Below, piece by piece: positions 1 to 64,000 of a stretch of 64,000 bases of DNA. Each line of letters opens with the position of its first letter. Within the stretch, counting starts at the first letter, position 1. This DNA comes from Mixia osmundae IAM 14324. Its lineage: Eukaryota; Basidiomycota; Mixiomycetes; Mixiales; Mixiaceae. The position numbers and the translations under genes were made by a program. The notes beneath the pieces were generated by a model that saw only the letters and a program-made list of their open reading frames with translations, ran no database searches and had not been told where the DNA came from. The stretch is taken from the NCBI RefSeq assembly GCF_000708205.1, contig NW_014575560.1:498501-562500 (forward strand), written 5' to 3'.

Positions 1-1
1 T

Positions 2-232
2 GGCGGAGGCCCTGTCACCAACGGCATCTTCTCTGGCGTCTTCAACTGGATCACTGACCAGACCAAGACCGGTCAATGGGGTAGATCAGTCTCACATGCA
101 AGTTGGCTATGGCTGACTTATCGAGCAGCCGTGGGCGCACACATCGCCTACAAGGACGGGAATGGCCAGCCGGCCGTGGGTTATGCTGCTCAGCAGTTCG
201 TGGTCGTCAGCTCACCCGATCCCTGCTCATGA
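2..232 (+). CDS. 3' end of an unrecognised protein gene (partial)
   Basis: Two exons are readable: 2-80 and 129-232, joined across a 48-nt GT-AG intron. The frame stays open through the splice and ends at TGA 230-232. The visible 60 residues are rich in Gly, Thr and Gln. They include VFNWITDQTKTGQW before the splice and GYAAQQFVVV near the end, with a final Pro-Cys-Ser. I do not recognise the family. The composition would suit a secreted or wall-associated protein, but nothing diagnostic is present. The start lies outside the window. Confidence 0.55.
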   Translation, partial: GGGPVTNGIFSGVFNWITDQTKTGQWGRSVSHASWLWLTYRAAVGAHIAYKDGNGQPAVGYAAQQFVVVSSPDPCS

Positions 233-555
233 TGGGCCGGCTTGTTATCCTTTCCCCTTGGTCTGATTGCATGGACACATAATGCCGTCTCCGCTTGTAT
301 GTTGCGAGCCAAACGTCTCCGGAGCAACGAAGATCATGCGTGGGAGCTGACTGGCCACACATCGAATTGAGTGCGATAAATGCAACAGTGGAGTGATCAT
401 ACAAGCCATCGCGCGTCGGGGCTCGGTCCAGCTTCGGCATTGCGTCCCCTCGAGAGCATGCCGAATCGGAATCTCGACGGTCATCCGGAGGTGACGTTGT
501 GCAGACAGCTCACGCTCACTCCAGTGTATAACGACCGTGTACTTATCGTGGCTTC
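233..555. other. Intergenic stretch between two gene 3' ends
   Basis: About 320 bases between the stop of the partial plus-strand gene and the stop of the minus-strand sterol isomerase. Short open frames exist on both strands, but none shows family similarity or a plausible spliced extension. It probably holds the two convergent 3' UTRs and terminators. No clear motif was seen. Confidence 0.4.
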
Positions 556-1365
556 CTACTTGCGCTTCTGAGCTCTCGAGACGGAGCGAGTCTGTACTCG
601 CGTTGACTGGGTCGAGGCACCCAACGATTGGCTGAGTTGCAAATACGACTCATAGAGAAGCCAAAGGGGTATGAACACCCAGCTGAGTGCAGAATGGGAC
701 ATGAGCGCAGCTTTCCGCGATCGGGGGAGAGCTTGCATCAAATTCATGAGGGCCAGGTAAACCCATAGCTTGAGAAAGGTGTCGCCGTATAGGCTCGGCG
801 AACCTTGCAGCCATTCTGGTGCAAAGGTCATGAAGCCGCCGTACAGCTCCGATGTCGACAGAACGACTGTAGGCAGGCAGGCTCAACACGCGACAACCAT
901 CGCGTAGCGAGACATACTCAGCCAGAAGTGTCGCATAGGGTTCGTCCTGGCGATCTGGTAGCAGATGAGGAGGCAGATTGGACCCATGATTAGCACAGTC
1001 AAGATCTCTAGCGAGACGACGGTGGGATCTGCTGTGCCCCACCGTGTATCTGCCTTGGCATACTCTTGCCACATTTTACAGAATAGAGAGGTGCCCGAGT
1101 CGGCCGTGCGGCCAAAGGTCGAGTTGTATAGAAAGCTTCCTTCGTAGAAAGTATGTATGAGCGCATCGAAAGCGCACTGTGACGGTCTCAGTGCGATGGC
1201 AGGCAGCGCGAGAGGCGCTCATACCCATATGAACGTGAAGCGGTCCGCTTTGGTAGCTGTGGATGCCAGAAGACGCCGGGCGCCATACCAGCCGAGTAGG
1301 AGAGCAGACATCACGCCCGCGAGTGAATATGCCGACACGGCTGAGAAGTCATCGAGAAGGCCCAT
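556..1365 (-). CDS. EBP-type sterol Delta8-Delta7 isomerase (EXPERA domain)
   Basis: Exons, complement: 1365-1225, 1176-918, 866-737, 682-556, giving 218 residues (human EBP has 230). The protein resembles emopamil-binding protein, which moves the sterol ring double bond from C8 to C7 in the ER membrane. EBP landmarks are present: His55 and Glu59 (IHTFYEG), the WQEYAKADTRW segment, Glu104 (SLEILT) and MNLIW near the end with Asn175 and Trp178. These match the human catalytic set His76, Glu80, Glu122, Asn193 and Trp196. Four hydrophobic helices are evident. The last intron (736-683) starts with GCAAGC, a GC-AG intron. It is 54 nt and keeps the frame open if retained, but removing it restores the MN-x-x-W motif. 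An upstream Met at 1488 would add 41 poorly conserved residues. The gene diverges from the Pex30-like gene. Most fungi use the unrelated Erg2 for this step. Confidence 0.85.
683..736 (-). other. GC-AG intron in the sterol isomerase gene
   Basis: On the minus strand the intron opens GCAAGC and ends CTCAG. Splicing joins AAT TTG AT to C TGG, restoring the EBP-family MN-x-x-W motif. Without splicing the frame stays open for 18 extra codons of unrelated sequence. The position is well supported by the protein family, but no transcript is available. Confidence 0.7.
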
Positions 1366-1438
1366 CGTCGGGTTGGATTGACCGGGTCGACTGTCGAAAG
1401 GACTGGGACGCGAGACGAGTACCCCGCTCTGGCGACGG

Positions 1439-3054
1439 ATGAGCGAGTTTCTCAGGCCACCAGCTGGTGCTGCCCGTCTCGAAGGCAATGTACGACTACC
1501 AGAGCATCTCCCTTCGACTCATACAGGCGATGCAACACCACCGGGCTCGCCAGCCAAAGCCCCCGGTTCACCGAAAAGCGGCGGATTGACGTCTCATTTC
1601 AAGTCACCCAATGCGATGCTCAATGAGCTGCTCGTCAGCTCGGTCGTCAATGCCACTGCGGGCCCGACAACGGCATCTGCCAAAGCGCCTCTCAGTCTGC
1701 AGACGACCACAGTCAACTTTCGCAAGTGCGCCCGAGCTCTGACTAAAGTTCGTGAAGCCTCGCTGACAAGCTGCGCAGCTTTGTGCAAAAGTCCGGGCCG
1801 ATTTTCTACGTACAGGATGGTGTAGAGAGTATCATCAGATGGGAGGACCCGATCAAGACTGTCTTCTGTGGCTGCTGCTGGGTCGTCCTCTGTGAGCGCC
1901 GACGCGTGTCATCATCTGGCTGGAAGCTCATGCGGCTTGGCAGGTCTTCATCCCATGCTCTTGCTACTGCTACCTAACGTCATCATCATCACGATCTTGC
2001 TCGTCACGCATCAGAAGCGGTACCCGCCCCAGCCTATCGCAGCCAGCCTGAACGAGCGACCGACAAAGGTGTCCGACAAGCCTATGAATGATGGGCCGCC
2101 CTCGCAAGGATCTATAGAGTTCGTCCCCAGAGCTATATACTTAATCTGTCATGCTCACGAGCGGCTTTATCAGCTATCTACAGAATCTCGTGAGTACCTC
2201 ACAAAGTAGCCCGCTCCCAGATCTGATATTTCCCTAGCAAAACATACAAGGCATGATGGGGAGGATAAGTGATCTGACAGATGCCGGCAGACAAGCGGTA
2301 CCCTATCTCGACTGGTCCAATGAGCGTCTTACAATGGTGATATTGCAAGTAGCCATACTGTCCGGCATCGGCATGGCATCTATCATGTACTACGTACCGT
2401 GGAAGTACGTCGCTCTTGTCGGCGGCATAGCTGCTCTCGCTCTATCACATCCGCTCTCGATCTCGCTCCTTGGTCGATCGGCACCGCTCATGCAGACCCG
2501 AAGCAAGCACATCCTAGCAAAATTACAACAGATCATGGAAGATGATGCTCTCAATGATGAGCATCTCGAAGCGCTCGACATCCGCGATATCGAGCTCTTC
2601 GAGAATGAAAGGCTCGATGAGACTGGCCAGTGGAGCCCGCATGCACTTACCCTCCGAGATCCGAAGCCATGGGCCACGCAAGCCAGCATCGCTGCTGGTC
2701 TATCACACGACACACAGGCTGCTACTGCGCCGTCTGACGCAGAACTCAGGTGCGTCCTTGCTGCACATCATCATATCTTCTGATGCGGAGAGCAGCTACA
2801 GTCCACCCAAGGGCTATCGCTGGGTGGAAGGTGAGCAGTGGCGCATCGACAAGTACTCGAATTGGGCTATTGCATCGGACTTGGACGACGGTAGGTTGAC
2901 CATGGACTTGCGGCGCAGTGCTGACACTCATCAAACAGATGGCTGGCACTATTCTACAGACTTTCGCCCAACGGAGAACGCATCAGATGCCATCAAGGCG
3001 CATTCGACGAGGCAAAGAAGATGGATTAGACGCGCGTTTCATTACGCAGGCTAG
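1439..3054 (+). CDS. Pex30/Pex23-family ER peroxin with reticulon-like and dysferlin domains
   Basis: Seven exons: 1439-1725, 1779-1891, 1944-2118, 2162-2189, 2238-2749, 2793-2890, 2939-3054, giving 442 residues. Family members sit in the ER membrane where they shape domains from which peroxisomes and lipid droplets emerge. In order: a disordered N-terminus; a conserved block with GPIFYVQDGVESIIRWEDP; two paired hydrophobic hairpins (about residues 130-155 and 215-260) typical of the reticulon-like part; and C-terminal dysferlin halves shown by PPKGYRWVEGEQW and DDDGWHYSTDF. Every splice keeps frame and joins conserved text. It shares a short divergent promoter with the sterol isomerase. Which of Pex28-Pex32 it equals cannot be decided from sequence alone. 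Confidence 0.85.
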
Positions 3055-3141
3055 ATTGCAATGTGACAATTGCTCTCGTACACACATGTGACAGACGAAT
3101 GCGGATGTACAGACGCGAGAATGCGGAGGCGTCTAGAGTGT

Positions 3142-4633
3142 CTAAGGAGCTGACGCTTTGCCAGGAGGCAATGCAGGGTGCATGGGTGAGGGTATGGTAT
3201 CGTGAGTGAATTGGGTATGTTGTGCTGCATCATGAAGCGAACGTACCTCTTGCTGAGGTTCTTGGAGTCTGTTCATTTCTTGCTGGGCGCGATGGAGTGT
3301 CTGCTGCGTTACAGGCGGATTCGCGATTTGCACCGGTGCGGGCATCTGACCTGCAGGCTGACTATAGCTATTTGTTGACGTGTGAGGTTGCACGAAATGC
3401 TCGGGTATCATCTGCTGGCGGTGTATCATAGATTGCTGTTGCTGGATGTATTGCTGCTGCGAGGGCATATTTAAGGGGTATGCGGCAAAGCCGCTCGGAT
3501 TGACAGCCTGCCAAGATGCGTCTGGGTGTTGTGTGGCGGAGCGAGGATGCTGCGCCATCGGTGCTGCATGCTGGGGATCTAGAGGGACGTCTGAACGAGA
3601 AGCTTGTCGTGGTCCGTAGGCAGCTGATGTGGCTGCCCAGCGCGGCAACAGCTGCGCAGGCATCGCAGCAGCTGGCGAAGGCGTCCTCGATGTGCGCTGC
3701 GCGGCGGGCGCGTGCCGACTGTGCGCATGCCTCCGATCTGGTCCGCCTTCGTACGGTTGTGACGGAGGCTGCGTGGAAGGGATGTTGAGCGACTGTGTAG
3801 ATGGTATATATGATGCCATCTGGCCGCCCGGTCGTGCATAAGCTAAAAGAGAGGAATGCGCTTGATATTGGCTGTGTGTCATCGCAGGAACGCCGGGTGG
3901 TGGCGCCGATGCTGGGCCTTGCAGCGGTATCGACATATGCTGAGGTTCACTCGGCGCTTGCATACGATGAACTACGCCGCGGAGATAGACGTTCTCGTCT
4001 TGCAGCATTCGCATGCCATGCCGGAGCCGTGCGATTGCCTGTGCTTGATCATGAGCTCACGCAGTGCGTCCTCAGCAGCCTCGAGCTCACGTCCGACTCG
4101 CCATCTTCGTACCGCCTGACTTTCTCCTCCAACGTACGCAGGTACTGAGCTCTACGCTGCCTGAATTCTTTCTGAGCCTTGCGATTCTGCAGCGTCCGCT
4201 GATGCGCTGCGTATGCTTCCTGATCCAGAGATGGCTGCGGAGGCAGGCTCTCGCTACTTCCCTCAGTAGAAGGCCCAGCGACGGCCTGTAGATCTGAGAA
4301 GCCACGTGCGAGCAGTGAGCCCGTCTCAGAGGGTGAACCTGTCTCCGAGGTCTGCTGAGCGGTCGAGGGCGTGCGCTCATGCCGACCAAACTCTTTCGCT
4401 GAATTGGGCTCTTCGCTGCTCTGCGCTGACGATGATTTGGACTGCTCGAGCGCTGCAGGCCTTGCGGATGATGAAGCGCCACTGTTGGACGCGCTTGTCA
4501 CTTCCTTGGTGTTCGAAGGCGCTCTCCCCGCTGCGTGAGGCATGCCGATGTCGGCGCTCGACTCGACATTGGGGACGCGAGGCAGATCCTTGTGAGACTC
4601 GCCGCGGCCGGGATCATGATCCCCGGCCTCCAT
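3142..4633 (-). CDS. Yap/AP-1-type bZIP transcription factor
   Basis: Exons, complement: 4633-4091 and 4038-3142, giving about 479 residues. The basic region NRKAQKEFRQRR carries the N-x2-A-Q-x2-F-R signature of the fungal Yap/Pap1 class, which binds TTAC/TTAG half-sites. The basic region sits at about residues 145-158 and runs into a short zipper (LRTLEEKVRRYEDGESD, then LRHGMRMLQDENVYLRG). The 52-nt intron lies inside the zipper, and splicing keeps the coil in register. The rest is low-complexity: acidic/Ser-rich N-terminus, Gln/Pro-rich C-terminus. I saw no paired Cys-rich redox domains as in Yap1, so oxidative control of export is not supported. The last about 30 codons could hold another intron; I left them as read. 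Confidence 0.8.
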
Positions 4634-5561
4634 CGAGACATGCTCGCTCGCGCCCGTCAGCTGTCTCGAGAACCAGTCAACCCTTCCGGTTTATGCTCAG
4701 CCACGCCGCGAAATTCTCACATTGTCGCTGTTAATCGTGGACGGAGGCTCGGGCAGGCTTTGATGATTGCTCGGAATCAACAATCCCGCTTTGTCTGAAG
4801 ACAATGGCATTACACGTAGGCCAGCGCAAGCCAGACCGATAAGCTGGAGCCAATCGTCAAGGCCAGCTGAGCGTGCCGTCAAACATGTGCGCGGGAGTGG
4901 CGACAGGTTACAATGCGCACTTGCAGATTGTCGAGCCACGACGTAAGCACGGGCGGCGCGTGATCGGTGCTGACGTAAAGGAGCTCAAACTCTCCGATAA
5001 AGCGTTACTGGGGTACCTCGGTCTCCTGCTCTCTTACAGAGCTTCGGTGAGCTTGGCCGAGAGAGTCGCGGCGGGCGCAGTAGAGGCAAGGAAGAAAGAA
5101 GAGCAGCTCCTGCAGAAAATGCATCGATTACGTAGTTCGCTGCAGACAGGGCCTCGCCCACGTCGTCCCACTCGTGAAAGGCATCAAAGACGGCAAGACA
5201 TTGCCAAGGTGGCGTGGAGCCTTTCTTCGTGCGCGCGAATGCTTGGTGGGTGCCGATCACTGCAAGGGTCCAGGGAAACGCCGTGCCCGCGGCTGCTGGC
5301 GTGCATCGCCTCTCACACACTGCAACCAACCTGAATAGCCGCGAGTCTGGCCTTCTTAGATGCCGTTGTGGAAGCGAAGCTAGCCAGGCCCTACGCTTAG
5401 CCTGGTCGCTAGTCGGTTTATCAATCTCGATCTGAGTCTATCCTTCTTTTCCGCTCGACCGTCTTCCCGGCGGGCTGTCAGCTGCACGTAGTCAGCTCGA
5501 TCGCGGTCTTGCGCTTGGCTGAGCAGGGCGCTGAGCCAGACAATCGTGTCACAGTCTGGTC
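4634..5561. other. Gene-sized gap, possibly a small spliced minus-strand gene
   Basis: This 928-base interval separates the bZIP start from ERG28. On the minus strand, an ATG near 5307 opens a frame (start MHASSRGHGVSLDPC). With introns near 5190-5130 and 5020-4975 it can be read into a Cys-containing segment (CIFCRSC) ending near 4910. The plus strand also has an uninterrupted 153-codon frame from 4873. Neither product matches a family I know, and the splice choices are weak, so no gene is called. It could equally be regulatory DNA for both neighbours. Confidence 0.25.
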
Positions 5562-6267
5562 ATGGATCAGCTCGAAGCCTCGAGAGTCTTATTGACGGAC
5601 TATGCCGGAAGTATGGCTGCAATGGCAGCCTGATCGGAGCTGAGGTTGCGCAGAATTACCTTCCCTGAGCGAGCACGGTGGTTTGCTGCCACAATGGCTC
5701 CTTTTCGTTTCCGTCCTCGCGCTCTTCAATACGGTCCAGAACTTCGTGACCAACTCGCTCACACGTAGGGTCTATCACAAGACGCATGGTATGAGCTTGC
5801 ACTTGATTTGCGTTGCAGGCTGACCTTCCAGGCAGTCACCAGTCTGCAGTCGCGCACATTCGCAGTCTGGACCCTCACGAGCGCTGGTGTCCGCTTGTAC
5901 ACAGCGATGAGCATCGACAATCCAGCGTACGCACGCAGCGAATGCTAACGCGCCAGCTCACATGGCCAGCAGGCTCTATCATCTCACGCTGGCGAGCTTT
6001 GTAGGTTGACCTATCGCGTCCGGCAGCAAGTTGCTCACATCGGCGGCAGGTGATTGCGTTCTTGCATTTCGGCTCGGAGATTGTCGTCTTTAAGACGACG
6101 ACACTGTTCAGTCCTGCTCTCAGTACGGTCATCATCTCGAGTAAGTCCTTCGTCGGGGAATTTCCAGTGAGCTGAGCGACGCGGCAGCTTCGTCGATGTA
6201 CTGGATGATGAGCCAGTACGACTACTATCTGTCCGGCCTAGAGCCGTTGATAGAGACAAGCCTGTGA
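5562..6267 (+). CDS. ERG28: Erg28, ER scaffold of the sterol C4-demethylation complex
   Basis: Six exons: 5562-5610, 5654-5788, 5836-5926, 5973-6000, 6050-6140, 6188-6267, giving 157 residues. The largest open piece is short, so the gene is easily missed. Erg28 tethers Erg25, Erg26 and Erg27 at the ER during removal of the two C4 methyls. Family text is clear: GGLLPQWLLFVSVLALFNTV near residues 24-43, VTSLQSRTFAVWTLTSAGVR, HLTLASFVIAFLHFGSE and SMYWMMSQYDYY. Four hydrophobic helices are expected and seen. All five introns are 43-49 nt GT-AG. The gene lies less than 5 kb from the EBP-type isomerase, a possible loose sterol neighbourhood. Confidence 0.9.
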
Positions 6268-6322
6268 TAGCATGCAATGACGCAATTACACCGATGATCT
6301 ACATCTACGTCGAGTTCGCTCT

Positions 6323-7365
6323 TTATGACAGCATGATGATCCATGCAAGCACAGAGAAGAGCAGGAAGCAGGGGTAGACTGCTAACACTGCTCTCGAGTC
6401 TTCCAGTCGCGTGCCACCGAGAAAATTGACGGCGGCTGCTTGCATATGAGCTCGATCGGCTGTCGAATCAGACTGACTTACCAAAGACTGCCCATGCAAA
6501 GCCTGCAAGGCAGACCGGTATTCTGACCCAGAGCAAGCGGACGAAGAGTGTGACGAATGCGGAGATGACGAGCGGGAAGATACAGTAGCCGAGCACGCAC
6601 AGCGACTGGAAGAATGATCTGTCCTCGCACGGTGCTCAGCAGGAAAATGCTGATGCAGGTGAACGGCGTACACTTTGCCACCCAATAGCTTCGCGTTGAG
6701 TGTGACGACGACTGAGCCGAGCCAGACGATGACGAAGACGCCGGTAAAGACAGATAAGCTTTGACTTTCGGGAGCTGCGCGCAAGCTGTGAGCCCAGTGA
6801 CGAGGCAACCGGCGGCGAGGACGAGTTACCGTTGACGGAGAGCATCACAGCGAGGGCGAGGCAGAAGATCAAGGGACCCCAGAGATCCCATTCGCGCAAG
6901 ACGGCCGTCGTTCGCGTCGGTCTGAGGACTTGTACCATCTTGTCACTTATTGCTTTGGCATCACGCAACTGTGGATCAATCCGACGCAGCTCAGCCTGAT
7001 GAGGTCATGCCTGAGTCGGAGCGACGCACGATAGTCTCGGAGACGGGCTCGTCGAGCGTGCTCACGCCGCCAAAGCGCGATTCGACTTGGATGCCGCCAA
7101 TGGTCTGTCTGTGGCCTGCTGGACTCGACCGACTGCTGGCGCTGGCACCCGCTTGAGGCTTGCCGATTGAACCCGATAGCTGATCAGCCGCGCCTGAGCT
7201 CTGTGTCGAGAGCAGCGGCGCATTGGCGCTCGAGGAATCTTTGGCCTTGCCTTTGCTCTGTGCGTTGCCAGACGAGCCGTAAGCTACCAGGTCATCTTCA
7301 TCCTCGTCGGCCTCTATCTCGACTGCGTGGTGAGCCTGCGGAGGGACCTGATAGCCTGAGCTCAT
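6323..7365 (-). CDS. YIPF6/Yip4-like Yip1-domain Golgi membrane protein
   Basis: Exons, complement: 7365-7030, 6989-6830, 6774-6672, 6618-6482, 6438-6323, giving 283 residues. Yip1-domain proteins are five-pass membrane proteins of ER-Golgi traffic that contact Ypt/Rab GTPases. A long polar N-terminus with an acidic patch (EADEDEDDL) precedes the conserved STLDEPV block at about residue 98. Next come REWDLWGPLIFCLALAVML, VFVIVWLGSVVVTLNAKLLG, SFFQSLCVLGYCIFPLV and a closing helix before the stop. This order and spacing match YIPF6. The first intron (40 nt) is the shortest in the gene. It diverges from SLA1 with about 110 bases between the starts, and both products act in membrane traffic. Confidence 0.85.
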
Positions 7366-7476
7366 CGCTGTGCCCGACTCCTCGACTTCACTCGTCCTGC
7401 TGACGCGCAGCCCGAGCTCGACGTCAGGACAATCCCGGCGCTCGAGCCGACCGACCCGACCCGACCTGGGAGCGGC

Positions 7477-10400
7477 ATGTCAGCGATCAGCTTGCTCGGT
7501 CTGGCGAGAGCAGAGTTCGACTATGAGGCCAGAGAAGCGGAGGAAGTCTCCATCAAGGAGGGCGATGTGCTCTACATTATCGAAGATGACGATGCCGAGT
7601 CAGTTGGAGCACCCTGTCAGCCCCTACAGCCGCTGATCATGGCATGTCCAGATGGTGGAAGATCCGGGCAAAGGTGTCGCCTTCGTCCGACGAGCCCGAG
7701 GGAGCGACCGGCCTTGTTCCTGCGAGCTACCTCGAGCCCATGCAGCCCATCTCACGCGCAATAGCGACTTATGCCTACCAAGCGACCAACGAGGAAGAGC
7801 TCACAGTCGTCGACGATGAGCCTCTCAATGTCTACGAGGACGACGGAGAGTGGACGCTGGTGGGGCGCGTAGATGAGTCCGGTCAGAGAGGCGTGGGCTA
7901 CATGCCAACAAGCTATCTCACGGCAAGTCAGGCTCCCCGGCAGTAAGTCAACTGCTGACATTGCAGCACAGATCACGGATGAGACCGTGTCGCCTGTCGC
8001 TGCACATGAGGAAGACGAAGTCTACGAGGAAGCAGAGGAGAACGCGCCAATTGCGATTGCATCAGCGCCGAGCGTACCCGCTCTCGCCCGCAATGGCGCA
8101 ACAAAGACGCCTGTCAAGATCTGGAGTGTCTCTGTGCGGTTGCCGTTGTCTCTCTGGCGATCGAGCTGACAGCAAGAGCAGGAGCTTGACGGCAAGAAGA
8201 AGAAAAAGAAAGGCAGCCTAGGCATAGGCAATGGAGCGCTTTTCTTCGCCAGTGAGAGTGATAAGGCGCCAGTACAACAGCGCAGTATAGTAGATCTTCA
8301 GACATGGGATACCGAAAAGTCGAAGCAGATCAAGATCCAGTTTGCGGACGATATCGAGCTCATCTTTTCGACCTCGAAGGATGCATTAGAAGAGATTGTG
8401 CAAAAGCTCGAAGCCGAACTCGAAGCGCACACCGGTGCTACGCCTCGACAGAATACTACCAATACGCCCGTGCCTGCTCCGCCTCCGATAGCTGCGCTCG
8501 GTCCCGCTCCCCCACCGCCCAAAGCGCCTTCGCCACCGCCAGAAGAACATTACAGCGCTCCAGTCCCACCTCCACGGCCACAAGCAGTCAGATCGCTTTC
8601 TGAGAAGACCGGCGTGGCTCTGTATGACTTCTCGGGCGAGGGCGATGACGAGCTCTCTATCCAAGAGGGAGACCAACTTGTAATTCTTGATGATAGCTCC
8701 AACGAAGAATGGTGGAAAGTGCGAAAAGCCGAAGACGGCTCGGAAGGCGTCGTCCCTGCCAGCTATGTCGGCACCGAAGACGAGCATCAGCAGCAACAGG
8801 CACAGGAACAGGACGAAGAGGATACGGCTGCACCGCTCGTTGCGCAATCTCGGTCTGATCCCTCTGCTGCTCGACGCGAGCAAGAGAGGAGCGATGCAAG
8901 ACGAGCCAGACAGCTTGCAGAAGAAGAAGCAGCTGCTGAAGATCAGAGGCGGAAGCAGAAGTCTGAAGCCCGTCGGAGGAGAGAAATGGACAATAGCCGG
9001 TCAGGCGCTGCGCCACCGAATGCTGCTCCTCGACCTAGCTCATCCTCTGGAACGAGCGAGCGTAGTAAGTTCATTTTGCTTTCTGCCGTGCCGCACTCAC
9101 AGTGAATCACAGAGCCTGCGGCAGATCAGACGCGAATATGGAAAGACAGAACTGGACAATTCAAGGTCGAAGCTCAATTTCTTGGTCTTAACAATGGCAA
9201 GATACGGCTCCACAAGCTCAATGGCGTAATCATTGAGGTACCGGTCGCCAAGATGTCGCCCGATGATATACAATTTCTGCAGTCAATCACGAAACGGTCT
9301 TCGAAGGATGGCGAAGATGATATTGCGCTGGCAAAGCTCAGATCAGCTCGGCCGAGCTCAGGCTCGCAGCGTCCGTCGACCTCCTCGCGTCGATCTGATC
9401 CTGCCACGCCGTCGCGCTCCAAACCAGCGCGAAAGGCGACGATGGACTGGTTCGGCTTCTTTCTGGAAGCGGGCTGCAGTGTGGATGACTGCACTCGCTA
9501 TGCCAACAACTTCGAACGAGACCGCATGGACGAGAATGTCCTGCCTGATCTCGAGCCGGCGACGATGCGCAGTCTTGGTCTACGCGAAGGCGACGTTATC
9601 CGTGTCAGCCGACTCATCAAGCAACGCTTTGCAGCACCAAACGTACCCAACAAGCCGGATACAGACACTGACCAGCTAGCGGAGGACGAAGCAATGGCTC
9701 GCAAGTTGCAAGAACAAGAGAATGCCGGCAGCACTGCGGGTGGCTCGCTCTTTACGTCTGCATCTGGCGGCCTCAAGACAACACGGCGTGGACGTCCTCC
9801 TGTTGGCCGATCTGCACCGTCCATCGCTTCGATCAGTGACAGTATTGCCTCGGCTAGCTCGCAGCTCAGCGCAGCGGTACCTGCACGGCCTACTTCCGCA
9901 AACGAAATTGAGACCCGCCCGTCACGGTCGGCATCCAATGCGACATCGAGCGGCTTCGATGATGATGCATGGACTGTCAAGCCCTCGTCAAAGCCAAGTA
10001 CGCCTGCACCACCACCACCGCCCGCACCAACTGCACCCGCACAAGCTGTCGTCAAGCCTGCCTCGCCGGCGCCGGCGCCGACACCCGCGACACGACCGGA
10101 AGTCGAAAGAGCGCCAAGCTCGACGCAAGACTACAACGAAAGGTTGCTTGCTCAGCTCGGTATTGGCAGTCAGCAGAATCAGCGACCGGCACACCAGCCT
10201 CCTCCAGTCATCAATGGACCGCGAGGGCCTCTGGCGCCTGTCGCCGCTAACGGTCCGCTCTTGGCACCTCTCGTACCTACAAACACGGGCATCAATCGCT
10301 TTGTGCCCACGCGTCCTGGTGCGCAGCCAGGTCTCGCGCCACAACAGACAGGCTTCGCTCAGCCTGGTCCTCAGCTGTACGCGCAGCCGACAGGCATGAA

Positions 10401-11037
10401 CGCTCAACTGTACCCTCAACAGACCGGCTTTCAGCAGCCTCAGCAAAGTTTCCAGCAACCACAGCAGCTCTATCCGCAGCAAACAGGCTATCAGCAGCCG
10501 ATGCAGACCGGTCTCTATCCCCAGCAAGGACAACTTCAGCAGATGGGAATGATGCAGCCTCAGCAGACTGGCTATCAATCGCCCGCGCCCGCTCTGCAAC
10601 AACCTCCGCAGCAGACTGGCTTTGGACAACAAGCGCCTATCCCTTCGCTCTCGACGTTTGGGCCGCAGAACGGCGCATCGTCTGCAGGCCAGTCAACAGG
10701 CTCTACGCAGTATCAGCCTTCGAATGTGTTTGCATCGATGAAGGCCGGCACGTTTGGCAACAAATCATCGCAGCTCGGTCCCCAGTCGGAGCAAAAGTAC
10801 GATGTTTTGCGCGCCCAGCCTACAGGTGTGTTTTGCTCTTGGGACTGCATGCCTGTGCTCACGAGGCAAACAGGCTACAACGGAGGCATGATGCCGCAGC
10901 AGACCGGCTTCCAGCAGCCCCAGATGACTGGCTTTCAGCCTCAGCTGACGCCCCAGATGACCGGCTACGCGCCACAGCAGCAACAGATGTTCGGTCAAGC
11001 ACAACAGCAGCAACAGCAGCAGCCATATTGGAGATAA
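7477..11037 (+). CDS. SLA1: Sla1, endocytic actin-patch scaffold
   Basis: Six exons: 7477-7598, 7652-7926, 7967-8127, 8173-9064, 9113-10825, 10874-11037, giving 1108 residues (yeast Sla1 has 1244). Domain order is that of Sla1: SH3-1 (about 5-65), SH3-2 (about 70-130), a Lys-rich stretch, a proline-rich linker, SH3-3 (about 333-390, GVALYDFSGEGDDELSIQEG), SHD1 (about 488-545, RIWKDRTGQFKVEAQFLG; binds NPFxD cargo signals), SHD2 SAM-like fold (about 594-660), then a Gln-rich tail of QQTG(F/Y) repeats. In yeast such LxxQxTG repeats are phosphorylated by Ark/Prk kinases and bind End3/Pan1. The last intron is 48 nt and keeps frame if retained. Antisense open frames over exon 5 are composition shadows. 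Confidence 0.93.
10320..11030 (+). repeat. Degenerate Gln-x-Thr-Gly repeat array in the Sla1 tail
   Basis: About a dozen short repeats of the form (P/Q)-Q-(Q/M/P)-T-G-(F/Y/M/L) are spaced 8-30 residues apart. The cores are QQTGF, QQTGY, QMTGF, QPTGM and similar. They correspond to the LxxQxTG motifs of yeast Sla1 and Pan1, which are Ark1/Prk1 kinase sites. Spacing is irregular and codons vary, so selection on the protein rather than recent DNA expansion is likely. The short intron at 10826-10873 removes sequence between two repeats and leaves QPTGY at the joint. Confidence 0.75.
10826..10873 (+). other. 48-nt frame-preserving intron in SLA1
   Basis: It begins GTGTGT and ends AACAG. It is a multiple of three with no stop, so an unspliced message still encodes full Sla1 with 16 extra residues. 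Splicing joins ACA G to GC TAC and restores the QPTGY repeat, which supports it as a true intron. Confidence 0.65.
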
Positions 11038-11175
11038 TCGAGATGCAGAGCCATTTCACCAGCCCCAAGTGCCTGCTCCACCTGTTACTTCTGCGTAAGC
11101 ATTGAGAATCGCGCGGGGACGTGGCCGTACCCTTGAAACCTTTCTTGCCGCCTGTGATCTCTCTGAAGCTCTTCG

Positions 11176-11748
11176 TCAGCATCTGGGCAGGCCACATAGG
11201 GGAGCGACCGACGAAGTGAGCCAAGAGCCATAGAAGTCGCCCTCTGCTCTGTTCAATCAGCTGCAATCAAGTCTAGGCAAAGATGGCGAACCTTGTGGAA
11301 TGACCTTCTCGTCGTCGACCGAGCACTCGTAGGACGTCGCGTAGAAGGCCATGTAGTCCTTGATGGGTCGGAAGCGAGGCGAAGGATCGGGGTAGCTCCA
11401 GATGCGCGCCCTGATGTTGCCGCAGTCGTGATAGCTCGCTCTGCCCTTCCATTCGCAGAAGCTGGATCGTGCGTTGGGCTTGAGGAGATCGAGTTTGACA
11501 TCGCTTGGTGGGATATAGTAGGTAGGCTGCTGACGACATCAGTCAGCATTCTGGACTGCACGGCAGCGACGGACGGGATGCGATGTCTCGAGGACCCTGT
11601 AGCCTTTGGTGGTGTCGGCGAGCGTGATGCGCTCTTTCGTCGAGGGATCGACGTAGATGACCCTCAGCCGGCGAGGTGAGGGCTCAAGGGTAGGTGGTCG
11701 AGTGTAGGGAGGCTCCCAGACACTCTCGAGCTTGCGTTCGGTCGACAT
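11176..11748 (-). CDS. DUF427 domain protein
   Basis: Exons, complement: 11748-11575, 11526-11292, 11243-11176, giving 158 residues. DUF427 is a small beta-rich fold common in bacteria and fungi, with no established biochemical role. The hallmarks are there: RVLETSHPPTYYIP at the first splice, CEWKGRASYHDC (residues about 90-101), FYATSYECSVDDEKV and a terminal EGDFYGSW. Both introns (49 and 48 nt) fall inside conserved text and rejoin it exactly. The C-terminus after GSW is shorter and less conserved than usual (family members often continue with a GPFKG-like stretch). It is therefore either a natural variant or the last exon differs. The gene diverges from the HSF-type regulator across about 580 bases. 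Confidence 0.8.
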
Positions 11749-12329
11749 GCTTCGTAGGCTTGGCAGTCGAGGGCCAGTGAGATCGAGGGTGAGCAGGCAG
11801 AGCAGCGCTCGACTGGCCAGATTGACAACGTCTGTGCGATCGCGGAGTCGATTGTCACGTCAAGCCTGTCAAGGAGGAGGAGCAGGTGCCCCGAGACGAC
11901 GACGAGATCCTCGTGGCGGCGACGGCCATGCTGCAGACAGATCCTCACCTCTTCCCTCTCAGGTCGAGCAGCCAACGTCTGGACATCCTAGCGGGGACCC
12001 CGGGAAGCAACCGCCGTCGTACGCAACGCTAATCGTGACCACGTCGCATGTCGTGGCGCCAGTGCGCAAGTGAGTGACCGATAGCCAAGAAAATACGAGA
12101 CGGACAACATGCGACATGACCCTGAAACAGCCCCTCTCTGCACGCTTCTCCAAAGAGCCGCTAGCCCAGACTGCTTTGTAAGCAAGACAGAAGCGACTCC
12201 ATCGGCTGTGCCTCGTGGTCTTGCGCGTCTGTGGGAGCGACGACGGACGACTGTTTGTGACGTCGGGCCGATCGTGCGCTGTTGCCCGTCCGAAACCCGA
12301 AGAAAGTCTCAATCGACGAGAACCAAGCG
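11749..12329. other. Divergent promoter region, DUF427 gene / HSF-type gene
   Basis: A 581-base interval holding two divergent starts. A plus-strand frame near 11820-12000 encodes a protein-like stretch (DDDEILVAATAMLQTD), but no start, stop and splice combination gave a convincing gene. No obvious heat-shock element array (repeated nGAAn blocks) was seen upstream of the HSF-type start. Most of the interval is probably regulatory and 5' UTR. Confidence 0.35.
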
Positions 12330-14280
12330 ATGAGTGTTCCCCGGCCACCGGGCTCCGAGGACGATCCTCAGAGTAAGCCAACTTGACCGGCTCTGCTTCT
12401 CTCCGGTTCACGCTCTGAGCACGCTTTGCCGGGGTCCTTACCTGCTCTCAAACTCTCGTTCCGGAGCAAGAAGGCATCGTGCTGAGTCTGTTTGGCTGTT
12501 GCAGACACGGACTCCCACGGTCAACCCCTCAGTGGGCTCTCAGCTGGACTGCACGAGCCTGGCAGAGCGAGCGACAGCTTTGACCTCGTGACCAGCGCGA
12601 CCTTGCAAGCACGACATGGCGAGAGTGCTGCCACCTCAGGACCAAACGAGCGACAGAGCTACAGAGGCCATCGCACCAATGCTTCCCAGCAGCTCTATGG
12701 CGGCATCCCGATCCCTTGCGGATCACCCAGCTTGCCCTCTCGCGTGGAGACACCGGCAGAACTCGGCCTCGGCTTGACGGAGAGCTTTGACAAACACGCT
12801 ATCGATGTCAAGCATGTGCCAGACATCTCCGTCAACGGAGACACGCGCGCCAGGTCATTGACTGAGCCTCGCGCGCTGGCCCACGTCGTCGATCATCATC
12901 ATCATCACCACCACCAACCTCTGTACTTCCCGGTCGGATCGCCGCCCTTGCCCGATCATCACATCGTCTCGATGCAGAGTCTGCCCAAAGCAGCCTCCCA
13001 GCTGACCTCACCGCACGGCTACTCTCAGTCTCCCTCATCATACCTTCCATCGATGACCTCAAAGTACTATCAGCCGGTAGCATCGCCCGATCCGGCCCAC
13101 TATGGATACCAACGGCCGCATGCAGTCAATGCACAGAACGATCATGCAGGATCTGTACCTCATCAGCGCGCCTATAGCTTCTCGACGGGCTACACGACCG
13201 GCTATGCGCCTTATGCTTCATCGAGCGCGTCCAATTATGGCGCGCGACTCAACGGACAAGCATCTCATCTGATTTCACCGACCATGGCCTATCCTGGAAC
13301 GCCTGGTCCTTCCTCCTGGTCATCGGCCGGCTCGAGCTATGGAGGGTCTGCTCGTTCGACCACGCCAGGCCTGACGCGTCATCAGCCCTACCCTCCCACC
13401 GCGCAGAGTAACGGCTCCCGTTCGTACAAGACCTCAGGTGCCGAACGTACCCGAAAAGGTAGTCTCGCTCTCCCACCGGAGATCTACAGTCCTCCGTCCA
13501 CCTCTCTTGCTCATCCTGGCCTGCCCAACTCGCCACAACAGAACCTGCATCTCATGTCAGGCTATGGTCCCAGCTTTGCAGGCGGTATCCCTCATAGCGC
13601 AACGGCCATCCTTCCCTTCCCGAGCGATGGCCCTCCTCCCATCAAGTCGACCTTTACAAGCGGCCGCCGTAGCTCGAATGGCAAAGCAACAGTGCGCTCC
13701 TTGTGCGTTGCCGTCCTCCCGCCGCTGACTATTGTGCAGCGCTTTGTGGCCACAATGATCGAACTCCTCAACGATCCTGACCGTCAAGACTACATTCGTT
13801 GGACACCAGACGGTGATGCCTGGATCTGTGATCCCAGTGAGCACGCATACGAGCTTGCCCAGCCAGACTGATCGATCCTCAGCGCATCCCTCTTTCGTAC
13901 CGGAAGTGCTCGAAGCCAACTTCAGTCATAAGAATCTTTCGAGCTTTGCGTTCGTCAGACTCGAAATCCGTCATCATCTGTACTAACTCCGGGATCCCCC
14001 GACCAGACGTCAGCTGAACGCATACGGGTTCAAGCATCTGTCTGCTGATGAAATACCGGACGAGATCCCAGACAGCGAGCGTGGCCAATGGAAAGGTTAC
14101 CGTCATCAGCTCTTCCATCGCGATCAGCAGAACGGCATCCATCTCCTTCGTCCACGTGCTCGCTCGCAGCGCAGAGAATCGGACGTGCTGCCCATGGTCC
14201 GTTCGCCGCCTCCGGGCTCGATGAGAAGAGATTTTACTCGACCGCCGCGCTCGTTCACGCGCAGTCTCACGAGCATGTAG
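12330..14280 (+). CDS. HSF-type transcription factor with a C-terminal DNA-binding domain
   Basis: Five exons: 12330-12372, 12505-13691, 13740-13836, 13883-13949, 14007-14280, giving 555 residues. Residues about 411-500 form an HSF winged helix: RFVATMIELLNDPDRQDYIR, then SHKNLSSFARQLNAYGFKHL (recognition helix) and YRHQLFHRDQQNGIHLLRPR (wing). The preceding 410 residues are low-complexity, Ser/Pro/Tyr-rich, with a His run at about 145-151. Only about 55 disordered residues follow the domain. No heptad coiled coil for trimerisation is visible, unlike Hsf1 or Skn7. The first intron (132 nt) is unusually long for this window and follows a 14-codon first exon. The second intron (48 nt) keeps frame if retained. 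Targets cannot be inferred; a heat-shock role is not shown. Confidence 0.85.
12894..12916 (+). repeat. CAT/CAC trinucleotide run encoding a histidine tract
   Basis: A short CAT/CAC repeat inside exon 2 of the HSF-type gene encodes a run of seven to eight histidines. The mixture of CAT and CAC suggests an old tract. Confidence 0.8.
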
Positions 14281-14430
14281 AAGCATGCTCCACGCCCGGA
14301 CATCGAGAAAGACTTCAGTGGGGCGACCTTTCATTATGCAGAGGGAGGATAGGAAGTGCTCATCATCTTGAGCGCTCTGCTGGACATTTTCGTACATACA
14401 AATGGACAACATGATTGCAGGCTGTGCATT

Positions 14431-16470
14431 CTACTTGATGTTGCGACATATTTCCAAGTATGCTATCGCAACGTATTCAAAGTCGGTCAAGTCATTGAAG
14501 ACTTGCGCTGAAGCTCGCACGTAGGTCTTGCCGTTATGGAAGAAGCAAGGAGCAAAGCAGTCGTATTCGTCAAAGAGGATGTCTCTGATGGCATTCTTTT
14601 GCTTGTTGAAGTCGTCGACGGATGCGAAATCGACCGGCAGTCTGACGTTGACCATGCTCGCTGTCAAGGTGCCCTCTTCATTTTCTAAGACTTCTGTGCC
14701 GAGTATCTCTGCCATTCTCCGTCCTCCTCGCATAGCGAGGCCATGGGTGTACGTCTGTATACGTTGTTCTCCGCCGAGCATTTCGCGGAAGTCTAGTGCT
14801 GTCTCGATGGAAAGATAGCGCGAAATGTCCTCCGTCGCAGGCCAGTCCCAGCCGGCAGCAAAGGTAGCCCGACCTTGCGCAATGGGTATGTACGCGAATG
14901 CACTGCCTCTCTCATCAGCTCGGTCTGCACGGGCGAGCTGACAGACTCACATCGGGAACGGTTGGACAAGAGTATGCCATCGCTTGTCGGCGTAGAGCAT
15001 ACCAGCAGGTCGATGTGCATAGAGCCACTTGTGCAAGTTACCCTGCCAAAACGTGCTGTGAGCATCAGAGCATGCTGGTAGACGGCCTCGACCGACCGCA
15101 AAAAAATCTGGTTGGGCGCTTTTGAGGTCGATGGGCCGCTGACCCGGTTCATGTGCACCATCGACAAAGGAAACGACATTGTGCCGTTTGCATAAGCTAA
15201 CGAGAGACTGCCAAGGAAGAGCGACGCCAGGCTGAGAGGATATGCCATCGAAGAAAGCGAATCTAACCGCGCCATTCTCGCGCACGATCATGCGTTCGAA
15301 CGCATCGAGGAGGGCCTTGTCTGACAAGGGATAGTTGACCTGAACATCGAGCATGCTGAGCTCCAAGTCTGGCCGACTATCTATGATGTATTGTAGCGTG
15401 TTCCTCGCTGGGTCGTAGATCGTTGAGCCAACATGCAATATCTTATCGCCCTTTTGCCAAGGGAAGCTGCGCAGGATAGCATTGGTGGAGATCGTCGTAT
15501 TGCCCACGACCGCGAGATCCTCCACGTCGCAGTTGAACAGCTTGGCCAATCGAGCGCGCGTTCTCGTGTAGACGGGCGCATAGTCTCGTTTCATGACCTT
15601 GTCAGGTGCTGCTTCCGTGCGTTCTCGCCAGTAGTGTGTCTGCTTTACGACCGGTTGAGGACACGCGCCATACGAGCCAGCGTTTAGATTAATGTAATTG
15701 CCGAAAGTCCAATATTGACGACCGAGAGCCTTTCCGAAGACAGGCAGTGTGTTTTCTGCCGGTCCTCCTGCCGATCCTCCTGTACGATCGGGTGTTATCT
15801 TGCCGTTCATGGCGCGTCGACGGTCTACTTCTGCGAATTCTTCCTCATCTTGTGAGGTGCCGACCCATCGATGGGATTTATCTTTGAGAAAGGCGGCAAA
15901 GTCCCAGAGACCTGACTCGAGACGATCTACGGAGGCCGACCACAAGTAGACGTCAACGCTCTGAGTCTGGTCTTGTGTGGCCTGAGACAGGTCGATCGGA
16001 CTGAGGAGCGGAACGAGCGCTTCTGCGCCTTTGATCGCGCCTGTACGAGCTGCGGACAGTATATGTGCTTGCACTGTACGCCTGACGTACTCCTACGGGA
16101 TGTCGTCAGTGAGGAGCTCATTTGCAAAGGGTCTCGAGCCTACGTCGCCTTCAAAAACATCGAGCAAGTCGACGTCGCTAGGTGATAGTCCCTGTACGAT
16201 CGTGCCCCTTACACTCGCTTCTTCGCGGTCCAGCGCACGGCCTATGAGCTTCTGTGCGCTCTGGATGGGTATAACCGCAGGGTAGTCGGCATGTCTGACG
16301 TGATGACGAGTGTGCTCGTAGAGAACGGCGTCGGTAAAGGTTAGCTTATCGACAGCATGGCCGATGACTCGTTCGAGCACGCCTGGGTGCATGAGTGTGC
16401 CGTAAAAGAAGAGCGCTCGAGGCTCGCCATTGCGAGCAACGTCGACTCGGGCAGAGTCATGCTGCGTCAT
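14431..16470 (-). CDS. AIG2-like (gamma-glutamyl cyclotransferase fold) fused to a class V PLP enzyme, Egt2/EgtE-like
   Basis: Exons, complement: 16470-16144, 16092-15097, 15042-14951, 14902-14431, giving 628 residues. Residues about 18-190 are AIG2-like: FFYGTLMHP near 21-29, an acidic DVFEGD|EY turn across the first splice, and VDVYLWSASVDRLESGLWDF. A Gly-rich linker leads, with no stop or start signal required, into a class V aminotransferase fold from about 225 (NYINLNAGSYGACPQP). This has VDGAHEPGQ (Asp420, His423) and the Schiff-base lysine Lys446 in GNLHKW. This family includes isopenicillin N epimerases, cysteine desulfurases and the Egt2/EgtE C-S lyases of ergothioneine synthesis. 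Intron 2 (15096-15043, 54 nt) keeps frame if retained and removes 18 residues between DFFA and GNLHKW. Two genes read through by chance is the alternative, but the joint lies inside one uninterrupted 996-base exon. A substrate cannot be assigned from sequence. Confidence 0.85.
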
Positions 16471-16481
16471 TGACTTGGGAT

Positions 16482-16503
16482 GGGCGGCGGCGGCGGCGGC
16501 GGC
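16482..16503. repeat. GGC trinucleotide repeat
   Basis: About seven GGC units followed by GAC units, just upstream of the AIG2-PLP fusion start on the minus strand and within the promoter interval shared with REC8. It is probably in the 5' UTR or promoter. Confidence 0.8.
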
Positions 16504-16726
16504 GACGACGAGCGAAACCAGCAGAGACGCGCGTCGTCACTTGACGTCTTGCTCGACGACGAGCCTCAATGTGGCCGGCCTGACGCATCAAGATAAGTTC
16601 GGGTGGTGCTCACTCCAGTGTCTACTCAGCGTGCTGCAAGACTATTTGATCTCATCGGGCTTCTTTCGTGCTCCTCATTCTGCGTCAGCATCGCGATAGA
16701 CTCAGCGTCTGATCCACGTACAAACC

Positions 16727-19193
16727 ATGTTCTTCAGCGAGGATATTCTCGTCAAGCAACGAGGAGGTGATCTCGCGCTGCTCTGGATCGCTGCAACAGC
16801 GACGGGAGGCACAAAGTCACGCTTGCTCAGGAAGAAAGAGATCCTCACCTGCGCCTTGCCACAGGCATGCCAGTCGCTCATCACGCCACAAGAGCCAATG
16901 GCCTTGCGCCTCATGGCGTCACTCTTGCTCGGACTCACGCGCATCTACGCACACCAGATCGAGTCCCTGACACTGCAAGTCACCCAACTCAATCTAGCTC
17001 TCAAGAGGACAATGTTTGAAGATCTCCAAGCGAACTTGATCCTCAATAACCCTACTGCACATCCTCGTCATCCCAAGGCTATCAAAGGATCTGATCACCT
17101 CGATATAACAAAGTACAAAGGCCTCAATCGAGATCGGCTGATCGCTCTCAACGCGAACAAGACGCCAGCGACGACTTTGCCCAAACGCTACGAACAGCCG
17201 CTCATCGAGTACGCACTGGAGCGTGGCCTCGGTGCAGGTCCCTTTGCCATCGATGTGATCACAAGCTACAACGATCGTGCTTACGATGCAGCGCTGCAAG
17301 AGGTTGATGAGTCGAATCATACTAGCCTGTTTGATTTGCCATCGGACGAGCTCGTCCAGCATCATCACGATAAGCTCGCGCCGGCCGCATCCGTATTGTA
17401 CGAAGCGTCTGTTGCCTTCTCAAGCTCATTCTCTCGCTACTCCGCAACGGCGAGCGCACAGGCAAGCTTCGATCTTGGAGAAGATGGAGAAGATGGTCAA
17501 GTCTGGTATGAACCTGAGCGAAGCCTTCTTCAGACCAATCGAACTGCGCCGATGTCGCGCACCTCTGCACGAATTGATATCCAGCAGACTCCTTCCTCTA
17601 TCGAGCTCGGCAGAGGCCGCGAAGGCTCACTCTCGTTGTCGTTCCCGCGCGGTCATACCAAAGCCCGATCATCTTCAATCCTCGGAAGCAACACTCGCAC
17701 TCAGGCTGCATCGTTCGACTTTGAGTTCGAGTTCGATCCCGAACAAGGTATCCTGGGCGGCTTCAGTCCCAGACTGGATGCCGCTCTTCGCGCTGCGGGC
17801 GACAATCTCGGGCGTCCGCCGCAAGGTAGTACTACTCGTCCCTATATCACCAAACAAAGCTTATAGCTGCAGAACGCGATGTATCGATCGTCGAGGGCGT
17901 GGGAGACGAGACGGGTGTCTTCAGACTCGGAGTGAGTTCGCTAAACCTCATTTCCGCCGGGTTGACGCCACAAAGCAGACTCCTAGTGGTAGCGTACGAG
18001 GCTACGAACCAGACGAGGACCTCGGTCCTGCTATTCCCTTTGAGGACGGTGCCTACGAATCACCTCGTATCTGGGAGCGCGCTTCGAGAACGCAGCCTCT
18101 CACGCCAGACCGTAGATCTGGCTCGCCAAGCTCGAGCAATGTGATGAATGGCAAACGTCACCGCAGTGAAGATGACCTCATGGCTTCAGACCATGCACCC
18201 AAGATCAAAAGAGCTCGTGCGCGTCGTCCAGTCGACTTGCTCGATAGCGAGATCTCTCTCGGCGATGCTGTGCTGAACAGCACTCGTTCGAGATACCTTA
18301 CGGACATGCAGGCTCAACGCACGTATTCGGCTGCAAAGAAGTCGGAGCGTGACGCCAAGGATTGTGCAGAAGCGCTCGTGATGATGCCGATGGCGGGCAT
18401 GAAAGCAGTTGCACTTCAGAATTTCCTCGTTGCTCCGTGCGACTCAGCTATTCGTGCCCGGCTGCTCGAAGCCCGTGGTCATTACATTGCTCATGTCCCT
18501 GCTATCAAACACTCACATCGTCATACACACGTCGGCGCCGGGGCCGTCCGCGAAGATGGTCAAATCGACTACGATGACCCGTCATGGCTTGACCCTTTTG
18601 GCGATCAAGGAGGCGCGCACGATCAGCAAGCTGACTATGAGCTCCAAGATGAATGGCCAGAAGTTGAAACCGGTCGTCAAGCACAAGTCGAACGTCCTCC
18701 GAGCCGCGTGCAATCGACCATGCCATGGAATCGTCTAGACGCATCTATCATTGAGGAGGACTATCCTGCACGCCCATCGTCTGCCCTCTCGCGTCGTTTC
18801 TCACTCGAGCCAGCCGGCCGTATGTCTCTGCCGAGACGCCGCAGCGATGCTACAGTAACCTCTCACTCGCATCCGCCTTCGCCTCCTCTCGACGCCGGCT
18901 ATGCACCTCCGCTCGACGAGTCATTCGAAGGCTTCAAACAGGGTTTCCAGCCTGACATTAGCTCAGACATATCGTCGAAGCAGGATTCTGCCAACTTTCT
19001 CACTTACCTGACTCTGCTCTCGACCAAAGAAGACGATTTGCTTCTTTCGGATGTTGCGCCCGTCATCTCCACCAAGCCGCGCGTCGCAGCCCAAGCGTTC
19101 TATCACATCCTCACTTTCGCCTCGCAGGGCGTCATCGATGTATCTCAGTCGCAGGACAAAGAGATCCACATTGCTCTGCGAAGCCGTTCGTGA
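16727..19193 (+). CDS. REC8: Rec8-type kleisin of meiotic cohesin
   Basis: Three exons: 16727-17825, 17867-17931, 17976-19193, giving 793 residues. Kleisins close the SMC1-SMC3 ring. The N-terminal module starts MFFSEDILVKQRGGDLALLW, with ALRLMASLLLGLTRIYAHQI at about 60-80 (SMC3-binding helices). The C-terminal winged helix is at about 735-790, with VAAQAFYHILTFASQGVIDV, which binds the SMC1 head. The middle is long, disordered and acidic, expected to hold separase sites. The N-terminal wording is closer to Rec8 than to Rad21/Scc1, so the meiotic paralogue is preferred but not proven. Introns are 41 and 44 nt. The gene diverges from the AIG2-PLP fusion. Confidence 0.8.
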
Positions 19194-19293
19194 CATTAAC
19201 ATCTACTCCAACAAAGGTTGGCCCCTCGTCTGTTCGTTGCAACGCACTAGCTACACACATGACATTGCATCCAAGGTGTATATCAAAAAGATC

Positions 19294-21791
19294 CTATCTG
19301 CGAGAATGCGCCTCGAGCTCCTCGAGCGTCATAAAGCTCTTGCCTTGTTGCGCAGGCGGAGGCAGTCCACCAGGGGTGCCTCTGCTCGCATTCAGTAACG
19401 CCATGAGATCGAAGCCATTCAGATTCGCTGCGGGCTGCGGCTGCGAAGGCTGCCGATGGTGCGTTTGCTGAAATGCATCAAAGTCCTGTTGCTGTTTCTG
19501 CTGGTGATGCATCTGCTGCTTCTGTCGCTCTCTGAAGGCCTGTTGTTCCTGCTGCTGATAGATCTGTTGCTGTTGCATCGCAGCCAGCATCTGCGTCGGC
19601 ATCTGATTCAGCCCTGGGATATTCATGCCAGGCGGCATGCCAGTCAGTGGCGAGGCAGACGCCATCGGGCCATTTTGCAAAATCGTATTGACGGGCACGT
19701 TCTGCAAGTTGGGTATGCCGTAATGCTGATTCTGTTGCTGATGTTGGCTCTGATGCTGCTGAGCGAGTCTCGCAGCCAAGGCAGGGTTTTGGAGGATGCG
19801 CGGATCATCTCGTAATTGCGGCGGTAAGCTGGCAAGTACGTTCTCTGGCGAGAGATAGGGCTGTCCCTTACTGACATTCGAGCTGTTCCCGTTATAGCCG
19901 GGCGGGCCTCGAGCAAACATGGGTGATTGTCCGGCTGAAGCAGCGTGGTGCGGCAACGGGGCATGATGGGGCGAAGGCGCATGATGAGGCATGACGCCTG
20001 CCAGATGAGGCGGTAGCGGCGACGTTGAAGCATGCGAGTGCTGTTGTCGCTGTCTCGCTTGCGTATGATCAGACAACTGCTGCTGCTGACCCGCGTGCTG
20101 ATGCTGTGGCTGGCCCAGCAGAGCTAGCAAATTTGGCAGATTCGCTTGGGTCTGCTGCTGGCCTTCGAATCCGAGCTGAACTCGTGGCGCCTGCTGAGGC
20201 TGCGCATCGTGAACTTGTCTGAATTCGAAGCCTGGCGGCAGAGCAGGTTGCTGCTGCTGCTGCTGCTGCTGCCTATTTGCTTCCTGAGGCGGTCGTGGTT
20301 GCGCAGGCATGCTGAGCATACTCATTAGGCGTTGCATGCTTTCTTGGTCAGCAGAATTCGCTGGCGGCTGAGGTCGGCTTGTTGGCGCTTCACTCAGTCC
20401 TGGCGAAAGATCGCTGCTAGCTTTAGCTTGCGCTGCCTTCTTTTCATCCCCAAAGAAGCGTGCGAATCGACTTGAGCGTGGGGGAGCAGAGCTATCGGCT
20501 TCCGTCGCAGTCGGAGGCGCCCTCGCTAGATAGTCTGGCGAAAGCATGCTTTGCTTCGCAGGCGGTGCAGCTTCTGCAGTCGGGACCTTGAAGCTCGCTG
20601 GCGGCTCAAGCGGTCGTTCTGGCTCGCTCGGAGGCAAGCCTGCTTTTTTGCGCTCGAGCTCTTTCATTTCTGCTTTCCATGCTTGTATAGAGTCCAATTG
20701 ACCCGATCCTCCTGCTTTGCCGCCCAGACCATCATCGAGCGAGTCTGACGGTGCATCCCAAGCTGCGGAAGAATCCATAGACCAGCCAGGTGCTGACGAA
20801 CTCTGACCGTCATCACGCGTTGTGTCGTCTGCCCAAGCCGGTCGACCGAAGCCACGTTCTCTGGAGCGCTCGTCACGCTGAGCATGGCGGTCTCTGTCTC
20901 GTTCTCGTCCAGCTTCTTGGCGCATTTTGCGTTCATCGCTCAGGCCTACATGGCGATCTGATGGGCCCGTACGTGCAGCCGGACGGTCTGTTCGCCAGCC
21001 TGCTTCTGCTGCTCTGCCATCTCGGCGAGCGGCAAAGGGTTGAGCAGCGCCTGCAGCGTTGCTCCTGTCTTGCTCGCTTGGAGCACTGCTCGATGGCTTG
21101 CCAGCCTCCTTGTCTCGCGTCTGCGCAATGCATTTAGCTTGTCATATCTTCATTGATCGTTGCACGCACCCGTCTTGCACGCATCGCGCCTGGCTCTTCA
21201 TCCTCACCGAAGCGACCGAATCCATTGAAGGGATTCGCTTTGGCAAGTCTGCCGTCAGCGCCGCGATTGCCTGCTCGTGCACTTTCGCCTTGCCGCATGC
21301 CATCATATCGTCCAGGCCCATTGCGCTGATGAGGTGGTGAAGTTGCATGCTGCTGAACATTTGGCGAGCGACTGTATGAGCCCTTTTCGGTTTGTCCAGG
21401 GCCGTAGTGATCTCTCCCTGAGCCTGGTATGGACATGCGAATAGGCGGCGGATCGTAGTCACTGGCATCCCGCCGTCAGCGTGGAACGGCTAACAGCTGT
21501 TCGTTCGGCTTACCCATACCACTCCTTAAGGTCTCTTAGCGCTTCTGGACGTTTAATGAGCGGGCTCTTGCTGAGCGCGAGCAAGAAGCGCTTGTCATAG
21601 ACGCCGGTCGAGTCCAGCTGCTTTGCAGCTGTCGGCTTGATAGGTGAAGTAGAGATCATATCCATCTTTTGAGAGAGCGCAGATGGCCCAGCGACGCTCG
21701 TCGGCAAGTCGGGACCATTTGGGGTGCTCTGACCAGATGAGGAAGACGAGCGGTCATTCTCAATGTCGAGTCTGTGGAACATGGACGACAT
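19294..21791 (-). CDS. eIF4E-transporter-like (4E-T) translational repressor
   Basis: Exons, complement: 21791-21514, 21461-21170, 21120-19294, giving 798 residues. Proteins of this type bind cap-binding eIF4E and move it into mRNP granules. Tyr65 begins YDKRFLL, which fits the eIF4E-binding consensus Y-x4-L-hydrophobic. It is followed by SKSPLIKRPEALRDLKEWYG, the conserved 4E-T block. The C-terminal two thirds are very Gln/Pro/His-rich with a pure Gln run, as in RNA-granule proteins, and end LMALLNASR...MTLEELEAHSRR. I chose the Met at 21791. The frame is open further upstream to 22007, but that extension lacks conservation signs. Eap1 or another eIF4E-binding protein is the alternative. Confidence 0.7.
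20250..20272 (-). repeat. CAG/CTG run encoding polyglutamine
   Basis: About seven to eight consecutive CTG units (plus strand) encode a pure Gln run in the 4E-T-like protein. Imperfect CAG-rich stretches surround it from about 19460 to 20270, making the whole exon low-complexity on both strands. Confidence 0.85.
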
Positions 21792-22505
21792 CTTGCTCAC
21801 ACTCGTACGGTCACGAGAGGGCGGCTCCCAAGTTACTTCGTCTGTCAGGATCCGTACGAGCTGCTCTTCACAGCTTGGTTCGCTCTGTCCGCACACGAGA
21901 GGCTGCCTCTCTGCCGGTGTGCGCTGCTGATCGCTCGCTGGGCAGACAAGCGCACCAGGCTCGAGGCAGCTTTGATTCTGGCTTGCCGTTTCGCGTAAGG
22001 AACACACGATAAAGTGAAGGTGGCGCCCGACGATGCCTGCCTGCCATGCTCTCGGCTCCGCTCAGTCACCGTACCCGCAAGAACTTCATTCTATGCTCAC
22101 TGGTCCGCAAGCCTATGCTTACTTCATCAAGATCGCTGGCGAGGATCCTTCCGCGATCATGATTCGGGACTTCAGTGGTCCGTTTAGCCCTTTTTGCACC
22201 TCGACTGCGAGCATGCGAGTGCTTGCCGTAGAGACGCAGCGCCCTATCAGTCCAAACGCAATCCCAATGATGCAAGCTTCTGAGTCAGAGCCATTGACGC
22301 GCCAACAGATCGTGCGACCTTGCCCATCTCATCTTTAAAAAGTGGCTCGTCTCCTGGGACTGTATCTCGATCCTTTGCTCACCAAGCCACAAGGTAGCGC
22401 ATTCACCGCCGTGCGAAGGCTCAGTCAGAACCCCAGGGTAAAGTATGAAGAAGCTGCATGGGTGCTTCTACACCTTTGTCCTTGCCTAGCACAAGGGTCT
22501 CTGCC
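21792..22505. other. Upstream region of the 4E-T-like gene; no gene called
   Basis: A 714-base interval between the 4E-T-like start and the end of the first tandem secreted-protein gene. A plus-strand frame (22033-22338) contains a protein-like stretch (LTGPQAYAYFIKIAGEDPSA), but no signal peptide, family match or confident splice pattern was found. It may be an unrecognised small gene or only regulatory DNA. Confidence 0.3.
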
Positions 22506-23023
22506 CTAATGCGTGAGCTTCCCCCTGGCATCTGAGAAGGCGCTCACCGGCTCGCAAGTGATGATGCCATCGAGCGAATCATAGGCCGGCAGAATCTCGC
22601 CGTCGCCACCTCTGATGCTCGTCATCACCTGGCCATTGATGCAATGATAGCCGTATTGGCCGCATTGATTCCACTGTGTGCCTATCAGCCGCGAGAGCGC
22701 CAAGAGGCAAATGACCGCCCACAGGCTCGCCTTGCGGCGTCGTGCCGAGGGTAGCGCCGTAAATACCGGGGCGAATGCAGAACGAATCATGGTTATCCGC
22801 GTGACCGGGATCCTGCAAGCGCGATGAAGCGAGACGGACTGCGAGTCAGACGAAAGTACCTTCACAGCAAGCTCTGCCAGAGATCTCGTCATCGTCAGCC
22901 AAAACGCTATCCTGCAACGAAAAGTTTCCACTTGCGAACATATTGGCCTTGAGGGCAGAAGCTGATATGAAGGCATGTTACGGCAGCAAACGCGCAAGCA
23001 AGCACAAGCGACTTGAACAGCAT
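22506..23023 (-). CDS. Small secreted protein, tandem family copy A
   Basis: Exons, complement: 23023-22932, 22884-22860, 22812-22723, 22673-22506, giving 124 residues. A signal peptide is clear (MLFKSLVLACAFAAVTC). The mature part has the order CPQGQYVR, SLAELAVK (encoded partly by a 25-nt exon), HDSFCI, LGTTPQGEP, WNQCGQYGYHCING and GIITCEPV, with about five cysteines. No known domain is recognised. Size, Cys content, signal peptide and tandem copies resemble fungal effector-like or wall-surface proteins. Introns are 47, 47 and 49 nt at positions shared with copy C. Confidence 0.7.
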
Positions 23024-23255
23024 TTTGGTCTCCTTCAGTGAGGTCAAGCAAGCAGAGAATTCTTGTCTTCGCCGCCTTGACAGCTAGCAAAGGAGATCGT
23101 ATCGCATTCCGTAGGCACAGCAACAGACAGTGCAACCGAATGCGTACAACCAATGCTCGGCTCCATAGCAGTCACCGATGCTTTCTCAGCACAGTGCTCT
23201 CTGTGACTCACATTCGACTTGGTTACTTTCAACCAGAAGCATAGCTCGCCAGCTT

Positions 23256-23722
23256 TCAAGTGATGGTACCATTGATCATGTCGTATGCCAGTATCGGCTT
23301 ACCGTTCAAGTCTTTGAAGTGACTAATCACTTTGCCGTCAATAGAATGATTAACGTACTGTCCGCATTGCAGCCACTGTACGCTTGTCAGATCTGGGAAC
23401 AAGCCAGAAGCAGGGCGCTGACAGGCTCGCCACGGATGGTCTGGCCAACCCCTGCATTGCTCGCGCTCGGCTGAATGCAAAAAGAGTCACGGTTTTCCGA
23501 ATGACCAGAATCCCGTGAAGATGTTCAGACGAGCAAGAGAGCGAATTTTGAATCTACAGGCCTTGACGACTAGTATTGTCGTCGTGACGATCACATTGCA
23601 TTTCTCTCTATGAATACAAGCAGAGCGCCCACGAACATGTACGCCGCCCGGGCACGAGCTGATGTGAAGGCACATTACCAAAACGACGGTGTATGCGAAA
23701 CCAATTCAAAATTGAAGAGCAT
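23256..23722 (-). pseudogene. Tandem secreted-protein family copy B, apparently decayed
   Basis: The two 3' exons are well preserved: HSENRDSFCIQPS...GEP, a 47-nt intron, then WLQCGQYVNHSIDG and a stop at 23256. The 5' part aligns with copy A (MLF start, CLHISSCPGG), but the reading frame is out of step just after the start region. No AG acceptor is visible where copies A and C have theirs before the HDSFC exon, and the second WxxCGQY-region cysteine is replaced by Ser. This reads as a family member losing function. An unusual splice pattern cannot be excluded. Confidence 0.6.
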
Positions 23723-23973
23723 TGTCGTTACTGTGCGTGAATCAGCAATCAACTCAGATCCTGCGAGGTTGCTGGTATTGATAGAGGTTGCTGGTATTGA
23801 TAGAGATAGTAGTGTAGCCGGTGTCGTTCCTCGACCGAAAGGCGACGGCCAAAAGTCATGGGAACCGTTGCATCTCATGGAAACCGTAGCGATCCTGGAG
23901 ACAGGCAATGATGCAGGACAACAAGCGACTGCGACGATGTGCATGCAATCACCGGTAGACATTTCAGCATGTG

Positions 23974-24495
23974 TCAGCCTGAACGCAGATGAGCTTGGAG
24001 GTCTATCGGCTGCAGAACATTTACCCGAATACAATGCATAGAGTATCCTGCCGAGTCTTGGAGTGTGTAACGACCGCCGTTGTTGGGCTGTTCCTTACTC
24101 TGCACGGTGCCGTCCAGGCAAACGTACTGATACTGTCCGCATTTGTTCCAACTGTACCGCAAGGAAACTAAGCTGAGCGGATTCGATTTGAAAGTGAGAC
24201 TTGCGGTTCGTTGTTAGGAGTCGTACCGAGAGGATAATCATACAGCGAGAAGATGCAAAAGCTGTCGTGGGTGTCCGATTCATCGGGATGCTGCAGACAC
24301 GTGAGCGAGGCATGGATGGCGTGCATCGACGCACTTCGACGGCGAGCTCTACCAAGTTCCTCGCTTGAGCGAAATGTCAGTCTGGAAAGCAGGATACGCA
24401 CGAACGAATTGTGCCGGTGGCAGACAGATGTTGATGTTCTTGAGGCACGAGGCGAGCGTGACGAGGCACGAGGCGATTAGAATGTTCAAAAGCAT
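23974..24495 (-). CDS. Small secreted protein, tandem family copy C
   Basis: Exons, complement: 24495-24398, 24359-24335, 24290-24205, 24151-23974, giving 128 residues. Signal peptide MLLNILIASCLVTLASC. The mature part parallels copy A: PAQFVR, NLVELAVE, HDSFCI, LGTTPNNEP, WNKCGQYQYVCLDG, and a C-terminal SMHCIRV. The third intron begins GCAAGT, a GC-AG intron. Using it restores the P-W-N-x-C junction seen in copy A, where the same intron begins GT. The second exon is 25 nt in both copies. No function can be assigned. Confidence 0.7.
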
Positions 24496-24668
24496 CTTTG
24501 TCCGTAAGTCTGCTGGGCGGATGAAAACGGCCGATGTCACGAGAGGATATAGAGGCGACAACGGCATGACGACCAGGAGGATGTGGGAAACGAAAGGTTC
24601 ACGCGTCGAACTGGTTTTCGGATGCTTTGCATTCAACGGCTGCCCGTACTCGCTATGTTCCTAGCGCT

Positions 24669-25736
24669 TCATTCCAGATGATGATCTGCATGCGTCTCCT
24701 GCGACTGCATCGTCAGCACGGGGCTGTGCAACGAGACGCAGAACGCACAAGATGTCTTTGGCGTGAGCGGATTAGTGACGACGATCTTCAGATCGATATC
24801 TTCGGTGCCATCCCAGGGATTGGTCGAGAAGAACATCTTGTCTATGAGTGATCAAGTGCCTCAGTGAGTCACCATTGCAAGAGCAGATACGAGCTTACGA
24901 TGGGGTAGCCAGGTCGTATCGCACAACGGTCCGCTTTGCGTGTAGACATTGTTGCAGTCCATTGTCAGTTGTGCAATGTCTCTGTCGAAGGAGTCCCCTG
25001 CAAAGGCTGTCAGATGTGCAGCCTCCTGTGAGTCGCAAGACGGCACACATTCTGTGGTCATGACGTTGAACCTGTCATCAGAGATCAGAGAGGATGAAGT
25101 CAGCACGGGCGCGTCTGGAACCAAGCGATGGGCCAGACGTTGCATAGTACGTGCCGATGCAGCATCGACGGAACTCCGGATCAGAGGCAGGCGTGTCACC
25201 ATGCAGCTGACCTGGCTCGGTCATGAGCGCTCGCAACTCCTTCCGGATCTCGACCTTGGCGAGGTGAGATGAATCTCGACTGATGAGGGGCTGGATTGGG
25301 CACAGACTTGAGCATTACGTTCCCGAAATACTGCTTACATACCCATGTCCCTTCTGGTTTGTCGATCTGCACGGTCTGTCAGCGATGCTGCTCTCAAACA
25401 TTCGAATCAGACTGAACCCATTCGGACTGCAGAGGACCTCGCTTGGGCTCTTTGACGCGGAATGTGAAGGTCTCCTGCGCAGGAGTTCGACATCTGATGA
25501 CCTTTTTGCTGCTCAGGAGGCGTGCGACTTACAGCCGGCATGCCAAAGTAGACGGGATGTCCGTCCTTTTCGTAGTGGAAGTCAAATTGGTGGGTGAACT
25601 TGTAGGTATACCATCCGGGCTCAGTGCCTAAAATGCTGTCGAGGGCGGTGATATTGAGAGGAGCAGCGCCGACGAGGACTTTGCTGTCCAGCAGACCTGC
25701 TACAAGGAGCGCACTGCATGCGACCAATATCGCCAT
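24669..25736 (-). CDS. Hypothetical secreted Cys-containing protein
   Basis: A signal peptide starts at 25736 (MAILVACSALLVAGLLDS). At least five exons are needed. Exon 1 ends near 25545 after YFGMPA. Further coding blocks are ETFTFRVKEPKRGPLQSEW, a short VEIRKELRALMTEP block near 25250, a Cys block near 25070-24900 (TTECVPSCDS ... MDCNNVY ... GPLCDTTW), and a last exon from about 24842 to the stop at 24669-24671 (SCAFCVSLHSPVL). The two middle introns are longer or less regular than usual, so inner boundaries are approximate. No known domain. It belongs to the block of secreted proteins with the tandem family. Confidence 0.5.
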
Positions 25737-26109
25737 GGCTGAGGATTTGTTCGCAAGACCACTTTGTGCGAGGTCTCGAGCAGCAGCGATGAAAATTCAA
25801 GCGAGGAGCCAGGTCAGCAAAGAAGCGAAGGCGTCATCGCTACAATGCGGGGTAAGGGGCAAGCTTCTTTGGCCTCACGTCCTCGGCTTCGAGCTGGACT
25901 ACACGATCAGGTGATACTTTGTTTGGCTCGAGAAAGTGAATCTGCATGTATCTCGGTGACATCGGTGCTTGCCAGCGTGCAGCTTGGCTGTGTGCACTGG
26001 ACTGTTTCGGGTCACCAAGTCGTGTCGTCACTTTGAGCGGATCGGGGGAGTACCAGCTCATCGGCGCTGCTTTGCTGCATGAATGACAAGCGCCCATATG
26101 GAGGTCTCA
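25737..26109. other. Intergenic stretch between secreted-protein genes
   Basis: About 370 bases between two minus-strand secreted-protein genes. An antisense 85-codon frame ends here, but it lacks a signal peptide or recognised motif. It is taken as promoter of the 25.7 kb gene plus 3' UTR of the next. Confidence 0.35.
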
Positions 26110-26890
26110 TCACCTGCCGACCGGGAGGAGGTTGCACTGACAGAGCTCGTCTGTGAGTTTATGGATGTTGCCACATGCCATCTTGATCAGAGCCGTAAAG
26201 TTTTCGGTCATTTTGACTAGAGCGCATGTCAGAACTACAGAGCCTCGCACGCCAGCCCTCGCATTTGGTAGTCGAGAAGCGGAACCTATAAGTGATTCAG
26301 CCAGGCCCAAGTGAGAGTGGGGCCACTCGCGTAGCTTGAATGTGTGCGATGCAGCAGTTGTTGTAGCGGCGATCCGACGATGTGACGGGGCCTTTGGGCA
26401 GGCCACGCCTCCACAGTGTAGGACGAAGAGGCTTTTCCAAGGGTACTAGGGATGTAGCCGCCACTTTCCTTGCCTGGCCTTGGCCGCGGCGCTGATGAGG
26501 AGCGTGCACCTCTGCACAGGCTGATGCATACCAGATCGTCATCGAATCTCATCGTCTATGCTGAAACATACGTCAGTCCTCAAGGCTTTGTGCAATCGAG
26601 CGCACGGTGGTCACCCTAGCCATCGCGCACGGCCACGACCTAGAAATCAAAGCAGCCCTGTTGCTTAGAGCATCGGATTGTGCCCGGGTCGAGCCAATCG
26701 GGCCTCACAGCCTCGTCGAAACAGAGCGCTTGCGGCGATGAGGCCTGCTTAACATCGAAGAACACAGAGATTTGATAGCCGATGGGACCCTAGATGACTC
26801 GTCACGAATGCTGAGCGTGCTGACGTTTGTCGGCACAGCGTGGCCGAGAGAGCTCGCCAGAACAGCAGCGAGAGAAGGCGACAGCATCAT
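26110..26890 (-). CDS. Hypothetical secreted protein, multi-exon
   Basis: A signal-peptide-like start lies at 26890 (MMLSPSLAAVLASSLG, then VPTNVSTLSIRDESS). A short intron near 26790-26745 leads to ASSPQALCFDEAVRPDWLDP and TIRCSKQQGCFDF. Later coding blocks include DDDLVCISLCRG and GGYIPSTLGKASSSYTVEAW, and a C-terminal block KMACGNIHKLTDELCQCN before the stop near 26118. The inner exon joints are not certain. Several Cys and a signal peptide fit the secreted block; no domain is recognised. Confidence 0.45.
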
Positions 26891-27051
26891 GACAGTCTGT
26901 CATTGACCTGCGTTCGAGGAAAGAGGGTGAAGCTGAGGATGAGCAGTCTTATCAGGCCACAGGGGAGTTGCAATCGAACGTTGAAACGCGCGGAAAATGA
27001 CGAGAGCTGTCTGTCCACGTGTTCACGTTGCGCTGCTAACAGTACGCCAAC

Positions 27052-27896
27052 ATGCTGCCCTCTTTGTTAATATCCATCTCTATGTCTGCAATCATCTCTG
27101 CCATTCCTCTGCTCCCGCAAGATCCGGGTTCTGCTGCTCCGGCTGCCATGCGAGCCCTGGTTTCGGAGACGCCTCAGATGCTCGATCAGCTCTACAAGCT
27201 GACCTGCAAGTCAAGCAAACGGACATTTGCTTAGACTGACGAAATGTCGCAGTCAGCTATGTTACTCTCTGTACCATCCGATCAAGCTCTTCAGCCTCGC
27301 TGGTGGGCTATCAACTCTACACGCGTACGCCCGATGAGCCGGCGAGGGCTGACTTGTACGTCTCCTGGGACATTGCGGAGCGTCGCACCACGACCGAGCT
27401 TGTACGGATACGTCAGGCCACTAGACGCCGCTCAGAATGGTACGCAGACATCGAAGAACGACGGCATCGATGCTATGCTGCCATATGGACTCTACGAAAG
27501 CGAGGCCGGCACGAGCCATGTACAGTTTGTCAAATCTTACGAGCTGGACCTTACCGACTCGTAGGTGTCGCTACTCCCTAGCATGGGATAGCTGGCTGAT
27601 ATATAGATGGCAGGCGTTTGTATCTTGTCAACCAATGTTGCCACGTCTACGTTCTTTGGGATGCCGTCTTTTTGACTGCTCAGCACTACTGGCTCGACAG
27701 AGGCAGCAATGCCCATTACATCTGCAGTTCCAATCTCGAAGGCTGCGAGGAAGACAAATTTGAGAAGCTCGGCTTGCCTAGTATGCAGTCAGTGGTCAGC
27801 GTTCAATGTACTGACTAACTATCATGCAGTGAAGCAAGAATGCACTCTCGCAAGTTTCAAAGTAGGCGAGAGACGTCCAAACAGCTCATGAGTCCG
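27052..27896 (+). CDS. Hypothetical secreted protein, multi-exon
   Basis: Signal peptide MLPSLLISISMSAIISAIPL at 27052. The first exon ends near 27211 (YKLTC). Following coding blocks are LVGYQLYTRTPDEPARADLY, VSWDIAERRTTTEL, KNDGIDAMLPYGLYESEAGT and HVQFVKSYELDLTD. A Cys-containing block reads NQCCHVYVLWDAVFLTAQHY and ICSSNLEGCEEDKFEKLGLP near 27640-27785. Introns are short and their exact limits, as well as the last exon, are uncertain. It lies on the opposite strand to the other secreted genes. No known family. Confidence 0.45.
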
Positions 27897-27941
27897 CGTG
27901 CACGAATCACATCGTGTACGTTCGCCATGCATTACGTCTGG

Positions 27942-29798
27942 TCAGAAGCGGGGCAGAACAGGGACGTCTTCCAGGCTATTTGTCTTTTCGAATGTTTCGT
28001 CGGTTTCCTCTGAGCAAGATCCCTGAGATCGTTCGTCGGGCGTCTGATGTAGACCGATGTCGCGTTGAATCAGCTCTTCTGCTGCGAGATCTGACATGAT
28101 CTGCGCATGGTTGTATCGCTGCTCGACCGTATTCGCGATCTTGAGCAAGACGTGTGCGCCCCAGATTTGCACATATACCAGTGAAGAGACGATCATAACG
28201 AGTATCACAGACCATGCGATGCCAAAGGGCGTGGTGTTCTGTCTCTGCTTCACGGCCCAGAGCGTTATGACATAGATTGCCGATCCCATCTTGCAGACCA
28301 TCGATTGTATCGCAGCGAACCGCAGAATCCTTCGAGTCGTGCTTGGACGAAGTTTCATACGATAAGCGAGCAATCCGACAAACACGCTCTGCTCTGTCGT
28401 GGCCTGGAAAAGCCATACGTTAGATGTTGCCATGGTAGTCGGATCGCGCGTGATCTGGAAGCGCAGAGCACCGAACATAATGATGAAGATCGTAAAGATA
28501 TGGTGCGATAACAGTTGAAGTCTGTAAAAGTAGCGATGAGCATATGCCTACTTTTGCTCCAAGCAACAGACTTGCCTTAAGTGAGGTCGGTATATCATCT
28601 CGAAAAGATACAGAGCGCAGATGGCCATGCCGCAGCCGAAAAGTGCTTGACCGTCGAATTGAGAATACTCCGCTCGCACGACTCGAATAGCAGCGAGCTG
28701 TACCGCCAGGACGACGGCGGTTACGACAATGGTGACGACGTAGGTGACGCATGCTTTCTGAATCGCATATGGTAACGTGGCGTAACCTGACCAGTAACGT
28801 CTGAATGCATGGGATGTGATGCTCGCCATGAGCCAGAGCGACGCGAAAGCGATGAGTGAGTTTATAGAGAATGCCCATACCGTACTGGGATAAATTTGCG
28901 TTGTTGAGAGCGCTGATAACGCCTCGAGTGAAGCTTGAGAGAGATGATCAGAGTTGGGACCTTCGGATGCGAAAGGTGCCAAAAAGTTCGTGGATGAATT
29001 GAACGCCGCCATGATGCCTGATCCCTGGCATTCATAAGACGAACCAGGCAAGAGTGAGCTGCAGTAAAGGCCTGGTTCAGCAGTGACTGCAGTCAGGCGG
29101 GTATACCGACACCAGAGCGAGTCCGCCGAAAGGTGATAGGCATTGCCGAGGCCAACCTCTTGCGTGAGTGCAAGCGCGCACGATGAGACATTCACAGAAG
29201 CATCACAAGAGGCCTTCTGCACCCTGCAAATGGTAGCTGCCAGCTGACCGGCCGTCAGATGTGTCGAGTCTGAATAGGTCGCGTAAGGGTTTTGCGCGTT
29301 GGACTTCATTGAGGGCGCAAGCACTGGCATCGCTGCGGTGACGAGATCTGCATAGTTCGGGAATGCGGCGTCATATTCAGTGATAAGTCCTTCGTCGTTG
29401 TAACGAAGCCAAAACGATGCGGTCAAAGCGCCGGGGACGGTATCGACGAGCGAACCCATCGTAAAGACGACTGACGCGACTGGACCCTGGATCGCAATGG
29501 AAGATGGTATCGCGCTGACGATCTTGGGCGTCACCGAGAGCTGACCGGGTGACGAAGCTGCGAGGAGCCCATAGAGGAAGAGCGTATTGTTCGTGTTCGA
29601 AGTCATACTTCGACCGAGCGAGGTGTGCCCGACCACACCATCGACGAAGAAAGGCGAGCTGCCCTTGGCTAGGATCGCACTCGCATAAGGTTCGACGAAG
29701 CTGGCACCAAACTTCTGTAGCTGCCTCTCGATCTCGAATGGCTGAAGAGCTATGGCTGAACTGGCCAACGCCGCGAGCGAGATGATTTTGGCCAGCAT
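27942..29798 (-). CDS. Seven-pass membrane protein with signal peptide and large N-terminal ectodomain
   Basis: Exons, complement: 29798-28576 and 28521-27942, giving 600 residues. A signal peptide (MLAKIISLAALASSAIA) precedes about 310 residues of ectodomain with several Asn-x-Ser/Thr sites and eight or so cysteines (CRVQKASCDASVNVSSC is typical). Seven hydrophobic helices follow, among them STVWAFSINSLIAFASLWL, CVTYVVTIVVTAVVLAVQL, ALFGCGMAICALYLFEMIY and IAWSVILVMIVSSLVYVQIW. The C-terminal tail is acidic and cytosolic by the positive-inside rule. The layout resembles a receptor, but I know no matching family. The single intron begins GCAAGT (GC-AG); splicing joins AG to A CTT and carries on an open membrane segment. 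Confidence 0.75.
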
Positions 29799-30102
29799 GT
29801 CTTAGATCTTTGACGAGACGAGAGCAAGAGTGTCATGATCAATACTCGTAGAAATAACGGAAGCGGTTTGGAAGTGGAAGCTCTGTGCTCGGGGCTCGCA
29901 AAGCGGCTGGCGAGGCTCGAGCAAGCCGCTTCCAAGCTAGGTTCGAGCGCATTCCCCGCAACGCGGCCACGCTTATCACGTTGCCCCGCTGCACGTCTTT
30001 TGTTTCGCGACCGCGTTGACAAAGCTCGAGCTGACCCAGACCCATATTGAGACCCTTTGACTAGGCGAAGCAGGGCCTTGCGGCCTTGCATCGCTTGTCA
30101 TC
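29799..30102. other. Divergent promoter interval, membrane protein / DNA ligase
   Basis: About 300 bases between two divergent start codons. It is pyrimidine/purine mixed, with no distinct TATA box or repeated motif seen. Presumably it contains both promoters and 5' UTRs. Confidence 0.4.
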
Positions 30103-33036
30103 ATGTCGGATGCTCCGCGTCTGACTTTCGCAGACCTCTGTCGACTCCTCGACGAGTTGGCGAAGCTGCCACCGTCTCTCAAAGGGCGCATAGGTCATAT
30201 ACGTAACGCCCGTCTGCTCTTCGAGTCGTACGTAGAGCATGTGACGTCAGTAGCACCTCACGCTAGATCAGATGGGTCTGGGGCACGCATCTTCAGACTG
30301 CTATTCCCAGAGCACGATGTCAGGGTGTATGGTCTACAAGCCACGACACTTGGCAAGTTGCTCTTCAACGCTTTCGGAGGTCGGGATGAGCTAGAGCGAG
30401 CGGGCATGGACGAAGGTCTTCATATCTGGGCAAGCAATAAAGGCAATCACACAGAGCTACGACAAGACTCCTTGCGGCGCACCTTCACGTGCCTCGGTCA
30501 AGAAGCTGAACTTGTTCGCAACAAACTCGGCTCTTGTGATTGGGAGAATCCGATAACACTCCAGCACGTTTGCGAGCTGCTCGACGAGCTCTCATGGAAT
30601 TGGTGTAAGCCTGGCCACACGGAGGCTTCGCGACGCAAGAACCTTGATATCTTTAAAGAGCTCATACAGACAATGACGGCGCGCCAGCTCGCTTGGATCG
30701 TGCAAATCATGTTGAAGGATCTTCGCCCTCTGCTCTGGCCCATACCATCTGCAGATGTGTCGAGAGCATTAGCCGATTACAATCAGAGTTCTAGATCCGA
30801 GCTGCAACCGCACGACGCAATGCGCATCTGGCATTGGGCAATGCCAGACGTCTACCGCGTCCAAGCCGACTTACAACGCGCTGCGACCCTTTGTGAGCGG
30901 CTATCGCCAGATCCTGAGGTCGGAGCGCGCAACGCGAAGCTGTTCGTCCAATTGACATCGCCTGAGCTCGGTCAGCCTGTCGAGATTCCAAAATGTGGGC
31001 GTTTTCTGACGACGTGTGCTTCGATTGTCGACTCGCTGCCGGCAGACTCAACAGCATGGCTCGAGACAAAATACGACGGGTTTCGCATGCAAATCCATTT
31101 CAATAAGTCTGGCTATCTCAAGCTCATTTCGAAGCAGGGACGAGATTGCACGGAATGGCGCAGAGGATGTCACTCCATCCTACGCGCAGCGATCTTAGGA
31201 ACCTACGCAGAGGGCGTCAGCGAAGACGGACTCGCTCTGGATGAGTGTTTGAGAGCTTTGCCGGCCGGAAAGTTCAAAAGTGTACATTCTGGCATCCTCG
31301 AAGCCGAGCTAGTGCCCTTCGACGAGCGGCAGGGACGCATTGCCGAATTTACAAAGATGAATGAGCTCTGCGAATACTCTCGCAACAGTGATCAGTCGCG
31401 CAAGCCCGACTTTTCCGGCTTGCATTTTCACGTAGTCTTCTTTGACTGTCTCATGCTCAATAAGAGCAGCTATCTGAATCGTAAGTGAGTATAGAAGCTT
31501 CGAAGTCAATGAACTCAGCGCGCGAACAGACACATACGCGCAACGTCGCGCAATACTCGAGCAAGTCGTCCGGCCGCTTAGCACTTACTCGTCGCTCGCG
31601 GCGCGTCGATCCATCAATCTGGCACAGCTCGGTCGCGAGCAAAGCATCGCAAAGCTTCGTCAGCACATGGCCTTCTTGATCACCGATCGCCAAGAGGGTA
31701 TGGTCATCAAGGCCGACAAAGCTATCTACAACAGCCGTTCGCCGGGCGAACAATGGATCAAACTCAAGAAAGATTACATCAAAGGCCTTGGCGATACCGC
31801 CGACTTTGCTGTCATAGGCGCGTCATGGAGTTCGGAGAGAGCCGTACAACTTGGTGTGCCCACATCCTGCTTTACAACCTACTGGATCGGCGTACAGACC
31901 AATCGCCCCGCCACCTTAGCTGACGTGAGCTCAGACGCGAGCAGTCTGGCGAAGCTGACCTTGATTCGTAGCCTACTGTGAAGGCTCACTTCGTGGCTTT
32001 GTTCACGGTCTCGTATGGCATGGACCGCTCAACGATTGATGCGACATGCAAGCGCTGTCAAGCTTCGGGATTGGCGCCATATCGGCTCGCGAACATGATC
32101 GCAGAGCGCTGGCCTTTCGCAATCGAATTCGTCAGCACAGGCCGACCAGATTACGTCCTCAAGGAGCCTATGCTGTTTGAGCTCATGGGTGCTGGCTTCG
32201 TTCGCAAAGGACCAACGCTGTTCGAGCTGCGCTTTCCGCGCGTGAAGCGAGTCTACGGACCAGGCTCAGATCGAACTTGGCATGACGCAATGGATATTCA
32301 CGAGCTCCGCGAGACGGCACAGAAAGCGATCGCAGTCGTCGAAGCTGGCGTAGACAATGATGTCAGCTATCTCTGGTCGGGCAAGAAGACCAATTGGACG
32401 CCTTTCGAGCGTGAGGTCAGGCATTGGATGGAGCGACTAGAACGAGCGGAAACCCCTCGCAAGCGACCGCGCCTCTACGAGGAGGCTATGATACCTGCAA
32501 ACAGTGTGCTCGCGTACTCAGCGCATCTTCAACAGGCATCGTTCAATCATCCCTGGCGGCGAGCGCGCACAATCAGCAGCGAGATCAGGCCCCGGCCTTG
32601 GCTTTCGCCAAAGACCAGGCGACGGCCGCGCTTTATGCAGGCTGACGACAAGACAGAGCTCTCGATGGAGGCGAACAGCAAAGTAGTTCCTGCCGCTCTG
32701 ACATATCTTGACACTAAGCGCGGAGTGGCGAGCTGGTTGCATACGCCCTCCGTGCCCTTCGCCTGCACACAAGACTCTACTCTTCATTGGTCGAATGTCC
32801 TCCTGGCTTGTGGCTGGCAATGCCAGGGACATCTCGGCAGTTCCCACAGTCAAGCGCAGATTGGCGCAATCGCTGTCAAACGCGCGCAGTGGCGGAAGCT
32901 GCACCGCGAGATTTTGAGATCATGGAAGAGAGACAGTCATGCTGGGAAGGTCTACATCTACGATCTTGCTATTGAGCAAGCATCATTTTGCTCAGCCAAG
33001 GAGATACTTGGAAGGCATCTTATTGACATCATATAG
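30103..33036 (+). CDS. ATP-dependent DNA ligase, fungal non-Lig1 type
   Basis: Three exons: 30103-31480, 31530-31924, 31972-33036, giving 945 residues. Order: an alpha-helical N-terminal domain with ALLFESYVEHV-like and LSWNWCKPGH text; the adenylation domain with motif I KYDGFR (Lys323 is the nucleotide acceptor); EGMVIKADKAIYNSRSPGEQ and WIKLKKDYI (motifs IV-V); then an OB fold with VRKGPTLFELRFPRVKRVY (motif VI). About 250 further residues (roughly 700-945) contain no visible BRCT repeat, so it is not a standard Lig4. The tail has a short hydrophobic-Trp region (SWLHTP, LLACGWQCQGHLG) that might be a lone degenerate BRCT-like fold. The gene faces an Artemis-type nuclease tail to tail, suggesting an end-joining role. 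Confidence 0.82.
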
Positions 33037-33095
33037 ATTTTGTCGTTGTTCATCACATGCACGCTATCGCACTTCGGTTTACTTGACCGCATGCA

Positions 33096-34982
33096 TTAGC
33101 CTATCAAGATGGCGCACTCGCGACTTGCGCCTGCTGTGCCTGAACGAGGGATCGCCCGCACCATCTCTGAGCTCGCTCTCCGCTTGAGTCTCGGCAGCGG
33201 ACGGGCAGGCTCAGGCGAAGATTGCTCATCGTCAGTAGCTATATCACTGTCGGCCTGTTCGTCCTCAAATAGGCCTGTAGCGGGATCATAGAGATCGTCT
33301 GGCCGCGATGCTTTGGACGAAAGCAACTGGGCAGCTAGCCATCGATCTGCTGTTGAGCCTTCAAAGTTGCTCGCCCAGTAATCGCGACCAAAGTGAGGTT
33401 CGTCATCCATGATCAGACTGACTTCGCGAGAGCCGAACATTCCGTCAAGGTAGACATTGTCAGGATGATGCCGCTTGATGTGCTCGCGGGCCTCGTGCTC
33501 CAGTTGAGCTGTGCCGCCCGGTGCGAGCACGTCGCCGTAGAGAGTAGCCATGGCCAGATAGTCGAGACCACTGTCGCTCGGATAGATCGTATTGGGATAT
33601 AGTGCTTTTGGTCTGAACAATGCCACAAAGCTATGAAGCTCCGGATGAGTCGAGTGTCGCGCGATTGGCACGACCTGCAGCTAGTCAGAAGGGCTGATTG
33701 CAAGCATGGGCATGGCATACCAGATTAGCAGGCCAAGAGATGTCGCTGCTGCATGCTGCTTGCTCCTGCTCTGCTCTTTGCAGATCGAGCTCAACTTTGT
33801 CTTTGTAGGCCTGCCATCGCTTGCGAGAGCATTCCCATGGATTGACGTAGACTACATGAGGACCACTGTCCTCATTGAGACAGCCTTGAAGATGGTGAGC
33901 AAGCCGGCAAGTCTCCTCGCAGACTGTCTTCTTCCGCTTTGAGCCCGATAGGTCTGGCAAGACTTCTTGTGCAAACACACGGCATCCTCGGCCGTTGACC
34001 CAGGTGGTATCGCACTTCCACCTCCGCTCGCAGGCATGAAATCGAGACTCGCTCTCAGTCAGCGTGACGAGGTGGCCGAGACCAATCCTGCTGTACTGCG
34101 CAAACTTGTACGCGTCCACATGGATGCGAGTGTTGAATCGCTCTGCAACTGCCTCGACGAGAAGCTCGTAGCCCCATGTCCAGGCGTTGAGAAAAAATAT
34201 GGTTTCAGCCGGGAAACGCGCGATGTGACTCAGGACCTGCTCGACTGCTTCTTGCTTGGGCAAGAGCTCAGCGGTACAGCACGAGGCCGCAGTGTCGAGA
34301 TAGATTCTGTCCAGCGTCTTGCGAGGAGAGTCGGGGCTAGCTCGGCGCTTTCCTTTGACGTCACTCGTAGATGGTAGCGCGTATTCCCGCAAGATGGGAT
34401 GCTCTCTCAACGTTTCGAGATAGTCTGGCTCTGCGCGTATATCGCCTGTATAGAGAACAGTGACTGGTGAGGGCTCGACTTGCTCAATGAGCATCATCGT
34501 CGAGCCAGGACAATGGTTCGCGTCGATGAGGGTCACGTCGACTGTGTGGCCATGAAGCTCAAATCTGTGTCGCTCATCGAGCTCGATCGGACGCTGCATG
34601 GGTCGTGAGCCAAGTGAAGGTTTACACACGTGGATGCAAGTACGAGACAGTCATGGGGGCGACCTCTGATATTGCGCCTGAGATGCGAGAAGGGGTATCG
34701 TTGTACTTTCTCGCCGCCAGCATAGCCCTCTGCCGTGAGGATGCGCCATTCCTCGGGCATGAGATGGAGCAGAAGATCCTTCGTGATGGCAGAGCAGACT
34801 ATCCTGCCCTGGAACATACTCGAGACATTGCCGGTTGTGTTCGCTAGGCCTACCGTGTGATCGCTGTGGACATGGGACAGCAGGTGGAGCGAAGTCGGAC
34901 GGAGTTCTGTCGTGAAGCGATCTGCTCGTACGTACTTGATGGCATCCTCAAACTCGTCAAAGTAGCCCTCAAAGGTGCTCAT
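33096..34982 (-). CDS. Artemis/SNM1-type metallo-beta-lactamase nuclease
   Basis: Exons, complement: 34982-34644, 34593-33721, 33674-33096, giving 596 residues. The start STFEGYFDEF and the HxHxDH metal motif (HVHSDH, residues 37-42) resemble Artemis (DCLRE1C). DANHCPGSTMMLIE and VLYTGDIR complete the MBL-beta-CASP core. The later beta-CASP part is recognisable (IYLDTAASC, VNGRGCRVF, HVVYVNPWECSRKRW). The C-terminal 190 residues are acidic and end basic. These enzymes trim DNA ends or hairpins; Artemis acts in non-homologous end joining and Pso2/Snm1 in crosslink repair. The N-terminus favours the Artemis side. Only 59 bases separate its stop from the stop of the ligase. Confidence 0.82.
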
Positions 34983-35077
34983 GCACTCTGAGTCGCAGGC
35001 ATGATGGCAAAGCGCGTCTTGCGCCTGCCGATGTACATGAAGATAGTCAAGTACAGTGAGGACAACAGTATCATCGA

Positions 35078-35859
35078 TCAGACGGAGATGTTGGCAGCTT
35101 TGAGCAGCTCGGCTACGTCAGAATGGTCCGACGTTGTAGTCATACGGTGGGCCCAGACCGGGCTGCCATTCTCGAAGATGAACTCGCCACCTTGCTGCTT
35201 GATGTCACCCGAGGATGCGGTGAGCTGGCCCATCTTGAAGGCATTGGTGATACTGAGCATGAGGCCGCTGAATTGGCCATGTGTGAGATACTCCTTGCGC
35301 GGCTGACCAGCAGCGCCTTGCTCGAGATTTCTGACTGTCATGCCCAGCGCGGTGTAGAGTTTCTTCGTCGGGTCCGCATAGATTGGGTACGGACATTCTA
35401 ATAATTCTGCAGGTCATCATCAGATGATGCAGACACACTTCAAGAGCTATGCTCTGACTGACTGGTATAGGGCTTGATGAGCTTATAGTCTCCTTGGCCG
35501 ATGATGACGAGCTTGGTGTCTGATTTCTGGATGACGTCGTGCTTGGCAGAGAGTGCAGAGACCATCTGTTGGCACATGCCACATCTGAAGTGCCGGATGA
35601 AGACGACAACCGTCTTGCTGTCCGCCACGAGCTTCCCGAACGGCTGGTGCCCTCCTTCGCCGTCAAAGACGTTGATCTTGCTCGCAGTCTCTGCGTCGCT
35701 CGCCGCTGGCAGCTTGCTCACATAGTCTGGCGCGAGTCCCATCTTGTAGGGTGTGCTGTGCTTGTGCTCGTTAGGGGCCAGATGTGCGTGATAATGCTCG
35801 GGTGCGGCTGTCTTTCGATAGAGAACGCGCCTCGCGCTCGGCTTCAGCTCGGATTCCAT
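35078..35859 (-). CDS. PRXL2/AhpC-TSA-2-type thioredoxin-fold protein
   Basis: Exons, complement: 35859-35463 and 35397-35078, giving 238 residues. A thioredoxin-like fold with VVVFIRHFRCGMCQQ; Cys93 and Cys96 form a C-x-x-C as in the PRXL2 (FAM213) and fungal AhpC/TSA families. The second exon continues with CPYPIYADPTKKLYTALGM and GGEFIFENG, both family features. Such proteins are thought to be thiol antioxidants, though substrates are mostly unknown. The 65-nt intron is among the longer ones here. The start ATG overlaps the start ATG of the Mpv17-like gene on the other strand (CATG at 35857-35860). Confidence 0.8.
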
Positions 35860-36616
35860 GGGATCACTGCTCCGCGCCTACAAGTGCGGCCCTCCTTACA
35901 AAGGGCGTAGGGAGCTCATGCTCCATCTCCTGTCTGCAGTGGTGCACTCGCTCGCCGGCCACTGACGACATCATGTGCTTCTGCAGCAGTCTTGTTCGGC
36001 ACAGGTGACATTATCGCTCAGCAGGCCATAGATAGAGTCGGCTCTCAGCATGACGTGCGTCTCGTTCCTCAAAGCTGATCATTTGGGCTGCGCTGACGGC
36101 GCTGGCGTAGTTTCCGCGGACAGCGCGCTTGACGATCTATGGCGGTGGCATCTTTGCGCCAATCTGCTTCAACTGGCTCAAATGGCTCAATGCAGTCAAT
36201 GTGGGCGGTAAAGCATCCACCGTCGTCGCAAGAGTGGCACTGGATCAGACAGTCTTCTCCTCGGCCAATCTTGCCATCTTTTTCTCGTCAACAACGCTCA
36301 TGGCTGGCGGTAGTCTCGCGGATGCTAAGAGCAAACTCGCTTCCTCCTGGTGGCCAACGTTGCAGAGGAATTGGATGGTACATGCGCTCTTTGTGCGACC
36401 CGATCAAAGTTGCTCACACGCGAACAGGTCTGGGTTCCCGTACAAGCAGCGAACTTCAGCCTTGTGCCGCCGCATCTGCGCTTGTTGACTGTCAATGTCG
36501 TGAGCTTGCTCTGGAACACCTACCTCAGTCTTGCTTCCTCGGGCGAGTCTCAACGGCTCGCTCCTGCGCTCAAAGACGTAGAGAAGTCCACAGGAAGCGG
36601 TGTTCGCACACTGTAG
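35858..36616 (+). CDS. Mpv17/PMP22-family membrane protein, Sym1-like
   Basis: Four exons: 35858-35883, 35940-36054, 36111-36377, 36428-36616, giving 198 residues. The family forms small four-helix channels; Sym1 is in the mitochondrial inner membrane and matters in stress and ethanol growth. Landmarks in order: SLLRAYNGALARRPLTT, AAVLFGTGDIIAQQ, IYGGGIFAPICFNWL, the Pro-x4-NW-like WWPTLQRNWMVWVPVQAANF and VNVVSLLWNTYLS. The first exon is only 26 bases. No other in-frame Met before the conserved block is available, which supports the start despite its 2-base overlap with the neighbour's ATG. Confidence 0.87.
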
Positions 36617-36917
36617 ATCATGTGGCGATGTCGGACGTCTCCGCGCACGCTATGTATGCTTTAGCACTGCATTCAAGATGGTTGGTCATTCGGTGATAAC
36701 GTGGATCGTAACCCGGTGATGACGTAGCGCTTTGTCGACGCGTCGATAATATCTCGGGGCAGTCGCTCATCGGGTCCCGCAAGGCCTTTGAGGACAGTCC
36801 AGGCTTGCTTAGTAAGCGAGGTTCGCATGGCATCGAGGCTCTCCAGTGCATAAAAGAAGAGCATACAGCATGCTGCAAGCCCCCTCGCAGAGAGCAACAG
36901 CCGTAACGAAGCGCACG
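36617..36917. other. Interval between the Mpv17-like gene and EGT1
   Basis: About 300 bases in tandem orientation. The EGT1 frame is open upstream to possible Mets at 36870 and 36846, so part may be coding if translation begins earlier. The rest is presumably 3' UTR and promoter. No distinct motif recognised. Confidence 0.4.
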
Positions 36918-39907
36918 ATGGAGCACGGTGCTCGGACAAACGGTCATCATGTCAATGGCCATGATCAGCAAGCTGTCGAAGAGCCAGAGATCATCGAGCT
37001 CCGCAAAGCTGCGGGACCCGATTCCTGTAGCTCCGTGCGGGACGACATCGTCAGAGGCTTGCAGCGAACAGAGCGCACAATTCCGGGCAAACAGCCAGAA
37101 GACGAGCAGTATGCTTGGACCAAGTCTATCCCTACCAGTCAGCCCGGCCAATCCGGCTGTCCAAGCATGAGCTAATACAATCTATACAGTTGTGCTCTAC
37201 GATGATCAAGGCCTGCAGCTCTATGCGAAGATCACGGAGCAGGCAGATTACTACCTCTTTGAAGCAGAGCGCAACATCTTGCGAACCCATGGCGATGAGA
37301 TCGTACGGGGCCTTCCCGAGCTCGTTGTGGCTACTGACTGACCGCTGCGTAGGCAAATCGCATGTTCGGCCGCAGACATGCCCTGAACGTGGACCTCCCC
37401 TCGCAACAGGACGAGGCCCCAGAGGGTGAACACGACGCTCCACCGCTCAACGGGACTGCCGAGGTGAAGCGCAACGGCGACGAGAAATGGCGAGTCCCCC
37501 TGCGCGTGGTGTTGACGCAATCTGACGCGCGCGCAACAGGGGAGATTTTGAAGTTGGCGTACATAATCAAGGCGTCAATGGCGCTCTGGGATCGCGGGAC
37601 GTTCGGAAAACGGGCTCCCTTCATGCTCGACCACCTACCGAGCCCCAGACGGAAGCGGGAGTCATCATTGAGATGGGAGCGGGCAGTCTGCAGAAGACAA
37701 GTCACCTCTTGCGCTCGCTTGCTCGGCTTTTGCCTTCCGAACACGACCCTTCTGTCTCCCGTGCTAGCCAGGCAGCATCGATCAAGCCGAGTCAGCCGAT
37801 ACAGAATCTGACTTACTACGCACTCGATCTCGAGCGACCGGAGCTTGTCTCAACGCTCAGCAGCCTTTGCCAAGAGCATCCGCACATTGTGGCCTCGGAC
37901 AGTGCATCGCATGACAAGATTGTGGTCAAAGGCATCTGGTCGGATTACGATGATGCCTTGCCGGAGATTCGCAAAGGCGCGTTTGACACTTCCAAGGCCG
38001 ACGTCAAACGCTCGATCCTCTGGCTTGGCTCTTCGATCGGCAATTTTGGCAGAGCGGAAGCATCTGCTGCGCTCAAGTCCTTTGCACAAGCCGGTCTCCG
38101 TGCCGGTAAAGGCGATACGTTCTTGCTCGGTGTGGATGGCTGTGATGATGTCGCCAAGATCGAGCGAGCGTACAACGATCGAGCAGGAGCAACTGCCGAC
38201 TTCATCCTCAATGGCGTGAGCAATGCCGGCAGATTGCTTGGCAAGGGCGCTGAGCAGTTGCATGCCGACAATTTCGACTACGCCAATCGCTACAACCAGC
38301 TAGAGGGTCGACATGAAGCGTATGTCCGCGCCAAGCAGGATCTGCTGCTCGAAATTGACGGCCAGGCCGTTCGCATTGAACGTGGCGAGCTGCTGTCCAT
38401 CGAATGCAGCTACAAGCACAATTCCGTGGAGTGTCATCAGCTTTTCAAGGAGGCCGGTCTCCGCGTCATTCAGGACTGGTCAGATTCCGAAGGCACATAC
38501 AAGCTATATTTGCTCGAGCGACCATCTTTCCATTTTCCTTCGCCTTTCATCACGAGCAAAACGAGCAAAGAGGGCGATGTCTCGCCTTTCAATTTGCCGT
38601 CCTTGGACGATTGGCAGCAGCTCTGGACCGCCTGGGACTGCGTCACTATGAGTATGGTCCCTCGTCATCTGCTTCACACTAAGCCAATCGATCTACGTCA
38701 TATCATCTTATTTTACCTGGGGCACATCCCAGCTTTCCTAGACATTCATCTATCACGATATCTACACGAGGAGGCAACCCATCCCGCTTACTTCCACGAG
38801 ATCTTCGAACGCGGCATTGATCCTAACATGGAAGACCCTACGAAGATTCACAGTCACTCGGAAGTGCCCAAAGACGAAGCAGCGTGGCCTTCACTGGCAG
38901 AGATTGTCAGCTTCAAAGATCGTGTCAGAGCGCGTTTGCGAGCAGTTTACAGGGGCATCGACGGTGCTCAGCATGTCGAGAGACGCCTGGTTCGCACACT
39001 CGCAATGGTCTACGAACACGAGGGTCTTCATCTCGAAACACTCCTCTATATGCTTGCGCAGATTGGCGACAGAATCAATGCGCCCGCCGGTTTTGCAGAA
39101 CCAGACTGGTCTGCTCTTGCAAAGCGTTGGGACGATAGCGTTACTGCTGAGGGCGATCTGCGCTCCAGCGAAGTGTCTTTCGAAGCCACCGAGCTCGAAT
39201 ATGGTCATGATGATGACGACAGCGCCGATGCAGACATTGACTATGATGCTGCGCACGAATTTGGCTGGGACAACGAATCACCTGTGCGTAGGGTACAAGT
39301 CGACAGCTTCTCGATTTCGCTGCTGCCGATCAGTAACCTTGAATACTCCTCCTTCGTGCAAACTCAGTCTGATGCTACATTAATACCTTCGTCATGGATC
39401 GCCCTGCCCGGTGGAAACTATGGCGTGCGAACGTTACTTGGTACCGTTCCGTTCCACGTGGCACAACACTGGCCTGTGATGGCATCCGGCAAGCAGCTTC
39501 AAGCTTTCGCAATGTCAAAGGGCGGTCGTCTACCTACCGAGCCTGAGCTGCGTCTTTTCCTTTCTCGCTGTCTTGTCGACCAGCCCAGCGCCAATATCGG
39601 CTTTTGCAATTGGCATCCTGTACCGGCAGCTCTGCCTGTCACTCTGCGCGATGGCAGCTCGACAGGCTCGCACAATGGCGGCGTGTTCGAATGGACCAGC
39701 ACTTTGTTCGAGCGCCACGAAGGCTTCAGCGATTCTAAGCTGTATCCAGCATATAGCTCTGACTTCTTCGACGGCTGCCATTCTGTCATGCTCGGCGGCT
39801 CGTTCGCAACGATGCCACGAATCGCAGGCCGATCCGCATTTCGTAACTGGTACCAGACCGCATATCCATACGTTTTCGCAGGCGGAAGAGTTGCCTACGA
39901 CGCCTAA
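36918..39907 (+). CDS. EGT1: Egt1, ergothioneine biosynthesis methyltransferase-sulfoxide synthase
   Basis: Four exons: 36918-37137, 37190-37302, 37353-37489, 37540-39907, giving 945 residues. The fungal enzyme trimethylates histidine to hercynine and then couples cysteine oxidatively to give hercynylcysteine sulfoxide. The N-terminal EgtD-like domain has VIIEMGAGSLQKT (SAM site), YYALDLE and WLGSSIGNF. The C-terminal EgtB-like half has a DinB-type iron site: GHIPAF (His about 552) and the H-x3-H-x-E motif HEGLHLE (His650, His654). It ends in the FGE/C-type-lectin-like domain with GFCNWHPVPA and SAFRNWYQTA. The third intron begins GCGAGT, a GC-AG intron; using it yields EKWGDFEVGVHNQGVNG, matching fungal homologues. 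Upstream Mets (36870, 36846) are possible. Confidence 0.92.
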
Positions 39908-39975
39908 TCATAGCACACACAAGAGCCTCATGGGCAGCTTCAAAATCTCCTTCGGGAAGAATATGCATCTAAGGT

Positions 39976-42900
39976 TTAGGCACGTCGCATGGGCATTGCC
40001 TTGGTGAGCGAAGTCGCCGGCTTGCTTGTGGGCTTTTTCTGAGCGTCTTGAGCCGGTGTGCGAGTGAAAGCTTTGGCGACATCGCTCATCGATTTTTGAG
40101 CTTTCTTGCTGGTGTCTCGCTTTGTTTTGTTGGGCCCTGATGCTTTCTTTGGCGCCGGCATTACCGCAGCTGACGATGGCTTCCGACGGAAGCCTCTGCA
40201 AAGAGCGACATAGTCCCTGCCATATTCCATTACAAAGTCCTGAGTGATGCCGGGCGTCTTGCTCAATGCATCGGCACTATCAGGCAAGCGAGCTGTGATC
40301 TGAGCGAGCAAGGCGTCACTGCAGATCTGCTTCGCGTCGACGTTCGCTTTGATCGCTTGATCCCGTCGCAGGCGACAGAACTGATCGTAAGGCGTATCGG
40401 GCGCCATTGATCGGGCATTGTGAGACTGTGTACTCTCTAGCAGGGCCAGCTGCGTCTCCGCATCCTCCTCGTCATCATCTTCCAGATCGTACACGACCTT
40501 AGCAGGAGCTTGCTGACGAGCCGCAACAGGCGAGCTATCGTTGTCCCAGAAGCCTTGCTCGATCTCTTGCTCTTCGATGGACTTGCGCGGAGCCTTTGCC
40601 CCTTTTGTCGCTGCGTTCGCGCTGCTACAGATCAAGTTGACTGTTCTGTGCCCATTGAGAACTTCGCGGTGATGTTTGCCCAATATGCAGTAAGCGCTTG
40701 TAAAGCCCATCCCGTTCGTTTCGTGACGTTCGCCGAGGATGCCTTCGTTGCACATGATCTGCAGCAGCCTCTCGATGTCTGTACGCGCCAGACTACTACC
40801 CGCGCCAAAGCCTGCCAGTCTGTCGTGTCCGCTCTCTACGACCTGTAGTCGGAAGGCTGAGCATGTTCTGTCAATACGATGAAAGTCTCACCTTCTTGAG
40901 TTTGCTACCCCTGAAGATGTCGGCACAATGGACAAGGGTGATGCCCTTTTGGTCTTGAATCTCTCGGACGAGGGTGATGATGAGCTTAGCGTATGATGTC
41001 ATGTTGACAAGCTCCTGGCCAGTGCCAGACTTTCGGCAATTGTCGCACGTAGCGTGACATTGCTCGCGTGCAAAGGTCTCGCCGAAATACTGCAGGACCT
41101 GTGTTCTTCGGCAATCGATCGTGTTGAATGCATACTTCACCATGTCCTGGACGTGGGCTCTCTGTCTCTGCTTCTGCTCGTGGCTGCCTTCCCCGGTGTC
41201 TATGAGCCTATACAGGAGGCGCGTGTCGTTGAAATTGAAGTAGAGGATGCAGACGGAGTCGCCGCCGTCTCTGCCAGCGCGCCCAGTCTCTTGATAATAT
41301 GCCTCAAGCGAACCAGATATCGTAAAATGCAGAACAAATCGAACGTTAGCCTTGTCAATGCCCATGCCGAATGCGATGGTAGCGCAGACGACGTGAATTT
41401 TGCCCCTTTGCCAATCTGCCTGAATCCTGATTCGGTCGTCTTTTGCCATACCAGCGTGGTAATGATGCGCTTTGACGCCGTGCTGAGTCTTGAGCGCCTC
41501 TGCAATGTCCTCGCATTGCTTCTTCGACAGACAGTATATGATGCCGCACAGTCCGGCGAAGTCTCGTTTGATCAGATCAGAGATGTCCTTTATGATGAGC
41601 TTGCCTTTTGGTCTGACTTCATAACGCAGATTGGGTCGATTGAAAGATTGCGACAGAACAAGGCAGTCGTTGATGCCGAGCGACGTGATCACGTCCTGCT
41701 TGACGCGTTCGTTAGCAGTGGCAGTGAGAGCCATGATGGGCACGCCGGGATACTCGCGCTTGATCGATCCAAGCTCTTTGTAGTCCGGTCTGAAGTCAAA
41801 GCCCCAGCTGGATATACAATGCGCCTCGTCGATGACGAATCGAGCTAATCTTTGCCTTCGATGGAGGTTACGTAAGACATCTTTGAACAGCGTGCTTTTT
41901 GCAATCATCTCTGGCGTCACGTAAATGAGGCAGGGCCGCGTATCATCGTCTGCCGTTCGGAGCTCGTTGATGACAAAGTCGCGATCTGATTTTTTGAGAT
42001 CGCTATTGAAGGCCAACGCGATCACGTCTTTGTCCATCAGAGCTTGGCATTGATCGTGTATCAAGCTCAGCAGGGGACTGATGACGATAGAGACACCTCT
42101 CGTCTTGCCGCTCTGCACAACGGCAGGCAATTGGTAGCAAAGTGATTTGCCACCGCCCGTGGGCATCAATATGAACACATCATCCGCTGCCAGGGTTGCA
42201 TTGATCGCCTTGAGCTGATTTGGGCGAAAAGAGGACAGTCGGAAGTGTTTGTTGAGCACTTTAAGCACGTCGCGCGACCAAGGGAATGACATGTCATTCC
42301 TCGATACGGTTGCTCTGACCGTTGTGCTCTTTACGCCGGGCGCAATTGCTGCTTGTACCGGAGCTGGGGGCAAAGATGTGACTTTGGTCGGCCTGACAGA
42401 CGCCGACGAGACTGATTTGGAGAGACTGATGACAGGAAGAGCCTTATTTGACAAGGAGACCAGGGGAATACGCTTAGTGCCAATATCTGGCTCTGCATGA
42501 GGACTCGCCGGCCTTTTGGCTGGGACACGCGCGGCTGCGACCGCTCGCCGGGGCGCAGGTCTGAGCTCGACATCGGACGAAAGGCCATCATCCTCGAAGA
42601 AATCGAGCGGCATGTCCTTTGTGAGGTCAGCAGATACCGGCTTCGGCGCTGAAATTGGTTGTTGGCATACACGTGCAGTCGGCTGATGATCAGGCGTGTG
42701 TGCTTTGTCTGGCACGGCTGAAGGCTCAGGATCTGGCCTTGAGATGCGAGACGATGGTCCAGAGACTTCGGAAGAAGCAGGATGAGGCCTCCGACCGCCT
42801 CGCTCGCTGGACGAGCTCATACGGAGAGCGGAGGGATCAGCATCGCTGTAGAAGCCCATTTGGGCGAGTTCTTCATCGATGAGGGTCTCTTGACGAGACA

Positions 42901-43764
42901 TATTGTCAAAAAGGGGCTTGTACCATTCCGACTCGGCATCGACATCCTCCATAGCATCATCAGGCAGAAGTGCTTCTGCTCTGTCGTATTCCTGCTCGGC
43001 CTGCTTTATCCTCCGTTCGAGCGCGAGCATCTCTGTCTCTAGGTCTGCCTCGCGCTTCTCGTCCATGCGAAGGTCTCTGATGGCTCTCGCAAGTTTGTTA
43101 CTGAGCTGTTGTAAGATCGTCTCGCTGAGTTCGGGTGATGCAGCGAGGCGTGTCATCACAGCTTTGATGGCAACGTGTCGCTTCTCGAGATTCAAGCTGA
43201 CGAGCGCATGTTTGTTTGTCAAGACGACGAGATCGCTGTCTTCTTCGCTTGTGTGCTTGAGGATGCCCTTGAGTTCATCGAGCATCGTCGCCAGCAAATT
43301 ACATCGCTGCTGCCGGAGCTTCCTTTTCGATTCTATCTTTTGACATTGCAAGCTCTGCCGCGCACCTTTAGCCATACACGTCGACAAACGTCAGTAGAGC
43401 CTACGCTGTCGATGCCTGATGCTACTAGACCAGACTGACGCAGCGGCGAGTCAGAGGACTGGCCGTTGTCCCTCTGCTTCTCTCTTGCGCGCATCGACAG
43501 ATCTTTGCTGACCGCCATCGAAGTCCCATCAGTATTCTCGACACTCATACTCACGGATCTGTGCGCCGCTAGATTTCCGCTTGACTGCCGCAGATGCTGT
43601 CCCGTCGTGCCTGAACCTGACGGTGACGGCGCGGCGACGGCGCGTAGCACGGCAGTCGACGATCTCTGTCCTGGCGCACTCGCGATCGACGCAGGCGATA
43701 TAGCTGACTCCGCTCGCGCACCGAGCGACGCGGCTGGCACTGGAGCCGCCACAAACTTGCGCAT
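39976..43764 (-). CDS. RecQ-family DNA helicase (Sgs1/BLM-like)
   Basis: Exons, complement: 43764-43405, 43354-40892, 40842-39976, giving 1229 residues with the Met at 43764. The frame is open to a Met at 43947, which would overlap the divergent gene's start. A 450-residue polar N-terminus leads to the helicase core: LMPTGGGKSLCYQLP (Walker A), FVIDEAHCISSWGFDFR (DEAH), MALTATANE, VCATIAFGMGIDK and YYQETGRAGRDG. Then come the zinc-binding RQC Cys cluster (CRRTQ...CHATCDNCRK), a winged helix and an HRDC-like C-terminus (YDQFCRLRRDQAIKANV). The intron at 40891-40843 sits inside the RQC. The domain set favours Sgs1/BLM over short RecQ forms. It unwinds recombination intermediates. Confidence 0.9.
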
Positions 43765-43895
43765 GCCGGGAAGCCGTCGTCGTCGTTTCTGGCCGTCCAA
43801 TTTGTTGGCGTTTCGCGACGGACGATGATCACGTGACTTACGATCGCCCTCACCGGCCAAGCAGGCACCAAATTTTGAGACTCGGTGTGAGGACA

Positions 43896-46061
43896 ATGTT
43901 CGCAACTTCTCGAGGTAAGGGTCACTGGGCAAGGCAGATTGAGTCATTCGCTAATGACGCTCGAGCTACAGGGCATCCAACAACGCTGGGGCAGCCCATA
44001 CCCGCGCTGACCGATCATGCGGTGTCCGTCAGTCTGCCAACCTGGCGAGACAACGTAGGCTATGAGGAGGGCGAGGCAAGGGTGGTAGATGCTATGCAGA
44101 CTGGCTATCCTCGCTTCTTCGTGCACAAATCGATTCAGCGTCTGGCAAAACTTCTTCTGCAAGCAGCTCCATCGCGACAAGATGACTCGTCGTCCAATTC
44201 TGAATCATCAGAGGAGATAGCCTGGCTCTTCCCCTCATTCAGGATTGCACAGGACTGTCAGACCTTCCTCGCAAATCGAAGGCCCAGGTTGCCGTCTCGC
44301 TACTCTGCATTTCGCTGTCCTAATGCGGATAATGAGCAAGAGCTTGTCATCCATGCCGTCATTCTTGCGGTGGAGCCGACCAATGCAGGCAAGCAGTACT
44401 GGCAACATTCGGGCAACGGCATCTCCTCCCGGCGAGCAGAGCGAGCGCTCGCACTCATCGCAGGCTCAGCAGCCTATGCGACTAATGGCCATGCCCCACC
44501 ACCCGCCCGACCAGTCAGGGCGGCGAGTGGTCGCGGCTTTGCGCGCAATCGTCACTACGCCAAGAAAGGCTCGATCTCCTCTTCTGCCGACTTACTCGCC
44601 AGTCCAAAGGCGGACGATATGACGAGCTCCATCGACTCACTCGCAAGTAATGGCAGCAGCAGCTCACGAGAGGCGCAGTTGACGGGCTCCAAGGATGGTC
44701 AGCAGGATGAGACGGATCTGACAGCGTACCTTGAGGAGCGATATGGCAGGAATCTCTCTGCCCAATTTGCGCCTCTGGCCAAGCTTGCTCTCCGGCGGCG
44801 TATTGCAGGCTGCATGCGCGACGACGCCACAGACCTTGCCTCACTCCATCAAAGCGATGCGACCGTCAATGAGGATGACAGGCATTTGCTTGCCTCCCTG
44901 GGAGCAACCAACGAAGCTTGTGCGCCTGGCCAAGTGAGCGATCGCGGCGTCAAGGGTCTGACGCCAGATGATGTCTATCTCTATCCCTGCGGCATGGCAG
45001 CCATCTACAACGCCTTTCAGCTTGCATGCCGTACACGTACTTCGCGTCAGCTGCCGCTCGGAAAGAGCATCAGCTTCGGCTTCCCGTACGTGGACACGCT
45101 GAAGATACTGGAAAAGTGGGGACCAGGCTGCCATTTCTTCGGACACGGTCTAGAAGGATGCGTTGACGAGCTCGAGCAGCTTCTCGCTACGAACCGACGC
45201 GACAAGCCCCAGGAGCCTGGTATCCTTGCCCTTTTCTGCGAGTTCCCGTCGAATCCCCTGCTACGATCCCCCAATCTTGTCAGGCTCAGACGACTCGCAG
45301 ATGAATACGGATTCATGCTCGTCGTCGACGAGACGATCGGCAATTTTGTCAATGTTGAGATCTTGCCATTGGCCGACATAGTCGTCAGTAGCATGACGAA
45401 AGTCTTCAGTGGCGATAGCAACGTTATGGGCGGTTGCATGACGTTGAATCCGCTCGGCAAACACTATGATCTGCTCAAAAAGCTTCAGGAGGAATCGTTC
45501 GAGGACAATTACTTCGCGGAAGATGCCGTGTTCATGGAGAGAAACTCGCGAGACTTCCGAAGGCGGATCGGACGGATCAATGACAATGCCGAAGCCTTAT
45601 GCGACATGCTACAGACTCGGGTGCACGATTCGTCAAAGCAGCAATTACCCCCACCCGTGCTCAAAAAGGTATACTATCCAAAGTATATCACTCCCGACAA
45701 TTTTTTGGCTTGCCGACGTCCGATACCTTCTGGCCACATCAACGGTGACCTCGCAGAGAGGCCAGGGTTTGGAGGCTTGTTCAGCATGACATTCACGTCA
45801 ATGCTTGCCTCTCAAGTTTTCTTTGATGCGCTGCCATGCTACAAAGGTCCCTCACTTGGTACCAACTTCACGCTCGCATCGCCCTATGTCATGCTGGCTC
45901 ACTACGGAGAGCTAGACTGGGCGCTCTCTTACGGCGCCGATAGCGGTCTGGTCAGGGTCAGCGTCGGATTGGAAGATCTAGACATGCTGCTCGAGTACTT
46001 TGGCGAGGCTCTTGATCGCGCAGAAGCCCAGGTGTATGCCAAGAGCAACAGCAATGCATGA
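43896..46061 (+). CDS. Cystathionine gamma-synthase-type PLP enzyme
   Basis: Two exons: 43896-43914 and 43972-46061, giving 702 residues. The enzyme joins cysteine with an activated homoserine to make cystathionine (transsulfuration towards methionine). Family text starts at PTTLGQPIPALTDHAVSVSL, with a long variable region (about 120-330) before YLYPCGMAAIYNAF (phosphate-binding), VVDETIGNF (Asp contacts PLP) and SSMTKVFSGDSNVMGG, where Lys483 should carry PLP. Length and the N-terminal insert are usual for fungal Str2/Met7. The 57-nt intron after only six codons is frame-preserving. A Met at 43833 would give a longer product without splicing. The gene diverges from the RecQ helicase. Confidence 0.88.
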   Translation: MFATSRGKGHWARQIESFANDARATGHPTTLGQPIPALTDHAVSVSLPTWRDNVGYEEGEARVVDAMQTGYPRFFVHKSIQRLAKLLLQAAPSRQDDSSSNSESSEEIAWLFPSFRIAQDCQTFLANRRPRLPSRYSAFRCPNADNEQELVIHAVILAVEPTNAGKQYWQHSGNGISSRRAERALALIAGSAAYATNGHAPPPARPVRAASGRGFARNRHYAKKGSISSSADLLASPKADDMTSSIDSLASNGSSSSREAQLTGSKDGQQDETDLTAYLEERYGRNLSAQFAPLAKLALRRRIAGCMRDDATDLASLHQSDATVNEDDRHLLASLGATNEACAPGQVSDRGVKGLTPDDVYLYPCGMAAIYNAFQLACRTRTSRQLPLGKSISFGFPYVDTLKILEKWGPGCHFFGHGLEGCVDELEQLLATNRRDKPQEPGILALFCEFPSNPLLRSPNLVRLRRLADEYGFMLVVDETIGNFVNVEILPLADIVVSSMTKVFSGDSNVMGGCMTLNPLGKHYDLLKKLQEESFEDNYFAEDAVFMERNSRDFRRRIGRINDNAEALCDMLQTRVHDSSKQQLPPPVLKKVYYPKYITPDNFLACRRPIPSGHINGDLAERPGFGGLFSMTFTSMLASQVFFDALPCYKGPSLGTNFTLASPYVMLAHYGELDWALSYGADSGLVRVSVGLEDLDMLLEYFGEALDRAEAQVYAKSNSNA

Positions 46062-46093
46062 AATCTGCTCTTTATAGACGGAACAACAACAGT

Positions 46094-49000
46094 CTATAGC
46101 GACATCACTTGGATGTTCTCACGGATAGTAAAGAGCGTCCGGGCGAGCTGGCCATTCGTCTTCGTAAAGGCTGTTGATTGAGCGACAGCACGCGATTGCT
46201 TTACCAGATAGCTTGTATCGGTTTGTAGAGTCAATGGCAGATCTTCCGACTTTCGCTTAGATGCTTCGCGCTGCTTCGTCTGAACCTCGAATTGGCTGGA
46301 GATGGCAATAGCACGCTCGACCAGATCAGAAGGAATGCCTGCCATCTTGGCGACATTGGGACCGTAAGACTTTGTCGTGGCGCCGTCGACGAGCCGGTAG
46401 AGGAATGTCACCTCGCGAGTGTTGTCGTTCATCTCCGTCGCCATGCAACACGGCCTTATCTGTGTATGATAGGCAAAATCAGAGACGAGCGAGGTGAAGT
46501 GGGTAGCAAAAAAGCCGATGCAATTATTGCGCGTCGCCAGAGCGTGCAATGTGGCGAAGGCGATGGCGTACCCATCGCCCGATTCTGTACCACGTCCGAG
46601 CTCGTCGAGAATGACCAGCGAGCTCATCGAAGCGTCCGAGAGGATCTTTTTGGTATCGTCCATCTCAACCTTGAAGGTTGACGCATTAGCATAGATCTGA
46701 TCTTGTGCTCCCATACGCGTCAAGATGGTGTCTACTGGTGAGAGTTTAGCAGCGGAAGCGGGTACGAAGCAGCCAATCTGAGCCATGATCGTTGCAATTG
46801 CGACAGATCGTAAAAGGGTCGATTTGCCGCTCGCGTTAGCGCCAGTAACAAGCATTGTGCTCTTGGCCGAGGCGCCAAGTTGCACGTCATTTGGGATGAA
46901 ATCGGGCGTCGACGCAAAAATGCAGGGATGTCGCAGATTCTCAAAGTCAACACTCGCTCGATCGCTGTCAACAATGACAGGTCGACAGGATGGCTCTCCT
47001 AAGGCTGCCGACGACTTGGCGAGACTGAGGAGGCAGTCGATCTCTGCAATCAGCTTGACCGCCTGTAGCCAAATGTCGTAGTGCTGATCGAATGCGGCAC
47101 AGAGTCTGCCTTTGAACTGCTTAATCGCCGCGTTGCGTCTCTCACGCGCCTCTTTGAGCTGTCTGACAAGCTTCTCGACTTCGGGGCTGTAGTATCGATG
47201 CCAGTCCTGCATCGATGTCAGCGATGACCTTCGTATGAACAGATGGCCTACCTTGGTCTTGCTCATCTGCGTCCAATTTGATGGTACTTTGATCTTGACG
47301 GGAACCTGCACTTGATAGATTCTGACCGGCCAACAAGGTCAGCTTCAAGGTGCAGAGATAAAGTAGGTTCGTACTCTTTTGTGCCTATATCTTTAAATGT
47401 CAAGTCGTTGCTCTTGAGGTTGCGGCGATACTGGGACAGACAGTCGTACAAATCCTTCTCGATAGCAACGACGGCATCGACGCAGTCGTCATAGAGTGTG
47501 TCAGCGCCAGAGAGTGGCACCAGCTCGTGCTCTTCGACCTGGAACAGACCTCGTAGTTTCTCTACTAGTGGTACAAGATCAGGCGCACTCGCGATCGTCT
47601 GCGCAAGACCAGCAGCCGGAAGAGTTTTTGCGATGCTTCCGAGTCGGCCGAGCAGCCTGTCGATCTGTTCGAAGCATGTGACGACCCTATCAAAGTCCTT
47701 GGTCTTGATCGTGCCCGCGTGAATGCGACTGATAAGACGTTCGAGATCCGGCATCGTCTTTGTCGCCTTTTCGAACGTATTGGCAAAGTCGGCATGCTCG
47801 ATGAGGCAGGCAACGATCTCTAAGCGAGCGTTGATAGCTGATGCCGCCCGCAGGGGTTGACAGACCCACCCTTTCAGCATTCTCGTGCCGAATGGTGTGA
47901 CGCATCGACTGAGCAGGCTGATCAATGTACCTTCTGATCCACCTTGACTGTTCTGCAAGACTTCGAGATGCGCAAGCGTTTGGCCATCAAGAACCATCCG
48001 TTCGCCAGATCGAACGGGATCAAAGAGCTGAAAGTTGCCTGTCGTCACGAGATCTTTGTCGAGATTGAGCGAGCGAAGATAGGCGATAAGGCCGCCTAAT
48101 GCAGACATAGCTTGCTCATTGTCGTAGATCTGCGTGATGGGAGCAGGCACGGCTCGATTGACAGCTGCAAAGATGCGATGGATGTCCCCCTTGCCGTCTG
48201 CAAAGTCTGCCGCCTTGAGGGCGTTCCACGTGCATTGAAGCGGTAACACATTGCGTAGTATGCGTGTGGTTGCCTGTGATAGATTGACACGCTCGTGCAC
48301 AAGCTCGCGAGGACGAAGCAGGCGGAGCGTGGTCTCGAGCTTGGTTCGACAGATATCGTCGGCAAAGGCGATAATCCTGAACTCGGCAGTAGATGCATCG
48401 AGTACGCAGAGACCAAACTGGGGCCGTGCGCTTGAACTTGGGGTGTATTCTCTGATAGCAATGCAGTGTTGCGACAGATCATCGCTGAGCATACGTTCGT
48501 CGACGATGGTACCACTCGTGAGAACACAATTCAGTTCGCGCTGGACAATCTTTTTGGACGAAGCTTTCTCGCCAGCAGATTTTGCGTCTTTATGTCGCAT
48601 CTCCATGCCTATCGCAGTCTCTGCCTGATCGACCCGACCTACTTTGTAACCTTGCGCCAGGAACTTAGCAGCCCAAAAGTCAAAGGTGGCCTCCGGCACG
48701 CCGACCATGCACATTTTGACGCGATCTGTGAGCTTGAGACCAAACTCGCTATGACCGATCCGAGCATCGTTTTCATAAAGTTCATAGAATTTGCCTTTTT
48801 GGAAGAAGAGCACAGTGTCAAAGTGGTTCTTTTTGATCTCCCAGAACTGTTGCTCGAATTGCGTCAGGTTCTCCATCGCTTTTGTCGGAACGTAGAGTGT
48901 AGAAGGATCATAGTCGGCATGGCCTGGTCGATTTTTGTTTGCGTCTCTTGGATCGACGAGAAACTCGAAAGCGTCTTCCTTGGCTTTTTGCTTGATTTTT

Positions 49001-49978
49001 TCTAGCTCTGCCCGAGACTTGTGTGCACCTCCGCCCAAGGATTGTGGGCCCGTACCAACTTCACCTTCGTCACGAATGGCCGAACCGATTTGAACGGCAC
49101 GAATCGCTTTGCGAGCGGCTTCGCGCTGCTTTGCGAGAGGTGCCAGCTTTTGCGGCTTGTCGTCGTCTTCGCTGAGCTCGAGTTCGCTAGCGCTCCGTTC
49201 GGACTCGGCCGGCTTCGCTCTTGCTTTGCTCTTGCTCGAGGATTTTGCAGGGCGCTTCTTTGTCGACGGACGGGGTGCTGGCGAAAGCGACGCGTCGGAA
49301 CGCAAGTCTTCACTGCTTGCTACGCTGAGCAGGTCAGGGGAGGCCTTGTCATCTTGGTCGATCTTGTAATCAGATTCATCGTCAGAGTCGAGCACAACCT
49401 TGCTTTTCTTTCGCGTTGTCGCCTTTGAGCTCTTGGGCTCATCGTCATCATCCTCACTCTCAGCGTAGCTCACAGCCGAGGCGCGCTTGCCGGTCTTTCG
49501 CGGGATGAGCGAAGCAGACGAGCGTTGCGCAGGCACAGGACTGGAGCTGAGGACTGTTGGCTCGGACGACACGTTGACAGACGCGGGCTCTGGATCTGAT
49601 GTAGGTGGCGTGGAGGAGTCGAGCTTACTCTTCTTGGCTCGAGCGAGTGATGGGCTCTTGGACACGCGCTTGCGGGTGCTGCTCGTGCCATTTGACTCGT
49701 TCGCGAGGCTCTGGCTTGAGTCTGCTTGTGGAGCAGGTGACGACGAGGCTGGCTTGCTAGATGATGCGATCGAACGTGCCTTGCCATCTAGAGGTAATAT
49801 GGGGCTCGTCGAGGGGCTGTCTGCGCTCGCTGCCGGCTTGGGCTTGCCGAAGAAGCCTAGCAAGGTCCTGTACAGTCGCGCTGCTCTGAGACTCTTTCAA
49901 AGGTGCGGGACAGGGCATGACTTGCCTTTGTTTCATCTTGCCATCACTATCGCCATCCTTGGCCGTGCTTTTGGCCAT
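46094..49978 (-). CDS. MSH6: Msh6 mismatch-recognition MutS homologue
   Basis: Exons, complement: 49978-49926, 49867-47375, 47321-46094, giving 1257 residues. The 53-base first exon is joined by a GC-AG intron (49925-49868, starting GCAAGT) to the second. The joint creates QRTLLGFF (residues 17-24), an exact Q-x2-L-x2-FF PCNA-binding box in the place expected for Msh6. The mismatch-binding motif is present (FWEIKKNHFDTVLFFQKGKFYELYE split over about 365-390). The ATPase core shows VTGANASGKST where MutS proteins usually have TGPNMGGKST, then DELGRGTESGDG and FATHFTSL. The second joint gives KEIYQVQVPVKIKVPSNW, as in other Msh6. The altered Walker A still fits GxxxxGKS. It is convergent with the cystathionine synthase, about 30 bases apart. 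Confidence 0.92.
49868..49925 (-). other. GC-AG intron creating the Msh6 PIP box
   Basis: Opens GCAAGT, closes GTACAG, 58 nt. Splicing at this GC donor joins AAA CAA AG to G ACC TTG and produces the PCNA-interaction box. The alternative GT donor four bases downstream puts the rest of MSH6 out of frame. Confidence 0.75.
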
Positions 49979-50064
49979 GTCGGCAGCCTGTAGGTGCACT
50001 GACTGCTCAGCAAAGAGCCAGTCTCGTGCCAACGCGCAACTCGGAAGAGATCGACGCGACGGCC

Positions 50065-50091
50065 GGCGACGACGACGACGACGACGACGAG
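50065..50091. repeat. GAC/CGA trinucleotide repeat
   Basis: About eight GAC units in the 136-base interval between the divergent MSH6 and p24 starts, 24-50 bases before the p24 ATG. It presumably lies in a 5' UTR. Confidence 0.8.
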
Positions 50092-50114
50092 AGCGCGCAC
50101 TGCGAGCGGCAGAG

Positions 50115-50995
50115 ATGATCCCAAGGCCATGGCTAGTCTGGCTAGCGTGCATACTCGCATGCAGCACACGAGTCCAGGCACTCTACTTCTACCTTCAGGC
50201 AGGCGAGCAAAAGTGTTTCCTCGAAGATTTGCCAAATCACACGATCGTCGTCGGTACGGACCTGTTATGATCTGCAGGCGTGGATGCTCAGCCCTTCAGT
50301 GATGGCAGGCAATTACAAGGCCGAAGAATGGTCGGACGAACGACAGGCTTTCCACATGAACGAGGCGCTGGGAATCCAAGTGACCGTTGAGGTCAGGCCT
50401 CGCTTGTGCTTTGGCGCCTGTGCTCTACTCAGCGACGCACGCCCGCACAGGATCTAGAGACCAAGGAGATGGTCGTCAACACTCGCGGGATACCTCACGG
50501 CAAGTTTACCTTTACCTCGCACGATGCAGGCGACCATCAGATCTGCTTGCGTACAAAGTCAGTCGATGCCTGCTTGAGCTGTCCTGGCAGTCATCTTGAT
50601 GGCCACGAGGACAGTGCTTCGGTCAGCTGGCTCGTCTCCAATCCACGGGTGAGGCTCTCGCTCGACATAGCCATCGGGCAATCGAAAGTGGATGAGCAAG
50701 ATGAGAAAGACCACGTACACGATCTTGCTGCCAAAGTCAGAGATCTCAACAAGCGTCTCGAGGATATCAGGAACGAGCAACAGTTCCAACGAGAACGGGA
50801 GCACGAGTTCCGCAGTCTCAGCGAGATCGCCAACTCTCGCGCGGTCTGGTGGAGTCTGTTCCAGATGGTCGTCCTCTTTGCTACTTGCGCCTGGCAACTT
50901 CGCCACTTACGAGTTCGTCTCTCTCGCTGTGTTTACATTGATCCCATGTCTTACTGGCCGTGCAGACCTTTTTCACGAACAAAAAGCTCGTATAG
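50115..50995 (+). CDS. p24 (EMP24/GOLD) family cargo receptor
   Basis: Four exons: 50115-50253, 50309-50391, 50451-50912, 50966-50995, giving 237 residues. p24 proteins cycle between ER and Golgi in COPII and COPI vesicles and help sort GPI proteins. A signal peptide (WLVWLACILACSTRVQA) is followed by the GOLD domain beginning LYFYLQAGEQKCFLEDLP. The motif HQICLRTKSVDACLSCPG carries extra cysteines. A coiled coil (KVRDLNKRLEDIRNEQQFQ) precedes the single membrane helix, and the tail ends FFTNKKLV, with the FF (COPII) and dilysine-like (COPI) signals. The last exon encodes only ten codons but supplies the whole tail. Closest in style to the delta/Erv25 or gamma type; not decided. Confidence 0.87.
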
Positions 50996-51090
50996 AGCAT
51001 GCAAGCTTACGCAGCCATGTTGTACCCTAGTCAGATCACGACAGGTAGATGATGCAGTGATAGTGACAATCAACATTGCTTCGCATTAGA

Positions 51091-53012
51091 TCATGGCGTG
51101 AACAGCTGCCAGTCTTTCGGTCTCTGGCCGGTCGATGCAGGGGGCGGCGTAAGCAGACCCACCGTGCCAGGCGTTTCTCGCTCTGACACAAAAGGCTGCG
51201 GAGCCGAGTCGGGTATATATCCTCCATTTAGCGGCGTGGTCTGCCTAACCGGCTGACGTACAGCTGCGGCAGGAGGAATATAAGAGCCCGAGTCGGGTTG
51301 AGTGAGATCTTCGTCCACCGCTATCGTCACTTCTTCCGCGTTGGCCATGTGAGGCCCTTTGCCGTTTGTGGCAAGAGGCTCGGATCTCTCCTGTGTGGAC
51401 TGAACGCCGAGCTCTTCCTCCAGTGCGTCATCATCGGCCAGATCGTCTTCGCCAAAGACTTCCATCTCGGGCGGAATCTGAGACTGACTGGCAGGTCTGA
51501 AGAGTGGAGGCTGCTCCATGAGTACGTCTCGTAGATTCTGAGTGGGTAGATCAGAGCGAGAACGTTGACTTGCAGATGGACGAGGATGAGGTGCGGGCTG
51601 CTGGGAAGTCGACATCGGCACTTGGGATGGTACACGATGGCGTGGCAGAGGAGGCGGTGGCATGACAGATGTTTTGCCGTTCTGTCTCGTCCGTGCGTCT
51701 GATTCTTCCTTTATATCGGCGGGATCGTCATCAGACGTCGCCAGAACAAACTCGGTCACGAATTCATCGCAGACGACACGAACGAGGAAGGGACTGGGTG
51801 ATTATGTCAGGATGCTTCATGTCCGGACAGAGCGCGAGGGCTTGCCTGCCACCATTGGTGAAGCCTGCTTCGATAGCAAAGCCAATGCCGTTTGCGAAAT
51901 CGACGATTGATTTGAACTCTTTGAGGCCGAGAGTGATGAGCGGATTGCCATGAATTTCGTATGCATCGTACTCTTCGGTCTCCATCATGACGGTCGTGGC
52001 CATCGGCCTGTGCTTGAAAATTTCACTTGCCGCTGGTATTCTGATCAGATAGGCAGCAGTAAAGCAGTCATGTGGACTGACACATGCCAGGTTTGAGCTG
52101 GGCGTCTTCGAAGCTCTTGATCTTGACGAGCGCATCAGTGAAGAAGAATGTGACTTCCTCGGTGCCTGCTCGGGCGAGCGGTTTGTCAGTTATGGGCCAA
52201 TTGACAAAGAGCCCGACATGCCTCCTCTCTTGCCCCAGAAGTGATTTGCGAGGTCTTTGAGCGTTCTCGGTGCTGCGACATAGCGCGAAGTACAGCTCTG
52301 CCAGCTGACGACGGCCACTTTACACTCTTGCTCGCCATAGGTCACCCGATGAGTCTTGACGATGCCTTATGAGCGTTGGCGTGTCAGCAGCAGTCCAATC
52401 TCTCTAGAGGCACGCGATTGACCATTCTTGAGCACGAGTCGAATGACGAGACGATGGCCTTCGAGATCTCCGTCGCTGCTGTCTGCTGTTGAGCCAGACA
52501 GATTTGTCGCTCTAAGGGAGTTTGTGGTCGTGAGGGAGCACTCTATGACGTCTTGCGTGATCACGCTGGGTCGCAGGACTGAAGTCAAGGCCTGATAGAT
52601 CTCATCAGCAGCGCGTGGACGGAAGGAGCCGTGACACACCTTTGCGACGATGGACATCTGCAGCGTCTTGCCCGTACGAGGATGAGTCGATGTGGATCTG
52701 CCGCTCGTCGCGTCTGACGAGCTTGTGCCGTCTCTGTCGAGTTGGGCAGTATCTTCATTGGATGATCCGGTGATGCAATATTTGGAGAAGAATGTCGGAC
52801 GGAGGTCGAACTGAGCAAACGAGGAGAGCGAGGCAGATATGGCCGATAATTTGAGATTATCATCGTTGCCGTTGAGGGAGATCTCATCGCCGAACTTTGC
52901 CAGACAGATCAGACACTTTGATAGCTCTGTGAGTCTCCATCAGTCACGATCAGGCGACACAATGCACAAGATGCTCACGTCTGAGACTATCGAGCCCGAG
53001 CGTGACGTCCAT
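51091..53012 (-). CDS. Rad9, 9-1-1 checkpoint clamp subunit
   Basis: Exons, complement: 53012-52979, 52926-52640, 52591-52423, 52365-52222, 52165-52084, 52040-51846, 51793-51091, giving 537 residues. Like metazoan/S. pombe Rad9, it should form a PCNA-like ring with Rad1 and Hus1 and activate the ATR kinase. Blocks: LRQLSKCLICLAKFGDEISL and FFSKYCIT (first PCNA-like fold); YGEQECKVAVVSWQSC; then EEVTFFFTDALVKIKSFED and FKSIVDFANGIGFAIEAGF (second fold), closed by PFLVRVVCDEFVTEFVLATS. A disordered Pro/Ser tail follows, as usual for the phosphorylated Rad9 tail. Two introns look GC-AG: 51845-51794 (GCAAGC, strong) and 52221-52166 (GCATGT, less sure). The 48-nt intron 52639-52592 keeps frame. 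The name RAD9 differs in budding yeast, so no symbol is given. Confidence 0.87.
51794..51845 (-). other. GC-AG intron in the Rad9 gene
   Basis: Opens GCAAGC, closes ACCCAG, 52 nt. Splicing gives NGGSPFLVRVVCDEFVTEF, restoring Rad9-type sequence across the joint, whereas read-through gives a stop and no similarity. Confidence 0.7.
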
Positions 53013-53088
53013 AGGTCGTCTGCTCGACGCGACGCTGTCGACAAAGCCGACATCGCCAACAGCAGCAGCCGTCACTCACTCGGTCAAC

Positions 53089-54030
53089 ATGGTCAATCCG
53101 AGGGTCTTCCTCGACTTGTCCATAGGGGATGAGCCGGCAGGCCGAGTGGTGGCCGAGCTGTTCATCGATTCCGTGCCCAAGACGGTGGAGAACTTCAGGT
53201 GCCTATGTACCGGTGAAAAGGGCGTGTCAGCCTCGACCGGCCGAGCGTATCACTACAAGGGCACCCGCCTACATCGTATCGTAGCAGGCTTCATGATCTT
53301 GGGAGGTGACACTTCCGTCAAAGGCAACGGAAGCGGGGGCGAGAGTGTCTATGATGAACGTACTTTTGACGATGAGGATCTCAGTCGGCCTATCGACCAA
53401 GCAGGCTTGCTCGTCATGGCCAACAGAGGACCCAACACGAACGCTTCGCAGTTCTTCATCACCGTCGAGGCGGCAGAGCACCTCAATGGCAAGCATGTCG
53501 TCTTTGGCCGGCTCGTTGCAGGCCTGGCCATCGTCCAGAAAGTGTCTGAGCTGCCCGTCGGTCCCAAGAATACACCCCTCGAGAGTGTCACGGTCACTCA
53601 CTGCGGTGAGCTAGAGCTACGGAAAGTCGTCGTACCGCGGACGTCTCCCTCTCGTGCAAGAGACTCGCGCTCGAGGTCGCTCACCCCGTCCGATGATGAC
53701 AAGGCACGCAAGGAGCGCAAACGAAAGCCTAGGCATCACTCGTCCGATCATAGAAAGTCTAGGCACCGCTCGAGCAAGCCAGCCGGCGCAGAAGATGCAG
53801 AGCGCAAGGAGAGAGACGAGCAAGCACGCACCGCCGAGGTTGCCGCCAGAGAGCGGGCTGATCGAGAGGCGGAAGACAAGCGCAGGCAGCGAGCGCGAGA
53901 GCTGGCAGAGCTCAAGAACCGGTTCGGCGATGACCTGGCAAAAGGACCCGCAGATGCTTCTGGCGTACGCTACAAAGGACGGGGCGCTATGCGATACGGC
54001 AGCTCGCAGAGCGGCATGCGATCGTATTGA
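53089..54030 (+). CDS. SR-type cyclophilin peptidyl-prolyl isomerase
   Basis: A single exon of 313 residues, the only intron-free conserved gene in the window. Residues about 4-175 are a cyclophilin fold: VFLDLSIGDEPAGRVVAELF, RIVAGFMILGGD, NTNASQFFITVE and HVVFGRLVAG. The active-site Arg and Phe are retained (LHRIVAGFMILGGD); the usual tryptophan of cyclosporin binding appears as His (NGKHVVFG). The C-terminal 140 residues are RS/RK-rich and charged, as in nuclear cyclophilins linked to splicing (PPIG/Cyp-RS type). It diverges from the Rad9 gene with 76 bases between start codons. Confidence 0.88.
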   Translation: MVNPRVFLDLSIGDEPAGRVVAELFIDSVPKTVENFRCLCTGEKGVSASTGRAYHYKGTRLHRIVAGFMILGGDTSVKGNGSGGESVYDERTFDDEDLSRPIDQAGLLVMANRGPNTNASQFFITVEAAEHLNGKHVVFGRLVAGLAIVQKVSELPVGPKNTPLESVTVTHCGELELRKVVVPRTSPSRARDSRSRSLTPSDDDKARKERKRKPRHHSSDHRKSRHRSSKPAGAEDAERKERDEQARTAEVAARERADREAEDKRRQRARELAELKNRFGDDLAKGPADASGVRYKGRGAMRYGSSQSGMRSY

Positions 54031-54062
54031 TACAACATCATTGCATGCTGTTTCGGGCACTA

Positions 54063-54868
54063 CTATAGGGTCGAGACGGACCAGAGATCATCAGCCAAGT
54101 AGTGTACTGATTCTATGCCATGGCCTTTATTGATCGATCTGATCTCATCGGTCGACATCTTCATCAGACCTATCGCGCACGCATGCTCCTTGCCTTGAGC
54201 GAATATACCGACCGCTCTGTCTGCTGGTATGCTGTCCGGTAATGAAGCGCCTTTGGAGGTCAGTCCCGGGCTGTGTTGCTCGGTCAGCGAACCAAATCGG
54301 GCTGCTTTCACGCTCGACCGTACCACATGATGTTGGCACCTGCAAGGACAAACTTGATAGCCCCTCTGTCGACTTGCACCCTCGGTAGGATCTGTGGATC
54401 TGTCCGTAGCAAGAACTTGAGCGGTCAATCTGGAGAGCGGTACGCGACGGACACCGGTGCAGTAGCTTGAGCGTGGGATAGTACGGCCCATCAAAGTGTT
54501 GGAAGAAGAGCGGTTCTCCGTCCTTGACGAGCAGGGAGACGTGCTCCCGACTGTCGGGGCAGCATGAGCACACGCAAACGCAAGTGGATCAACTGGCTGC
54601 ACACCATTTGACAAGCGTAAGGTCGTCTTTCTTCGGCCATAGCTCCTCTAGAAGTATGCGCTCTTGGTCTGAGCCTTCTTTGGGTGCCACGGCGTCTCCG
54701 AGGTGTGGCATTTGCTCGAGTAGCTTGGCTCTGATGTTCCTCTGGACTGATGATTTCACTTTCGTCGAGGTCGCAATGTCCTCCTTTGGCGTGAACCTGG
54801 AGGCGCGAGGGCTCCGTCTGAGCAAGTGCTTGAGTGTGCTGCATGCTATCTGCTCACTTTTTGAACAT
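54063..54868 (-). CDS. TMA20: MCTS1/Tma20 PUA-domain translation factor
   Basis: Exons, complement: 54868-54858, 54796-54605, 54550-54453, 54399-54324, 54270-54063, giving 194 residues (human MCTS1 has 181). With Tma22/DENR it recycles post-termination 40S subunits and supports re-initiation. The 11-base first exon encodes MFK and part of the second Lys; splicing gives MFKKFTPKED, as in MCTS1 (MFKKFDEKE). Later text is typical: [60 protein letters not shown] (PUA core) and [19 protein letters not shown] short acidic insert near residues 40-52 explains the extra length. Confidence 0.88.
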
Positions 54869-55039
54869 CTTGTTGGCCAAGTCAAGCTCGTCGAGCCGTC
54901 CTCTCTTCGTCCCTGTCGGCCGTGTCGAGCTCGTCGAGCGCGTTCCTCGTCAGGCTCGTCACGACATCGCCAAGGGCAGGCAGGGCACCGACTGCATCAC
55001 AAGGTTCCACGCAGCAGAGACAGCAGCGACCTCGTCATC

Positions 55040-56167
55040 ATGTCCATGCTAGACAAGTTCAAGGTCGGGCTGAGCAAGGCAGGCCAGCAGGCACAGGCGT
55101 TTGGTCAAGACGTCGGACGTGCAGCTGCCGCGGGCAGTCAGGAGCTCAGGACGGGCTTCAAGCTCGAAGCAGAGTGCCAGAAGGCTGCCCGAACGCTGCA
55201 GTCCTTCCTAGGTCCGGCCGGTCGCTCGGTCCAGCCCAGAATGCGCTGACCCGTCTGTCTGCTGATAGCTGATCCTGCTCATCCCGAATCGGCGCTCAAC
55301 GCAATTCCCAAAGTTGTCCTGCAGCGTGCAAAGGGTTCGTCAGATAGACCCGCTGCCTTGTCGCTTCACTGATGACACGACCAAATGCAGGCTTGGCAGT
55401 GTTTACGGTCCTCAAGGCGGGCTTTGTCTGGTCAGGCACGTCCCACGCACACGTTCGTCCGCCGGTTGTTGCTTGACGTTCAGGCTATCCACAGGCAAGG
55501 CAGGCTCCGGTATCGTCGTTGCACGATTGCCAGACGGCAGCTGGTCTGCACCTTCCTGCATAGCAACAGGCGGCGTCGGCTTTGGTCTCCAGATCGGTGC
55601 TGACCTCAGCGAATTCGTCATCGTTCTCAATTCTGAAGATGCGGTACGCGCTTTCACCACACAAGGCAATCTCACTGTGGGCGGTTCAGTCGCTGCTAGC
55701 GCGGGCCCGATAGGCACCGGCGGTGCAGTTAACGCGAGTCTTATGCACCCTGCACCCATGTTTACGTATTCAAAGAACAAAGGTGCGTTGCGACGTCCAT
55801 AAGCATACGTAGGTAAGCTGACGGACAGTCATCGTCGCACAGGTCTCTTCGCTGGCGTGTCTCTCGAGGGCACTGCGCTTGTCGAACGGAAAGACGCCAA
55901 CGAGGCCTTCTATGGTCAGAAGATCCCCGTAGCCGACCTGCTCGGTGGCAAAGTACCGCCTCCAGAGGTCGCATCTGCGCTCTACGAGACCATCGTGCGT
56001 GCATCTCTGCCGTCAACATGTCGGTCGCTGACCCTCTGCTGCATCCTCAGGAGAACGCAGAAGCTATCGACGAGAGCGCCTTGCCTGAGCACAGCTATGT
56101 GCCTGCCCCGCCTCAGGAGACATCGGCAGGCTATTCCACTACTACCACCGCCGCACCAGCCGCCTGA
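55040..56167 (+). CDS. Ysc84/SH3YL1-type SYLF (lipid-binding) protein
   Basis: Six exons: 55040-55211, 55269-55334, 55391-55435, 55495-55782, 55843-55994, 56051-56167, giving 279 residues. The SYLF domain binds phosphoinositides and, in yeast Ysc84, actin at endocytic sites. Blocks: IPKVVLQRAKGLAVFTVLKAG, FVWSGKAGSGIVVARLPDGS, WSAPSCIATGGVGFGLQIGA, SVAASAGPIGTGGAVNAS, and KNKGLFAGVSLEGTALVERK with AFYGQKIPVADLLGG. There is no SH3 domain; the tail is a short Pro/Thr-rich stretch. The intron at 55436-55494 appears to be GC-AG (GCACGT donor); it is needed to join WSG to KAGSG. The likely partner network includes Sla1, encoded elsewhere in this window. Confidence 0.87.
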
Positions 56168-56197
56168 GTTTGTAATGCTATGTAGTCATGTGCATCT

Positions 56198-58012
56198 CTA
56201 CAACAGATCCAAGGCTTCGAGCGTGCGTGAGGTGTGCATGAACATTGTGTCTCGCTTGGGCGGCTCAGGGAAGCGAGCGATGTCCACAAACGCTTCAGAC
56301 TGTCCGGAAGACAAAGCGCTACATCTCTTGCGATTGCTCAGACTTTGACTGTCCGATGAACGTCGCTTCTCGTGTGGCAAGGGCGGCAGAGGTTTCGCCG
56401 GCACGGGAGGCGATGGCGAGTCAGGTACAAACGACTTGAAGACCGACAAATCCGGAGTGCCCCCAAAATCAATAAGGTCGACCGCAAGGCTGAGGAAACT
56501 CGGCGAGGGCGAAGGTGCTTCGTAGACCCGAATGTCTTGCGCAAACGAGACTGACTTGGGCGAAAGGAAATTCGAAATGTCGTTTTGCGCAAAGAACGCT
56601 GATCGGGGTGACAGCGATACGCGGCGAGGTCTTCGATATCGCTGTCGTTCCTGTGAGACTGACGCAAACGAAAATGCACCCCACGATGGCCCGAAATCTG
56701 CGGGTGTTTGCGCGTCAAGGTCGAGGAAGCTCGTGCTAGCATGGGAAGCATCGAGCGTAGCGTCGATATACGGAATGCAAGGCAGAGGCATAGAGTGAGG
56801 CTTCGCAACACTAAAGCTTTGCTCGTCTACGGGCGGCGCCCTCTTTCGAGCGTGACCTGACTGTGGCGCAGTCTCGGCAAGTGACATTGCTCTGTCATGG
56901 CTGTTTTGGGAATGCAAGCGCATCGGACTAGCGTCGTGGAATGTCGACGATCGCGCAGAAGATCGCTCGACTGCGCGGTGCTCAAGTGCAGGCTTGACCG
57001 AACATTCGAGCTGTTCGACTTCTGGCTGGTTCGTCTGCTCAGTCGCTTGCCGAGCGTGCAGATACGCTAGAGACGATACGCGATGGAGACCCTCGATCAG
57101 CTCGGCTCGACTAGGTCGTCGAGCATGTCGTGTGGAAGGCGAGGCTATCGAGGCTCCGTCATCCGCCGCTGTCGGCAAAGCTCTATGCAGCTCTGTCCTG
57201 TCGTCATCGGATGCGTAGTAAGTCGGGTGGATTCGATCCTGCATCTGCCGTTCGTAGCAATCGTCTAGGGATTGAGTTTGCTGACGGACGTGACGCGCTG
57301 GCTTTCGCTTCTTGAGCTTTGCAGGTCTGCGTGGGCTTTCGAGAGCCGCATGAGCAACACCTGTCCGATACGGATGAATAAGATGCGGTTGAAGGGCGCC
57401 TTGGTCATGGTCGACCACGAACGGTGGATCCTCGCTGGTGAGATCGAGGTGTGAAGATGCCGGACGTTCATCAGTCTTACCGACTTGGCGGACCATCAAC
57501 GGCGCTTCGAGTCCTGGGTTGACAAGCGCAGGCGGAGCGATGCGACCAGTGCGATGCGCAGAAAATCCAGCTGGGTGGAAGACATCTTGTGGCGTCGCGG
57601 GTCGAGGAAGCGGCTTCGGCCGAGCAGAGGCGAGTGAGCTCAGTCTGTCTGCTTGCGTGGCAAGGGGACTGTCGATGGACCAGGAAGTCGCCGATGAACT
57701 TCGAGAGTGAGATTGATCAAGGTGTGATGCGAACGATGAGCCGGTGTACGGTCTTCTGCCATAGGAACGATCCGTTCGAGCCGATGAGGGCGTGCGAGGT
57801 GTCAGCGCGTCGGTCTGGCGGTAAGCGAACGCCAAGTCTGAAGCTGCATCGAGTGAGATCAGCATTTGGTGACTGTGAGCTCTCGATACACACTTGGAGA
57901 TGTTGGTGGCGACCTGGAATATAACGCTTGCGCCTTTGTTCGCATCTTGAGAACGATGTCTGCGCTGAGGCGTAGGTGGTCCCGGGTCTGGCACATAACT
58001 GTCAATGAGCAC
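56198..58012 (-). CDS. Large disordered protein with proline-rich motifs
   Basis: An uninterrupted 604-codon frame on the minus strand, too long for chance at this composition. No known domain. Visible features: many Ser/Pro and basic stretches, an alpha-helical patch RAELIEGLHRVSSLAYLHAR at about 300-320, and SPRSAFFAQNDISNFLSPKS at about 480-500. There is also a proline-rich segment VPAKPLPPLPHEKR near 550 that could bind SH3 domains. The start is unsure: the region around residues 26-55 might include an intron. It lies tail to tail with the SYLF gene. Confidence 0.6.
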   Translation of the reverse strand: MLIDSYVPDPGPPTPQRRHRSQDANKGASVIFQVATNISKCVSRAHSHQMLISLDAASDLAFAYRQTDALTPRTPSSARTDRSYGRRPYTGSSFASHLDQSHSRSSSATSWSIDSPLATQADRLSSLASARPKPLPRPATPQDVFHPAGFSAHRTGRIAPPALVNPGLEAPLMVRQVGKTDERPASSHLDLTSEDPPFVVDHDQGALQPHLIHPYRTGVAHAALESPRRPAKLKKRKPARHVRQQTQSLDDCYERQMQDRIHPTYYASDDDRTELHRALPTAADDGASIASPSTRHARRPSRAELIEGLHRVSSLAYLHARQATEQTNQPEVEQLECSVKPALEHRAVERSSARSSTFHDASPMRLHSQNSHDRAMSLAETAPQSGHARKRAPPVDEQSFSVAKPHSMPLPCIPYIDATLDASHASTSFLDLDAQTPADFGPSWGAFSFASVSQERQRYRRPRRVSLSPRSAFFAQNDISNFLSPKSVSFAQDIRVYEAPSPSPSFLSLAVDLIDFGGTPDLSVFKSFVPDSPSPPVPAKPLPPLPHEKRRSSDSQSLSNRKRCSALSSGQSEAFVDIARFPEPPKRDTMFMHTSRTLEALDLL

Positions 58013-58230
58013 CGACAGGCGATGTATCTCGACTCACAGAGATTGCAGGCCGTGTGCACAGACCTCCGCAGCGACGGATAGTGGCAACAGCATGCTTTGC
58101 GCTTGTGAATCCAAAGGTTTCTTTGTGTCATCATCACGATCGTGTCCTGGTCTTCGTCTGCAAGAGGACAGCTCAGCGCTAGTGATGACATAAGGTTGCT
58201 CCGCACTCGGAGCTTTACGCACGAGATAGA

Positions 58231-58918
58231 ATGGCACACATCAGTCAAGTCCCTGACGTAGGCATCTATGCCGACATTCCATCAGCCTGCCGTACGCTGC
58301 TGTCTGCGAAAGCAAAGGCAGGCAAGACGTATGACGATCTGGCAAAGATCACGGGAGCAGACGAGGGTAAGCTGTCTGCTGGTAGGACTGCCAGCTCACT
58401 GATACGCTAGCAGTACTGCTGGCTGCCATCTTCTTCGGTCAGATGAAGGCATCGCCCGACGTGCTCAAGTCGATCTGCTCGACGCTCGATGTGCCACTTG
58501 AATCGATTGCTGCCGAGCTCGGAGAAGGCTTCGTGCCTATGCGGGGTACATGCAAGATGCCTCCGACCGATCCGACCATCTATCGTCTCTATGAAGGTGC
58601 GCCTACTTGTAATTTGCTCGGTGCGACGCTGATCCGATGTGAATTGTAGCTTTGACGGTCTACGGACATCCTCTGAAGCAGATTATCTACGAAAAGTTCG
58701 GGGATGGTGCGTCGAGAGTCTCAGCTGGCTTGTGTGGCTGATGCCAGCGCTGGCAGGTATCATGAGTGCGATCGCATTCAGATGCAAGGTCGAAAAGATC
58801 GAAGAGGAGAGCGGCACTCGCGTTCAGGTGAGATGTCCGGCCTCCTTTCGCGAGCGGGACTGACTTGCGCTTGCAGATCACCTTTAATGGCAAATGGCTG
58901 CCGTATGCTTGGAAATGA
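58231..58918 (+). CDS. Cyanase (cyanate hydratase)
   Basis: Five exons: 58231-58366, 58411-58596, 58650-58706, 58757-58827, 58877-58918, giving 163 residues (E. coli CynS has 156). It converts cyanate and bicarbonate to ammonia and CO2. The helical N-terminal part reads TYDDLAKITGADEVLLAAIF. The catalytic domain has MPPTDPTIYRLYEALTVYGH with the active-site Arg and Glu, then KQIIYEKFGDGIMSAIAF with the catalytic Ser, and the closing RVQITFNGKWLPYAWK. All five exon joints fall inside conserved text. The longest unspliced open piece is under 80 codons, so simple ORF calling would miss it. Confidence 0.93.
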
Positions 58919-58955
58919 AGTCCCGCCCAGTATGACATCATGAACAGAAAACGAG

Positions 58956-59657
58956 TCATATGCAGTCTGAACAACTCGTCTGATCGCGCGCGCGTTGGGC
59001 AAACAGAGGCGCAGCATCACCCATGAGCTCCGAGAGTTTGCGCTTCAGTCTGAGCCCATTGTGGGTCCGCGCAGTCTGTGTGGTCTGTACGGGCTGGCTT
59101 GCGACAGTTGTTTCGAATGAGGCAGGTATGAGCTCGATGGAAGGAGGTATCGATGTTGCCGATGGGACTGCTTCAATGCTGCTCGTTGACGATTCGGCAG
59201 GCTCACCCTCAAATCTATTACGATCGACCTCTACCTTCATGACGGGCATGTTCTGGCGGCGTCGCACGAGGAGAGCACCGATTTTGGGCTTGCAGCGTGG
59301 CGCGAGCTGTACGGGCTGCGACGCTGGCGAGGCTGGTTTGACCTGCATAGTCTCGAAGTCCAGCACAGGCTTGGCTCGTGCTGGCGAGTCTGCAGACTCG
59401 AGGTCGGGCACGAAGAGCGCAAACTGCTGGATGGCGCTCGTAACGGAGCGCGAAGAGCTGCTGCAGTCGATGGGACTTTTGGGTTGTCGCTGGCGGTTTT
59501 GCCAGACCTTCGGCTTGAGACGATGTCTACGACGGAGCAAGGCAGGCTTGCGAGCTGTCTTGCAGCGTCTGTGGATCTGAGAAGCTTCCGGTGTGCCCTC
59601 CCGAATAGACGAAGCTTGCGAAGGCAGGTAGAGAGAAGAGCCTGCTTGACTCGCCAT
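58956..59657 (-). CDS. Basic hypothetical protein
   Basis: A 233-codon open frame starting two bases after the predicted stop of the TTI2-like gene on the same strand. It is basic and low-complexity with no recognised domain. Parts that look selected are SAIQQFALFVPDLESADSPA, KPKIGALLVRRRQNMPVMKV and a C-terminal GLRLKRKLSELMGDAAPLF. It could be a separate gene, a second cistron, or the 3' part of the upstream gene if the splice pattern differs from mine. Expression as drawn is uncertain. Confidence 0.45.
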   Translation of the reverse strand: MASQAGSSLYLPSQASSIREGTPEASQIHRRCKTARKPALLRRRHRLKPKVWQNRQRQPKSPIDCSSSSRSVTSAIQQFALFVPDLESADSPARAKPVLDFETMQVKPASPASQPVQLAPRCKPKIGALLVRRRQNMPVMKVEVDRNRFEGEPAESSTSSIEAVPSATSIPPSIELIPASFETTVASQPVQTTQTARTHNGLRLKRKLSELMGDAAPLFAQRARDQTSCSDCI

Positions 59658-59659
59658 GC

Positions 59660-61434
59660 CTAGCTTGTCAGAAAAGGCAAGTCGCTCTGTAGACGCTCAA
59701 CGAAATCCTGGATTGCCAATGAGACACAAGTACGGCCTAGCTTGGCGTTCACTAACCTCGCAAAGCTTCGGGTGAGTCTTCTCAAGGTGCCGGTAGAGAC
59801 CAGTGTATAGATCAAGCTCGGCAGGATGGAGTCGTGCGCCTCTCACGAGCGAAGCAAAGATGGCTTCCGCGTAGACGTGGATCCTCGGACGAGCAATTCG
59901 CATCAGACGATCGACATTGACAGACGCCAATCTTCGTATTTCGCAAGATTTCGCGAGCGTCTCTTCGCCCTGCATAAGCTCGAGCAAATGAGGAATGATG
60001 CTCTGAGACGGTCCTCTTTGAGCATTGTGCAGCTTTGCTCAGACTCGTGCTAACCTTGAGAAATCGAACAATGAAGATCTCGAGCAGATCTATCAGCTCG
60101 AGCAAGAGGCGCAATGAAACGCAAGTGAGAGCAGGTCGATCGGAAGCGTAGGACCATATCTTGAAGACGCCTTCTTCGAGCAGCACAGCCAATCGATCGA
60201 CATATGCGATCGTGGTCGGTTCAATGACAGTCTTGATGAGCTGGATCTGAGTCACGCCTGTCGCCTCGACTGTGTTCGCATACTTGTCATCCGAGAGGTA
60301 GGTCAGCGAGGCAGCAAACGACTGCAGCGGCTTCAGCAGGTTGATTTGTTCATAGATCAGGCTTACTCGGAACATGAGCTCCGACAGTCCGGTGCGACGG
60401 AGCAAGCTAGCATCGGCGGTGGCAATGACCACCTGAGCGGCACGGAGGCCTCGCCACCTGAAGAGCGTCTGATGGTCGTCTAGAAGGAGCATCAGGGGCG
60501 GCACGAGCAAGTGCCATACAGTCTCTAGCGACTCTCTCTTATCTCGTGCGTCAGTCGTTTGGTCATCGCGCTGGAGATAGGACGTACGCCTAGTTGGCGA
60601 ACGCATGCCTGCAGGACAGACGAGCAGGCGGGGCAGTCTCGCCAGCCGTCACGCAAGTCTTGCGATTGTACGACGAGCTGGCTCAGATCGCCTCCACGGG
60701 GTCGCTCGAGCAAGCGACCCGAGTCCGGGTTGACGCTGGCGTGAAAGGAGCTCGAAAAGATGGGTCGCACGTCGTCTGTCAAGATGCGCTCGATGAAGCG
60801 GATCGTGTCATGCTGCTCCAGCATCGTCTGTCGGCATATCTCTGCGGGCACTGTGAGTCCACGTCGATACGTCAAAAGCTCATCCGCACTCGTCGCGATT
60901 TGACAGGCGACGGGCGTGACCCATGCTTCTGCAGAGTCACAATGCTGCGCTGCACACACAAAGGCCGCCTTTGCATCGAGAGCAGATACAAAGTGTTGCA
61001 AGGCGGCCAGCAGCGAGTCGTAAGCATGTCGGGTCAGGGTCAAATCGCGGATGTGCTCTGGTGCTTCATCAGCGCGTTTCCAGGCGGCAGTGGGCGTGGA
61101 AGCGCACCGGACGAGTCGTTGGGCTGGTCGAAGAGATCGGTGACCCTGAGTAATCGAGTGAGATGAGTCTGCAGTGCTTGGACTTCGTCTGCTGTCAATG
61201 AAGCAGCGTCGACCGCAACGACAGAGCTCTCTAATGCTGAAAGGTTCTGGGCCACAGACGACAATCAGACCAATTTGTATGAGAGCTGTGCGGATAGCTG
61301 ACGAGCTGAAGCGGAGTGGGGGCTGATAATAGGCAAATGAGTAGCTCCTCCTTTGCCATCCCTCGAGGGACGCAAGCAGTCGTCGCGCTATCGAGATTCT
61401 TCGGCTTTGGCTCCTCGCAGTCAGCTCTATCCAC
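59660..61434 (-). CDS. TTI2-like subunit of the Tel2-Tti1-Tti2 complex
   Basis: Exons, complement: 61434-61303, 61246-61108, 61057-60588, 60537-60055, 60002-59757, 59707-59660, giving 505 residues. The TTT complex helps fold and stabilise PIKK kinases (mTOR, ATM, ATR). The alpha-solenoid character is clear, and a conserved region ESLETVWHLLVPPLMLLLDD, WRGLRAAQVV, LLRRTGLSELMFRVSLIYEQ resembles fungal Tti2. The rest is divergent: LQTHLTRLLRVTDLFDQP early, LCEDFVERLQSDLPF at the end. The last intron (49 nt) and the 16-codon last exon are less sure than the others. Another HEAT-repeat protein cannot be ruled out. Confidence 0.65.
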
Positions 61435-61493
61435 GCCGACCCAACAGACTCTGACAGGCAGGCGGCAGGCGGATGAGGACTAGATGAACGAGC

Positions 61494-63237
61494 ATGACGC
61501 ACGCTAGGATGGCGAGCGATGAGTGGCCGCGACTGGGCACCGGCGTCAGTCAGGATGGCAGCCGGCATGGGAACGGTGGTCACGCTGTCCATCCGTCTGC
61601 AGCGAGCGGCTTGGCAGGATCGTCGAGGCACTTCGCTCAACAGTCAAGTACCCACTCCTCAAGCAAATCTGGGTCTGCGAGCGGTGCTCATGCGAAGAAA
61701 GCGAGCAAGAATGCAGATCTGACTCACGTCCCTTGCCGCTTCTACCGCGCGGGCGCTTGCTCTGCCGGCGACAAGTGCTCCTTCTCACATTCACTCGTGG
61801 AGAGCGGGACCAAGCCGATATGCCAGTACTATATCAAGGGCGATACGTGCAAATTTGGTCATAAAGTCAGCCTTGTTCCCAAGCCTTGGTGGGACGTGAT
61901 TGACCAGAAAGCGAGCACAGTGCGCAAATCTACACATCAAGCCAGGCGAACCGGTCACGATGGACAAGAAGAATAAGCAAGCCGCAAGACAGAGCAATGC
62001 ATTGACGAGCAGCACAGCGCCGGCGCAACAGCATCAGAACGGGACTGCAAACGGCAAGTCGAATGCAGCGAGGCGCAACACTGGTCCTGCGACGCTTGCG
62101 CTAGCAGATCCCCTCGCGATCCTATCGCCAGCCGGTCCATCCTACAGCAATGCGCATCGTCGCGATGGCAGCGGACTATCGATGCTGCTTGCAGGCGCGC
62201 CTAACAATCCGAATGACTACGCGCTCCCGTCAGGCACGCCTTCAGCTGCCCCTCAAGTCGATCAGAGATTACCCCACAACGATCTTAGGAGCATGAGTGT
62301 CCAGCCTGACCAGCTCAAGCTGCAACACGGTACTAGCGCACATCACAATGACGGATTGGCCAGCCCGCCTCCTCCCGTATTTGGCACATCGCCTTTTGCC
62401 CCGCCGGGACAGAGCTCGGTCTTCCTGAGCGCTTCCTTCGATAGCGATGATTCCAACAGATCACCACCGCCCGGCACGAGCGCGACGGTCTGGTCACCGC
62501 GACGACAAGCGCAAACCGTTGGCTGTGCGAGCAGAGAGGGTTCACCCATGCTACAGAGGGCAGTGATGCCCACAGCCATTCACGCAAGTACAGAGTCACC
62601 ACTGGCAGAGTTCCGGCCGGGTTCTATGCCACCGCCGTCAGCGGCACTTTCGAAATCCTGGGGTGAATCTGGTCCGCTCAGGCTGACGAGCGCCGTCCAA
62701 CGGTTAGCAGGCGCGGGCGAGTCTAGTTCGCTGGGCGCTTCATCCCCTCCCGGTACTTGGCCAAAGCGGATCGCCGCCTCAAATTCCGAAGGCATGATCA
62801 GTACTTCTCGCAGCCCTCCGCAAGAGCCTGCTCTGTACCTATCGCCGACCACGCGCGCTCATAGCAGATTGCTCCACCCGCCAGGAACGAGCTTGCCGCA
62901 AGGGTTGGCGGCAGGTCTGAGTAGGCTGCACTTTACACAAGCGATGCACACAGGTGATACACCTGTACCAAGTACCAATGGCTCACCGTCTGCTCAAGGA
63001 ACGATGAGTCCATCTTGGGGCTTCGCACCTTCATCCCCTGCTGGTCAGACGAACGTACATCTGCCGGGCAACGCGAATCTGACGCAGCGGCGCATCTCTG
63101 GCGGCGCGAGTGCATTCTCACCTCTGACGCAACTCATGAGTAGCTCGCCGCTGGTGCAGTCCGTAACACCTAGAGAGGGAGTGCAGGGCGAGATGGACGA
63201 GGCTCCGTTCGCGATGGACGAAGTAGGTAGTCCCTGA
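61494..63237 (+). CDS. Tandem CCCH zinc-finger protein, Lee1-like
   Basis: Two exons: 61494-61865 and 61921-63237, giving 562 residues. Two CCCH fingers lie near residues 80-130: CRFYRAGACSAGDKCSFSH (C-x7-C-x5-C-x3-H) and CQYYIKGDTCKFGHKCANLH (C-x8-C-x5-C-x3-H). The 55-nt intron falls within the second finger, between K and C, and splicing completes it. The remaining 430 residues are Ser/Pro-rich and disordered. Such fingers usually bind RNA; the nearest named relative by pattern is yeast Lee1. A later Met at 61509 is an alternative start. It diverges from the TTI2-like gene over about 60 bases. Confidence 0.82.
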
Positions 63238-63328
63238 TCTTGCAGCGCAGCTCGTTATACTAGATGTAATGGTAGGCTCCTCAAAACGTCCATTGTCCTG
63301 TTGTGATTCAATCTACACATTTGCATTT

Positions 63329-64000
63329 CTATAGCTTCATTGCTTTGGCGTAAAGTGTCTGATGACGCGGTCAGACTCAGCCTACGTAGGCGTAACGAGA
63401 AAGAGCTCACATCGACGACCTGGCCGACTTGCTTGAGCGTATCGAGTGCGACATCGTACGTCACATCGCTCTGAGGTTCGTCGAATACCTCCAGACAGCC
63501 TGACCCTTGATCAATGATTGCAAAGAGCTTCTTGTCGAGAATAAGTTGGCTGATTCTACAAGCGCGTCAAAGCTTCAGTAGAGCATATGCGACATGAAAT
63601 TTTGACTGACTTTGATTCGATTTCGCGAGTCGGCTGCTGCACCGATTGCGCGATATACTCCAATTCGATTTTGCTGTATGGCTCGACGACTTTGAGTAAA
63701 TTTTGTTCGAGCAGTGTGTCGTAGAGGGCCGCTAGATGGTTTTTGATAATTGCGTCTTGCGATAGCTCTGTCTATGTATGAGCTCAAGTCTGGTCATGGT
63801 CTCATCGAGCGCACCGCTTTTGTAAGTCTGGAGAACACGCTCAAATTCGGACAGACTTCGGTTTTCGTGAGCAATGGCGACCGCCTTCATTGCATCGACA
63901 TCTTTGCCGGCGTAGCGTTGCGCGAGCTTACTCTGGATGATACTCGTCACATCGGCGGGCTGTCAGTATGCAAACAGATCAGCTGGCGCGCACAGGGCAA
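63329..64000 (-). CDS. RPN6: Rpn6 (PSMD11), 26S proteasome lid subunit, 3' part
   Basis: The gene enters from beyond the right edge. Rpn6 clamps the proteasome lid to the base and core. Readable blocks: IIQSKLAQRYAGKDVDAMKA near 63940, ENRSLSEFERVLQTYKS, then the PCI domain (NHLAALYDTLLEQNLLKVVE and PYSKIELEYIAQSV), ISQLILDKKLFAIIDQGSGC and DVTYDVALDTLKQVGQVVD. A last intron (63410-63359, 52 nt) leads to TLYAKAMKL and the stop at 63329-63331. At least two more short introns lie near 63830-63785 and 63610-63555; their exact ends are approximate. Confidence 0.9.

Follow-up and report, generated by a model that had tools for sequence, protein, structure and literature searches.

A conserved fusion of AIG2-type and Egt2-like domains in Mixia osmundae suggests an overlooked step in making or repairing ergothioneine

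In the 64,000 nucleotides of Mixia osmundae IAM 14324 analyzed here (the window), one locus appeared to join an AIG2-type gamma-glutamyl cyclotransferase domain to a PLP enzyme resembling Egt2, the lyase of fungal ergothioneine synthesis. The questions raised by this locus are whether both halves belong to a single protein and what such a protein could do. The gene consists of four exons on the minus strand (16470-14431) coding for 628 amino acids, and its spliced product matched an annotated protein of the same strain (P0001) with 100% identity from end to end. All the features described next are on the minus strand. Exon 1 (16144..16470, 327 nt) carries the start codon and encodes the N-terminal half of the AIG2/GGACT domain, which includes the FFYGTL motif and the conserved Glu of DVFEGD (Glu107, codon 16152-16150). 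Intron 1 (16093..16143, 51 nt, GT..AG) interrupts this domain, whose second half lies in exon 2 (15097..16092, 996 nt) followed by a linker and the PLP domain up to about its midpoint. The linker comprises 19 residues (209-227; 15739..15795), as defined by the edges of the two domain profiles. After intron 2 (15043..15096, 54 nt, GT..AG, without an in-frame stop), exon 3 (14951..15042, 92 nt) begins with GNLHKW, including the PLP lysine Lys446 (codon 15030-15028), and after intron 3 (14903..14950, 48 nt, GT..AG) exon 4 (14431..14902, 472 nt with the stop) encodes the C-terminal portion of the PLP domain. An earlier note on this DNA, made from the letters of the window, had placed the whole run from AIG2 to PLP domain inside the 996-base exon. 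The junction and the linker are indeed there, but this wording needs correcting because exon 1 already encodes the beginning of the AIG2 domain; GNLHKW is found in exon 3. Upstream, a divergent Rad21/Rec8 cohesin gene (16700-19193, plus strand) begins about 250 bases from the start codon.

The coordinates, strand and frame proposed in that note for a single continuous two-domain protein were correct, and both halves exceeded their Pfam cut-offs: GGACT/AIG2 at residues 20-122 (36.5 bits, cut-off 22.8) and Aminotran_5 at residues 254-560 (56.6 bits, cut-off 21.5). The structure model of the protein had a mean pLDDT of 82.5 and a pTM of 0.63, and its best 50 fold matches were all PLP enzymes. Linker residues 210-223 had a pLDDT below 50, so the mutual placement of the halves is not given by the model. 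Fourteen aligned fusions (out of 45 two-domain matches) showed invariant residues in both halves. An internal start at Met204, giving rise to a separate PLP protein, had no support; this position belongs to the tail of AIG2, and some of those 14 proteins have a residue other than Met there.

The distribution of this domain order was then established. The search with the full-length protein gave 61 matches, 45 of them with both domains (P0001-P0045), six with the PLP domain only and ten with AIG2 only, and the PLP profile search (best 120 of 342 matches) added 102 proteins, 24 with both domains and 78 with the PLP domain only. Homologue counts throughout this work rest on this full-length search, on these best 120 of 342 PLP profile matches and on the best 120 of 1040 AIG2 matches. 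Absence of the fusion from all relatives would have contradicted the reading of the earlier note, but many of them have the same two-domain order: among the matches listed, 69 of the 153 PLP-bearing homologues had an AIG2 match, which was near-complete in 62. The fusion-bearing taxa were Mixia, many Microbotryomycetes, Jaminaea, Tremella, Naganishia, Kwoniella, Cryptococcus, Rhizoctonia, Ceratobasidium, Tulasnella, Serendipita, Ramaria, Sphaerobolus and Hysterangium, which we take to represent Pucciniomycotina, Tremellomycetes, early Agaricomycetes and one species of Ustilaginomycotina. The proteins without an AIG2 match (84 of the 153 among the matches listed) included those of Agaricales, Polyporales, Russulales, Hymenochaetales, Dacrymycetes, Mucoromycota and bacteria, and also one extra Rhodosporidiobolus copy, a short Serendipita model, Gautieria and Botryobasidium. 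In these last two (P0064/P0172 and P0068/P0181, respectively), the last five residues of the AIG2 model are the first five of the PLP model; since these ends are shared and the contigs are of equal size, each most probably represents a single fusion gene that was annotated as two proteins.

These two cases indicate that models of the junction do err, and a wrong gene model joining two neighbouring genes was therefore considered for Mixia. This explanation is extremely improbable, and we regard it as ruled out by the uninterrupted open frame over the junction and by the presence of both domains in 69 of the 153 PLP-bearing proteins among the matches listed. The two-domain fusion is real and not a chance joining. 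Second copies were observed in Rhodosporidiobolus, one without AIG2 (R. poonsookiae; P0012, P0128) and one a short fusion of 476 amino acids (R. lusitaniae; P0026, P0045), and therefore the fusion can be accompanied by another Egt2-like gene. In Rhizoctonia solani, a model of 835 amino acids (P0024) has a PITH domain besides the two of the fusion and may be a gene-model merger. No description of an AIG2/Egt2 fusion was found in the literature searched, which consisted of titles, abstract openings and passages of some papers.

By both sequence and fold, the solved structures closest to the PLP half were those of Neurospora crassa Egt2 (5uts, E=1.4e-59; 5v12), followed by LolT (8dl5) and cysteine desulfurases. 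The PLP half shares with N. crassa Egt2 the fold, about 30% identity, the PLP lysine, the equivalent of Tyr134 and the fungal clade, whereas the 501-residue chain of the latter lacks the N-terminal AIG2 domain of about 200 residues. Among the matches listed, Lys446 was present in all 69 fusions and Tyr335, which aligns with Tyr134, the residue mutated in the Egt2 Y134F entries, was kept in 67. The mixture-model tree placed the Mixia PLP half in a clade with N. crassa Egt2 and LolT, with Mucoromycota outside (96/97); in it, LolT grouped with N. crassa Egt2 (100/99), and the branch order of Mixia, Jaminaea, Egt2/LolT and the rest was without resolution, as it was in the quick-model tree. LolT is a PLP Mannich cyclase close to both Egt2 and the PLP half, with no AIG2 domain in the match, and its position calls for some reserve, as it illustrates how an enzyme so near to Egt2 can differ from it in function. 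The PLP half had been described as Egt2/EgtE-like. The first term is upheld by sequence, fold and tree; the second is not, because the score for the EgtE family (NCBIfam TIGR04343) was 23.4 bits, far under the cut-off of 400.

A separate Egt2, named in the earlier note as a finding that would contradict its reading, was sought in the Mixia genome and none was found: the PLP half as query matched its own locus alone (E<=1), and one candidate passed the first stage of the search for Egt2-like genes. The other class V loci of this genome were, by best match, SerC, IscS and two glyoxylate-type aminotransferases; of these, SerC alone was above its curated NCBIfam cut-off, the rest being scanned as pieces. 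EGT1 (37165..39907, plus strand, 5' end approximate) had Methyltransf_33 and FGE-sulfatase matches over the cut-off and a DinB_2 match just under it, and was the single Methyltransf_33 locus found in the genome. It starts about 20.7 kb from the fusion gene, which agrees with the distance of some 20 kb given before. An ergothioneine gene cluster had no support from the Pfam scan, which covered 10 of the 19 ORFs of at least 230 amino acids between 6000 and 46000, the smaller ORFs at 21100-28600 being outside it; the scanned ORFs between the fusion gene and EGT1 were the Rad21/Rec8 cohesin, a DNA ligase and four without any match. Near EGT1 and convergent with it there is a RecQ-type helicase gene (40874-43390, minus strand).

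Published data on other basidiomycetes were also considered. In yeast, the standalone Egt2 of Grifola (477 amino acids) is reported to raise ergothioneine from 1.74 to 2.76 mg/L, 57% over Egt1 alone (PMC7437059). In Lentinula, Lecsl1 is described as having no lyase activity and Lecsl2, acting after Egt1 in vitro, as giving little ergothioneine in comparison with the no-protein control (PMC11677154), data that lend weak support to an Egt2 role. Neither Lecsl2 nor Grifola Egt2 is part of our two PLP trees. Additionally, ergothioneine makers are reported in Rhodotorula and Sporobolomyces (PMC11993508), both of which are fusion-bearing genera. The published RtEGT2, RHTO_04309 (PMC11089744), may be the Rhodotorula toruloides fusion P0029, although no match of this locus tag to that entry was found. 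Because of the structure matches, the conserved residues, the sole locus accompanied by EGT1 and these data on Grifola, Lentinula and the two fusion-bearing genera, the fusion protein was taken, with the reserve that LolT calls for, as the Egt2 of this fungus, and it is quite likely that its PLP half is Egt2. As a whole, the gene very probably encodes a basidiomycete Egt2 to which a conserved domain of the gamma-glutamyl-cyclotransferase type is joined.

The AIG2 half was as conserved as its partner, the mean pairwise identity being 46.7% for the AIG2 half and 47.5% for the PLP half (1891 pairs from 62 fusions among the matches listed). Like other members of the AIG2/GGACT family (PF06094), it has a significant Pfam score, the YGTL motif and the conserved Glu, and differs from them in being joined to a C-S lyase. 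Its profile matches included Arabidopsis 2jqv and 2g0q. The separate AIG2 relative P0164 gave a model with a pLDDT of 89.8 whose fold matched AIG2, ChaC, GGCT and GGACT structures, with modest TM-scores (0.34-0.52 by query for the 13 best). Among the matches listed, Glu107, the presumed catalytic residue, was kept in 67 of the 69 fusions, the exceptions (P0063 and P0067) being proteins whose AIG2 match begins only behind that position, and in all 130 AIG2 proteins without a PLP domain. We infer that it is the counterpart of Glu82 of GGACT (E82Q entry 3jud). The Gly of YGTL was kept in 62 of the 69 fusions, with six gaps. Among the fused AIG2 halves, those of Jaminaea, Sporobolomyces roseus and Serendipita vermifera are on long branches, as might be expected if this half were a non-catalytic scaffold or regulatory module; however, the near invariance of both residues makes such a role very improbable.

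In mycobacteria, EgtC belongs to the class II glutamine amidotransferase family. The Mixia protein is not a member of it: Pfam matches up to E=1 were GGACT and Aminotran_5 alone, with no class II glutamine amidotransferase. The proposed parallel to EgtC and EgtE, that is, gamma-glutamyl removal followed by C-S cleavage, could consequently hold at best in role, as the families of both halves differ from those of the mycobacterial enzymes. The chemistry of the AIG2/GGACT family releases 5-oxoproline and not glutamate. The AIG2 half was the sole GGACT match found in the Mixia genome, which elsewhere contains ChaC and hydantoinase-B (5-oxoprolinase-like) genes; this suggests a dedicated enzyme for glutathione and a possible recycling of 5-oxoproline. 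In other fungi AIG2 has other annotated partners, namely a phospholipid/glycerol acyltransferase (PF01553) in Ustilaginaceae (P0058, P0060, P0061; likewise P0057 and P0059) and a metallophosphatase (PF00149) in Bondarzewia and Astraeus (P0049-P0050).

The relationship between the two domains was also followed in fungi where they are encoded by separate genes. Among the matches listed, 30 species had a separate AIG2 gene and a separate Egt2-like gene, and in 15 of them both were on contigs of equal recorded size, which was taken as a shared contig. When the two species with overlapping models were removed, the contig was shared in 13 of the 28 species against about 0.8 expected from random gene placement in an assumed genome of 35 Mb, and the genes were on different contigs in the other 15. 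For Abortiporus, with two Egt2-like entries (P0107 and P0153), P0153 was used, its contig being of the same size as that of the AIG2 entry. The locus tags of the two genes were consecutive in Jaapia, three apart in Taiwanofungus and about 400 apart in Sanghuangporus (7967 and 8375), the latter indicating that a shared contig does not always mean that the genes are neighbours.

Three trees were compared. The first PLP tree, built with a quick model, contained 81 of the 153 retrieved proteins and two PDB sequences, 33 of them labelled as fusions. The second, built with a mixture model, had 70 rows, 32 of them fusions, after dropping 13 rows (fragments, metagenome rows and thinning) and relabelling Gautieria and Botryobasidium as fusions. 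The AIG2 tree had 74 rows from 199 AIG2-bearing proteins among the matches listed; it was rooted on one ascomycete row, which is unsafe, and its Mixia branch was weakly placed (85/40). All three roughly followed the species history. In the mixture-model tree, all the Tremellomycete rows and 14 of the 15 Microbotryomycete rows were fused, and the separate PLP genes of later Agaricomycetes formed one clade of 25 rows (100/98), with those of Calocera, Auricularia and Sistotremastrum outside it. Of the separate Agaricomycete AIG2 genes, 33 of 34 rows were in one clade with weak support (85/48), Cristinia being outside. The fewest changes between fused and separate labels were seven in the mixture-model tree, nine in the quick one and four in the AIG2 tree, counts from which gains and losses cannot be told apart. 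The simplest history is an early joining that was later split; the alternative is that neighbouring genes were fused more than once.

With respect to the function, the co-conservation of the domains, their spread in Basidiomycota, the shared contigs and the fact that no other Egt2-like gene was found in Mixia lead us to infer the role of the fusion protein. The PLP half would act as a C-S lyase converting hercynylcysteine sulfoxide into the ergothioneine precursor, pyruvate and ammonia. If EGT1 used gamma-glutamylcysteine, gamma-glutamyl-hercynylcysteine sulfoxide would be formed, and the AIG2 half, as an active cyclotransferase, could free the cysteine amino group of the lyase substrate, or of close analogues, from its gamma-glutamyl residue, yielding 5-oxoproline and a free cysteine sulfoxide acceptable to the PLP half. 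As evidence against an obligatory step, Mixia EGT1 has Tyr where EgtB of Mycobacterium thermoresistibile has the Asp after FRNW, which we presume to be a gamma-Glu-Cys contact (the literature search gave no confirmation of this). Fungal Egt1 is described as using cysteine (PMC10903977; PMC11993508), and in vitro the Lentinula enzyme is reported to have produced the sulfoxide from this amino acid (PMC11677154); de-glutamylation is therefore unlikely to be obligatory. In the same direction, the account of Grifola Egt1 and Egt2 in yeast describes ergothioneine production with no AIG2 protein added, and some with Egt1 alone (PMC7437059), and hence the lyase step can leak and is not strictly needed. 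The AIG2 step would therefore be a repair or feeder reaction beside the main cysteine route. We hold this de-glutamylating role as a tentative, leading guess for the AIG2 half, and the whole explanation, the fungus's Egt2 with an AIG2 half in that role, has in our estimate a probability of about 0.5.

It is also possible, although doubtful, that the PLP half is Egt2 and the AIG2 half an independent housekeeping cyclotransferase, for instance of the GGACT type acting on gamma-glutamyl amines, the fusion merely ensuring joint expression of neighbours. This would account for the separate AIG2 protein of many fungi, for the PF01553 and PF00149 partners, for the different contigs in 15 of the 28 separate-gene species among the matches listed and for the increase of yeast ergothioneine reported for Grifola Egt2 without AIG2. 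However, many lineages of Basidiomycota have retained the fusion or the shared contig, and the trees of the two halves roughly agree, which exceeds what a neutral accident would leave.

In gliotoxin synthesis, a PLP C-S lyase acts after the GliK step. GliK is likewise a gamma-glutamyl cyclotransferase in a sulfur route, reported to act on a glutathionylated intermediate (PMC6923255), but there the genes are separate and the scaffold is another. Similarly, for the sulfur odorants of Lentinula a C-S lyase and a gamma-glutamyl transpeptidase have been named as responsible, the lyase being from a family that includes the Egt2-like Lecsl2 (PMC11677154). Both may be regarded as fungal precedents for a route that combines removal of a gamma-glutamyl group with cleavage of a C-S bond. 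They would also fit a general processor of gamma-glutamyl-cysteine conjugates, which would de-glutamylate S-substituted cysteines or their sulfoxides and then split the C-S bond, ergothioneine being one use among others. This is improbable in Mixia, where the sole Egt2-like gene found coexists with EGT1.

A bolder and rather unlikely form of the de-glutamylating explanation is an all-in-one enzyme dating from early Basidiomycota, which would release the gamma-glutamyl group as 5-oxoproline and then cleave the C-S bond while EGT1 worked partly on gamma-glutamylcysteine in vivo. By drawing on that pool, EGT1 would couple glutathione and ergothioneine synthesis, and the view that fungi lack a de-glutamylating step would be wrong for the whole phylum.

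The argument that fungi have no glutamyl-removing partner in ergothioneine synthesis deserves a test in Basidiomycota, where the fusion and the shared contigs make the question testable. Ergothioneine in the diet is described as coming mainly from mushrooms (PMC6797849), and engineering with basidiomycete Egt2 may have included or omitted a second enzyme domain unnoticed. Even in its ordinary reading, the protein is a well-defined two-domain candidate enzyme with one clear predicted active-site residue, and its conservation suggests an overlooked step in the making or repair of ergothioneine.
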